A stretch of DNA of 64,000 nucleotides. Origin: Allacma fusca (lineage: Eukaryota > Arthropoda > Collembola > Symphypleona > Sminthuridae). The notes under the pieces were generated by a model. It saw nothing but the letters and a program-made list of their open reading frames with translations, was not told the origin of the DNA and did not search any database. The stretch lies in assembly GCA_947179485.1 (NCBI GenBank), contig OX359250.1:46101450-46165449 (forward strand). Direction: 5' to 3'. How positions within the stretch are numbered: position 1 is the stretch's first letter; each line of letters starts with the position of its first letter. A program made the translations under genes and the position numbers. This document shows, one piece after another, positions 1-64,000 of the stretch.

Positions 1-1329
1 CACATTTGTAACTTTCTCTCTTCTTGACAACTCTTCCAACTGCAGGCTCAATTATGCTCAAATCATCCCCGATCAGCTTTAATGATCTTTACTTCCAATG
101 TTATAACTTGTAGGCTGTGTACAATTTCTAAATGATTTTGTTCTAGGTTTGAGGGGCTCTTCGTCGGGAATTTTAACGGATCCCCTGCTACAATTGTCCG
201 TGATCTGCGCAAAGTTCCAGCATCTACTCATACACAGAGTTGATCCATCCGCAATTTAAAATGATGTGTGCCGTATTTTAACGGGTATATTCATAGAGTT
301 GTCGGGGATTTGTGTACGATTCCCACGGTACAGACTCAGCGGATGTTGGGAAATCTGGAACGGGTGTTCGTTAAGCTGAGGCCAATCTCCTGGCAAATAA
401 AGTTGTGTCCCCTTCACAAAAGACCAGTTTTCCCTATCTATTCAAATCTGGGATACAGTTCACTTTTCAAAATAGATAATATAGAGACGGTGACGGAGAA
501 GTCTCACTTCTCATGAGGAACATTGACAAGGAAGGAGCCGTTCTTACGAGGGTCTTGAATCACGGAAGGAGGGCTGGGAGAGGGCAAGGGTTTCCTTTTT
601 CCCTTTCCTACCTCTCACCCTTCTCTTTCCGAGGAATCTTCAGACAGCTGTCTTAGAAATTGACTCTTCCTTAGGATCCTCCAAATATTTCTTCTTAAGA
701 TTTCTTCCGGGGACTGATGTCTTGGGAGGCTCCAACACTGAAGCAGCTCTGTTAGAAGGGTCCTCCCAAATTGGATAAAATTTGAGGGCAATAATGAGAA
801 ATTGTAAGGAAATAATTTATCTTGTGTTGAAAGGGAAAGTTTCAAGTATTTTTGCCCCTTATGGAGCAGCTACTGCTGTGTGGAGAGTAGACTGTAATAT
901 GACTGGATGGGCAAATGACACTGTTCCTTTGGAAGACCCTCACTGAGGGTTTGCTGATTTAACAGGGAGGAGGAAGCCCTTGCTGAGATGGTTTTTGAGA
1001 CAACAGCGTGTGTTAGTGTGTGAGTGTGTGTGTGTGGTGCGTGTTTGTGTGTGAGAGAGTGAAGGACTGCGTGTGTGAGTGAGCGAGGATGGCCAGAGAG
1101 AAACTACTATATGGAGATATTTTTATTTATGGACCATGGCACTCTGTGTAGGACTCGGGCAGGAGTGTGGCACTCTTTCAGGAGCAGAGGAGCCCAAGTG
1201 AGGAGAAAAAGCGAGTGGAGAGGATCCCAGGACTTGCGCACACCTCCTTCAAGTTCTTCTCTCTCCACTTCCGTCGCTTTCCCTTTCGCCTTTTCTCCAG
1301 CAACAACCGTCCCAATGGATAGCTAGATA
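1..1329. other. No gene recognised; GT-rich stretch
   Basis: I see no convincing coding exon here. Short open frames exist on both strands but have no recognisable domain and no consistent splice sites. A GT/TGTG-rich stretch lies at about 1011-1080. Confidence 0.5.
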
Positions 1330-1537
1330 CAGTAGAGTGCAGTCAATTCCCGTTATAAGGAAGCCCTGGTTAAGGGATTTCTCGGTATAAGAGACGCCTT
1401 AAATCCATCCAGCCAGCCCTTTCCCCATGTTCCACATCATCCTCGTCAGGGATGGTTTTTTTATAAGGGACACAAATCCGTCAAACGTCCAGAGTCCCTT
1501 ATAACGAGACTCTGTGGCAGTTGTACGCAGTCCACTG
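1330..1537. mobile_element. pogo/Tigger-like MITE
   Basis: This is a short non-autonomous DNA element. It begins CAGTAGAGTGCAGTC and ends GCAGTCCACTG, is bounded by TA on both sides (1328-1329 and 1538-1539), and carries CCCGTTATAAGG near the left end and CTTATAACGAGAC near the right. CAGT ends, a TA duplication and inward CGTTATAA motifs are typical of pogo/Tigger members of the Tc1/mariner superfamily. There is no transposase. A related copy lies at 1922-2145 and a more distant one at 59755-59912. Confidence 0.6.
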
Positions 1538-1921
1538 TAATAATTATTGTAATAGGTCCCCGACAAGAGTCAAAATCTCCGAAAAAAAGACCAAAATGGT
1601 GTAACCATGCCTGCCCTGAGGAGCGCACCCAATAACATTAATTAAATAGTAGGGCATCCGCCTGTTCCTCCTGGGGTGGGGAGAAATGCTCTTAGGAGAG
1701 AGAGAGAGTCCCTTCCAACGAGAGCCCACTGTCTTGTTATTAACTACAGACGTAGGCAGAGTTATCCATCTGCCCAGAGATCCGAATTTGTCTCAGAGAT
1801 TCTCCGGTTCGGCAGCTTTAATTTTTCCCGAGCATGTAGCGCATAGATACATAGAGGGGAGACGAGGAGGAGAGTCCTTATAGAGAGAAACCTATGCATG
1901 GAATTTTACTTATACCACATA
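1538..1921. other. Spacer between two MITEs
   Basis: No gene or repeat recognised in this stretch. Confidence 0.4.
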
Positions 1922-2145
1922 CAGTGGACTCTCGTCAGGAGGGACACCTTTATAAGGGATTTCTCGTCCTTTGGAGATGAAGTTGATGGGCCTCAGCATC
2001 CCTTTAATCCCCTCAAGGCCCCATCCCCTTAAGGATGGGGCCCATCCTTAAGGCATTACTCCTAAGGACAAAGTTTTATAATGGAATAGAATTATTATTA
2101 TTTCCCCTTGAAGATATGGCTTATAACGAAACTTAACTCTGCAGT
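1922..2145. mobile_element. pogo/Tigger-like MITE, second copy
   Basis: It opens with CAGTGGACTCTCG after a TA and contains TTATAAGGGATTTCTCG, almost the same motif as in the copy at 1330-1537 (TTAAGGGATTTCTCG). Near its right end it has CTTATAACGAAACTTAAC and then CTGCAGTA. There is no coding capacity. The right end is less exact than in the first copy, so the boundary is approximate. Confidence 0.5.
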
Positions 2146-2301
2146 ATACCGGAGGCTCCTGACTACAACATATGTGGCAGTATATCTACCTATGTATGAA
2201 CATCCGTAGTTAATTATGTATACGCAGATCCATGTACACATTCAGACTTCAGACATCCAGCTGCGTTCTTTACCTCCACAGTCCGGAGGCATGTGTGTCT
2301 A

Positions 2302-2443
2302 CATATGTACATACATACATACATACATACATACATACATGCATACATACATACATATGTACATACATACATACATACATACATACATACATGCATACAT
2401 ACATACATACATACATACATACATACATACATACATACATACA
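2302..2443. repeat. (ACAT)n microsatellite
   Basis: A tetranucleotide array of ACAT/CATA units with occasional ATGC or ATGT interruptions runs for about 140 bases. It keeps several frames open and generates spurious reading frames of alternating Tyr/Ile/His/Thr or Met/Tyr/Val/Cys, so none of these is a gene. Confidence 0.9.
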
Positions 2444-4261
2444 AGGAAGGACACTCGGACTGTGATCTCTGGACACACTTTGAAACATCCGACCTTTTCT
2501 GTTACATATGTAAAGTAAAGCCTGGATTGGTCCGAAATAGGCCCTTGACTCAAGATCATGTACATACCTATACATGAGTAGATATAGATACTACATGTGC
2601 TAGCTCTTTAGAAGCCAATGGCTAAAACTATATATAGATTTCCGTACATGTGGATCTCTCCGTTTCCAAGACCTTTCAGCTGTTTCCCGCACTCCATGCT
2701 GCTCCAACTGCTGGAGCCTTAGTGGAGTAACTTATAAGTAATTATAGTGGAGATACGCAAATAGTGGAAGACTGATCCTCATTACAGTCCACTCTCATTA
2801 TAACAGGACCATTTTAAAAGGAGTTCAATTTACCTTATTGGACACGGTACGAGTCAGAGGCTCGTTGACACGTGTGGGGGGAAATTCCATGGCAGTCACA
2901 TATGTATAGGGACTGTGAGAAATAGTCTCTCATTAGAACAAGTAATTACCACAATTCCACTCTCGTAGGAAATGCTCATCTTTTAGTGAATAATTATGTG
3001 AGTAAATATGAGTATTTACTTTGACCTCTTTGTATGATGTAAGAATTATTACATTCATTTTAATAAATTGAGAATAAGGAGAAGCGGGAAAGTTGTGCTC
3101 AAATATTTTCCCTGTATGAAAAAATTGCTTATAATTATATAATTAATTAATTAAAGGGGGACTCTGAGTATAGGAAGAAAGTATACACTGGATGGAGGGG
3201 AAAGTGAAAGTCTGGGGAAATGTGTCCCTATGTAAAAAGAGCATGGTGAGGAATAGAGAGGGGATCTGCTATAGGGAGAATGGACGGCATGGGGAACTCT
3301 CTGCCTGAACCTGAGCCAGCCCTGAGTTTTGGGAAGATGAGAATTGTGGAGAGGAACAGCTGGAAGAGAAGGATTGATTTGAGAGAAGTGGATGAGACCC
3401 GGGAGGAGCCGACGGATGCCGAGAGTGAACTCTCCACTGCACTCTCCACACCACAACTAACTCCTTCAATCCAGAGACATTTCTGTGGAGTCCTCAGACC
3501 GCTCTCTCACTCCTCGCTCCCGCCCTCTCAGTGGAAATCCGAGCTGTGCGGGGGACCGGCGCAAGGAGCTCCACAGCTTTCTCTCTCTCTCTCTCTCTTC
3601 CGCTCCTTACCTGTGTCCTCATCCATTTAATTTCATATGGCCTCCGGCTCCAGGCCATCCCGCACTCTTCATGTCCCACAAACGCACAATTAATAGTAAC
3701 CATTTTTACACACACACACAGACACACACACACACACACACGCACAATCCTTCACGTAAAAACAAATCTCTCTATAATGGACAGCTCGGCGGCGGCAAGT
3801 TTGTTGGTGTTCCTCTCCCCCGAACCACACATAAATGAAGTTTTCTATGACCATGATAATACATGGATGAGATGCATGTGGGGAATTTTCTATAGTAAAA
3901 TCTAACCCGGCTGCCCAAAGAGTGGGTTATGACCAGAGTTGGATACACCTCAAGACGTCCTTAAGACAATGGTCACTTAAAGGGAACTCCTTACAAAAGC
4001 CATTTGAGTGTCGTGTAAAAATCATTGGGACTTTCCCTTGACAATAATACTCATGTTCCTTAAATTATAAGAGCATATGGGGGTCCTTGTCATTTGTGAG
4101 CATGTTGCTTTTTGGACGAGGACGGATGAGGGACTTGAGAGTTGCTCTTAGGGTAAATGACTACTGTATATTTACAGGGATGTGTATTTGACAGGGAGGG
4201 TAGTGTTTGGTTATGGAGCCTTGTTGGTCCCTGAGGGACAGGGAAATGAGGATGTTTGTTT

Positions 4262-4300
<39 letters not shown>

Positions 4301-5897
4301 GGTGGAAATGTGTGTGGTTTAAGTGGAGCCGGTGAGGAAGGGATTTCTCACACTGGATGAAAACAAAGGACTGGAGCGAGAGTACACGTAAAGATCAATA
4401 ACGCAATTTGGCTTCATGTATTGCCCATATGTATCTATATGTCCCTACATACATGGGGAAGATGAAGATATTAGGAGGATGTTGGCTGAGTTGAAGGAAC
4501 TCACTTGACGTAATCGATAACCATAAGACCCGCACCCATCCCTTCCTCCACAACTATCCAAACCCACTGTCCGCTCCGTTTCCACAAAACTTCCCTACAG
4601 CAGCTATGTATGTATCTCTCACTTCACGTCCATCCCGAGTACACGCAACTCTCCCTGTAACGGCCTCCCTTGGGCAGCCCATTTTTACCCTCTATAAAAA
4701 CTTTCACCTGGATGTAGGGTCATTAAACAAGGATTCCCGGCAGTAGGGGTCAAAACCTTTGGCCAAAGTCTGAATTTCAAAAATAACCAAAACTTTTTTC
4801 TTTAATAGAGGGAAATAATTTTAAAATGTTTCGCCCTCAGTTTTTGTAGGGAATTTGACTATCGGAAGGCCCTTATACTATACCCCTATACTCTGTGTTT
4901 CTTAACTGATCCTCGGGTCCATAACTCGAATATTAATTTCACACTAACAAATATGATGGATTCCGCACAACAACAACAAAAAACCAAAAAGTTATTTCTT
5001 AAAAATAATTAAATTCTGAAAAAAATTGAATGTTGCTAGTTGATACTCCAGTAATAATAAATTACAGCAGCATGCTTTCTTTAATGTCAAAAAAGTGTTT
5101 GGACACATTCCCATTAGATTTATCGATTGGGGCTTGTAATAGAATGTTGTCTGAGCTTGCCAATCTTACTATTGCGAATCTTACTGTCGTATTGCTTACA
5201 AATGTAGTAGATACTATCTATTATTGGGGTCATTCCAGTCCCGACCATCACCCTAACCATTACTCCCGGAATATACAATTTACCACTTTCCCATCCCTCC
5301 GTCATCAGTGTTACTTCCTTGGTGTTCCGTCTTGTCGCTGTATTTCATCTCTGTACCCTATATATGTGTAGTGATGTAGTAATTAATTACTGTTCGCCTT
5401 TAGTTTCTACTTTATTTTCGGAAAACAAAATTAGAACAAAATAATTAGCACCAGAGAAACAAGCCGTGAGAAGCTGGACGTGTTTCTAGATCTATTGAAT
5501 TGAACTGCTCCCTCCCAGGACCTCCAAACTAGATTTGACATGAAAAAGCTGGGATCAAAGCTCAGTGCAAAATTCAGAATAAAAATTGTTTTGTTAAAAA
5601 TTGCAATTCCCAAAAATAAAGGGTGTCCTGCTTTTATGCTCAACATTTCCTTACGAAGATAAAATTTGTCATGAGGGCATGTCTCACTGGGGTAAACCAG
5701 AAGGCCAGGAATGGGTAATTATCTATAATATACTTATAAAAAGGTTTACTGGTTATAGGTTACTATGGTCTATGGGATGCCTTGAGAGATTATTATATCA
5801 GTGCTGACCAATAACAGCCGTCCTGAAGACTTGCAATCAAAGCTCGCCAATAGTAGTCATTCTGAGATCATTTGAACGAACCCAGCACGACCAAAAT
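2444..5897. other. No gene recognised; scattered microsatellites and a MITE end
   Basis: No supported exon. At about 2783-2809 the motif TACAGTCCACTCTCATTATA resembles one terminus of the pogo-like MITEs, without a visible partner end. Simple repeats include (CT)n at about 3580-3600, (CA)n at about 3710-3742 and (TG)n at about 4264-4300. Short open frames crossing these tracts are low-complexity artefacts. Confidence 0.5.
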
Positions 5898-5905
5898 ACG
5901 TCGGC

Positions 5906-7385
5906 CACTGATCGGCGCACTCACGAGTTTTGAGAGCAAAACTCGCACTCAACTCGCACTCAGAACTCAAAATTTGAGTGCCGAGTGTGAGACCCGCGGC
6001 ATTCTGAGCAGAACTCAGTTTGTGAGGCTGAGTGCCATAAGAATAGATTACAGTCATTGAGCGAGAGTGTGAGGGCAGTATTTGGAACTCATATATTCCA
6101 TAACGGAATGCATGTTGCCCCCATCTACACTTACAAATTTAGTACATTTTGCCTGCATTTAGCGTTTTGATGATTTCGTTTCCGCTAAAAATGTGAGCTA
6201 TCGTCAGTACAGGGGACGGCTTCGGCGCACTGCTGCCCTATTCTATTCCGACTTGAATAGGAAAATAGGAATTTGAATAGAATTACCGAAATTTATACAG
6301 AAATAAATCGAATAGAATTGAATAGCTCGATTTTTGAAACTCCCAGACTAGAATAGAATAGAATATGCACCTGATGCCAAGATTAGAATTGAATAGTAAA
6401 AACAGCGAAATTCTTATTCAAATCTGAGCCTCTGAGAATGTCATAAGCAAATAAAATTAACTAAAGCCCTTTGATTGCATGTGTAAAAATCATTGATACG
6501 CGATAATTTGAGGCTTCCAGTAGGGTGGCGTCAGTTACCGCCGTCAAAGTAGGACGAATTTTGAGTTTTTTTTAAATTTCATAATTTCTTTCAAAAAATT
6601 ATAATATAAATTTCATTGAAATCGGTGCAGCGGTTTTTGAGATATGGTGCGGAAGGACACACACACGGACGCACAGACAAGGTTTTTTTACTAAAGGCTG
6701 GCGCCACCCTAAAAACTAGAAATATATTTTGAGGGTAGGCATTACTTTATTAGTTCAGGCCTGTTAACTGCCAATTATTGAGTACAAAATAATTATTTAT
6801 ACGCCTTTTAATTCTCTTCTGTCTGGAAGTGACTCGTAAATTTGGTAAATATCAGTTATTTTATTATCATTGTCAATAGCAAGTTATAATTCAAGGACCT
6901 GGAAATTGGAATTGTGAAAGAAAATGTAGTTATATTTATACAGCGCGCTTTATCCACTAGTTTTCAGCGCGCGGTTTTTAATTGCTGGTGAATAGAATTT
7001 GAATAGGAATAGAATAGGAATTATCTAATTTTGTTGGAATAGGAATAGACTTGAATAGCCTCGCCAAACCTTTAGCAGAATATAATAGGACTTGAATATA
7101 CAAGACTTAGTTGTAAACAGAATAGAATAGAATAGAATTAAAACTTGGCGGGCAGCAGTGCTTCGGTGTTATTCTTTGTTGGATCCCTTGAAATGGCGCT
7201 AATTTTAATTTGTTACTGAGAGTTCCTGAGTGCGAGTTTGAGTGCAAGATTTTATCATGGTCACTCATGAGTGCGAGCTCTTGTTTGATTCAGAATTGGA
7301 GTTCCTGAGTGAGTTCTGAGTTCCGTTTAGAGACTCCTAGCACTCTTGAGTGCGAGATCGAGTTCAAAAATTTTGCCGATCAGTG
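5906..7385. mobile_element. Non-autonomous hAT element (outer, composite)
   Basis: The left end CACTGATCGG and right end CCGATCAGTG are exact inverted repeats. They are flanked by a perfect 8-bp target duplication ACGTCGGC (5898-5905 and 7386-7393). An 8-bp duplication with CA..TG ends is the signature of hAT transposons. The subterminal regions are crowded with GAGTGCGAGT-type motifs in both orientations. The middle is occupied by a second hAT element at 6228-7160, so the original element was about 540 bp. No transposase remains. Confidence 0.85.
6228..7160. mobile_element. Non-autonomous hAT element nested in the outer one
   Basis: The ends CACTGCTGCC and GGCAGCAGTG are perfect inverted repeats. 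The flanking 8-mers are CTTCGGCG (6220-6227) and CTTCGGTG (7161-7168), one mismatch apart, fitting an 8-bp target duplication. About 200 bases next to each end are packed with GAATAG/GAATAGAAT units. The interior has no transposase. Its site lies inside the element at 5906-7385, so it inserted later. Confidence 0.85.
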
Positions 7386-7630
7386 ACGTCGGCCCAGAAA
7401 AATGGGCCAGTAAATGGAAACACGCGCTGCAAACCTAGTGATGACGAATTGAAAAGGGGTGTAAAGGGCAGGGAAAGGTACTTACATTGACGGCCCTGTG
7501 AAAATAATTCATAGTCTGTCATTATTAGGCCCCCCACCTCAAAACTACAAATCATTGTTTATGTAATTATATTAGTTATCATTGGAATGAAAACATATTC
7601 GGCTTGCTTCCCTAATTCCGGTATACAGAC

Positions 7631-8151
7631 TAGTGGTCGGACCAGTTCAGTTTGGTTCGCAAAATTCAGTTTAGTTCGGTTCACAAAGTAAACTGAATCG
7701 AAAATCAAAATTTCAGTTCAGTTAGCTATTCTTCGGTTCAGTTCAGTCCAGTTTCCTCTGTGAACTGAACTGAACTGATTCCAAAACAGTTCAACGCGCC
7801 AGGTTAAAACTATAACGTAAATAGTTTCCGTTTCGGTAAGTACAATATATATAATATATGTTTGTACATACACGCATACATACATATAAGATATGTTCTT
7901 ATGTATGTATAAATATATAGCACGGCAAATGCAACCGTCAAAAATGAGAAGTGCGTCATGACAGAAACAGGCTTTATTGTGCATGCATAAAAATCAGTTC
8001 AAACAATTCAGTTCAGTTCAGTTTGACGATGAAACCGAACCATTCAGTTTGGTTTGTGTATCGAACTGAACCAAAATTTGTATGAACCAAACTGAACTGA
8101 ACTGAACTGAACTGAAATTTTCAGTTTTGAACTGAACTGGTCCGACCACTA
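7631..8151. mobile_element. Non-autonomous hAT element with GAACT-rich ends
   Basis: The termini TAGTGGTCGGACCAGTTCAG and its reverse complement are flanked by a perfect 8-bp duplication ATACAGAC (7623-7630 and 8152-8159). Both ends carry arrays of GAACT/AGTTC units. The open frame on the minus strand inside it is not a recognisable transposase. Confidence 0.88.
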
Positions 8152-8159
8152 ATACAGAC

Positions 8160-11100
8160 ATTTCTGATTTAGTCCTTTGACAGAGATAGAGAATTGATTA
8201 GAAAAATCATGAAAACGTTTCCGTACAGTAAGCTACTGTTACGGGGTAAATTTTGACTACCTTTAGATTTATAAAATATTTACTTTCCACCTAACCCCTC
8301 GCTGAATAACTGATTGTCAGATTCGTGAACTTAAGAATTCTGAAGATATTAGATACAAATCAATTATCACATTCAGATAAAGCTTACAAAACATTGTTGA
8401 TGTCAATCTTACTCGAATACTCGAAGCTAAAGTAAGCTAAGTTTCTAAAAACTGGTACAATGGGTTGCATGTTTTTTAGATGCCCATTTTGTCAGGGGCT
8501 GCGCATTTATCTATACAGTAGTTCTCACAAATCAACGTTCATCAACGTGTTCAAACGTTCATAAATGTTGCATGTGGTTCCATACAAATAAGTATGGGCT
8601 GTCGTAAGGTTGGGGTTGTTGTTGGGCTGAAACGCGTAAAATTTACACTCACGACCTGGACGCACTTTATAACAAATAATGTGCAAAAATGTGACTCCCA
8701 TTATAACAGTAATATTACCATACATTTTTTCAGAAATTATTGATCCAGGTTTTTATACCATGAAAACAAATCTACTCTGTACGTGCCTAACACTGCTAAA
8801 CGGAAAATATATACATGTTATTTGTTGACCCTTGTTATGACAGAACCTTTTCATCTACACCACAAAATGGTTTTGTGGTAATTAATTATGTGTGATTATT
8901 TTTAGAAGTTAACACAAGTTAAAGCGGAAAAATATGCAAAAAATAAGCGTCATGAAAATTCCCAGATCCAATTTGAATACATACTGCTGTCATAAATTTC
9001 CACCGGACATGAGATTACATGGAAGACCTCACACCTTTTTGTAGTAAGTTTATAATTTTGATTCCATCATTAATTAATGACCAGTAACATTTTGTATTAT
9101 TATCAAATAGTCAATCAACACTTTTGTCTTTGCGGAATTCAACAATACAATAACATATGGCTTCATTTGAAATGGTTAGTTAGTAAGAAATAAGTACAGG
9201 AGTGTCCACACCGACCTAAATCCATCTATGTTCAAGAATAGTACTTATTTAGACAGGCATCATGGATCGTTCCAAAAATATGCCGCCTGTAGTCCATATT
9301 GCATTTAAGCTCAATTCTACAACTTTGATTTGCTTTTAATTTTTAAACCCACATGGTTCACTTTGCATGGAGCCAATTTGCGCAACTGATCTTAATTTGT
9401 ATTTTTATTTCGCTGTTTCTGTTTTGTTATTTTTGATGTGTCACTTCCTGGTGTATTCCTTTCATAATATTTTTATTCCAAAATTGTTGTTACCATTGTA
9501 GAATTTAATGAATTATGCATAAGAAGATGTATAAGCGGGACTGGTTGTTTTTATGTTACCCGGAGTTTGACTGTTGTTTTGTTTATTACAATTAACAAGG
9601 TGGTAAAGGAGAATGGGAGGGAATATTTCTGCTCTCATGTGCATTAAAATGTGATGGAGGGGAGGGGGGTCTATTATGACGAAAGTTGATGGTAGGAGGA
9701 TTTATTAGTTTGTAGGAAATAGTTTGGTCGTGAGAAGATGTACACGGAGAAAATAAAAGGGTGGTTGAGGACTACGCGGGGAATGATACGAGGACGGGCG
9801 GAAATGAGAATGTTTCAAGTAAGTTTTTTTCATCTCCTCAATTACAAAATGAATAGCATTACTTTTGGTGTCAACTTTAAGAAGGAACACTCTCACACTC
9901 CCGTCCTAGACGCTCTGCCACACAGGAATAATAATATAATGGGAAGTGGAAATAGAAGTAAGACAAGTCTCAACTTTTACTTACTTTTAAATGGACTGTT
10001 GTTAAAAATTGTTGTTGCGCTCGAATCTCTTTACCTGAGCGGGTGCCACTAGACCTTTCCCCCATACTCGAGTCCAAATGTATTAGGGATGATGTTAGAA
10101 AAAAAAATCCACACTTTTTGTAGAAACTTTGAAGGTTTTGTGACACAGCGTTGGAAAAATTCGCCCACGGAGCAATGAAAATTGAACAACAATGGGATTT
10201 CAAGGCAGAAAATAATATTGTAAATAAAATAAATACTATATCTTGTCACATTTTCAACTATAATTTGAAAAATCTCAATGCAAATGATTATTTTATGTGG
10301 TTTAATTTTATGTGGTTTAATTACAGCTCAATGAATATACTATTACTAAATAGTTTTTTTAATGAGTTACTGACAAACAAATTAATTTAAGAAAAAATTT
10401 GAGAAAATTTGTTCCAAAACCTGGTAGTAATGTCATGTATTTTATTGTCTCGAAAAATTCCAGAGCAGAGCATTGATTTCCAGTAACAGAGAAATAAATG
10501 TGTTTTGTCATTTCAGATTTTAGAGAAAACACTGGGGGGGGGATTGAATATTTTTATCGTGATCTCTTTTATGGGCTCGGAGGTGGTGAGGTGGGGGGGG
10601 GGCTGGACATTTCCCTGGACCCTTGTTCACTTTCTTTCCTCTAACTTTGCTTGTCTTCTCATCCACGCTCAATTTTACCTACCCGTGTATTTTGGGCCCA
10701 GGTTTGCAAACGGCAGTTGTTTTATCTTTCCCCCCGTCATTCCCTCCCCACCTCTCGCTATTAATTCCAGGTTAATCCAGGAAAGGTAATTTATTTTGAA
10801 CCTACGTATACGGATGGGGTCTCAAAAACGTCTAAAAAAAAACTTTTCCTGGCGGAGGGACTTGTATTTATGCATGTATGTATAATTACATATATAATAA
10901 TATGTCCTCATTTACAAAGAGGTTAAATTAGTAGGTAGCTCAAAATCTCCCAGTCCCCCGGCTATAATTCAATCCCAGGACTCCAAATTATTCGAGTCAC
11001 AACTCATTGTGGGTTACTTCAGAGCTAAAGAAATTTTTGTAATTAATTATACACAACGTTTTGAGGTCGTTGCTGGGCACAGGGTCACCTTTAACTATCC

Positions 11101-13335
11101 CAATCCCAGGACTTTGTTCAATACTTCTTTGAGGCCTGATTTCTGTTATAATGATCCCAAAAAGGCAACACAAGCAACTCTTTCTAATTTTAAGCATTTT
11201 TCCTAATATTTTTGAAGAGTTTAAGGTTAATGACCATATTTTTTTAAAACCGAAGAGCAATCTGACATATCCTGAAAGATGTCGCACAGTGTGACCTCAT
11301 TCTTGAGGATTCTAAGGACAGTGGATCATTGTGTCTAATAATAATGCTGTATAGAGCTGGAGTCACAATATTTCCCAAGATGTTATCTTCAAACATGAAA
11401 TGAGTTCCAAAAAAAAAAAAGATTTCAATATTCTTTTTCCCTTGAAAAAAAACGAAGGGACAATTCTTCGGCTCCGGTGTGACAAGCTTCCCATACAAAG
11501 AAAATATCTGGAACAAGACCGTCCAATTTAAATAGAGTGTATAGAGAATTTTGAGATGCCAGAGGTATGGGAGAAGAAATGAAAACTTAAGAAAAGGTAT
11601 GCTGAGATTCGGGCCTTTGACAATTTGAGAAATGGTTGAATTGGGTATAGACTTTCACAGAATGGAGGAAGGGGAAGATGCTCCTCATTTTTTGACTACA
11701 AGTGAGGAAAATCGGGAAATGGAACAATGGAGATGAACATCATCATGGGATGTGTGTCACTCTCCGGGCTTTCTCCTTCAGGTTCCCGTGCAAATCCGTG
11801 AAGAGTCAAAGGAGGCGGACAATAGTGGCTTATTATGATGATGCAACAAGTCCAAATGCTATTGTCCTCCTTCCCCAGCAACACAATTCCTCACGGTCTC
11901 CTCACCCGGGATGACCATGTGTCAGAAAGCAATTTGCCCCACAGAACCAGCTCCCACAAAAGTCCCTGTACAATGTACTTATTACGTGGAGTGAAATGTC
12001 CTTATAATTGATTCTTTCTAAGAAATTCTCGCTATGAGCTGTAAAGAGTAATCCATGATCTGTGCGGGGGGAAATTATTACAAATTTTTGGTCTTACGAG
12101 GACTTCCACTGACAATGAGACCAGGTATTATGGCGCATATTATAACAACCCTTTTACTCTACAGAGGCAGAGATCCTTCGTCAAGTCCATACGAAATGCA
12201 TATCCTTGTAAGAGCTTAAGCAAACAGTGATCATCCCTTGGTTATTGGCTCCCCACGTTATTCCCTATAATTATTGGCGACTCTTCGAAATTTTCTAAAT
12301 CATTCTCGTTGACATATGTAGATACATAGTCAACTCTTCCCACTTCCGTTCGGTCACGAAATGCTCCAGCGTTGATTGTGGGGGGGGGGGAAGAATTCAC
12401 TTTGGGTTTTAAAAGTGGAAATGAGGAAATCCCAGTTGTTTTTCTACTCGAGGTCCCGAGCTCCAAGGCCTTCCCATTTTTATACATGTCTACATATATG
12501 AGAGCTATAGCTCTCAGTTCTGAGGAATTATGCGGGCAGACTATATGCTCTGTTCCAGACGCTACATTTTACCTTTTACTTGTGAGACCAACCATTGCGG
12601 TATAGTCATTATATCTCTTGGGGTGTCACTGACACTACACACACAGTCATGGTATCATTATGGATGAGGATAATGATATGATGACGCTGACCTGGACCTG
12701 CAATAGATGAGAACGTATAGGCGGGTGGAGTAAATGTAAACAAAGCACTGTTTACATTTACCTGGTCAAATCCCTTCCTAATCCCTTCCCTTCATTATTC
12801 TTTAATTTATATTTTAAAAAATAGAAATAATGTAAAATCCTTTCCATATGGAATGTATAAAATTGATAAAAATTTTGCTCAAATTTATATATAGATAAGA
12901 AAATGTTTACTGGAATCCCAGATTTCAGCACGAATTTACCTCAAGCAACAGTATTTTTAGACTTGTACATTTCCATGTTTTTGGGCCTGTACAGTATCCA
13001 GGGAAACTGGTTCCATGGTGTTGAATTCTTGGATATGTATACCTTTTTCATAAGATTTTTCCATAGGACTTTAGACTTGAGTCGTCTACTTCGGTATAAT
13101 TATTGTAGATCGCTAGATAGTATAGTTAGAGATATAAGGTAGAAAAAGACATGAGTAATCAAGGGATAAAGTAGCAGAAGGTTAAAACCTGCACACAAAT
13201 ACCAACATCAAAAATATTGGCTTTGAGCATATTGTCTCTCGGTTGCCGACATGAGTCCTCTGTGAGTGGTACCACGTCTCCACCCCATTTGATGACATCA
13301 GTTTCACTTTCACTTAAGATATAATTTCACCTGTA
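8160..13335. other. No gene recognised
   Basis: I found no exon with a family resemblance, no strong inverted repeat with target duplication and no RNA gene. A few homopolymer G/A tracts occur (for example near 10535-10610 and 12380). Short open frames are present on both strands at the frequency expected by chance. Confidence 0.45.
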
Positions 13336-13549
13336 CCAAGAAATTGCAAGGTAGATTTTTTTCGATCAAAAGCAACGCGATCATTGCGACTACTTTGCTT
13401 GGCCAGCTTATGTAGAGGTAATGATATTGAAGGTGCAGAAAAATTCAATTATTAGGATATAATTATTAGACGAATACAAATTTCCTGACATTTAGCAAAT
13501 TATCGCGTTGCTTTTGGTCGAAAAAAAAATCCATCCTACAATTTCTTGG
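13336..13549. mobile_element. Small inverted-repeat element (MITE-like)
   Basis: The left arm 13336-13382 starts CCAAGAAATTG and ends AAAAGCAACGCGAT. The right arm 13503-13549 is its near-complement, ending CAATTTCTTGG. The arms are about 47 bases and the spacer about 120. No clear target duplication was found, so the superfamily is unknown. The inner arm motif ACCAAAAGCAACGCGATAAT also occurs inside both long terminal repeats of the BEL/Pao element (about 18474 and 25652). Confidence 0.6.
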
Positions 13550-13884
13550 TCTAGGGGAAAATATTTCTTTAATGTTTTACCTAACTGAGCTGAATCTCTT
13601 GTTTTATACTTTTAAGAGCGCAAAAGCAACTCGATTTTATTCTTTTCTGCTAACAATTTTTTGAACCCGTCGACTTTTACGGTTGAAGTAAAAAGAGTCC
13701 AATTTCATAAACTTTTTGAAAGTGTTGCTGCATAAACATTGCAAAACTACATATACCATTTAAGAGAGAAAGAAATAATTTATTTCACTGATACCACAAT
13801 AGTATTTGCCTTACGACACAGTACATAATAATTTCAAACATTTTTAACACAAAAATATTTGTTATAAACTTGGTTATAAACATA
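13550..13884. other. Probable 3' untranslated region of the R2-like element plus spacer
   Basis: No gene. The bases just below 13885 follow the endonuclease stop codon on the minus strand and probably include the element's 3' UTR, but I cannot place its end. A motif GCAAAAGCAACTCGAT at about 13620 resembles the MITE arm at 13336-13382. Confidence 0.35.
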
Positions 13885-15348
13885 CTAATTGTACAAGTGA
13901 TGAAATGCTATCCTGTAAGATCCACGAATTGTGGTAATAATTACATCGTTTATAAGCTGTTTAGATAAATTAAATCGTTGTCTAAATTGTTCAAAATGTT
14001 CAAAAATAGTTCCACGAGCTCCAATTAATAGTCCAATAACTTCAATAGTTTTCAAATTGTATTTCTGCTTAAAGAAAGGAACACAAGGTTGATAAATCTG
14101 CTTCTTTTCATGATCCACTTCCATTGGTTGATTTCTATCTTTTTCCCATCTAACAGTTGGGTCTATTATGTAACCTACTTTGGTTACTTCATTAAAACAT
14201 AAAATATCAATTCGTCTAGTAGAATCATTCTCTCCAATACAATGTACTTCTTCGACCACCATCCATTGCTTGCTGTCTCTCAGATATTTTGCAATTATTG
14301 ACCTAATATCATTATGCCTGTTGTTGCGTAAAAGACTGCCCTTATCACAGGAACCAAGGACGTGCGCAAGGGTTTCTCTCCGAAAGCATCCATTATGTCT
14401 GCATCGGGAACCGTCCTGACTCCTACCGGGAAGATCTCTTACAGGGAAAACATTAGTTGACATTTTCAATACTGAAATCCATTCAGAACCAGTAAGGCCT
14501 TGCTTATGTAAAATAAGCTTATTTCCAAAAGTACATTCTTGGTACGTCACAACTCCAGCACCACGATGTAGTTTACTGCACCATTCGTCGTATTGTTGTT
14601 TTCTTAATTTATCTCGCATCATTTTAGTAATTTTTATTTTAGTTTTTGACTTTGAAATTAAAATCCTCCAAGAAATCATATCTTCAGTGCTTATTCCTAA
14701 TGCATTCCTACATTCCTCCATTTCAGCAAAGCAGTTGCGAACATAGGGAATAGCACTAACCTTGGAATTCACTAATGCCACACAAATATTATAATGTTGT
14801 AAAAACACTTCCCATTGAGCATTAAACATATGCAATCCTCGTAAACTTCTTGAGGTGTAAAGCATTGAAGTCGGAACATCATCGGGAAGACCAACAATTT
14901 CTTTTATAGACTTAGTTAATACGTTATTCAAGTCCAATAGAAAACGCTTTGGAATTTTGTTCATGGGAGCACATTGTAAGGGATAAATAAGTGTTGGCCA
15001 GATGTATTGATTGATGATGGATAACTTCTGATCTGGCCGGAGCATTTGTGTGCTCACTAAGTTTTGCAAATCTTTGCCAAAATTTTTCATTGTACCAGCG
15101 AAATCAAAAATAATTTCATTATTGAAATTAACACCAAGATATTTGATGGTTTCATCTTTCCGAATTGATGGTATTATAAAATTTGCATCAATGATTATGT
15201 CATCCTCACATAATTCCCCATTCACTATATTGATTGATTTACATTTTGATGAATTCGAACTGTATCCAACTTTGTCCATATTCAGTAAAGCTATTTTCCC
15301 CAACTCACATGCTCCTTCTACAGATTCCGATATCACAGCCAAGTCATC
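13885..15348 (-). pseudogene. R2-like non-LTR retrotransposon, 3' part: end of RT, zinc knuckle, endonuclease
   Basis: About 485 codons follow on directly from the reverse transcriptase fragment at 15372-16451. The frame opens with the two aspartates of the RT catalytic box (DDLAVIS, 15348 downward), then a YLGV segment typical of non-LTR RTs. A C..C..H..C knuckle sits at about residues 322-345 (CRHNGC, then HVLGSC). A PD-(D/E)XK-like domain follows, with RRID at about 376-379, IIDPTVRWE at about 392-400 and a GLLIGARG segment. That order (RT, knuckle, restriction-like endonuclease) marks the R2/R4/NeSL/CRE group of site-directed LINEs. The exact clade is not certain. There is no in-frame ATG; the frame is separated from its RT by a 26-base insertion, so the copy is inactive. 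Confidence 0.8.
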
Positions 15349-15374
15349 ACATTTAATTAATTATTAATTAATTA
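15349..15374. repeat. 26-base AT-rich insertion inside the RT catalytic motif
   Basis: A run of TTAATTAA-type repeats sits exactly between the codons for Phe-Ala and Asp-Asp of the RT active-site box on the minus strand. Its length is not a multiple of three, and it brings in stop codons, so it ends the upstream frame and shifts the downstream one. It is nearly self-complementary, which suggests slippage or a tiny insertion footprint. Confidence 0.8.
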
Positions 15375-16451
15375 AGCAAATCCCACATTTGTCACTTTAG
15401 GAATGTTAGGATGAATTTCAAATCCATATGCATTAGTAATTTCATGTTCTGATAATTCTTTATGGATGTGATCTACCGACACATTGAATTCTAATGGCGA
15501 CTTGGGCAAACCTTGAAATACTCCTTTGTTGACATCTATAGGTTTTGACAATCCTTTCTGAGTTTGAATTTGCGTAGAGTTGCCTCTTAGTAAAGATTTT
15601 GATATTTCTCGCAGTCTTGATGGAATCAAAGTGTGATCATAGCATTGACAAATATGATTATGACTACTTTCTTCAAAAGCCTTGTTTACATCAAAAAATA
15701 AAATACAACATGAAGATTTTTCCAGTTTGGCCTTTAGAAGAATTCCATTGATGATTGTTGTATTAATATGACATCCCGGTATATTTGTGAATCCTCTCTG
15801 GTTTTCATTTAAATGTACAAATGATCTCAAACGCTTTTCAAATATTCGTTCTATAATTCTTCGTAATATTGAGCAAATTGATATAGGTCTCCAATTAGTA
15901 ATTTCCTTCAAGTCACCCTTCTTTGGAATTAAAACTGTGCGAGCTCTTCGAAATGATTCGGGAACTAAATTCCATTTTAGCATAATGTTGGCAATCGTAG
16001 CAATAACCTTCTTGCAGCTAATAATTCTTATGCTTCGAATTGTTACTCTATCCAGTCCGGGAGATGTATCATGATTGATACCTTTTAATGAACTAACAAC
16101 TTCATCCTCTGAAATATCATCATCCTGATTCGCCAATTCTTGATCATTGTCTGCTACTGTTGGACCATATTCATCTAAAATCTTATCATTACTAAGGCTC
16201 CATCTTTGACTATAATGCTGAAATATTTGGTCTTGTGGTATTGAACAACTTGGTAACCTCATCGTACTTTGCATTACCATCTGAACAGCCTTCTTCCTTG
16301 AATTTGTGTAAAGATGTTGCATCAAATCATGATTGTATTTAGCTTGATTAAGATCACGTTTTCTCTTCGACTTTCTCATTGGATTTGATTGATTTTCATA
16401 GGTCTCTTGAGAATTTAGAAAAATAGCATTATTTTTTTTTGTTGAATACAA
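15372..16451 (-). pseudogene. R2-like non-LTR retrotransposon, 5' part: reverse transcriptase fingers and palm
   Basis: A 359-codon frame. It has the non-LTR RT series in order: VPESFRRARTVLIPKKGD and NWRPISICS (fingers), ENQRGF, FFDVNKAFEESSHNHI (motif A, catalytic Asp) and KGVFQGLPKSPLEFN (motif B, where most relatives have RQGDPLSP). The frame stops immediately after the FA of motif C because of the 26-base insertion at 15349-15374. No N-terminal zinc-finger/Myb region typical of intact R2 ORFs is visible, so the 5' end is probably truncated near 16451. Non-synonymous changes in motif B also suggest decay. Confidence 0.8.
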
Positions 16452-17296
16452 ATCAGTTTAATGCATTAAAAAATAATTTCAGAAAAATTTGCATGATGCT
16501 TTATAAGGGTCAAATAAATATGACTGATCAGGCGAGTAGCCAAGAGGGGGGTGGCTAAGGGGACAATTGCCTCACCCCCATTCGAATAATATACTATTTT
16601 TACAAAATTTGTGAGCAATAAAATCACTGCGAAACTCAACATATGCAGTCACACATGTAAATATCTGTGTATATACAACACATATTTTTACTGTGTTTAT
16701 CCTTACTTAGCGGATGATTTGAATGCATTGCGAAATCAAATGATTTCACTTTTCCTGGTTGATTCAACTTCAATCTTCAACGGCAACAAACGTATGGCAA
16801 TCGCGGCTTTAAATGTTTCCACAATAAGAACTTTTAGCTTCTGTAACTTACATGCATCGCTTTAAGGGAATTTTTGAGTTGGATAGAATTGTTAAATTAG
16901 TGAACTGTATTTAATTCTTCTTTGTGAAAAGGTCAAACATACCTGATATCCCGTTTCTTTTCGAAGCAAAGACGTGCATCCCAGGAACAGGAGGTGGCAC
17001 CATCTGAAACGATAGAAGTGGACTCATGACCATCGAATCCTAATTCTCTGAAATCGGATCAAACCCAATTGAAAAACCAAAAAACCATCAAAAGATTAGC
17101 ATCTGAAGCATTCAAATTTGATGGAACCGTAAAACGTGAACAATACAAAAATCTGAAATTCAGTTTTCAAAATTTGATGCGTTTTACATTCGTTAATTGG
17201 ATTTTCTAATGAAAATATGTAATATTATGTACGTTCTAATTAATGCTGCTCCCCCCTGGCCAGATCCAAACAATTTTTATTGTTTAGTAATTAATT
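16452..17296. other. Spacer between R2-like and BEL/Pao elements
   Basis: No recognised gene. The segment GTAGCCAAGAGGGGGGTGG at about 16538 is the only compositionally odd part. Confidence 0.4.
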
Positions 17297-19441
17297 TGTG
17301 CGTGAACTTGTGGAAAATATGGATGTATGTATGTTCTACTTACAATGAGAGAATTTTGTTGTACGAATGTTATGTAATTTGTGGATGTGAGAAAAACTAT
17401 AGGAGCACAAAGTAAAACTGATGGTAAGCAAGCACAAGCGAGTGTAATTTTGTGAAATTCAGATAATGTGGCTTGAGTTTAATATACTCTTAGTTAGTCA
17501 AATAAAGCCAATCAAAATTACTATTAAGCCAATTATATAATAAAATAGCTAATGTGACAAGTCCAGTGTAGGCCAGGAAACGATCAGTCTGTAAGCAACA
17601 AAGTTGAGATTCAAAACTATTAGTAATTTGTCACTACTAATTGTAAGGTTGACACAGGTTTCATTTACTGAGAACTTTACTTGTGCTTATAATACTGGAT
17701 AGTTGCTCTCACCTGTACTGTCTAATTAGTTCTGCTGGTACGAAGATACAAGGCCTTAGGATCCAGTGGAAAAGGCTGATGACTTTCCTCAGTCAAAGGT
17801 GACTTGGGTAAACGGTTGACCAATTGCTGGAGACATGACCCAAGCCAGGAACAAATGTTCGATGGTTATTGGTAGTAGAGCCAAGGTTATTGATAGCTTG
17901 TACATTAGCGTTAAGCGAAATTTACATGAGTCAAAACTAAAGATATTGTGCATGAACAAATTCGAAGATACTTTTACTGTTTCGGAAGTTTCGGAATTTA
18001 GAACGTCTTTAAAAATTCGTACTGCAGAAAAGCAACCGTAGATGATATTGGTCATACTTTGAAAATAACGATTGAACACCCCATACGCATGATAAACGAG
18101 ACTCGAAATTTTAATACATATAATGCCGGAGTTATGAAGGAATTTGAGAGCTTTAATCAGGAGAAAATTGAATTTCTGATCATAGCTGACAGAAAAAATA
18201 ATTATTCGAAACCCAAACAATCCCTAGTTTCCTGTTGTAATATAGTAACACTTACACCCTTTACTTATTGATAAAATAATTTCAGATTGTATTACGAATA
18301 TTAATAAAGACATAACACCAAATAGCTTAAAAACTACTTAAAAAGTAAAATAGGAGCACAGAAGCTTATAGACAGAGTTGCTTTTGCGCCTATGAACGTA
18401 ATACACAAGATTTATATTCCTAATTTTGAATTACTTAATTATTATAGTTATTTTGTATTCATATAAATATTTCAACCAAAAGCAACGCGATAATTACATA
18501 CTTACCTGTGCCGAATGCCGAATTGTAAATAAGAAAGTTGTAACTCACGTTCTGCTGGGGGAGGCTCACTAACGTCTACAGCAGAGTTAGCATATATGTA
18601 ATTATATATAATTATTATATAATATATATACGCGATCCAACTTTAAATAAATCACGGTTGTCTTTATAACAGTTTTCCAAAAGCGTCAATGTATACGTAT
18701 GTATTTACAGTTGGGTTTACGGTAGAAACGTTTAATTAAAATTAACAATCACATTAACTCATGAGAAAATCTGTGGCTACATAGTTGTTACACAGAATGA
18801 TCAATTTTGTAACTCATAGATATGATCAGAATTTAACTTCTAAGGGCCTGCTACTAATAGTTGACAATGATGGCGTTGATTTTGGGCGAAATATTTATAT
18901 CAATCCAATATAATAATAACAATTAAATAGTTAACTAATTAAGTTATTAAAAATTCATAGTGTAAATCTTGTTTATTACTTTTACAGGCGCTGTTACATA
19001 TGCATACAAAAGCAACTCTGTCTTATACGTTTTTTCGCCTGTAGTTTTTAAACTAATTTTACTAACAATTTTTTATCAATATATTTTCATTTTAACAAAC
19101 TTTTTTTATCAAATCGACGCTAAACTTTTTTTTATTACCCTTTACAATGGTACATGGTAATTGCATTGGACCAAATGCAAATTTTCAAAAAAGTTGTTCA
19201 TTGGGAACACCGGGATATATTTTCCAATGTGTTCTAAACTAACAATAAATGGTATAGCCATGCAAGGTGTCTGATAGCAACAGCGCCTTGTTGATAATGA
19301 TCCATATTTGGATACGTGCAGGGTATCGGGGGGCTAAAAACATGCACAATTAATAACCACAGACAAGTTCAGGGGTTCTGATTCTTAAATATATTCTTGA
19401 AGGGTCCGGTAAGTGCACATGTGTGTGATTTTTTCACTCCG
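17297..19441 (-). repeat. Long terminal repeat, 3' copy
   Basis: It matches 24475-26619 in every line I compared. On the + strand it begins TGTGCGTGAACTTG, so on the element strand it ends in CA as LTRs do. The other edge is unusual: the shared sequence includes CTCCG beyond the expected TTCA boundary at 19436, and these five bases are also pol codons. Inside are inverted copies of GACAGAGTTGCTTTTG (18371-18386) and its complement (19007-19022), a possible older MITE trapped in the LTR. Small open frames inside are not credible genes. Confidence 0.85.
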
Positions 19442-21691
19442 CTGTTGCAACCGGGTTAGGTATTCGGAATTCCAACGATTCCAGAATTCTTGAAGTAACC
19501 TCTGAATGAGTTGCCACCGTGACATTCGATTCAGCTTCAGGTCAGTATAGTTGGGTTCTATAATAGTACTTGATGGTCCAAGATTCAAGAAGTGACTTGG
19601 ACTCAACGCTGTTATGTCATCCGGGTTGTTGCTTGCTGGACACAATGGTCTGGAATTTAAACATGCTTCAATCTCGCAAAGCAGTGTGCTAAATTCTTCA
19701 AAATTCAGTGGAGTAGTACCCAGAACTCGTTTTAGGTGATATTTGGTGGATTTAACACCTGCTTCCCAAAGGCCACCCATATGAGGGGCTGCGGGGGGAT
19801 TAAAATTCCAAGTAATTGACTGGTCAGCTAAGGTTCTGCTTACATGACGATTGTGCTCTTCTGATTTGACCAGTCTGAGGAATTCCCTTAACTCTTTGTT
19901 AGCAGCGACAAAATTGGAGCCGCAATCACTATAGATTTCTGCTGGTTTGCGTCTCCTTGCTATGAATCTTCGCAGGGCTGCTATGAAACTGTCAGAAGTC
20001 ATATCACTCACCAACTCCAAATGAATGCCTCTAGTTACGAAGCATATAAAGAGGGCAATGTAGCATTTGAAGAGTTTGGGGCTTCTTCCCTTGATTGGTC
20101 GGAGGAGGTAAGGTCCACAGTAGTCAATACCAGTTGTAGCAAAGGCGAAATTTGGAGTGATTCTTGGTTTGGGCAGGTTTCCCATCAACTGCTTAGCTGA
20201 TTCAGCACGAAGAATCGCACAAGGTTTACAACGCTTAATTATGTAATTAATAATCTTACGTGCATTTACGATCCAGAATTGCTGTTGTAGGATGTATAAT
20301 AATTGTTGAGGGCCAGCGTGCAGATTGATGACATGGAAATGTCTGATGATGAGAGTTGTGAGGTGATGTGAGTTTGGAAGTATCAATGGGTGCCGTGCTT
20401 CAAATGGAATGTGAGTAGCCTTTTTTAATAGTCCGCCCACCCTGAGTAAGTCATGTTCGTCCAGAAATGGATTAAGCGGAAGTAGCTTTGATTTTGACCC
20501 AAGCTGCTTTTTCTCAGAGAGGGTTAAAATTTCAATGCGAAATGAGCTGGCCTGAACTATTTTGAAAAGTCTGTAGGTAGCACTAATTAATTCATTTGCA
20601 CGGAGTTCACCACTGATTCGATTGTTCTTTGATTTCACATTATTAAAGAATCGTAAACAATAAGCAGTAACTCGTTTTAGAAAATTAAATGACGAGTACC
20701 TTTGAATGTGACTGATATCTACAAGAGCGTGGTGCACAATGACATGAGGGGGTTTTTCTTCCAAGACATTTTTCTCTTCGCATATCATCGGAGGCTCCTT
20801 GGGAATCTCGTAAGGGTGAATATGGAGAAAGTCTGGACCGGTCCACCAAGTGTGAGTTTCACTCAGCTGCGATGGAATAATTCCTCTGGAAGGAAAGTCA
20901 GCGGGATTCGACAATCCAGGTATGTGATGCCATTTTGGAAGAGGGTTACATTCTTGAATTTTGCTGACTCGATTTGAAATAAATGTCTTCCATTTATGTG
21001 CAGGGGTACGGATCCAGTTTAGAACTATAGTTGAGTCTGTCCAGCAGTGAAGTTCGTCAAAAACTAGGTCAAGTGCATTATAAACCATCATAAATAGTTC
21101 TGACAATAAGAGAGCGGCACACAGTTCAAGTCTGGGCAGAGACGTAAATTTTAGAGGGGCTACCTTAGTTTTTCCTGTTATTAATTGCATGGAAACCTTA
21201 CCCCAATTAGTAACTGCTCTTACATAAACCGCTGCTCCATAAGCGCGCTCAGAAGCGTCTGCGAAGCCATGGAGCTGTAGATTAATTGGACTTGCTGGAA
21301 GGATACAACGAGGAATATTCAGTTGTTGGAGAAGTTGCAACTCCTGTCTGTAGTCCAACCACGGCTGAATAATTTCTTCAGGAATAGGTTGATCCCAACC
21401 AAGGTCTTCACTCCAGAGCCTTTGCAGGAACATTTTGGGAATGACGGTGATAGGGCTAAGAAGCCCAAGAGGGTCAAAGAGCTGTGCTGTGTCGGAGAGT
21501 ATGTAGCGTTTGGTTAGAGTGGTGGGACGTGTGAATGGTTGCACCTTGTAAGTGTAGGAGTCCAGAGAAGGGTTCCAATGTAGGCCTAGTGTCTTGAAAG
21601 TCTTGTCTACATCCAGATTGAGAGACGCTTCAGACCCACGATTTTCAGTAGGGATGGAATCCATTACTTGTAAAGAGTTGGACATCCACTT
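19385..21691 (-). pseudogene. BEL/Pao pol, second frame: RNase H and integrase, 3'-truncated
   Basis: Continues pol after the frameshift at 21692-21716. The N-terminal part is the RT connection and RNase H (DSYTYKV, YGAAVYVRA, RLELCAALLLSELF, CWTDSTIVLNWI). Next comes the integrase H2C2 zinc domain (HFHVINLHAG, then KRCKPC) and the core with the expected acidic residues in GIDYCGP, YSDCGSNF and GLWEAGVKS. The DUF5641-like C-terminal domain begins (FWNRWNSEYLTRLQQR) but is cut off where the LTR starts; the last 18 or so residues are LTR-encoded. An in-frame ATG is present only by chance. Confidence 0.85.
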
Positions 21692-24365
21692 GCTTCAATC
21701 CTTCGTTCAATCCCAAAAGTTCAAATCCTCCGTTCTTAGTGAGTTGGTCTAAGTCCTTCCGGAGTTGAATTGCTGAGGTCTCATGGTTAGCGCCAGTTAC
21801 CACATCATCAACGTAGGTATCTTCCTTGAGGACCTGTGATGCCTGCGGAAAATTCTCGAACTCATTATTAGCAAGTTGCATTAAAGTTTGAGTAGCTAAT
21901 GCTGGAGCCGATTTAGTTCCAAATGTGACTCGCAGTAATTTGTAGGCTTGGATAGGATCCTTGGAGTCAAATCGCCACAGAATCCGTAGAAAGTTGCTAT
22001 CGGAGGAAATATGCATAATTTGTCTGTACATTTTGACGATGTCTCCAACGAGGGCAATTATCCAGCGTCGGAACCTGAGAAGAATGGTGAAAATGTCATT
22101 CTGTACAACTGGACCATTTATCATTTTGTCATTTAAGGAGAAGCCAGAGCTAGATTTGCATGATGCGTCAAACACCACTCGTAATTTTGTTGAAGTGCTT
22201 GAATCCTTAAACACAGCATGGTGGGGCATGTAGTACACTTGATTTTCTGGGAGTGAAAGCTCATCATTCGGAACGATAGTCATGTGGTCAAGGTCTAAAT
22301 ATTCTTGAATACATTTCGAATATTCTGATTTTAATTTTGAATTGGAAACGAACCTTCTTTCCAGGGCCAGTAATCTGCGAGTTGCTGCTGTTTTTGAATC
22401 CCCGAGTAGAATGTGGTCATGAAGTGGTAGTGCAACGGTATAGTTACCTTCATTTGCTCGAGAATGAGTACGTGCATAGTGATCCATGAACAGAGTCTCT
22501 TCACTAGATAGTATGCGCTTGGGAGGAATTTCTTCTAATTTCCAAAATCGTTCCACACTTTCATCCAATGATAAGGTAATAGACATGTTCTGAATAATAT
22601 GTGTACCTTCAGCAGGAGTTTTTCCATAAATGAGCCAACCGAATTGTGATTGCTGAGCTACTGGGGTAGTTCCTTCTCCTCTGCAGCAATTATTCATGAT
22701 GCTATCAGCAAATACAGTTGCTCCAAGTAAGAGGTCAATTGGTCCTGGGAGGTTGAAAGCTGGGTCTGCTAATTGTAAGCCATTAAGGTAATCCCAACCA
22801 GCAATGTCAATCTTATCAGAGGGCATTAGTCCGGTGACCTGACGCAACACAAAGGCATTAGAATTCAGTTTAAAACCATTATTAAAACAAGATGATAATT
22901 TCAGGTTCACTCGTTGTTTCACTGTTCCTACAGAATTGGACCCGAGGCCCGACACACCAACATTAACATCTGTTTTAGTTAATTTTAGTTTTCGAACACA
23001 GGCCGTGGTGATAAAATTGGCTTGTGAACCCGAGTCAATAAATGCACGGCATTTATGATAATTTCCATATTGGTCACAAACTAAGACAATAGCGGTTTTT
23101 AGAAGGACATTGTTATAAGAAATGCTTGAAGCAGTGGTGATAACAGCTGATTTGGTTTCTGAGGTGGATGAACTGGGTAAGTGGAGTGTGGTGTGGTGTT
23201 TTTTATGGCAGACTTGGCAACCACTACTCTTACAATTAGTAACTGTGTGGTTCGATCTGAGACAATTAAAACAAAGGGACCTTTTCTGGATCATGTTTCT
23301 TCTGTCATTGATTGACAATTTGGTATATGACTCGCACTTGAATGAAGAATGAGACCCATTACAGATGGGACATGTGCCTTCATAAGTTGATGTATGATGT
23401 GATCTAGTCTTAACTTTGTCTTCGTGGGGTCTGGAAAAATTGCGAGAGCTGGATGAGGATTGCTTGGGTTTGGTTGATGCAATTGACTTTAGTGCTATGG
23501 AGTGCTGCTCCAGGAATTTTTGTAGGTCTTCAAACTTAGGTACGTCTGTGTTTGTTAGGGAAAGTTCCCACAAACGTCGTGTTTCTGAGTCAAGCTTTTG
23601 AAGGATTAGATACAGGAGCAGGTCATTCCATTGATCAGGGTTGCGTTTTAGAGAGGTTAAAGATCGGATGCATTCATTAGTGGTATCTACCAGGTTTCTT
23701 AAGGAATTCGGATTGTCAGATTGAACTGATGCTTGATTGACTAGTCTTTGAATATGATCAAAAACTATTTCGCGTTGATTTTGATATCGGGACTCAAGAG
23801 ACTTTAGAGCAATAGCATAATTACCGTCACGAACCTGATACGATCCTAAGTGTCTTGCTGCTTCTCCCTTCAGACTCGTCTTTAAGTACTGCAATTTCTG
23901 AGCTGGGGACAGTTTTGGATTCTTGTCAACTATTGCAATAAACAGATCATGGAAGTTCATCCAATCATGAAGGTCACCTGAGAACGTCGGGATCTCAATT
24001 GGAGCAAGCCGGATGGAAGAGTCTTGAGTTGAAGCTGTATTTGCCGGAGTCGGATTAACGGGCGGTGGTGGGGGAGCCGTCGGATTCAGAATGTCAAGCA
24101 TGTCTCGAATCCTCAACTTCACACTATCTATAACCTCTCCCAAGTCCGTGTAGTAAGTAGAATTTGCATCGTAGTCAGCATCCGCAATCAGCACTACCAG
24201 GTCATTGAAGTTTTGATTGAGCTCTTGTTCCAGCTTGATCAATTTCTCTTGGTGAATTTCGACAACATTCTTGGTTATAGCAGCAGGGTTGTAGGCGTCA
24301 ACTACCTTCTTTAAGTTGGTAACACCAGTTTTGATAGTTTTTCTTTTGCTCTTCAACGCATCCAT
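21645..24365 (-). pseudogene. BEL/Pao gag-pol, first frame: gag-like, protease, reverse transcriptase
   Basis: 906 codons from ATG at 24365. Residues about 120-270 match the DUF1759 gag-like domain (IPTFSGDLHDWMNFHDLF). Two or more zinc-knuckle-like clusters follow at about 335-395 (CPICNGSH, CFNCLRSNH, CQVCHKKHH). The aspartic protease active site is FIDSGSQANF near 450. RT runs from about 680, with LRVVFDAS, ALVGDIVKMYRQI, ILWR and YVDD at 851-854. The last 20-odd residues, after GGFEL, are out of frame because of the insertion at 21692-21716. It begins 109 bases below the 5' LTR, the normal position. An intact element would encode one continuous polyprotein. Confidence 0.88.
21692..21716. 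repeat. Frameshifting insertion with two imperfect 11-12-base copies
   Basis: On the minus strand, 25 bases stand between the GGFEL codons and the KW codons where relatives have one residue, giving a net gain of 22 bases. The insert contains GGATTGAACGAA followed by GGATTGAAGCAA, an imperfect tandem duplication. It shifts pol out of frame. Confidence 0.7.
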
Positions 24366-24452
24366 AATGATTCACAAGTATAATTACACGAAAGATTCAC
24401 AATACTTTTGGGCACTAAGAGTATTTACATACACCAAAAACTCAAAAGTATC

Positions 24453-24470
24453 CGGTTTCCGAAGGACCAA
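24453..24470 (-). other. Primer-binding site of the BEL/Pao element
   Basis: On the minus strand, five to six bases after the LTR end (..CGCACA), the sequence reads TGGTCCTTCGGAAACCGG. The TGG start and position immediately inside the 5' LTR fit a tRNA primer-binding site; similar TGGTCCTTCG sites are common in insect LTR elements. The priming tRNA was not assigned. Confidence 0.7.
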
Positions 24471-24474
24471 AAAA

Positions 24475-26619
24475 TGTGCGTGAACTTGTGGAAAATATGG
24501 ATGTATGTATGTTCTACTTACAATGAGAGAATTTTGTTGTACGAATGTTATGTAATTTGTGGATGTGAGAAAAACTATAGGAGCACAAAGTAAAACTGAT
24601 GGTAAGCAAGCACAAGCGAGTGTAATTTTGTGAAATTCAGATAATGTGGCTTGAGTTTAATATACTCTTAGTTAGTCAAATAAAGCCAATCAAAATTACT
24701 ATTAAGCCAATTATATAATAAAATAGCTAATGTGACAAGTCCAGTGTAGGCCAGGAAACGATCAGTCTGTAAGCAACAAAGTTGAGATTCAAAACTATTA
24801 GTAATTTGTCACTACTAATTGTAAGGTTGACACAGGTTTCATTTACTGAGAACTTTACTTGTGCTTATAATACTGGATAGTTGCTCTCACCTGTACTGTC
24901 TAATTAGTTCTGCTGGTACGAAGATACAAGGCCTTAGGATCCAGTGGAAAAGGCTGATGACTTTCCTCAGTCAAAGGTGACTTGGGTAAACGGTTGACCA
25001 ATTGCTGGAGACATGACCCAAGCCAGGAACAAATGTTCGATGGTTATTGGTAGTAGAGCCAAGGTTATTGATAGCTTGTACATTAGCGTTAAGCGAAATT
25101 TACATGAGTCAAAACTAAAGATATTGTGCATGAACAAATTCGAAGATACTTTTACTGTTTCGGAAGTTTCGGAATTTAGAACGTCTTTAAAAATTCGTAC
25201 TGCAGAAAAGCAACCGTAGATGATATTGGTCATACTTTGAAAATAACGATTGAACACCCCATACGCATGATAAACGAGACTCGAAATTTTAATACATATA
25301 ATGCCGGAGTTATGAAGGAATTTGAGAGCTTTAATCAGGAGAAAATTGAATTTCTGATCATAGCTGACAGAAAAAATAATTATTCGAAACCCAAACAATC
25401 CCTAGTTTCCTGTTGTAATATAGTAACACTTACACCCTTTACTTATTGATAAAATAATTTCAGATTGTATTACGAATATTAATAAAGACATAACACCAAA
25501 TAGCTTAAAAACTACTTAAAAAGTAAAATAGGAGCACAGAAGCTTATAGACAGAGTTGCTTTTGCGCCTATGAACGTAATACACAAGATTTATATTCCTA
25601 ATTTTGAATTACTTAATTATTATAGTTATTTTGTATTCATATAAATATTTCAACCAAAAGCAACGCGATAATTACATACTTACCTGTGCCGAATGCCGAA
25701 TTGTAAATAAGAAAGTTGTAACTCACGTTCTGCTGGGGGAGGCTCACTAACGTCTACAGCAGAGTTAGCATATATGTAATTATATATAATTATTATATAA
25801 TATATATACGCGATCCAACTTTAAATAAATCACGGTTGTCTTTATAACAGTTTTCCAAAAGCGTCAATGTATACGTATGTATTTACAGTTGGGTTTACGG
25901 TAGAAACGTTTAATTAAAATTAACAATCACATTAACTCATGAGAAAATCTGTGGCTACATAGTTGTTACACAGAATGATCAATTTTGTAACTCATAGATA
26001 TGATCAGAATTTAACTTCTAAGGGCCTGCTACTAATAGTTGACAATGATGGCGTTGATTTTGGGCGAAATATTTATATCAATCCAATATAATAATAACAA
26101 TTAAATAGTTAACTAATTAAGTTATTAAAAATTCATAGTGTAAATCTTGTTTATTACTTTTACAGGCGCTGTTACATATGCATACAAAAGCAACTCTGTC
26201 TTATACGTTTTTTCGCCTGTAGTTTTTAAACTAATTTTACTAACAATTTTTTATCAATATATTTTCATTTTAACAAACTTTTTTTATCAAATCGACGCTA
26301 AACTTTTTTTTATTACCCTTTACAATGGTACATGGTAATTGCATTGGACCAAATGCAAATTTTCAAAAAAGTTGTTCATTGGGAACACCGGGATATATTT
26401 TCCAATGTGTTCTAAACTAACAATAAATGGTATAGCCATGCAAGGTGTCTGATAGCAACAGCGCCTTGTTGATAATGATCCATATTTGGATACGTGCAGG
26501 GTATCGGGGGGCTAAAAACATGCACAATTAATAACCACAGACAAGTTCAGGGGTTCTGATTCTTAAATATATTCTTGAAGGGTCCGGTAAGTGCACATGT
26601 GTGTGATTTTTTCACTCCG
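24475..26619 (-). repeat. Long terminal repeat, 5' copy
   Basis: Same sequence as 17297-19441. Its inner edge is a normal LTR/primer-binding-site junction. Its outer edge, reading on the element strand, is CCGGAGTGAAAAAATC, so the bases CGGAG stand just outside the expected TG start, exactly as they do next to the other copy. Confidence 0.85.
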
Positions 26620-26812
26620 GAGATTTTTTTTTAATTTAAAACTTACTCCCTATTTACAACTGAATAATATTATGTATACGTATGTGTTTGCACCCAAGAT
26701 GCTTTGTCTCGTTCATTATTGCTCTAATTCCTCCCATATCAAATGCTAGTTTTTCACTTCAAATCATCTTCGTTTTGGTTATTTTTAAACCTCATTTTTT
26801 ATACTACAAAGA

Positions 26813-27142
26813 ACTGTCGGGGCATTTGGAAATGACACTTGGCCAATTAAGGACAGGTGTGTTACGCACGCCTCTCTTGCCTCCGATAGGCTTGTGTTTG
26901 CTACCATAGAGTGACTGTCAACCATCGATTACTTGTCAACCATAGATTGACTCTTTATCTAATATGAGTGAGTCCACCATCGAGTTTCAATGTGTAAATC
27001 CGTGCAAGAGATTTACATTGCATCTGCATACATGCTTTTATTTCGCCTGAAAAATAATGAGCCTATCGGAGGCAAGAGAGGCGTGCGTAACACACCTGTT
27101 GTCCTTAATTGGCCAAGTGTCGTTTCCAAATACCCCGACAGT
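26813..27142. mobile_element. Fold-back element, member 1
   Basis: Left arm 26813-26892 and right arm 27060-27142 are inverted copies, about 80 bases each with few differences. The ends read ACTGTCGGGG and CCCCGACAGT. The arm carries GGCCAATTAAGGACAGGTGT and CACGCCTCTCTTGCC. These motifs align with the much longer fold-back at 28112-29146, so the two belong to one family. No coding capacity and no clear target duplication. Confidence 0.7.
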
Positions 27143-27761
27143 ATACAGAAAAGCAAAAAACAAGTTACTCTTGCATTACGTTATTTTTATGGATGCCAAC
27201 TAAAAAATGTGTGAATGAGCTACCACAGTGGCTGGGCTTTTTTTGTCTTTTAATTCATAAAGATTACTAACTTGTTTTTTACTTTTATGTTACTTTTTAG
27301 CAAAATGCATCTCCGTTGTTTTTTAATAACTATTTTTTAAATTATCTCGAAAAAAGCATATATACATGTTCTTTTCACATTTTAGCACAAAATCTTTCAA
27401 AAATATTAAAAATCTAAAATTGCTAAAAAGCGAAATAGTAAAACATCTTCGTAACTAAAAAAAAACGTTACGAAACAGTAAAGGACCTTCGTAAAAAATA
27501 CCGCCCTGCGCCAGAATAAAGTACGTTAACGTCGAATGTACACCTACATATGTGAACCATGACCATGATTTATGAGATCTCAAATGAACTTCTCTATTAA
27601 GAATACTTCCAAAATGTTTTTCCATTTACAGGCCACGTGGTCAGTGATGCGCTGAATGCTGATAGTGTCGATTGATTGCAACTAGCTAAATTGAAGTCAG
27701 TTTCCAGTCTGTCAAGTTAATTTGGATTGCATTAATTGGATTAATAGCTAGTGGCAGTGGC
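27143..27761. other. Upstream region of the unknown four-exon gene
   Basis: No coding exon recognised. This stretch should hold the promoter and 5' UTR of the gene starting at 27762. No clear TATA box near the expected place. Confidence 0.35.
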
Positions 27762-30528
27762 ATGGCGAGCAATGACTACATTGAATTTTTGTGCAATAAG
27801 CCTAGAAAATTAGGGACCAGGTTTTACGATGAAGATTATTTGGAATTTGAGGATGCGGGTAGTCCTGTGGACTATGAAACCAAGTGTTGTCATCAAGGTG
27901 GGCAGAACCGGAAGTTCACTCTAAATTTCGGCATACCAAATGATGAGTGTGAGGAAAGTGCAGACAGCCAAAGATGCAAAAACTTTTGGGAGTTTATCGA
28001 CACTGAGCCAATTCTCTCAACGCTGATACAAGATGGACAATTTGTTCATTCCAGCCATCCCTTTGGCATAGGTAATACAACTCTCCAATATTTCAACCAT
28101 CAGAATTGATTTACTGTGGAATCACATAGGAATGGACCCTAGCCAATTAGCCATCCAGGTGTGCTGGCACGCCTCCCCTGCCCTCATTGGCTCGCTATTC
28201 CGGAATGAATGTTTTGTATTATACAGCGCGAATTTGACGGCACTATGTACGCACCATGTAAATTAGACGACCGATCGTTTACATTGGCTTTAACATTTAA
28301 GTGATTTAATTTAATATAATTTTAAAATGAGTACGGCAAACAAATTGCAACTAACAGTAAGTGAGCCACTTTGTGACAAAAAGTAACATGTTAATCGCAC
28401 TACAGAAACTAGGATTTTATTGTGTGTACTATTAAAATTAGTTTAGTCCTCAAAAATCTTAAAATCTTAAATAATTCTCCCGGTAGGACTTAATTGATCG
28501 AAGATATTGCTCCCTATGAAGAAAGATATCCTGTTGTTCCTAACAGGCTTTTTATTCATTCTTGTGAATAAAATTTTTGCCTTAAAAGTGTAATGTTACT
28601 CTCCTTTTTTCGGCGACCGTAAATGTATCACATTCAATTTGTTTATTAATTGGTCTCGGCACTTTTGGATCAACATTTTCTTTTTCATGATCACATTTTC
28701 GTGGCAGTACCAAAAATCAAAAATCTCTGGAATTTTTTAGACGGTTTGTTCCAGTAGATACTATTTGGTTTCGCAAGTCCTACCGGGAGAATTATTTAAG
28801 ATTTTTGAGGACTGAACTAATTTTAGTAGTACACACAATAAAATCCTAGTTTCTGTAGTGCGATTAACATATTACTTTTTGTCGCAAAGTGGCTCACTTA
28901 CTGTTAGTTGCAATTTGTTTGCCGTACCCATTTTAAAATTATATTAAATTAAATCACTTAAATGTTAAAGCCAATGTAAACGATCGGTCGTCTAATTTAC
29001 ATGGTACGTACATAGTGCCGTCAAATTCGCGCTGTATAATACAAAACATTCATTCCGGAATAACGAGCCAATGAGGGTCGGGGAGGCGTGTCAGCACACC
29101 TGGATGGCTAATTGGCTAGGGTCCATTTCTATGTGATTCCACAGTAGATTAATGTGATTGTCAATGTTTATGTACAGTCAGAGCCATAGCTAATGGTTGA
29201 CAATTTGGCAAATGAAGACAATTTAGTGAGAGGTGCAGTAATCCTTACGGACATTTGTTCACACTTGATTTCATCAGTGTGCATCGGAATGTCGGATGCA
29301 AAATGGGGCACAAAATTATAGTTTGCGTGAATCCATTTTTTCAAGTGATTTTCAAGGTTCAAATAAATCCTGATTTTGTTCCATGTTTTGAGCCCCCCTG
29401 ATGGTAAATATTGACCTAGGTCAATGCAAATATTAATCAAGAATTTGCACTAAAGTTTTACGCCAACATGGTAACTTACACGACGCTGGGGAAGAAAAAT
29501 GTGTTGTCATCGACGAGAATATAGTTTTTTAAAAATACTCTCATATTTTGCAATTACAGGAAAATGTTCTACGCATGCAGTTGCACCTGATATTAACATT
29601 GACCCAGTGGGTCTGGCAAATTCCAAGCGAACACAAGAGATTAGAGAACGTGAACGGGAACTTCTGCAAGAGCGGCATGCGAGGACAAAAGCGGTAAATA
29701 TGTAGTATTTTTTTGGTTTTAAAAATTATTGTACGATACTTTGATAACAAGAATATACTACATTTTGTCTCTACCTCCTTGGCTAAATTAATCCTGTTTT
29801 TTATAGCTCCAGCTTAAAAGTGGTCAAAGCGTATTTGAGAATGTTCCACTTTGTACAGACGGAGTGCCCTCTGAGGAAGTATTTTCTTATATGTTGCAAG
29901 ACAATTTGGACGCGGAATTCGACTCTATGACGGAATATGACAATGAGCTAAAACTAAGAAATCTTTACAAAAATTCTGGAATTTGCTGGGAAGATGAGTA
30001 TGTCCAAGAGGAACTTCCGGGTGAATGTGACACAATATACACAATTGACACAATTGACCCGATTGACCCGATTGACCGACGACTTACTGAAGAGATTATT
30101 AAAAGACAGTCATTTGTTAAGGAAACTTTGGACGCTAAGGCCTGCCGCACCGTGGAAAAGAACCAGTGCAGGTTTCATTTCAGGTCTGGAAGCAGCGATT
30201 TGTCTGGTTATAACGACGGTAAGTCTTGTGCACTCAAAAAATACTAGTACTACGAAAACAGCGACTGTATCACAAAAAATAATGAATACTAAAAATATTC
30301 TAGTAATTTTTACTATAGAACGGATACTGTTGAAAATATTCAATAAAGATCTTTACCTGTAGATATTGATTTCAAGATTATAAATAATTACATACATTGG
30401 TGAAGTATCTATAGATGAAAATTAAACAGAATAAGTGAATAGAACCCGGTCCTGCAGACGTTGCCCACGTAATAAAACATAAGATCCGACATGTTGACAC
30501 TAATGCATTCTCGGACGATGAGGCGTGA
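27762..30528 (+). CDS. Unknown conserved-looking protein, 308 aa, four exons
   Basis: I do not recognise the family. Exons 27762-28071, 29560-29693, 29807-30218 and 30458-30528 join with GT..AG introns and matching phases (1, 0, 1) into 309 codons ending in TGA. The start ATG follows GTGGC and opens MASNDYIEFLCNK. The protein is acidic. Residues about 118-147 form a charged helix-prone stretch (KRTQEIREREREL..ERHARTK). An Ile-Asp rich run (DTIDPIDPID) comes from a 9-base tandem repeat near 30040-30078, and the C-terminus is acidic (FSDDEA). There is no signal peptide, membrane segment or catalytic motif that I can see; soluble and nuclear or cytoplasmic is a guess. The short last exon is the least certain. 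Intron 1 holds a 1-kb fold-back element. Confidence 0.6.
28112..29146. mobile_element. Fold-back element, member 2, in intron 1 of the unknown gene
   Basis: Left arm 28112-28491 and right arm 28775-29146 are inverted copies of about 375 bases, close to identical, around a 283-base spacer. The ends read TACTGTGGAATCACATAG and the complement. Flanking GATT occurs on both sides (28108-28111 and 29147-29150), a possible 4-bp target duplication. The left arm has an extra AAAATCTT repeat. A transcript through this intron could form a very long hairpin. Confidence 0.8.
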
Positions 30529-33079
30529 AAGGCAAGATTCATGCCTTCATTCTAGTATAAATTACAAAGTGCAAGAAAAGTGCGACTTTATTGCATCACA
30601 TCTAGAATCATCATTGGATCTTAAATTCCGCCCTCCAGGCTAATAATGATTTCCAGTCCTCCACTATACCTCCGAAAAAAATTAAAACTAGGTGAGATAT
30701 TCGGTGGTATAAATTAAATTGCCGCATCAATTCTGTGTTGAAAGAAAAACCCACTACGACGTTTACTTACAAAATAAAAAAAACATCAAGCACCGTCGTG
30801 ACCACAACTACACAATGTGCCATATGCCCTAGTCCGAATATTTCCTTTAAAACTGAATCTCGAATTATCTGATTTGAACAAATCCTTGGGAAGCAAGTTC
30901 TGGTACTACAAGAACCAATTATACATGGTGTAACAAAACCCTTCCCCCTGTAGCATATACATATGAGGAATACACCTACACAAAACATTCATCCTAACAA
31001 TGTTTTTCCAGTTACTCCAAAAATTGATTTATTGTTCTCTCCCAATTATTAGTAGTCACAGTCGCAAAAGTGTAAAGCCAATTCGCTATTTTTGCAAGGA
31101 TTTTAAAATTTCCTACAAATGAGGGTCAAAAGAAACTTCAGGAAAACATTTTACGAAAACAGATTGGTAATGCCGGACCGCCGACAGTCCTCAAAAAATC
31201 TCGATTTTTTGTCTCGATTAACCGTCCTTTTGAGGACTGTTACCTCAATTTTTGACCTACGTCAATGAAACTAAATTACGAAAAAAGAAAAGAATGTCCT
31301 TCATAATGGTGGAATCAGATATTTTGTTTCGTTGTCTGTTGTATGGAGGAGGGTGTAAAAAATACATATAAAACACCACCTGTACAGGGCGTTACAAAAA
31401 ACTTGCTTCGCGTTAGTCTTTAGTCTTTATACGGAATAAGTAGTGACAAATACGTGTCTTCTCTATTTTAAGGGAAGTTTGTATCATTGTCCTAGCGAAG
31501 GTTAATATTCCGAAGCAAATTCGAAATTTATTAAGGATTTTAAGTTTTTCAATGTCACATCAAATTTTTAATTATTTTGACTTTCTTTCTTTTGTAAGTG
31601 GATAAACATTTATTGGGATGAATGTTTTAAGTATTCTTTATATGCGCTACAGGGAGAAGGGTTCTGTTAAACCATGTATAATTGGTTCTTATAGTATCAT
31701 GTTTTGGCCGTCCCAGAACTTTTCCCAAGAGTTTGCTTAAATTAGATAATCGGATATTCTGGTTTGAAGGAAATATTCGGATTACTATGCTAAATTTCGA
31801 ATGGTAAAAAATGGGATTTAACATGTGATATTCAAAGTAGGCAGGGTTCTTACGAGTGATAATGTTTAGAATTTTGAAACTTTCGAGGTCTCTCCTGAAG
31901 GAACAACGCAAAACGTACCCGAGTTAATTGAGTTCTGGAACTTACTAGGGGAGTACTAAAACATGTCCTGTGTTTTGTTTGAATCCCGTTGCTACATGAA
32001 TGCATCGGGGGTTCCCAAGACAATGCGTATCGGTTGTACCATGTGACTCGTTTGTTGATAATGTTGACAGTTACAGGAACTTTTGTGCACTGGGGAGGAG
32101 CGTTCCTGAGGATCTTCCTGATTAGGGTAGGAGTCGTAGGAGCGTTACATCCTAAGAACTACCAACATGTTTAAAGCGTATTGTACATATATGGGAATTG
32201 TAAGGCAAATCAACTTAAAATTAGTTCCATCCCGTTTCTTGGTTTGCACACGGACCCAAATTACATCAATCAATTACTATATACTCTAGTACTCAAGTAA
32301 ACCATTTAGTTCGAAAAAGGGCTAGATTCTAGATCTTTAGAACAAAAAATTTCGGATTGTTTTTTGAACAATCCGTAACTCCAAAACTCTGTGAACAAAA
32401 TAAAACTTAGATTGTTCTCCTTTTGTTCATATTTGAATAGCATAAAACAAAACGAGCAAATACAAACACAGCACTACTGGCACCGAGAAGTTCACTCAAA
32501 TAAAAATAAACTACATGACGACATTCCAACATGTGAGCTAGAACTCGTACTTAATGTGTAAAAAGGACTACATATAATAGAACGTATACACGCACACTCG
32601 CTGTACACAACCCTGTCGTTAAAATATGGATTGGACGCATTTATTAGGTCAAAGAAATTCATATAGATTTGTCATATATAATGTACCAGTCTCACCAATC
32701 ACCTTACTTTTACATATATCTATTTATGTGCGTAAAAAAATGTCAAATCTTGTGAATAATATAACAGTTAGGTACAACACACAAGAACGTAACAAAAAAA
32801 TAGCAGCTTAATTAAAATTGATGGTGACAGTAATGACGTAAGCAACAATTACTTGTGCAAGCCCTTGAGGTACCTCCGCCCATTTTCTAGTCTCAAAAGT
32901 AAAGTTCCAACTAAAGTTCCACTTTATTACAAATAATTTGTTTATCATAATAATAATTGGAGTTTTCGAACAGTCATATACATGTTAACAAAAACAAAGA
33001 TTTCGTTCTTGTCCATTTCTGGACCTGTGGTCTCTGTAAACACTTAACGAGCACTTACACACATCCATAACGAGCGACG
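30529..33079. other. Intergenic; degenerate inverted repeat
   Basis: No gene recognised. Segments 30829-30965 and 31636-31780 are diverged inverted copies of each other (both contain AACCAATTATACATGGT or its complement), probably an old fold-back element about 950 bases long. At 32923-32928 the minus strand reads AATAAA, a candidate polyadenylation signal for the MTFR1-family gene, about 150 bases past its stop. Confidence 0.45.
32923..32928 (-). terminator. Candidate polyadenylation signal of the MTFR1-family gene
   Basis: AATAAA on the minus strand, about 150 bases after the stop codon at 33080. Confidence 0.5.
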
Positions 33080-36000
33080 TTAGTACGTTTCAGGGAAGTT
33101 GACTCGGTTATCAAAAGGGACCTGACGCTGTTCCAAGGAGTTTCTGTGCTGTACTATAATTCTTTTCTGATTAGTCTGAGTGAATCTCTTTGTCTCAAAA
33201 ATGTTTCGACGGTTTCGCACCACGGAACAGTCAGGCTTTTCTGGACTTGTGTCTTCAAATTCGTCAATAATAATACTATCGCTTTTACCACCAGCGTTTT
33301 CTTTGTCCTCATCAGAGTCAGACTGTTCAATTTCAGAGCCAGGAGAGTGCATCCTTGCAAATCGTTTCTTCAGTGCAGCTGCAATCATACTGGCAGGATC
33401 ACTAGGATTCGACTTCTTTGGCTGTCTCATTGGAGTTCCGCCAGGAGACCTACCAAACACAAACAATCAAATAAATTTATTAAATGATAAATAAAATTAA
33501 TACACAAGCACTAAAACCTGATTGCCACATTTTCATGCATTCAGTTATGTAAACGCTTTTCCCATTGTTTTAGTGAGAATTATTTCAATAATAATCCCAA
33601 TCCTCTAATCCCGTTTGTATTAGATGCGTTAAAATCTTAGTTACACATACACAGTGCCAATATATGAACACATGAACACAGGCACTCCGGAATAAGGGGG
33701 GACAGGAGGGTCACTGTCCCTCCCAAAAAATGTCAGGGAGGGACAGGCTATTCTGCTGTCCCCCCCCCACTTTTAAGAATCGAATTAACCTTTTCTTAAC
33801 TTTTTGAAGTCAAATTTTCTATGAAGCTTCATGTTTTTTTAAAAATCCTCCACAAACTGCTGTTAGTTGTTTTTTAAAACTCCCAACAAACTACCTCTTC
33901 TAAACAAAATTGTTTACTCAAATGATAAATATCTTTTCCATCCTGGTATATGCATGCATGTGAAGATCGGCTCGTCTAGGTAACTACCAAAATTGAGTAG
34001 TGAAAGTAGTAGGTCATACTGCAGTCAACATTAGATTTTTTAAAGCTACCGTTTTCATCCTTGATAATGATTTTGAACTTATTCAAACGATTTTATGCCA
34101 GTATTGCAATACTTTCAGGGTTGAAATTGTGTGATAGCGTGATTATTCAAATAGTAACTTAGGTATTCAACGCAACGCAGCCCATAAAAAAATTTGAGGT
34201 TATTTTCCTATCCAACATTCTTTACTATTGCTAAATTTGGAATATTATTTCCCGTTCGTATGCCGAACAAATTGACCTCCCCTTGCCAGATTGATCCAGG
34301 CCAAAATCTTGACCTGGATCAAAAGTTTGAACAATTTAAAACTTTTACTTTGAATTTCGTTCCAAATTCATGCCAGACCAATAAATCTGTTCCAAAATGT
34401 CGGACCAGACAGATAATACCATTCCGGTATTACGAACTGAACCGAAAATTTGCTAGGAGCAATTTATAAACTCAATAGGTTTTTAGCGCGCCAATATTAT
34501 TGAAAAGAGTACAACTGAGTATTAAAACGTCACCCGAAGAGTTTATTTCGGGATATTAATAATTAAAATGAAATATTGTTGTTTGGTGAAACATTTACGT
34601 CAAAAAATTCACCGACGCAAAATTTGGTCTGTTCCAACGGATAGAAAAGGTCATGCACTTCTAAACCAGTAAATCTACTGTAGAATGTTCGTTGGACGAA
34701 AATTGTGGAACAAATCTAGAGGAATGGTTCTACATTTGGACCATGTCAGACCAAAAATGAAAGAACAGATTGAACCATTCCCGGAAATAGATCGAGAAAT
34801 CTATTCTTTGATACCTCTATTTGAAATCAGTAAAATTTTGATAGCATTTAGTGTGTGTAATAAAATGTTTCTAATATATGAGATTTAGTTGGTGTCTTCT
34901 ATAAAAACTTGTTCTTTTAAAAAAATTTGGAACAAAAATTAAAAGTTCTATATTTTGCATGTTAACTAACGAAAAATAATGTGTAACCGTATATACATAT
35001 GTACGTACATACGTTTGTATGTGACCAATAGCAAAGTAACGAAAACTAATTTTACAATATTGTCCCCCCCACTTTTTTGGACGTTCCGGAGTGCCTGCAT
35101 GAACATGTACCTGAGGCACAGTAAAGCCTTATCGGGAAACTACACAACAGTATAAAACTACTTTTAAAATATTCACATCAGAACTAGTAAAGTCTATTCG
35201 CGAAAGTTACACACTTGGTAAAACCTATAGTTTTTGCCCAACTATCTGAGTACAAAGTACAAACATAAAAATTCACAACTACGAATAGTAGAGCTAAAGA
35301 AATTTGCCCTACTACCTCGTTAGAGCCATAATATTTGGTCGACTACGTCGGTAGAGCTAAATATTGCTGAAGCAGTTACTGTTGCAAGATCAGATAATCT
35401 GTTATAAAAGCAGTTAACACTCGAAAAACGAGCAAGGTCCCAGGGGGACTTTATGCGTCAAAATCGATTATGTAGAGGTACCCAACACATTTTTTAGATA
35501 ACCCCCCCACTCAACCCACACAAGGAGGGTACAAAAAATATTCAATTCCAGATTTTTTAAAGAATTGCTACAAAAAACTGTTGAAAGCATTGACAGCTTA
35601 GTGCTTAGAAACTTGCAATCTTTCACGTATCTGGAAATTACTCTCTCAGTTCATTATACACGACATTCAAGTAACATTTTTGCAGCGAGGTATTGTTTAA
35701 ACAAAGTTAGTTAGTTGCTGAGTATCGCTTGATTTAAATTGTTCCACTTATTGTTAAATAACAGTTTTGCATTATTCTGAACCTGTGCAACATAACATAC
35801 TTTAGTTACCTGGAGCAGAATTACACGCTCTAGGTGCAACTTCATTGAAATATTCAATACCATTAACCATCACAATGAAAATATGCGCCTTTTTATGATG
35901 AAATATGACAAAAAGTAATGAAGCAAAAATATCTTCAAAATTTTCATTTACTTGGCAACTGCACGCAGTCTCACAGATGGAAGATCCTTCAGCACATCGG

Positions 36001-38334
36001 ACATTGTCGCGGGTTGAGAATTTCCTGGTGTTTTATCAACGGTCTTTATAAGGGATGCTTCTGTCGGTTTCCCAACTCGGAGATTAATAACTTTAGATGA
36101 GGGTACCAAGATTGCAGGAGGAAGAGGAGGAGGTGGAGGCGGAGGTGGGGGTGGCGGCGCAGGGGGAAGGGATACTGGTGGTTTTTCAGTAGTAGCAGGT
36201 ACTTCTGATGGTACTGATAATGAGGTTTGAGTAGCCAAAATCTTCGCAATCATGATCCGCATTTCTGAAAGTTCGTGTTCTAGAGCGGCTACCTTAGCTT
36301 GCGTTGCGGCATTTAATGTCGAAGACTCCAAATTTGAATGTAGCTCAGATTCGTTGGAACCTTGGGTTAAACTTGGAGTAGAACACTTGGGATGAAATCT
36401 TGGTATGCTGAAACGTTAACACATTTGAATTATTTTTAACCACCTCAATTTTTATAAACTTCCATGATTCTCTCCCTCAAAAAAACATTTTCAAAATATG
36501 TTTTGATGCAGGTTTGCAGGAAATTTTATGGTATTTCCAGTGAGCTAACTGACTGGTCTCAGCATTAAGAGCAGTGGTAAAAAAGTGGTAGCCAGGTTAG
36601 CGAAATATTCCTTCTAGTGCAAAATTGAAAAAAAATTGGAGTATAAAGACATTTGAGATTTTCAATTTTTCAAGCAAGCTGGACATAAAAAAATTTGGGG
36701 TTTGTTTCACGAGGAATAATTTCGATCTATTATCAGTAGCCTTAATCAAAAATTACGGCTGCAGCAGCATATAAGGCGAAGCAAGACTATGAATTATTCC
36801 AACAGGTTATCATCAATGTCTGCAGGTATTACATTATTTAGAACTTAAGTCACTCTTTTTAGGTGCAAGGCGAAACGTAGTTCCATATTTGATATCGTGT
36901 TGATTTCTGTCCGTCATCACGATAACTGCCGAACCAACGTCACAACACAATTCAAACTCTTTACAGTGACACCTTGTCTAATGTGCCGGAACCCTATTGA
37001 TTTTGGAGAAGAACAGGACATCCGTTTGACCATAGCGGTTTTTTGACCTCAGAAAATTAAAATAGGTTACATTTAATACAAACGGCTTCTCCAGAGGCTC
37101 TACCCGAGGCACAAAACTTTTATGGACGTTGTTTACGATATCGATACACAGATGCCGCTTCACTTTGCCCCCTTGACGACTTTACGCTTTGGTCTTTAGT
37201 ACTTGTTACCGATGATTTTTACTGCTACGGCCGTCATTTCCGACTTACAATTGTCTCAATATTGTAGTACTAGCAAATGAATACCCATGAAATTTGCTGC
37301 AAACTCAATGGCTTGATTGTTTGTCGGCGAATTTGCTTGAAAAATGGAAAACTAGAAACTGACTTCATACTTATTTTGATTTTTTTAAAATTTTGCTGCT
37401 AAGGAATATATATATATATATCAGATAGGTCTTCTGGAAACCCCTTTATTTCCTACAAACTAGCGTCAAAACAAATTCTGATTTTTTTAGGCGAAATTAA
37501 AACACATTAATTTCAATCTATAAAAAACCCTAACGTTCGGTCTTCACGTTTATGATCCCTTTGACCCTAAAAATTGACACGGTCAATGAACAAAATAGGA
37601 GTTGACTACAAACTAGAGGAATCAAATATTGGATGAGTCATTTCTTTATGTGAGCTACAGGAGATCAAATGATACCGAGCCTTACAGTAATCAACATTAG
37701 AAATTTAAGTTCTCACTCCAAATCAAAATTAATGGTCAGATCCGTTGAACCCCACAAGCTGGAACTAACACTCTCAGCTCTAGCATCTTCCTCGCTAACT
37801 AGGTCTTCCTCAGGTCCAAATGCGTGAATCAGTCCTGACTCTCCATAATCCGACTCGTCAGTCTCCGAGGTGTCTTCTTCAATAAATTTTCGAGCAGACA
37901 CGAAACCTCTCGGGATGTAAGTGCAATGTGTATTGCTATCCTCTAGTGAGCCAAAGGTTATTCTAGGTGTGGGTTGCAAAAACGGGACGTAGTAAGCAAT
38001 AGTTCTGACCAAACTCCCTCGTCTTTGATACATTCGATAAGCTTGAATTAATGCGTCCACCTGATAGCGGACCCCATGGGGTGCATTCCTCAGACTTTCC
38101 AATAAAGGTCCGATCTGTCATCACAAAATCACCAATCTTAGCAATAAATCTCAATAATATACTTGCAAAGTTTTCCAATCATGGTACTTTTACCCGCTCA
38201 GTAATAATGCCAGCAAAGGGTCTCACTCCATAATGGTATCCCAAAATCACTCCACAAAGTACGCCCAAATCCACCAATAACGCCTTATCAAACGGACTAC
38301 GCTGGGACCTTAAAGTAACTTGAGATGAGGCCAT
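33080..38334 (-). CDS. MTFR1: Mitochondrial fission regulator, MTFR1/MTFR2/MTFR1L family
   Basis: Vertebrate MTFR proteins associate with mitochondria and influence fission and respiration. Exons on the minus strand are 38334-38194, 38114-37717, 36407-35952 and 33449-33080. Phases match at each junction (0, 2, 2) to give 455 codons including stop (454 aa); human MTFR1 is about 330. Family hallmarks are the SLVRTIAYYVPFLQPTPRITF-like region (human: SSRSIVRKIGTNL..), a heptad-like stretch AALEHELSEMRIMIAKI, a proline run of eleven residues, DVLKDLPSVRLRAV (human EILKEMNSVKLRSV) and DPASMIAAALKKRFA (human DPAALIAEALKKKFA). Exon 1 adds a hydrophobic segment VDLGVLCGVILGYHYG. At 37713 an apparent stop is bypassed by a GTGAGA donor. 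A hAT element lies in the last intron. Which of the three vertebrate paralogs it equals cannot be said. It stands head-to-head with ARMC1. Confidence 0.85.
33679..35097. mobile_element. hAT-like element in the last intron of the MTFR1-family gene
   Basis: The ends CAGGCACTCCGGAA and TTCCGGAGTGCCTG are exact inverted repeats inside a perfect 8-bp duplication CATGAACA (33671-33678 and 35098-35105). Just inside each end is a poly-G/poly-C tract (GGGGGGACAGG, TGTCCCCCCC). Several open frames of 60-90 codons occur, none of which I can assign to a transposase. Confidence 0.85.
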
Positions 38335-41300
38335 GGTGCTTTTATTTTAATTCTTCAACTTGAGGTCCACCCGTCTTTACAAACGATAAATCCCATTAGA
38401 TAATACACAAATCCGCAAAACTACTACTTCAGATCGAAGTGTAGTACTTCATGTTTCATTCAAATATTTTATTTTATATTCTCTTCTCAGGGTAAATTCA
38501 GTGCATAGATTCTGATTTTGAAAGAATTTGATCCATATTAAATTAATTAACCAAAAAACAAACCAATTCTTACTTCATATGAAAAAGTTTGGCCGAGTCC
38601 TCAGCTGATGACAACCCAAATGGTTTACAAACTAAACGGCATTCATTTTCGCTATTTGTACACACCAAACAAGGAACAAGGCATAATTACAAGCGAAATA
38701 TGTAAGGCCCTTAAAACTGGAATATTTTAACTTCTCACCGGTAATAAGTCATGGTTTCCAAATAAGTAACCAACACAGTAACAATAACAATAAATCTCTT
38801 CAAACTCAAACTCCAACTGTCACTTGATAACTCGTGTCAATAAAAATTCTAATCCACTCCGTAGCGTTCACCGTACTGACACTATAGGACACTCACACTG
38901 TGAATTATATATAATTATTATTGTTTTAGCTTTAAGCAATTTAACATTTGCACTGGTTGAGAGCAACTATAGTTCACATGCCATTAAGCCGTTTTGCAGG
39001 TTATTATTGTTTATGCGGGAACAGAGTTGCACGTTGCATGTGGGAATTCATCCCCTTCGAAACTGACACTGACAGTATATTATGAGCCAAAGCATTGCTG
39101 CAAGCAGTGATACCCAGTAGTAGTGTTTTTTTAGTGATCCCATTTCGTCTATCAGGGTTAGAGCCAAGTTTAGAGCCTTAATCAGTCGTGGGATGAATAC
39201 ATAGACTATCGTCGTTGAAGCAAAATGTTCTACATGCTTTTGTACAGCATCTTCATTATTGTGTCTCTTCATGCACATATGGTTAATAACATCTATTTTT
39301 GTTTTTCATGAAGCTGGATGTACAGTGTGAATTCCTTAGATTAAAGCATTCATAACAATTTATTGTCAACCAAAAACTTGAAGTTTCTGAGGTCATGGAT
39401 GTATACTATTTTCATGAATTTCATGATTCTTTATTTGCACCATTTTCAATGCTGAGGAACATCGACATCAGTCATTTTAAAATTTAATATTATTTAGCCT
39501 AAAATCTACACACAAATAAGGATACTTAATGGATATGTTTCAACTGTCCAGGCGGACAATGATGCATATACATGCCTTTCTTAGTCGAATGAGGACGAGA
39601 ATTTCAACGGCGAAGAGGTAGTATAATGCCATGGATGCATTTTGAATTCAAAGCAAAAAGTCTACACGTGTCTTTTCCCTTACAAGGCTCCCTCAAAGAG
39701 AAATGAACTTCTGGATTCTGCTCTTCAATTTTTGTGAACTGAAGCCTATTTTGTACTTCGTGAAGCTCCATGCTCATTATTAGTCTTTATCCACAAAAAA
39801 AATCTCAATCATTTAGCTTCTTCATCGAGGTCAAGCAAGTGCAAGTACACAAGGTTCTTGGATTCGTACAATACAATCCATTATACATTTTATTTCTTTA
39901 AACTCTGACCTCTCGTTTCCCCGAAACTCCGAATTCCCGTGACACAATTCATTCATCCAGATTCCTTAAAGGTACACACCGAATTTTTTCTATCCATTTA
40001 TTATAGTAAATTAATTTAATAAATATAAATTTAATCTTTTTTTTTAAAGTGGTGAAGGAGAGCTGATTTGGAGAGCTGATTTATTTCACCGTTCACTCAA
40101 GTACACTGACAGGAGAGTTAATAATTTAGAATATTGGTGCTAGGAGTGGAAGACTGGTGCATGCTGGTTTGTGGAACCGTTAGAGCCTTGGCTGCGTTTA
40201 CCGCCAATCCTTTCCATTGGCTCATGTTTGAATTTTGTCGGAGGGAATGAGGAAGAAATAACGGACGTTCGTTGCATGTGTCGAGTCCTGCCTATATCCT
40301 AGTCCGGTTCCCAAATTTATTACCGCAGTGAGAAATATTCCTTTACAATCTTATCTCTTCCGTCTGCCGGAAATCTACTCTGTTTCGGGGCATCACAGGT
40401 AATAATTATTCTCATTCACATGTACTTACATAATTCTCACAAGTATAAAGTACACCAAGTAGCGTGGAAATAATTCCCTCCAACGGCTCCAACTCTCCAA
40501 CAACAAAACTCCAATACTCCAATCCAACATCATATTCCAGTATTTGAATTCCTACTTTTATTGAGTTTTATCCGCACAAGAGACAGGTAGCCCGGTAAAA
40601 TTAGAGGGTTTAATAATAGCGGATTGTTCCTCCGTCCGCAAAAATAATTAGGCAACTGCAGGAGGCATGAGTTGTTCCAGTCTCCCAATAATTAACTATT
40701 GAGTGAAGTTCAATGTGTTTACTATCTGATTAGTTGATTTTTGCATGTATTCTTGATTTTGGACTGCTGTTGAGTAATATAATTACATAATTGAAGTACC
40801 TATACATACATGCGTTCTTCCTAAATAAGTACATACATTGTTTTCATATTCCCAGTTTGGACTGTATTGACTCTTGAGTTCTTCCTTGGCAGCAGTTATT
40901 GGTGATTTATTATTCGTTTAATGAAGTGTGTTAAGTTAATGTTGACAGGGTATATGAGTAGTTGGTGGTGGAATTTGATCGGTTCTAGATTTTTGACTTA
41001 TTCTGGAATTGATTTAGCAGACCACGTTCTGGATTCTGGGGTGACTCTTGACTTGCTATTGGACTCCTCAAAATCTCATTGGAAGACTCATTTGAATGTT
41101 GAAACGTTGAAAGTCTTGATAATTGAGGTAATTATAGGTTATATTTAATATTTATAATTATTGTTGTTAATATGAATATTATAGATGAGTTCGGTCATTC
41201 ACCGGTTATTATGTCATGATGGGAGTATGAGTTGGGTTGTAGTGTAGTGCTTGTAGTTGTGGTGGTTGGTGATTACTTATAATTTTTAAGCGTTCGGGAT

Positions 41301-42188
41301 AAATATTTTTTGTACAAAGAGATTATTTGCATCTGTAGGAGCCAAGGTATTTGGGAGAATTTTCAGTAACCCATTGTCCCACTATGACCCTGGCCGCAAA
41401 CAATTAACTTTATGAAATAACCCGGCTTGAGTTGACTTTGAGTGAAATCATCCACGGTGTACGGGTGTACCCCCCGTAGAGACATAATAGTGATGCATTT
41501 TATTGCTACCCATTTCCCCTCTAGTATCTATCAAACCACCCGTTAGGTACCACCCAACCCAAATGACACTGCTGTAACTGATGGGATCAGTTCAATAAGA
41601 TAAATAAATTACGATCATGAGTTGTAGTTAATATTTCCCGTTTTTTAACAACAATCTAACCAAAACTAGTAAGATTTTGAAGACATGAAGAAAGTCAGAT
41701 AGCAGAAGCAAATGTGGTTGTAATCACCATTGTCAATTTTCGAACCTGTCTTAAACAAAACGAAGGAAATCAAAGACTCAGGCAAGAAGGAACTAAAACT
41801 AGTTTTCGTGGGCTGCGTGAGTAATTAAATAACTACTTGTTTGCGGAAGTGATCTGTTTTTCCTCTGATAATGAGCGAGAAGTGATAAATGGGCATGGGT
41901 GGTAGTTACGTGGGTGGTGGGTAGTAGATAGATAGATATCTAGAATCCAGGTGGTAGAGATGATTTCAGCAGTAAAAGTCAAATTTTACCTAAGAGGGAA
42001 CCCCTAAAATACATACAAGACAGCATGCCACTATTGCAATGAGTTTTTGCTTACTGAAGGGGTGCTCTTATAAATAGAATGAACTGTATTTATTGGTAAA
42101 TGTTTATGCTGTTTGATTTTGTGTACAATAATGTGCTTACTGCTTACTCTTGGTTTAGTGACATTTCCAACGTGTACCTCCCAGAGGC
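38335..42188. other. Shared upstream region of the divergent MTFR1-family and ARMC1 genes
   Basis: No coding exon recognised in 3.9 kb. The two genes start at its edges and are transcribed outward, so their promoters lie here. The + strand reads CTCCCAG just before the ARMC1 start, a possible 3' splice site, so a non-coding first exon further upstream is possible. The short open frames here show no family resemblance. Confidence 0.45.
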
Positions 42189-45100
42189 ATGGAATCTGCT
42201 GCCGAAAACCTTGTGAGCCAGATGAAGGGGGTTGAAATAGAGGACAATGACGAGAGTTATCCGAGATTGTCTGTAGAAAATGAAGCACTAAGCTTGGAAG
42301 TGGACAGTGAATATGCTCCTGTCAACATTGCACCGTCATCCTCGGAAGATCTAACAAAGGATGAGAACACTCCGTCACTACCGAAACCCGGTTCGGTTGA
42401 TGATAATGAAGTCAATGCCAGCGCCACGACGACAGCTGCAAATGAACTGTATTATCTGCAAGTTCTGGGGCAGTACTTGCATAGCGTTAGGAATAAAGAA
42501 AACCATTTGTCGTTCTTGAAGGTAATTACTGGAGAATTAAACCGGCATAAGTTCCCTGCTGTAGGAGCAAGGTTGGAAAATTCTTCTTGTGGAGCGCAAT
42601 AGAAGAAAATGCGTAGGAGGAGGAATTTCTGACGTTGTCATTTTATCTGGGAATACCTGTCCGTTATTAAAACAATTCAAAGAACTAGGCTTTTAGCAAT
42701 TTCAACGGGATTCATTTTCATTAAATATCAACAATCCATCTTAAAAAATTGACACTCATCATCCAAAGATATTTAAATGTATCAAAGCATATTGCTTCTT
42801 TTGAAATAAATTGTAATCATATATTTGGATGCTGTGGCCTCGCTCAATTTTTGACTGTTGATTTTAAAGAAAATGAATTCCAATGTTTACTACAAGCCTA
42901 GTGCTTTGAAATACTTTTATCACGGACAGGTCTTCCTTGATAAAATGACAACGTCAGAAATTCCTCCTCCTTCGCATTTTCTTCTGTTGCGCTCCACAAG
43001 AATTTCTTCAGCCTTGCTCCCTGTCTTTTTTATCATATCCATAATTCTCAACGTAGAAATCCGTTTGATAGCTCCCTGAAAAGCCTAATCACATTTCCTC
43101 GAAATTGATCGTCAAAGCATTTTCTCGAAAACAATATTGTGTGAGAATATTGAAAATGAAGAATTTGAAAGTTGAAGTTTCACATTTTTTAACCCTGTGA
43201 CCTCAAATATTGAACTAGGTCAATAAAGTATACTTTAGAAAATCTGGAAGCTAAAAACTGTAGGAATAAAATATTTTATAAGTGACCTCCTTATGTGAGT
43301 TAGGGTTAGGGGGCACGTAGCAAATGATTATTGTCACTGTGTACATGGAATATTCCACTTGCAATTAATCCACTCCTAAATGATTAATTATATATTGATT
43401 TTATTTGCTGTACTTACAGGATGCAGTTGTCGGACCATTTTTGTCACTCTGCTTGGCTTCTAACTCGGATAAAGTTTTAGTGGGCGTTCTCAAAGTAATC
43501 AATGTTCTGGTTAAAAATCGGGATAATTTACCTCGGTTGAGGGAACTTCTACACTTTACGGATGCTCTTCTTGCTGCTTCTAAGTGAGTTATATTTTTGC
43601 TTTTGTAGGTTTTATTATGAATTTTGTAATGGTTTTATGGAGACATAGAGACATTCTTGTCGGCAAAACTAACTGACTAATTTCTTGATTTAGAAACGAA
43701 AGTATTAATGGAGCTGTTCGTCAGAAGGCCTCAAACTTTTATGATCTCATCAACAATTCGAAGAAACATTTTTGTAATAACACAGGCACATTGAACCAAG
43801 AACAGTATGGTGATCCCCGACTTTCCGAATTCGCAAAGCCTTTAAGTTCTGCAAGAAAGACTCAACTGTATTTAAACCACGCTTTGAATAAGGTAGGTAA
43901 ATATCACATTTTAGTTGTTCAAGCATTTTTAACATTTAGACCTACTGTGCATAAAACGCGGGTGATTTCCGTATGTCCGTCCCCGACCCCTATTTTATTC
44001 AGTTTAACTGAAGTACTTAATTATGAAGTGGTAACAGGCTACAAGTTGTGCATATGTCGTGAGTGTAGTTAGGCTTGATTATAAATTATAATCAGGGTTG
44101 CACTAAGGCTTCCATCCGATCGGATCATCCGCGGATATCCGAAATATCGGATCGGATACACTACTTATCCGATCCGAATACAATCCGATCGGATCGGATA
44201 CGTACCCCTTATCCGGTCATCGGATTCGGATCGGATCGGATTTGGAAATGACTTTATCCGACCGGTTCGGATCACAAATGATAAACGGATAATCCGACGG
44301 ATATCCGAAAATCAAATTTTTAGCGCGTTCGAGCGACCAATAAGACCGAAGTGTGCACCAACAATTTTTCCAAGGAGTTACTGTGCCGCTTTTACGTGTT
44401 TTCTTATTAATTCTGTGCTTCAAATTTACAGCGGTGTTCTAAAGTTTTTCCTCAGTTTGTACGTAATGTATGCAAAAATGATTAATATTGTGATGTAGTA
44501 AAAAGCTAATGCATTTTTGTAGTGAAAATTCCTAATACTTTTTTCATCATCCACTGGTATCAATTCGGATAATTTCGGATATCCGCGGGTCGGATCGGAT
44601 ACGGATGAATAAAGTTTTTATCCGATCCGTAACGGTCGGATCGGATAATAAGAAAATTTATCCGAAAATTTCGGTTCGGATCGGATATTCGATTTATCCG
44701 GTCGGATGGAAGCCTTAGGTTACACAATCGAAAATGTCCTGCGTTTTATGCCTGCCCACCTGCAAATGTCCTGAAGATGCACGACATTTTGCCAAAATAT
44801 TTATGTACACTTATTACAGTCCATTTTTGCTTTTCTAGTACACATAAGGGAGCTTTCTATGTTATAATCAGGCCCATTCAGCAATACATCTATACGCTGA
44901 ATTTATGTAGTATATTTACAGTAAGTTCGCAGGGAACCTACAAGCGAAGAAAAGTTAGGTTGTAGATTGAAACAGAAAAGTGGATATGGATAATATACCA
45001 CACCCAGGGTCCATCTGTCTTTGAATTTTTTCGAAATTTTCAACGGTTCGGGAATTACAGGGGAAAATCGGTTTTTTCGGTTAAACCAAATTTTCTCGAA

Positions 45101-48100
45101 AACGGCTCGTCCGATTTCGTCCCTGTTTCGTGCTACGTAATCAGAAAAACATGTTCTTGTGCAGGTTTTGTCAATTTTTGAAAATTTTCAAAATTTTTCA
45201 AAATTTCATGAAAAATGTAAAAAAATTCAAAATTTTTAACTTTTGGCGTACAATATATTATGAAATGTTCTTTATTTACATAGCCTACTGCATACAAACA
45301 TTTTATCCACGAAATGCCAAAAGTTAAAAAAGGTTCGGATATCCGCGGATATCCGAACCTTACTTCAAGAGACCGTAAAACAGATATATCTTATATATTG
45401 GGCATGTTTCTAATTTTATCACATTCAAATCAATATGAAAATGTTTAAATTCCGGTGTATCGATAATTACCTCGTTAGATGCAAAACCAATTTTGCTTCC
45501 AAAAAACTGAAAACAAATAGATTATGCATTCAATATAATTGACTCGGCTTTTCCTTGATTCTTTTGTCTTGAATATTTTTCCACCAACTCTTTCAGTTGA
45601 TGTTGGAAATAAGTACTAAGAAAAATAATTAAAAATGTAACAACAAATTCACGAAGAATTTGAACAATTGATGCCGGGCACGTTGCATGCGTGTATGGAG
45701 GACGAGAATTCTCTTGAATGCATTAAAGTTTCAAATTAGAGGTGGGATTCGGGCTTGACTTCAGGCCCGAACCCGGAAGAAACCCGAGCAAATACTCAAT
45801 ACTCAGCACCCCGCCCGCCAACGGGCTAAATATTCGATATTCAACCCGGCCCGTTTTATGCACTTCACATTTTGTGAAACCCGAACCCGTTAAAAACCCG
45901 GTCTCCAAAATATTTTACAACCCGAACCCGCTAAAAACCTGATCTTTAAATAGTTTTAAAACCCGATGAAAATCCGGTTTTTTACCAACAATTGAATCCG
46001 CTGTGAAACCTCTATTTACATATTCTATTTTATTTGCATATACTGTCCATCCCAATAAACGTGCACACACGGAGCAAAACAGCTCTGAAGTTTTTTGAAG
46101 ATTATGAACTGAAAAATAAATGCAGGCCCAAGCCCGATCTTAACCCGGTTTCATTGATTTAGTGCACCCGGTCGGAGCCCGACGTAAGTTCGTATTTGCA
46201 GCCCGAACCCGGCTAAAAACCCGGCCGGGTCGGGTTCGGGCCGGCCCGAATCTAATAGCCCGCTTCCTGACCTCACCTCTATTTCAAATCCAAGAATCTC
46301 TCTACTATAAAATGCGTGACAATATGATAGCATTATTCCTCACGAGAGGGCTCGTCTAAAAGACGGATATCCGCGGATATCCGCCGGATCATCCGAAAAC
46401 ACAGAACATGCTCATCCTATCCGGTCGGATGCATTCATTACTGCATCAAATCCTATCCGAAATAAATACACGGATTCAAATGATGCATCCGGTCCGCCAT
46501 ATGTTTGACGGATAGGATTAATTGTGTTTTCAATCCTATCCGAATCCGATCCGATCCGAATCCGTCCGGATCAATCCGATCCGATGAAGACCTTTAATTA
46601 TCCATATCCACTTTTCTGTTTCAATCTACAACCTAACTTTTCTTCGTTTGTAGGTTCCCTGCGAACTTACAGTTATCATTTCCGAACGGATTCCACATTT
46701 TATTTACACTATAGTATGTAAAATTCTCCAAAACTACTTCAGGTAGAAATCGATAATCAAGCTTATCCTTATTTTTGTCTACGTTGCTTCCACTCATTGA
46801 ACGTGATGGCTCCACTCTTTTGTCGTATTTGATTATCTAACTTGGACTGATGTGTCCGTAGGAACGCCGGTTTGTAATTACGAGAGCTCTGGTGCGGATT
46901 GATGGAGTCATTTCAATTGCATTTAATCCGGAGCAACATTTGTGCATCGTTAGATCAAGAAATGTAAGACCTGAAGTTCTCGGAATGACTGTCGCAAGTC
47001 TGGGGTTTCATTGCAGTCTTATCACAAGGAATGAAAACAACGAAATTGTAAGTTTTGCTGTTTATTGCTAACACTTGTACGGACCATTTGTTTCCCACAA
47101 GAAACCTGTTGATGACTTGTGAAATATCGTTGAGATTTCACAAATTTTAAGGCAGACAGGTGGTGGTATACCTGCGGCATTTGCTACAAGTGCACTTACA
47201 ACTGTTCGTTTTGTTTTTCCTGAACCTACATATTATATTTTCTCTTCAAGAGGCTTTTACTTGACCATTTTACATTTACACAAGTAACATGTTTAACATT
47301 TGCTTCTCCACCGAAAATACTCAGCAGGTTTGAAAGATGTAAAAGTAAAAGAAATACGTATACAGGGTGCCACATACCTCAACCGTCCATCAGTCCATAG
47401 AAAAGCATGTAGAATGTATGCACATATGTACTATGTGTCACGCATCCTTTTTCTTTCCCCTAACCCATAGAAGGGACAACGGCAAAAAATTGCGATTCCC
47501 CCATTTTCAAGCAAATTCTTTAGATTTTTCAAAATTTTTTTCATTGACCGGGGTCAAAAATTGCAGACACTGTCGTCAAGAATGTGAAGCAAAATCGAGA
47601 TTTTTTGCGGATAGTCGGCATTACAAATTTTTGTTTACAGGTAACACAATTTCTGATGTTTGTTTTGACGCTCGTTTGTAAGGAATGTTATGGTATTTTT
47701 GGGGAACTACCACAAGTCCCCACGTTGAGATTTGTGGACTTGACTCGTGAGTACTGAGAGCAAGGTTGGGGAAATTTATCTTGAGGAGCAAAGATGCAGA
47801 ACTGGAGAGTTTCTGTTTTTGCCATTTCTTCATGGACAAAAAAAAACTTTCTTTTTACTTCACCATTTTGGAAAAAGTCAAACTTTCAATTTTGGCTCAC
47901 ATTGTTAGGTCCTGAGACCTCAATTTTTAACCCAAGAAGATGATATTAGACCCAAATGAAACCCCACAACTACTTTTAGAACGTTGAAATATTTTTACGA
48001 ACGACAGACCGTCCATGAATTGAAACAAATTTTGAAAAATGTGGAAAAAATGCGGGGAATCGCATATTTTAAGTCGTTGCCCCTTACATGTGCTAGGGGA

Positions 48101-49271
48101 AACATATATGGGATATGGGACACCCTGTGCATAGTGCCACAAATAAATTCCCCTCATCAGCCCGGAGAAGGGGCAACTGTAAAAGTAGATTCGATTCCCC
48201 ATTTTGTAGCAAAGTTTCTTACCGATTTTTCAAGATTTGTTCCATCCTCGTAGTTCGTTTTTGAGGCAGCGGCCAAGAAAGTAAAGCAAAGTCAGGATTT
48301 ATTTTCAGTTTCCGCATCTTTCAGCTGTAAAACTTCTGAAATTTAATTTCCCTAATTTTGTAATTATATCTAATTTTCTATATTTTAACAGTTATCCTTT
48401 TTTCATCTACAGGTAAAATGAACTAACCATAAGCATAAGTGCCATTATCCATTAAAGCAAAATTGGTTATCTAAAGTTTCCACTCAAAACAGAACGAGCT
48501 TACGTACATATATATATGCAAATGCAATAAACATACTAAAAGAAGTGACTAGTTCATTTTTCTTGAAGAATTTTCACCTAGTCCATGTCTTGGAATTTTA
48601 TGAAACTGCAGATTGTTATTTTGCCTTTAATCGGCAACGCATGGTTTCTTTTACTCTTCACTGAGGCTATGCACTACCAAGGTATCTGGTTGATAATACT
48701 AGTAGCAGTTACAAACTTTTAAGGATGTCAAGCATTGTTAATGGTAGAGTGTCATCGCATTATCTAGTGAGTCTTCCACACTTGTCTGTCGCGTAGAGGA
48801 TTTTCTAATGTAAGTTCCTCGCCATAGTTAGCATTACAATACCCAGGTTAAACAAATTGTAACGTATTTCTTATGTAACCAAGCTAGTGTAATTATATTT
48901 GATTACTGCAAAAACTTTTGTAACTGAAAGTCAGTGCTAGCCCCGACAATGAGTTATGTGACAAGTGACAAGAAAGCATATTCACAATCATAGGACACCT
49001 GGAATTTGGCTTGTAGGGTTTGTATGAATTAACACAAAATAAAGTTCTAATCAATACACTGTTATATCATCAGATCCGGGTGCCTATGGTAGTGGAAAAT
49101 AAGCTCGACAAGAAGGAGAGTAAGGAGGTTCCGTTTTACTTTCCTGAGGAAGACGATGATGAGCCTGTGTGTGACAACGCCATAGCAGTGAAAGGTTTCG
49201 CGGACAGTGACGACGGCGAAGGTTGGTGGACTTCTGCTAAAAAGCTGGTTCGTAAATCTTTGTTCTGGTAA
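42189..49271 (+). CDS. ARMC1: Armadillo repeat-containing protein 1
   Basis: ARMC1 is a small armadillo-repeat protein found in cytosol and on mitochondria, implicated in mitochondrial distribution and the MICOS/MIB network. Exons are 42189-42521, 43420-43583, 43694-43892, 46862-47047 and 49074-49271; the phases (0, 2, 0, 0) fit and give 360 codons (359 aa; human 282). Exon 2 is armadillo-like (FLSLCLASNSDKVLVGVLKVINVLV). Exon 4 matches the human ferredoxin-like segment (ALVRIDGVISIAFNPEQHLCIVRSRNVRPEVL against [33 protein letters not shown]). The C-terminus SAKKLVRKSLFW parallels human NFLSRSFYW. The acidic N-terminal 85 residues are extra. AATAAA at 49420-49425 fits polyadenylation. Introns 3 and 4 are full of hAT and other TIR elements. 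Confidence 0.9.
44104..44717. mobile_element. Non-autonomous hAT element with GGATCGGATA-rich ends (ARMC1 intron 3)
   Basis: Ends TAAGGCTTCCATCCGATCGG and CGGTCGGATGGAAGCCTTA are inverted repeats. Flanking 8-mers GGTTGCAC (44096-44103) and GGTTACAC (44718-44725) differ by one base. Both ends are arrays of (C)GGATCGGATA / TATCCGATCCG units. No transposase. Confidence 0.83.
45330..45361. repeat. Perfect 32-base palindrome
   Basis: Both strands read AAGGTTCGGATATCCG then its complement, with a perfect centre CGCG. Just outside, TTTTTAACTTTTGG (about 45232) pairs with CCAAAAGTTAAAAA (about 45317-45330), a stem next to the palindrome. Its core GCGGATATCCG is the same motif that is repeated in the hAT element at 44104-44717. 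Confidence 0.85.
45737..46281. mobile_element. Non-autonomous hAT element with CCCGAACCCG-rich ends (ARMC1 intron 3)
   Basis: Ends TAGAGGTG and CACCTCTA sit inside a perfect 8-bp duplication TTTCAAAT (45729-45736 and 46282-46289). Subterminal regions are arrays of CCCGAACCCGG / CGGGTTCGGG, much richer in GC than the surroundings. No transposase. Confidence 0.88.
46352..46591. mobile_element. Fragment of the GGATCGGATA-type hAT family
   Basis: The stretch is packed with ATCCGATCCG and GGATATCCGCGG. Its right end GATCCGATGAAGACCTTTA resembles the right end of the element at 44104-44717 (GGTCGGATGGAAGCCTTA). No matching target duplication, so boundaries are approximate. Confidence 0.5.
47362..48128. 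mobile_element. TIR element with CAGGGTG ends (ARMC1 intron 4)
   Basis: The left end is TACAGGGTGCCACATACC and the right end ATATGGGACACCCTGTGCA. The inner arms are inverted copies for about 150 bases: both carry TTTCCCCTA, a GGGACAAC/GGGGCAAC block, TGCGATTCCCC and a run of TTTTTCAAAATTT, or complements. No transposase, and no clear target duplication. Confidence 0.6.
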
Positions 49272-49419
49272 CTCCTAGAGTAACCAAATCATTTTGTTCC
49301 AAGGAGACGCTCAAACGTTTGATTATTAATTGCAAAAGTATCAATTATTACCCCCTGTTTTGAATATAGGCATGTAGTGTAACTGTTAAGTTTTCTATGT
49401 ACTTTTTTACCAACTACAA

Positions 49420-49425
49420 AATAAA
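49420..49425 (+). terminator. Candidate polyadenylation signal of ARMC1
   Basis: AATAAA on the + strand, about 150 bases after the ARMC1 stop codon at 49271. Confidence 0.55.
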
Positions 49426-50386
49426 GACAAAATTATTATTACTTGGACATTAATAATTCATGGTTTTACTACGTAGCCATAATCTATGTATCATAATAAA
49501 TACAATGAATAGTCGTACGACCCAGATATATCCCCGGGGTATACATATATCATGAGTGAAGTTTTTTACACTCGAAGTTTAGAAACTCACACCATCAAGA
49601 ATCTTTTGGTTAGAAAGAGCATACTCACAGAATCTTGCTTTCAAAACAAATCTCTAGTGCAATATCAATAAACACAGAAATATAAATTCCTGGAGATACA
49701 AGGTTACTTAAAATTGGAACAGCTTCCTTAAAAGCTAACGATCAACGATTTCCTCTGGTTAACTAGGAGCTACTGCTACATTTGCAGAATAACGACTATC
49801 ATTATTGTGATTTCCCACCCAATTAAACTTTCTTTGAATTCTTTCCCTTCCTAAAGTCTGACGCTAACCAGTAACGTACAATTATTACACAATAACAATA
49901 ATTTTAAATTATCAGTTATCACTAGGATAAAATAAGAATCTTGACAACAATAACCCTCTTCATTAGTGCTTTAAATTGAGAGGGTCTAAAGATTTCCGGA
50001 AGGCTTTATGGAATAAAATAGTACCAACACAACCAGAGTCGAGGACTATAAAATTTGCAACCTGGCTGATTATGTATTATGTATGTAAAATGACTATGCA
50101 CTACCACTATTCGTCTAAATTAGGTTCATTTAAAAATTAAATTATGTAAGCTAGTGTTTTTTATCATTACGAAAAATCAATAATATTGTATTTAAAAATA
50201 TAACCTAAATATTTTTTGTAGCCTTTGACTGACATTTCTTAATAAATAAAGTGGAGTTATGTCAACAAGTATCCTGTCTCCGCGGGCTATAATCTTTTTA
50301 AATTCAATTAGTTAATTTGCATCTTTATAGGTCATCAATGCCTTAGCATTATTCTGAAACTGATGAATCATTACAGCATCTACGAG

Positions 50387-50541
50387 CAGGGGTGGATTTA
50401 CCCTGGCCGGGCCAGGATACACAATTTAGGGCCAGGGTTAAAACAAATTATCGAAGGCCCTCAGAGTAAAAGTGGAAATACCCACAAAGCCATTTTGAGG
50501 ATTAGAGCCAGGATAAAAATTATTGTATTAATCCACCCTTG
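50387..50541. mobile_element. Very short hAT-like MITE (155 bp)
   Basis: Ends CAGGGGTGGATT and AATCCACCCTTG are inverted repeats with one mismatch, flanked by a perfect 8-bp duplication TCTACGAG (50379-50386 and 50542-50549). The interior repeats GGCCAGGGT / GAGCCAGGAT motifs. Confidence 0.82.
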
Positions 50542-51082
50542 TCTACGAGATTTATGTTTTACGACGAATTTGACTTATCTTCCTTTCCACGATTCTCCGC
50601 ATTTGTAAACTACCACGTTACAATAGCAGTCCAGAAAATTGGATCTTTGCTCATTGTTGATTGTGAATCCAGATAAATTCATCACAACACGTTCGTAAAT
50701 AGTTCGCTGCTACAATCATATTTCTCGATAATTAAAGAATGCAAAACACAAGAATTGTTGGATTTAAGAAAATCCAAAGGAAGTTCTAAAGGCCGATAAA
50801 AAATATCTTAAAAGATTTGTTAAAAAAATTACACAATATTTTTACATGCATCATTACAATAGAATTAAGAATACATAGGTGACAGACAGAGAAACTATGA
50901 GTGATTGCCACTCGCAGTGTTTTTCAACGAACAGTAAGAAAAATAAAACCACTATATTGAATGTCTCTGCATAGTCGTCGTAAATTTTAATTTCGAAGTA
51001 CTTCCGTCGCACTCGCAAAAATATGAAAAAGTATGCGACCTTTGAATTCAGTAATTCAACCTGAAGTAGAAATTACGAGCTA

Positions 51083-54000
51083 TTATTTGTCTTTTGACTC
51101 CCAACCACTGTCCCAGGACCAGTCGTCAGATTTCCGATTGGACGTAGATGATTTTTCCGACCTATGAGAATTCTGTGACTGGTATCCTCCACCTCCACCG
51201 GACTCCCAGTCAGCGCCCCAGTCATCCCAACTTTCGGACGACCTAAAATCACAATAAATAATTTCCATCCACATTACTACACGGATCAAATTCTAAATAA
51301 CCAGAAATAGGGTATGACTGTATAGAATATAATAGTTGTAATTTTCCTTTTTTGTTTAAATCGACTCACTTCTTTGATGCAGCAGACCTATTCTCGCCAC
51401 CACCACCCGCTCCTGTGTTGAATAGAGAACTGCGCTCCGTTGGAGAAGTATCAGGGATTTCTTCGTGACCATAGTAGGACTGGGAATGGGTTAAATTACC
51501 GCTGGATGCAGAAGCCACGATGCTGGAAAATCCATCTTTGAAACCTTTTCGACTCAGCTCAGACACCTGAAGCATAAAATGAGCAAACGTTTGAATTAAC
51601 GAAGAATCGATTCAACTCCTACGGTTGTTTCACACAGCTTCACACTGGTGATTTTATTCACATAAATACTGTGCACATTTTCTAAAATTAGTAATTATAG
51701 GTAGTAAATTCTCAGAACGACATTTAGTACAAACTCAAGGAAAATTCAAAAATTCCCTTGGAGTTCAAAAACTCATTGTCTGACATCAACATTTTTTATT
51801 ATTTCTAAAATGTTCGATATAACAATAACAGGTAACATTAGTACAAACGAGCAACGTAAATATTCAGCTCTTCAGCACTATTCACTGTCCATGTGACAAA
51901 CATAACCATTGAGATCGTGCAAAACGCTAAACTAACTGACAGTCTATTCACATTCTATTTTTCGTGGTTGAATAGGTCCCAAACAGCGATTGTAGAGTCT
52001 TGGGAGCAAGTAATCAGCCAATGATGATCTGTCTGAGGATTTAAGATAAATGCTGCTGCCGTAATCGAGTGAGAGTGAAAGGTTAGGACAGCAAGGGGTT
52101 TCATTCTTGGAAACGAAAATAGTCTGACACGTCTATCAGCTCCACAAGTTGCAACAATACGTCCATCTTCTCGGAAACAAATGCATGTTGTTCCAGCGTT
52201 TGTAATTTTAATAACATTTTGAAGAAGCAACTCGGATAACTGGAACAGGTACAAGTTGCGATGCGATGTGCCCACCAGTAGTTGATCAGATATTTGGTCA
52301 TGGTCGCAACAGAAAGGAACTTCAACATTCTCAGGGACTTCTCTACTATTAACTTGCCCTTCCTTTTCAGCTTCTAAACAAGCTTTGGAGACCAAGGAGA
52401 AAGTACTCATACTGAACACGTAAACACTGCCATCCTCACTTCCACAAACCACCAAGCCTTCGTTAGTTTCCACGGCCTTGATAAAGGTGAGTGGAGGTAT
52501 ACTGGGAAGAGCTGTTGATTCCAGCAATTCCATGGAGAGGATTTTGCAATGATTTTCGCTGCTAAACTTTCCAACAGCCGGATACACTAACATATTCTTA
52601 GATAAAAATATGTCCGAATGGCAGAAACCCGGGTGAGTAGACTGTGAAAATGTTTTTACGGTCGAAACTGTAGAAAGGCCTGTCAAACGGTGCAGACCGT
52701 CTGTCCGGGAGTGAATGTAAGTAATTATGTCACGACTTTCCTGATCTACAACAAGCGTTCCCCAGTTGCAATTCTGCAAACTTGAGTCTTCTTTGAGTAC
52801 AACTCGTCGGCTGTTAAAATCCCAAATTTGCATACATCCTTGAGCTGTGACGGTCCCAAATAAAAATGGTCGTCTATGAGTTACCCCATGTAAGACACCC
52901 AACTCGAAGAGCTTAGACGCCACTTGACTACTTAGAACAAACAAGTGTGTCACAAATCCTTGCTTGGATGTCAGCATAAATTTAGGTTTCGGTGGGATCT
53001 TTTGTTCCACTGTCTGAACACAACATTATTAACATTTTACATTGTTTCAAGCCACCTTACAGAAACTCTACAACACTACCTAGGTAGGTATACTGTACCA
53101 TGTAACAGTTTCTCATAGTCAGCAATTCGGCTAACTTTTATAGTTATACTTCAATAATAATTATATAAATACTTCACACATTCCTCAAAGCTTACCTTTT
53201 CAGTGACAGATCCTCCTAGTTCAGCAGCTTTTTGAGTAGCGATTTCGCTTAGCTTGGCAGCATTTTCACTGGCTTTAGAGGCAACTTTAGCAGCTGCCGA
53301 AGAAAACAGGCTCCAACCTTGAGTCAGAGATGACAACGTGGTATCCAATAGATCATTTGATGCTGCTTTAGGTTGAGGGTCCATTGAGTAACCGAATCCA
53401 GTGTACCTTCCTCCTTCTGTATTTAAATCACACGGGTGTCATGATGACGGGATTTCGTTAACCTTTGCAATCAACAAGAGACAGGTAAGAAAAGTTGTAC
53501 CTGCTGGGGTAAGGTCCAAAGAACGAGCAGCATTTTCCAACTTCTTTCGATCCGCGTATGAGACATTTCCAGGAGGTCCATTCTGGTAAGAGTTTGAACC
53601 GTACTCTTCACTTTGTTGGTAGCCAGACGAGTAGGAGGATGGACTGTTATTATTTTTAGGAAATGTGGGAGTGGAAGTACTTTTAGGAAAATTTTTAGCT
53701 GCATTATTATTGTTACTGCTTATTGTGTTATTATAATTAGACACATTCGACGACGAAGACCCACTGCTCTTTTTCGATCCTTGCGAACTAGTAGGTTTCT
53801 GCTTGCTTTTTGACTCACTCCACGCTTCTCCTTGCGCTTCAGTTTGAATCTAGATTCCAGTTTAACAAAATTGAATCTACCAAGTTTAAAACTAAAACAA
53901 TCAGTTCCATCTTCCAATGCACAGCTTGGGAACTGCAATAATTCTAAATCTCATACAGCCGTTCAATTAAAACTAATACCTTATCACGATACAAGGCTGC

Positions 54001-55294
54001 AGCAGACGTATTGTATTTTTGTTGTAGATTTAAATTATCATCCCAATCCGGCTGAGACTCCAAAAATTCTCTAGCTTTTCGGTTGCCACCGACCTGCGCA
54101 TAAAGGAAATTAAAATCATCAGATTTTTCTTATATTATATCTACATTCCACAATGACTACCGAATATCCAAAATAAAAACAATTAAATCAATAAGCATTA
54201 AAGTTATGCTGAAGTTAGGAGTTCTAGAAAGTCTCGGAACTCGTCGAAACAATGAATGATGTATCATATAATGTTGTTTGTTTAGTTTCTTTTTCAATAT
54301 ATTGAAAAAGTTGCTGTACAATGAAGGATTTCACCGAACCAGTGTCGACTCAATCAAATGAATGATAATACAAGGTCAGCTAATTTCTAAACTTCACTAC
54401 TTCACTGCCGTCCATAGATTGCATACTCCCGCAAGAACTAAAAACTACAACTTTAGATTGCCTCTCCTACAAAAAATACTGATCTGATAAAAAATCTTAG
54501 ATACCATTATTCCATGCACACACTACTCTCAATTCCAAAGGTTTTTACAATCTTTCAAGGGAAGATTTATACGTCACTTAGAACGACTCAAGTTCAAAGT
54601 CTGCCTATTTATTGTTAGTAGTCAGCGACAAGTACGAATGATATGCCAAACCTTCATTTTTTCCAGTTCAATGTCCTTCCATTTGTCCATCGTGACAGAT
54701 CGTACGAATGACAGATGCACACCCAGACCTCTGTGCTTTCCAGAGCACTCCAAGCATATCCAGATCCCATATGTAACGGATACCCACTGGGGATTATGAG
54801 CTCCACATTCGAAGCATTTCTGTAACAAAAACAACACACAATTTACTTTCGAGCAAAAACCTACCATACTGCCACCATTTAAATCCCTACACCCATTACC
54901 ACAAGAGTCAGAGCCCCTCATTTACTCCACACGCCAAAAAATTAATTTGATCACTTTCCAAAATATGTAAGTTAATTTCGACAATAATAATTCGACATTT
55001 TGAATCCATCTGAATCTATACAGAGGAAGCCTTTTTCACTCATTATCCCCTTAAAACAATAACTAAGCTAATCGCACTCGACGAGGCCACATCACCATTC
55101 CATGACTGTACACATTGATTGGAGCGGCCCAAAGGTCAAAAATAACTGAACGTGGATTCAATTCCATATGTTTGAAATGAGCCCTGATTGTTGGGATGAC
55201 GTAGAAGAGAAGATGACACAAATCTAGAACTTACATTGTTGTCGTCCTTATGGCGAAGTTCTTGCAAACTTCTTCTGCTTCTTGGACTGGCCAT
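51083..55294 (-). CDS. ARFGAP1: ADP-ribosylation factor GTPase-activating protein 1
   Basis: ARFGAP1 stimulates GTP hydrolysis on Arf1 at the Golgi and so drives COPI coat turnover. Minus-strand exons are 55294-55235, 54819-54652, 54093-53980, 53849-53501, 53416-53196, 51566-51370 and 51242-51083. Phases fit at all six junctions and give 423 codons (422 aa; human 406). The start MASPRSRRSLQELR matches human MASPRTRKVLKEVR. The zinc finger is CX2CX16CX2C (Cys22, 25, 42, 45) with the catalytic arginine at residue 50 (CSGKHRGLGVHLSFVRS). Exon 4 is Ser/Asn-rich linker. Exon 5 has YTGFGYS and an amphipathic, Ser/Thr-rich segment (about 253-286, DTTLSSLTQGWSLFSSAAAK) like the curvature-sensing ALPS motif. 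The C-terminus is rich in Trp/Asp (WDDWGADWE, DDWSWDSGWE), as in coat-binding tails. Intron 5 contains the GNB1L homolog on the same strand. Confidence 0.93.
51795..51800 (-). terminator. Candidate polyadenylation signal of GNB1L
   Basis: AATAAA on the minus strand, about 155 bases after the GNB1L stop and still inside ARFGAP1 intron 5. It supports a separate transcript end for the nested gene. Confidence 0.5.
51955..53116 (-). CDS. GNB1L: GNB1L homolog, nested in an ARFGAP1 intron
   Basis: GNB1L is a WD40 protein; in vertebrates it has been linked to stability of PIKK kinases such as ATR. The main exon is uninterrupted from 53013 to the stop at 51955 (352 codons). WD-type repeats are visible (GCMQIWDFNSRRVV, DGSVYVFSMSTF, DRRVRLFSFPRMKPLAVLTFHS, DSTIAVWDLF). 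Human GNB1L has IRVFHWRTMQPLAVLAFHS in the same place and is 327 aa. Similarity begins upstream of the first in-frame ATG (PPKPKFML against PPPDPQFVL), and in-frame stops lie just before, so the exon is probably spliced at 53013. The best candidate first exon is 53116-53099 (ATG to a GTACAG donor, phase 0, 85-base intron), preceded by TATAAAAG at 53142-53135. AATAAA at 51800-51795 (minus strand) is 155 bases past the stop. The WD40 exon is secure; the start is not. Confidence 0.85.
53135..53142 (-). promoter_or_regulatory. Candidate TATA box for the nested GNB1L gene
   Basis: TATAAAAG on the minus strand, 18 bases before the candidate start codon at 53116. It lies in ARFGAP1 intron 5. The spacing would give almost no 5' UTR, so this is tentative. 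Confidence 0.3.
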
Positions 55295-56731
55295 AATCTC
55301 CGGGAAATTGTCGGATTATTATTAATATTTTTGGCAAAGGAAACTCCAAGGAACGAAAATTTACTACTCTACTTGAGACAAGTCTGCCTTCCTATATTTT
55401 GGATAAATGAATATTGGGAGTTGGAATTGGAAAGGATGAGTGAGGAAGATGATTTCTTTTGAAAGTTTGAAAGCCGAGGACGAGGGAGCTTGTCACACAG
55501 GATTCAGGATCCTTATTTCCTTAAAGAGATAATAATTGCGTCCAAATGGTCAAGAGACAGGGACAGAGGGAATGAGTGAGAGTGTGAGTGTGAGTGTGTA
55601 TGCTGAAATATGGGACACGTCCAGTATCACTCTACCACTGAAACACTGTTCGTATCCACGTAATGTACATAATCTTCTTCCTCAACGTGAACTGTGCGAA
55701 GGAACCGTGAACCGAACGGAACAACTGTACATTTTCATACACACACACACACTCACACACACACAAAATACTATGTACTTAGAGTCAGTAATGTTAAGTT
55801 AACGTTGTGTAGTACGCCTTAGATATTGAGTCCTAGAATGTAATCTATATCTATAGTACAGGTTTTTTAAGCACATTCTCTCTCAACACGACTGACACAG
55901 ACACAGACTCTATATATGAGATTTGAGACTATATATGAGAACCATGTGACCATGAAGCGGATGTCCTTAATATTTCTATGCCCTCAACATTTCAATTTGT
56001 TCAAATATAACGTTACTAGCAGAAGGGCCTGCTTCAACGGAGAGACTACTCGGGGCTCATGTAAAATATCATTATTGAGCGGATTTCGAAATTCTCCACA
56101 AGGCCGAGTTCAATGTTACATTTAGTATCTAATTACATTTTTGTTTTATTAATTTGCTATAAAACCATATTTTGAAGAAAGTTGAAAAGTAAAGTGCTCT
56201 GCAAGCAATTTCACACAAATCCAAGGGATCTACGTATGCAATTGAAAGATGTAAAAATACAATAGGGGCAAAATGATCTAGAGTAAGATTTAGAGATGGA
56301 GAGTAAGGCTGAAATGGGGCAGGTAGAGATAGAGCGAGGACCGTTAAAAATAAGGAACGGGACGAGCGGCAGAGGAGAACAAGCTACGAGAAAGGAAGGA
56401 AGTAGTTCAGGAAGTGTGGTGAATTTTTAGGATAAGGACTAGGAAAGGTAGGGATAGGTTGTGAGTAGATGGATGGGATTTTAGTAATAAGGACGATTAA
56501 AAAGTGACCGTGAGGACAATTCCAAGATGGCTGATCTCATCACTCAAGTGAACTATATGGGTCACAGAGAAGGAAAATCGTTTGTCCGTTAATTTTGTAT
56601 TATACTCTTATCCGTTATAAATGGCATTTATTCTAGAGGTATAGTCACTATAGAAAATATTCCGTTTAAACTACAAAATGGTCGTTCCTATGGACGATTT
56701 ATTAGTTAATTAGCTGAAATGAGAAGAATTA
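55295..56731. other. Upstream region of ARFGAP1; no other gene recognised
   Basis: The ARFGAP1 promoter should lie near its left edge. There is a (CA)n tract at about 55738-55766. At 56280-56500 the sequence turns purine-rich (GGAAGGAAG-like), possibly the 5' untranslated part of the Gypsy element that follows. Confidence 0.4.
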
Positions 56732-59645
56732 ATGGGGAAAGAGAATATGGAAGAATATGGGCTTATTGAAGACTTAACGGAGAAATTTGACAAGAAATCA
56801 CAACCTGAGATACCACCAAGATCTTTAACTAATATTGTACCGCAACCATCAATTAATTACATTCCGCATCCGTCGATGCCTAATGTTCCGTATGCGGGAA
56901 TTACCTTTCCACCTGAAGGTCAACATCAACCACCACAGGGAAACTAATTGGTCTTTCTATACGGGAAAGAAAGACTATCGTGCCTTATAATTATTATGTA
57001 ATCAACAATTAGTACATAAAGAAGAAACAAAACCAAGTTATAAGTTACCGCCCGTAATAATTTGCAACTTGGAAGACCTACAGGATGTACAGGATGAATG
57101 GAAGAAGCATCAAGATGGTAAACATCGTCAACAATGTGATAGTGATTTGGAATCTGAAGATTCTGAGGACAATATTGAACAGGAACTTAGACTAATACCA
57201 GATAACTTTAGGGACTGAATCTTACTGAACAATCTTCTGCACTTAAAGAATGAACAATACAGACTTAAAGGTAGAATTTTGGGATCACAAGACATTGTAT
57301 TTAATTTAACTAAATTAAGGTTAAATACGGTAAAAGTGAAAGCTGTGATAGACACAGGTGCACAAATTTCCTTTATTTCACCTGCGTGTGCTTATTATAT
57401 CCAAAAGAAAACCCCGTTGTCAATAGAGATTAGAAAACATCAACCTAAGAGATATGGACAATTTGTGGAAAGGCATGGATCATTTTACAAGAAACCCTAC
57501 AACAGTATTTTATTTAATCAGTGGCAAAAAACAATTTCAAGATTTTGCTATTATTAAAAATATGAAAACTATTTCAATTTGTGGACTTAATTTTGTTAAA
57601 AAACGCCTACCAAAAACTGATATAGAAAATGAGCAAATTATTTTGAAGACCGAAAGAGATCAAGAAAACTATTAATGAAGAGGATAGCCTCATTAAGAGG
57701 ACCTGAAACTCAAATTAGAAAACCTAATTACATTTCGACACACTCGCCCTATGAAATTATGCCGAGATCTTTCGAATTAATTGAATTTACTTGTGCAAAC
57801 GTGCAAAATCAATACAATTCTTACACAAATTTTGATCAAAAGCACATACCACCTTGGATAATTAATAGGGAAACCATTAGTAACGATTGAAAATGAACAA
57901 GCTAGAACCTGGATTTTGAATCCTACTCAAAGGGTCATTCACTTACCTAAAGTCAGATATTTAGGTACCTATGAACAAATTCAACAGGAAGCTATGCAGG
58001 CTGAAGCAGATGAATTGCAGACTTGACTACCAAAACTTACTATAAACCGGAAACACAACTAATAATTTGAATATAGAACAAGAAAATTTTATTGCAAGCA
58101 GTTAATTCTTACAGACGTTTATTTGCATTAAATGAAAATGAATTAGAGAAACTAAACTACAGACCAGTTCACGTCAACACTGGAAATGAACCTCCTATTT
58201 ATAGACCACAGTGGCCAGCATCACATATCTAGAGAGAAGAATTGAAGCGGCAAACATATTGTTGTGCCTCAGAGTGGCACAATAATAATATTTTCCAACA
58301 GGGAAAAAAACTTGAGTTGAAACGAAGGACCAGCACCGCTACCAGCGCACGTTTTTACTCTCGTTATTCTTTGCTACTTTTAGCTGTCCTTTTACAGGTG
58401 ACACCCTTTGATGTCCAGTGTGAAGTACGTAAAAGGACATAAGCGAGCCGCTCCACAGACAAGCGAAGCTCGCCTCTGTTCCTCACCCCACATGTATAGA
58501 GTTCATTCATTAGTTCTACGCTCCTCCGCGCACCTCACTCGTTCCACTCTCACTCTCTTGATTCGATTCCTCTCTGACCATAGCTTCTACACATATCAAT
58601 TATTAGCTTTGGGAATCATAGAACCAAGTAATTTACATTATAACAGCCCTGTACTACTGGTGAAAAAACAAAATGGAACATTGAGATTGTATCTAGATTT
58701 ACGGGAATTAAACAAAAAAGTTGTACAAAAGACCTATTTCTTACCCAAGATAAATGAAATGTCATCAAATTTACATGGGGCATGTTGGTTTATTACCTTG
58801 GATTGTATGCAGGGATTTTTACAACGCGAACTTGACGACGAGTCAAGACGGAAAAAAGTTTTACTATTCCCTCAGGAGGAAAATTTCAGTACACCAGACT
58901 ACCCTACGGTTTCATCAAAAGACCAGCTAAATTCCAAATAATGATAGACGACATCTTATGGAATCTCAACTATAAATTAGTATTAGTCTATATAGACGAC
59001 ACACTGGTTTTTGCCGGAACTTCCCAAGAACTTATTTGAAGATTTGTTATCATCATGGAGAGATGTCAAAAATTCAATCTGAAATTTAACCTAAAGAAAT
59101 GTAAATTTGCTTTTAATGAACTCATTTATCTGGGAAACGTCATTGGACCAAATGGAAGAAGAATTAATCCGAAGAAAATTCAATCTATAGTCAAACTTCC
59201 AATACCACAAAAAGTTAAAAATGTCAGATATTTTATTGGCATGATAGATTTCTTCAGAAAACACATCAAAAATTACGCAGACGTTTCAGAATCATTAAAT
59301 TGGCTCAATAGAAAAGAATTTATGGGAAAATTCGAATTGAAGAAAGACCAAGAGAATGCTTTTCATAAATTAAAAGAAGCTTTGACTTCCACACCAGTAC
59401 TACAATATTGCAATCCTTTAGCTAACATTATGATTGATACAGATTGTAGTAACACAGGACGTGGAGGCATGATTTTACAATCTACAGATGGAAAAAATTA
59501 CCATGTTGTTGAATACACCTCTAGAATGCTTACAGAGAGGGAGAAACAAATGGACACTACCCAAAAGGAAGGGCTAAACATTTTGCATTGTTTAAAAAAA
59601 TTCAAATCAAAGGGTGGCCCTTTACAAAAAGCGTTTAATAAATAA
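56732..59645 (+). pseudogene. Decayed Ty3/Gypsy retrotransposon pol
   Basis: A broken pol reads through several frames on the + strand. The aspartic protease is at about 57330-57390 (KAVIDTGAQISFISP). RT starts at about 58600: NSPVLLVKKQNGTLR, LYLDLRELNKK, WFITLDCMQGF, then a YIDD box at about 58990-59010 in another frame. LKKCKFAFNELIYLGNVIG and the RNase H start (IDTDCSNTGRGGMI, VVEYTSRMLTEREK) occupy 59090-59600. RNase H breaks off near 59640; no integrase follows. Multiple frameshifts and stops make it non-functional. A proline-rich short frame at 56732-56947 could be the end of gag. A solo LTR interrupts it at 58259-58591. Own LTRs were not found. Confidence 0.83.
58259..58591. mobile_element. 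Solo LTR inserted in the Gypsy pol
   Basis: A 333-base insert begins TGTTGTGCCTCAGAG and ends GCTTCTACA, the TG..CA form of an LTR. It is flanked by a perfect 5-bp duplication CATAT (58254-58258 and 58592-58596). Removing the insert and one duplication would rejoin the RT reading frame on either side, so it arrived after that frame was laid down. No internal genes remain, as expected after LTR-LTR recombination. Confidence 0.82.
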
Positions 59646-59754
59646 GTAAATACTAGCTTATGAAATATTAAATTAATAGTACTGGTTATACTCAAATAGG
59701 TATATATATGAACATTAAATAAAACTTGACACCATGTAAAACTCGTCAGATAAA

Positions 59755-59912
59755 CAGTGAAAGTCCGTTATAAAGGCTCGGCTTATAAGGAATGTATCAA
59801 TATCAGGGATGCATTTGTTTGACCCCAACTTTCATTTACACACACTTTAGACGTTTTTTATAAAGGAAATTCCTTTATAAATTGTACAGTCAATTATATC
59901 GGACTTTTACTG
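59755..59912. mobile_element. pogo/Tigger-like MITE, third copy
   Basis: Left end CAGTGAAAGTCCGTTATAAA and right end TATATCGGACTTTTACTG are inverted repeats, with TTATAAGGAATG and TTCCTTTATAAA inside. TA follows the right end; the left flank is AA. Related in style to the copies at 1330-1537 and 1922-2145 but diverged. Confidence 0.6.
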
Positions 59913-59994
59913 TATTCAGTATACGCTCAAAGATGTCCTCGAATGGTTTTAAATAAAAAATAGTAGTAAAATTGTATCCTGAATGCGCTTTTAA

Positions 59995-60313
59995 TTTCAG
60001 TCTGAAGGAAATAACTTACCGATGCAAGTTCAACAAGTTATTGTGGCCATGTTTTATTTTTTGTGATACATAACTTGAATTGTTGAATTATCAAATTCAA
60101 GTCGCGTTCAAGTCATGGTCAGGTCAAGTTCAAGTCAAGTTTGGAACTTTAACTACTTGATCAAGTACGGGTCTTACAAACGTAACTTGATTACTTGAAC
60201 TTGACAAGTCAAGTAATTATACGAATGCGAGTTATCAAGTTCAGGTTGTGTCTTAAAAATTGCTTGAAGTTTCGTGGTCAAGTTTTGAAATAACTTGACC
60301 CGATCGCAGCACT
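59995..60313. mobile_element. CAAGTT-rich probable hAT derivative
   Basis: About 300 bases dominated by AACTTGA / TCAAGTT units, ending GATCGCAGCACTG. The pattern matches the other hAT derivatives here, but the left end (about CAGTCTGAAGG) and a matching 8-bp duplication could not be established. Confidence 0.45.
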
Positions 60314-60714
60314 GATTTCAAATGGACACCTCTGCTGGTGAGTGTAACCAGTAGTTATATTCATTAATATTGTCGTCGTTAATCTTGCTTAACCAATGTT
60401 GGTTTATAATATTGTTTGTTGTTCATCTGCACCGTCATGTTTAATATCAGCAAACATTATTCTTACACGGAATAATAAATTGCTCTTAAACTTCTTAGAT
60501 TCAGAAAAGGTGAACTGTACAATAACTTCATTTTTATAATGGAACAAGAACCCCAGTATCACGAACATCCTTATAAAATAATAAGTCGGAACTTTTAATT
60601 ATTCAAAGTGTAGAAACATGACACAAGCATTATTCTCGATCTCGACCACTGGGCGTGGAGGCGACTTCAATGCCAATGGAATAAAAACAAACACAAAGAT
60701 ATCATTATTATGAG

Positions 60715-61930
60715 TAGGCTTGGGATTTTGCGAAAAATGCGAAATTCTAAAAACGATTAGTTACGGTACTCCCATGGGGGTGAAAAGTAACCCCAGATAT
60801 CGGTAGAATCCATTAATGAAAAAACAAATTGCGAAAAATGCGAAATGGGAAGGTTAAGTGCGAAATAATAATTCGCATTACAAAATCCTGAATAATTTGC
60901 ATAGATCAGCAATATTTTAAAAATTTTATTATTAAATTCGGTGGTATGTCTATTCAACGAACAACTGGCACTCATGCTGTAGAAACGTGCCCCGTCCTCT
61001 CGAGTTTGCATTTCTTCACATATTTAAATCATATGATTTATCGCATTGTTTTTACACAATAATTTTCGTGGAGTCAACTTTTAATGCAGTAAATTCTTTA
61101 AATGTTAAATAACGTTTCAAATTTAAGTGACGCATTTCTGCCAGCTTGCAGTAAATACTTGAAAAATAAAAGTAAATAAGAGAAATGAAAGTACAAATAG
61201 ATTAAAAAATCCAATTAAAATCCAGATTAAAAAGTTTGCAGCAGTTTCCGGAATGTGGACTGATAATTACAACTGATAATTGTCGCTTTATACCAACAAA
61301 ATACACCCAACAAACAAACTCTGGGAAGACGCTCAAATTCGGGATCCTTGGTTTTGCCCGGAAAATATTTGCAAGGGCATTTAATCGTCGCTTTCAAAAG
61401 TTTTGATCAGGCCAATTCCATTAGAAGATTTGGTTCAATACCGTACACTGAGTGAAACGGAGAATTTTAGTCGGCTGAAATAGACGTTATGGAATTTTGG
61501 CTGAAATTCTCTCGAGACATGCCGTATTTGTCGGAGTTGGCACTAAAAGTAATTTCCGTACCCATTAGTAGCGCTCCAGTTTTTTCAAGCTTTTCTTATT
61601 TAAAAAAGCTTCTTGCTTCCCAGCGCCTAAAACTTACCGAAGAAAACGTTGACTTTCATATGCGAGTGGTAATTCACGATTCAACAGTTCACTCACACCA
61701 TTCAACGACATTCGACGACAACAATGATTAAGTAATTATTAAAATTTCAGCAATTCGGTGTAACGGAATTTTCTATAATATTTAAGATACTTCTATTATA
61801 CCGCCATTCAATAAAAACTAAAGGCTACGAAATTTGCGAAATGGTCTGAAATTTTTTGCCAAATTTACAAAAAATAAATTTTAATTTGCGAAATTTTAAC
61901 GCAAAATTTAGCGAGATATTCCCAAGCCTA
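60715..61930. mobile_element. hAT element retaining a transposase fragment
   Basis: Ends TAGGCTTGGGA and TCCCAAGCCTA are inverted repeats within a perfect 8-bp duplication ATTATGAG (60707-60714 and 61931-61938). Subterminal arrays of GCGAAAAATGCGAAAT occupy both ends. It contains the C-terminal dimerisation region of a hAT transposase at 61489-61731, which proves the superfamily for this member and supports it for the others with 8-bp duplications. Confidence 0.88.
61489..61731 (+). pseudogene. hAT transposase C-terminal fragment
   Basis: An 80-codon frame. PYLSELALKVISVPISSAPVFSSFSYL followed by SQRLKLTEENVDF follows the hATC dimerisation domain pattern (L..lA..vL.iP.SSa..ER.FS......RnrL.pe.v). 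The catalytic DDE core and zinc finger are absent, so it cannot be an active transposase. The usual Glu-Arg before the FS is also lost. Confidence 0.75.
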
Positions 61931-61999
61931 ATTATGAGTATTCACGCCCAATATTATTTTAAGTGGGCTGCAATGATGCACTAATTACGCAATGCTCAC

Positions 62000-62275
62000 A
62001 TTTTACATCAGTGACAAAAACTCGAGTTATACTCAAGTTTTATTCAAGTACTTCCATTCAGTGTACTTGAACTTGACTTGAGTTTGCCATCAAGTAATAA
62101 ATTATTAACTTGAGCTTGAAAATTCAAGTTGAAATTATTATTTCACTTGAACTTGATGTTCCAGTTTCAAGTAACAAAATTGTCTGCACTTGACCTGACT
62201 TGAACTTGATACGCGCTTGAATTTACTGTTCAAGTTATGCTTGAACTTCAACGCAGCTCTGGGCTCAAACGGTCA
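62000..62275. mobile_element. CAAGTT-rich probable hAT derivative, second copy
   Basis: Same motif set as 59995-60313 (ACTTGAACTTGACTTGAG and similar), in the same orientation, ending CAACGCAGCTCTG where the other copy has GATCGCAGCACTG. No target duplication found. Confidence 0.4.
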
Positions 62276-62429
62276 AGTTCTGGCGGTTCTTGTCGTTATA
62301 CCGAATTGCAAAGACCTCTGGGGTTTCTATATCTTGCCAGACCTTCCTCTGGCGTACCTTGTCGGACACAGTACTCATGGAAGTATTTTTCGTTGTCGTT
62401 ACTGACCACGGCAGTCTAACACCATGCTT

Positions 62430-62905
62430 GCAGCAAGTTCGTTCATTGAACTAGTTCGTGAACTGAACTTTTCAAAAATATTTATCATTTTAAATGAACT
62501 TGAATGAACGTAAAATTATTTACAGAACAAATCCCTGAAAGTGAAATTAATTATTTCTCACTTTAAATGAACTTGAATTAACCAGAACCAGTAAACAACA
62601 GTAAACCAGACCATAAATTTAATTTTTCTACAATGCCGACACCGGGATTTGTATCCCCTTGCCCCTTAGTATTCTTAAATATTCACGAATGATCATTTGC
62701 TGTCAAAAACCGGTTTTTGATAACCATTAAACTATTAATTTAAAATCAAAACTAATGAACATGAGCTGAATTGAACGATAAACTGATTTATCTGAACTTG
62801 AACTGAACTGACATAGCTGCAAAACTATTTTGAACTTAACTGAGTGAACGGTACCATGAATTACAGTGAACTTGAGTGAACGTGTTTTTTTTATTTGCAC
62901 GGCGA
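62430..62905. repeat. GAAC/GTTC-rich region
   Basis: Repeated GTTCGTTCATTGAAC, GTGAACTGAAC and TGAACTTGAGTGAACG units are present at both ends. It looks like another hAT-type derivative, but ends and target duplication were not resolved. Confidence 0.35.
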
Positions 62906-62915
62906 ACTGAGTTGA

Positions 62916-63245
62916 CCTTACATCTATCCGATGTCTACCTTACATCTATCCGGTGTCTACCTTACATCTATGCGATGTCTACCTTACATCTATGCGATGT
63001 CTACCTTACATCGATCCGATGTCCACATTTCATCGATCCAATGTCTACCTTACATCGATCCGATGTCTACCTTACATCGATCCGATGTCTACCTTACATC
63101 GATCCGATGTCTACCTTACATCTATCCGATGTCTACCTTACATCTATCCGATGTCTACCTTACATCGATCCGATGTCTACCTTACTTCGATCCTATGTCT
63201 ACCTTACTTCGATCCGATGTCTACCTTACATCGATCCGATGTCTA
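62916..63245 (+). repeat. 22-bp minisatellite, 15 copies
   Basis: The unit begins CCTTACATCGATCC and ends GATGTCTA. There are exactly 15 units over 330 bases, with a few substitutions (CTATCC, CATTTC, TTACTTC). Because 22 is not a multiple of three, all three forward frames spell the same 22-residue repeat and stay open, so the long frames here are not evidence of a gene. Confidence 0.9.
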
Positions 63246-64000
63246 GTTTACTTGAAGAGTTAGTTAAGATTAAGAATAGTATTTATTCACACACACACAT
63301 AGTAAGTCCTGGTACAAGTCTCTACGCCCACTGACTCTCTCTCTCTAGCTCCCAAGAGCATCTTGGAGTTCTATCTCCCAGTGGCGTATGTACTTCCTAC
63401 AACACATTCCTCTTCGAAATTATATGGATCAGCTGCATGCCTGTACTCCTACTCGGTGGCAGTAGCAAACCTACGCCCTTCATATAATACTTATTTATGA
63501 AGCCTCTAGCCAAAGATTTCCTAGGTGCATATATTTATTCATCAAACTTCCTATAATATTTTACTTGCATGTAAATACCTTTGAACCTAGCCAAGATTCT
63601 TGTCTTCTCCCTAGAATGTTTGCCTATAAAAGGGCCTGGATATAGGCAAGGGGCCCATCTTTGGCCTGTAATTTAATGACTCGAGCAACTTTTCAGGTTC
63701 TCTCATTGCCCCCAAAATTATTACACTGGGCTCTCACACTATAAGAGAAATCATATGTGAGAATTGATCCTACGGTAGGACAAATATTTGGTCTAGAGAT
63801 ATATTCACCTCTGGGATCATTTTTGATACTGTATAAGTCTCCTAGGATCTTTCTACCAGGAATTTTTTGTTTCCAGTTAATTTGTAATAAATAATTAAAA
63901 AATCTTTTCACCTAATAGGCTTTTGAGGGACAAATATGTGTGTCCCTTTTGAACTCATCTCATATGGCTCATCCACCCATAGCCATAACATCAGGCAAAA
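63246..64000. other. No gene recognised
   Basis: No supported exon, RNA gene or bounded repeat. Short (CA)n at about 63289-63299 and a CT-rich stretch near 63336. Confidence 0.4.

What the first reader, a model, noticed from the sequence alone, without database searches (positions are those of the whole stretch)
33080..49271. Head-to-head MTFR1-family and ARMC1 genes, apparently the same neighbours as in human
The window has MTFR1 (minus, 33080-38334) and ARMC1 (+, 42189-49271) divergent with nothing recognisable between their starts. From memory, human ARMC1 (minus) and MTFR1 (+) are also adjacent and divergent at 8q13.1. Both products are tied to mitochondria. A divergent pair kept between an invertebrate and vertebrates points to shared regulation or a joint function. 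The gene calls are read from sequence; the human arrangement is recalled knowledge; the functional link is inference.
Basis: partly seen in the sequence, partly recalled or inferred. Interest (0 to 1): 0.75.

Follow-up and report, generated by a model that had tools for sequence, protein, structure and literature searches.

The report
Head-to-head genes for mitochondrial partners
Two neighbouring, outward-facing genes in this animal genome code for ARMC1 and an MTFR protein, which work as partners on the surface of human mitochondria, and the same two genes are also neighbours in mammals, so the pair has probably stayed together for a very long time.

Summary
The window carries an MTFR gene (minus, 4 coding exons, 454 aa, start 38334) and an ARMC1 gene (plus, 5 coding exons, 359 aa, start 42189), diverging across 3,854 bp with no recognisable gene between. 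MTFR matches Pfam PF05308 at 1e-17. Papers confirm adjacency in human and cattle; the orientation there is recalled. [quoted passage not shown] elegans, which fits joint loss. My paper searches showed nothing on the gene pair itself. Shared regulation is untested, the start codons are nearly 4 kb apart, and my promoter scan was uninformative. No tool reached other invertebrate genomes. Verdict: real, probably ancient divergent pair encoding a known protein partnership; new member of a known kind.

The parts
38194..38334 (-). MTFR coding exon 1 (residues 1-47): N-terminal extension with a hydrophobic stretch (residues 19-37)
   Evidence: CACCATGG start context, GT donor, phase fits exon 2; hydropathy peak 1.68; no homology evidence for this exon
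37717..38114 (-). MTFR coding exon 2, holding the conserved N-terminal helix and the S-[IL]-V-R motif
   Evidence: GT/AG junctions; alignment to recalled human MTFRs; no MTFR Pfam hit of its own
35952..36407 (-). MTFR coding exon 3: conserved helix (ALEHELSEMRIMIAKIL), poly-proline run, DVLKDLPSVRLRAV motif
   Evidence: PF05308 2.4e-16 on the stop-to-stop ORF 35948-36415; spliced protein 1e-17
33080..33449 (-). MTFR coding exon 4: SPGGTP and DPASMIAAALKKRFA motifs, stop codon
   Evidence: aligns to recalled human MTFR1/MTFR2
38335..42188 (.). 3,854-bp stretch between the two start codons; would hold both promoters and any 5' UTR exons
   Evidence: no Pfam-recognisable ORF, no tRNA, no Rfam match; CpG count in 300 bp peaks at 14, near 40176, equal to the window's 95th percentile; one inverted CCAAT pair at 40204/40216
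42189..42521 (+). ARMC1 coding exon 1: unaligned N-terminal tail, then start of the helical (Armadillo) domain
   Evidence: alignment from residue 78
43420..43583 (+). ARMC1 coding exon 2: helical domain; D112, its first codon, aligns with human D37, the MTFR contact
43694..43892 (+). ARMC1 coding exon 3: end of helical domain, start of HMA-like domain
46862..47047 (+). ARMC1 coding exon 4: most of the HMA-like domain
49074..49271 (+). ARMC1 coding exon 5: acidic linker (FPEEDDDE), 15-residue C-terminal domain ending in tryptophan, stop codon
   Evidence: compared with human functions

Best explanation
The two genes are the animal forms of ARMC1 and MTFR in an ancestral divergent arrangement that mammals also keep as neighbours. 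Their products form one unit at the mitochondrial outer membrane: ARMC1's helical domain holds MTFR, its HMA-like domain binds MIRO and its C-terminal domain docks on the membrane (TMEM11 or MTCH2), so that MTFR is stabilised and joined to MIRO to restrain retrograde mitochondrial movement. Since ARMC1 is needed for MTFR stability and the copy numbers of the partners are closely matched in human cells, the adjacency is most likely kept by control elements in the 3.9-kb interval that serve both genes. Shown here: genes, orientation, spacing, and which of the published key residues are kept. Shown by others: the complex in human cells, adjacency in human and cattle. Inferred: that this species' proteins form the same complex, that the arrangement is ancestral, and, least certain, that shared regulation keeps it.
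For: Gene models and identities. Human adjacency: a de novo deletion chr8:66140254-66753892 lists ARMC1 and MTFR1 as its only genes (PMC4074351, passage). Cattle order CYP7B1, LOC104974032, ARMC1, MTFR1, LOC104974034, PDE7A (PMC7601430, passage). Partnership: loss of ARMC1 lowers MTFR1, MTFR2 and MTFR1L; all three co-purify with ARMC1; D37R disrupts MTFR/MIRO/TMEM11 copurification; the discussion calls ARMC1 a dedicated MTFR biogenesis factor and reports closely matched copy numbers (PMC11980836). The window ARMC1 keeps D37 (as D112), the terminal W282 (as W359), E243, and acidic residues at 244 and 245. Joint absence: Armc1 and an MTFR are both among 30 honey-bee/vertebrate genes not found in three dipterans, Tribolium, Bombyx and C. 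elegans, and both bee genes are listed as highly expressed in brain (PMC2656531). General: in a 64-species gene-order survey, once same-family pairs are removed, only divergent pairs remain functionally related at larger evolutionary distances in animals (PMC2871058, passages, data not shown there).
Against: Of nine human residues with published roles, four are changed in the window (D27N, D49A, D239F, F275L), two of them at the MTFR interface. ARMC1 identity is only about 23% (66 of 282 positions) and rests on recalled human sequence. The start codons are 3,854 bp apart, so a compact (<1 kb) bidirectional promoter is not evident; the recalled human spacing is about 10 kb. NRF1, ETS, YY1, DRE, CRE and M1BP patterns are absent from the interval, and the splice-site scan for 5' UTR exons was uninformative because its threshold also missed all 7 modelled donors. 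The same survey that links divergent pairs to function found no special conservation of short-distance divergent pairs in animals. The joint absence may partly reflect fast-evolving proteins that tblastn misses. Linkage in other invertebrates is unseen.
Confidence: 0.6

Rival explanations
1. Passive retention: the pair is ancestral and its products do work together, but the adjacency survives only because no rearrangement happened to break a short interval; there is no shared regulation.
For: The start codons are 3.9 kb apart, against a published mean of 34,912 nt between divergent animal genes, and conservation of adjacency rises as spacing shrinks to about 10 kb (PMC2871058, passages). No promoter signal stands out: the CpG peak equals the window's 95th percentile and there is one CCAAT pair.
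Against: Survival between lineages as distant as mammals and this animal, whose other recognised neighbours (ArfGAP1-like, WD40) are not those of the cattle locus, needs luck when the surroundings have changed; and the two genes encode binding partners.
Confidence: 0.3
2. Coincidence: the genes came together independently in this lineage and in the vertebrate lineage.
For: No other invertebrate was examined, so common descent of the adjacency is not shown.
Against: A chance adjacent divergent pair of two named genes is of order 1e-5 to 1e-4 (my estimate); it would also have to hit two proteins known to bind each other. Many windows are scanned, though, and dozens of deep microsyntenic pairs are known (80 reported in a sponge, 60 confirmed; PMC5429095, passages).
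Confidence: 0.06
3. Misidentification: the plus-strand gene is some other Armadillo/HMA protein rather than the ARMC1 orthologue.
Against: Alignment runs from the helical domain through the HMA-like domain, acidic linker and C-terminal tryptophan in the same order, 72.4 bits against at most 25.0 in 300 shuffles, and the recalled sequence is right at 9 of 9 published positions.
Confidence: 0.03

Closest known systems
Human/cattle ARMC1-MTFR1 neighbours (8q13.1 / BTA14)
   Same: Same two gene families side by side; divergent orientation in human is recalled
   Different: Next neighbours differ: CYP7B1 and PDE7A in cattle, ArfGAP1-like and a WD40 gene here; mammals have three MTFR paralogues
Human ARMC1-MIRO-MTFR-TMEM11 complex (PMC11980836)
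   Same: Both proteins present; the MTFR-contact aspartate, acidic linker and terminal tryptophan of ARMC1 are kept
   Different: D27, D49, D239 and F275 are changed; the modelled MTFR carries a 47-residue N-terminal extension with a hydrophobic stretch, while human MTFRs are described as peripheral
HSPD1-HSPE1 divergent pair
   Same: Shown in PMC2871058 as an example of two adjacent, divergently transcribed genes in different species; both products are mitochondrial partners (recalled)
   Different: Its short shared promoter (recalled) is not evident here, where start codons are 3.9 kb apart
Divergently paired genes with transcription starts under 1 kb apart
   Same: Head-to-head orientation of neighbouring genes
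   Different: Transcription starts unknown; start codons 3,854 bp apart

Membership tests
MTFR family (Pfam PF05308, Mito_fiss_reg) | Profile score above the curated cut-off | tested here: met
   65.6 bits against 26.3, E 1e-17, profile positions 107-244 of 244; profile positions 1-106 are not covered by the match
MTFR family (Pfam PF05308, Mito_fiss_reg) | Conserved N-terminal S-[IL]-V-R region (motif from recalled human sequences) | tested here: inconclusive
   Aligned in MAFFT with recalled human MTFR1, MTFR2 and MTFR1L but outside the Pfam match
ARMC1 | Full-length similarity to human ARMC1 | tested here: met
   E 1.6e-14, 72.4 bits, human residues 3-282; comparison sequence recalled, right at 9 of 9 published positions
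ARMC1 | Helical Armadillo domain, HMA-like domain, short C-terminal domain ending in W | tested here: met
   Two-row profile hits designed Armadillo proteins and an HMA domain; C-terminus ends WWTSAKKLVRKSLFW. The profile holds recalled human sequence; the window protein alone gave no structure hit. Absence of metal-binding cysteines was not tested separately
ARMC1 | Interface residues D27, D37, D49; linker D239, E243, D244, E245; F275, W282 | tested here: inconclusive
   3 of 9 identical (D37, E243, W282), 2 of 9 acid-for-acid swaps (244, 245), 4 of 9 changed (27, 49, 239, 275)
Divergently paired genes (<1 kb between transcription starts) | Transcription starts less than 1 kb apart | not testable with these tools
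   Only start codons are known, 3,854 bp apart; the UTR-exon scan was uninformative
Ancient animal microsynteny | Same adjacency in several phyla | tested here: inconclusive
   Window plus two mammals. Scans of prokaryote and viral contigs found no relative, as expected
Ancient animal microsynteny | Same relative orientation | not testable with these tools
   Divergent in the window; mammalian orientation recalled only

The most novel reading that the evidence does not exclude
ARMC1-MTFR is an ancient two-gene module for mitochondrial positioning, held head to head by shared control elements because the dose of the stabiliser must follow the dose of its client, and dropped as a unit in several insect lineages and in nematodes. 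In this species MTFR has in addition gained, or kept, its own N-terminal membrane-inserting segment, so that the client may be less dependent on ARMC1 for reaching mitochondria.
Probability: 0.25. Interest if true: 0.65.

Novelty: new member of a known kind. Interest (0 to 1): 0.5.

Why it matters
The ARMC1-MTFR link was reported in 2025 as not previously described, although a 2019 paper already mentions an ARMC1-MTFR1L interaction from an interactome map. Gene order and shared absence could have predicted it, and they now give independent, evolutionary support that the partnership is as old as the split between vertebrates and this animal. It offers a simple natural experiment: animals with both genes, with neither and perhaps with one only, in which dose matching of a stabiliser and its client can be tested. 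It also suggests looking at conserved divergent pairs to find other dedicated protein-stabiliser pairs of mitochondria.

Tried and rejected
Whole-genome search for second copies (genome search, own): 8 tries, none answered; so uniqueness of both genes in this species is untested.

Contaminant animal contigs in prokaryote and viral collections: genome contigs with MTFR (128 pattern stretches, 0 relatives) and ARMC1 (72, 0); viral contigs with MTFR (187, 0) and ARMC1 (79, 0). As expected; says nothing about animals.

Shared-promoter signatures: NRF1, ETS, DRE, YY1, CRE, M1BP patterns 0 in the interval; 11 CCAAT/ATTGG, 1 E-box, 2 TATA and 3 Inr-like matches, unremarkable. Inverted CCAAT pair at 40204/40216: 3 such pairs within 25 bp in the window, two of which are the two copies of one LTR; picked after the fact. 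Splice-site scan for UTR exons: nothing above threshold, but all 7 modelled donors and 6 of 7 modelled acceptors also fall below it, so it decides nothing. Repeats in the interval: short and imperfect, 70-90% alike, chance-like.

The Irimia 2012 microsynteny paper is not held, and supplements could not be opened, so whether this pair is in its list is unknown. Papers on the pair: searches (19 of 19 listed; 5 of 7; 2 of 2; 10 of 10; 8 of 8; 3 of 3; 4 of 4; 20 of 58; 1 of 1), 65 (15 of 86); no listed title or abstract start treats ARMC1-MTFR gene order. Most of these papers were seen only as listings.
Full report
What is there. Gene models by splice junctions and frame give MTFR on the minus strand with coding exons 38334-38194, 38114-37717, 36407-35952 and 33449-33080 (454 aa), and ARMC1 on the plus strand with coding exons 42189-42521, 43420-43583, 43694-43892, 46862-47047 and 49074-49271 (359 aa). 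All 7 introns are GT..AG. These are models: there is no transcript, and by a rough weight matrix many of the sites are weak. The start codons are 3,854 bp apart. Three ORFs of 80 codons or more lie between them and a fourth crosses the ARMC1 start; none of these 4 reaches a Pfam cut-off, ARAGORN finds no tRNA in the window and Rfam nothing at gathering score.

Identity of MTFR. The spliced protein matches PF05308 (Mito_fiss_reg) at 1e-17, 65.6 bits against a cut-off of 26.3, over profile positions 107-244. The honey-bee gene behaves alike: its best mouse match is 'DUF729 domain containing 1' (1e-13), then Mtfr1 (3e-9) (PMC2656531, section read); that the former is Mtfr2 is recalled. So this is most simply the undivided animal MTFR rather than MTFR1 as such.

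Identity of ARMC1. No Pfam model reaches its cut-off and the window protein alone has no match among solved structures at E up to 5. I therefore typed human ARMC1 from memory. PMC11980836 (results parts 1 and 2 of 4) names D27, D37, D49, D239, E243, D244, E245, F275 and W282 of a protein whose last residue is 282; my copy is 282 long and right at 9 of 9. BLASTP gives 72.4 bits, E 1.6e-14 (database size set to 1e7), window 78-359 against human 3-282; the best of 300 shuffled copies gives 25.0 bits. A profile of the two finds designed Armadillo proteins (6.5e-14) and an HMA domain (0.0026) in the expected places, with the caveat that half of that profile is recalled.

Which working parts are kept. 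In the alignment D37, the residue whose reversal breaks MTFR binding in human cells, is D112; the C-terminal tryptophan whose removal alone impairs membrane association is W359; the linker that contacts DNAJC11 stays acidic at three of four positions (E, E, D for E243, D244, E245; D239 is F). D27, D49 and F275 are N, A and L. That is 3 of 9 identical, 2 of 9 conservative and 4 of 9 changed. The main contacts look kept; the MTFR interface is not a copy of the human one.

The same neighbours in mammals. A human de novo deletion at chr8:66140254-66753892 lists only ARMC1 and MTFR1 (PMC4074351, passage). A cattle table gives CYP7B1, LOC104974032, ARMC1, MTFR1, LOC104974034, PDE7A (PMC7601430, passage). 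Two other papers place both genes in one region without an order (PMC10486602, PMC2851616, passages). The passages give no strand. That human ARMC1 is on minus and MTFR1 on plus, about 10 kb apart, is recalled. The other neighbours recognised in the window, an ArfGAP1-like gene (PF01412, 1.2e-25; 'ArfGAP1' recalled) and a WD40 gene, are not the cattle ones, so what is shared is the pair and not a block.

What the pair does. PMC11980836 (abstract, results parts 1 and 2 of 4, discussion) shows in human cells that loss of ARMC1 lowers MTFR1, MTFR2 and MTFR1L through the ubiquitin-proteasome system, that all three co-purify with ARMC1, that MIRO, MTFR and TMEM11 form one ARMC1 complex and DNAJC11, MTX1 and MTCH2 another, and that ARMC1-MIRO-MTFR counters retrograde movement. 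It says that the MTFR link had not been described; PMC6808451 (passages) had mentioned an ARMC1-MTFR1L interaction from an interactome map. A 2026 proximity study found ARMC1 with Miro2 but not with its T18N mutant, while MTFR1 and MTFR1L stayed detectable, though reduced, with the mutant (PMC13255069, passages). The words synten-, head-to-head, divergent and chromosom- do not occur in PMC11980836's main text.

Joint loss. [quoted passage not shown] melanogaster, A. gambiae, A. aegypti, T. castaneum, B. mori and C. elegans leaves 30 genes; Armc1 and the MTFR gene are both among them, and both bee genes are listed as highly expressed in brain, as are many others of the list. The paper does not comment on the two together in the passages I saw. 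For a named partner to be in a list of 30 is unlikely by chance, but both proteins diverge fast (bee-mouse E 4e-9 and 1e-13), and a divergent gene can be missed.

Why the adjacency lasts. A 64-species survey reports that, after removal of same-family pairs, only divergent pairs stay functionally related at larger evolutionary distances in animals (stated there as data not shown), that conservation of adjacency peaks at spacings of the order of 10 kb, and that the mean divergent spacing is 34,912 nt (PMC2871058, passages). It also finds no special conservation of short divergent pairs in animals. The window pair at 3.9 kb between start codons fits both shared control and passive survival. My own look at the interval found nothing decisive: CpG counts at most at the window's 95th percentile, one inverted CCAAT pair, and a splice-site scan whose threshold also missed all 7 modelled donors. 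I put shared control ahead on the matched stoichiometry reported in human cells and the apparent joint loss, not on sequence signals.

An oddity in MTFR. Exon 2 is closed by a stop just upstream of its acceptor and its first methionine is residue 75 of the model, inside the conserved region, so an upstream exon is needed. The model's exon 1 starts in a CACCATGG context and adds 47 residues with a hydrophobic stretch (residues 19-37, mean hydropathy 1.68). Recalled human MTFR1 and MTFR2 begin where exon 2 begins, and human MTFRs are called peripheral. If real, this MTFR may reach into the membrane by itself. No homology supports the exon.

Limits. No animal genome other than the window could be searched; the window's own genome search did not complete in 8 tries; the species is not identified; human comparison sequences and the human gene orientation are recalled. 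Scores: interest 0.5, since a specialist would find the match of gene order, joint loss and a newly shown complex worth knowing, yet conserved divergent pairs of interacting proteins are a known kind.

Noticed in passing
window 38194-38334 (-): The modelled MTFR begins with a 47-residue extension holding a hydrophobic stretch that recalled human MTFR1/MTFR2 lack; possible membrane segment.
   Followed up: partly
window 17297-26478 (-): BEL/Pao-type retrotransposon (Peptidase_A17 8.6e-50, DUF1759 3.4e-35) flanked by direct repeats of at least 2,004 bp that are 100% identical (17297-19300 and 24475-26478): a very recent insertion with long repeats.
   Followed up: partly
window 44918-46673: ARMC1 intron 3 holds 77-bp inverted arms, 97.4% alike, at 44918-44994 and 46597-46673: looks like a terminal-inverted-repeat element of about 1.75 kb. 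Stretches rich in CGGAT/ATCCG words lie at about 44.1-44.7 and 46.4-46.6 kb.
   Followed up: partly
window 51366-54921 (-): A WD40 ORF (51955-53025, resembling GNB1L by recall) lies between ORFs that look like an ArfGAP1 gene (ArfGap domain 1.2e-25 at 54622-54921; recalled ArfGAP1-like pieces at 53439-53849, 53151-53438 and perhaps 51366-51611, the last three without a Pfam match at cut-off): possibly a same-strand nested gene.
   Followed up: no
window 13885-16457 (-): Reverse transcriptase ORF of apparently non-LTR type (RVT_1 3.2e-20 at 15372-16457) with a following 491-codon ORF without a Pfam match at E 0.01.
   Followed up: no
window 57219-59645 (+): Pieces of a second retroelement: protease-like, reverse-transcriptase-like (RVT_1 27.0 bits, below the cut-off of 29.6) and RNase H (1.5e-22) ORFs.
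   Followed up: no
window 62876-63334 (+): All three plus-strand frames are open across a repeat that reads like SIRCLPYID over and over.
   Followed up: no
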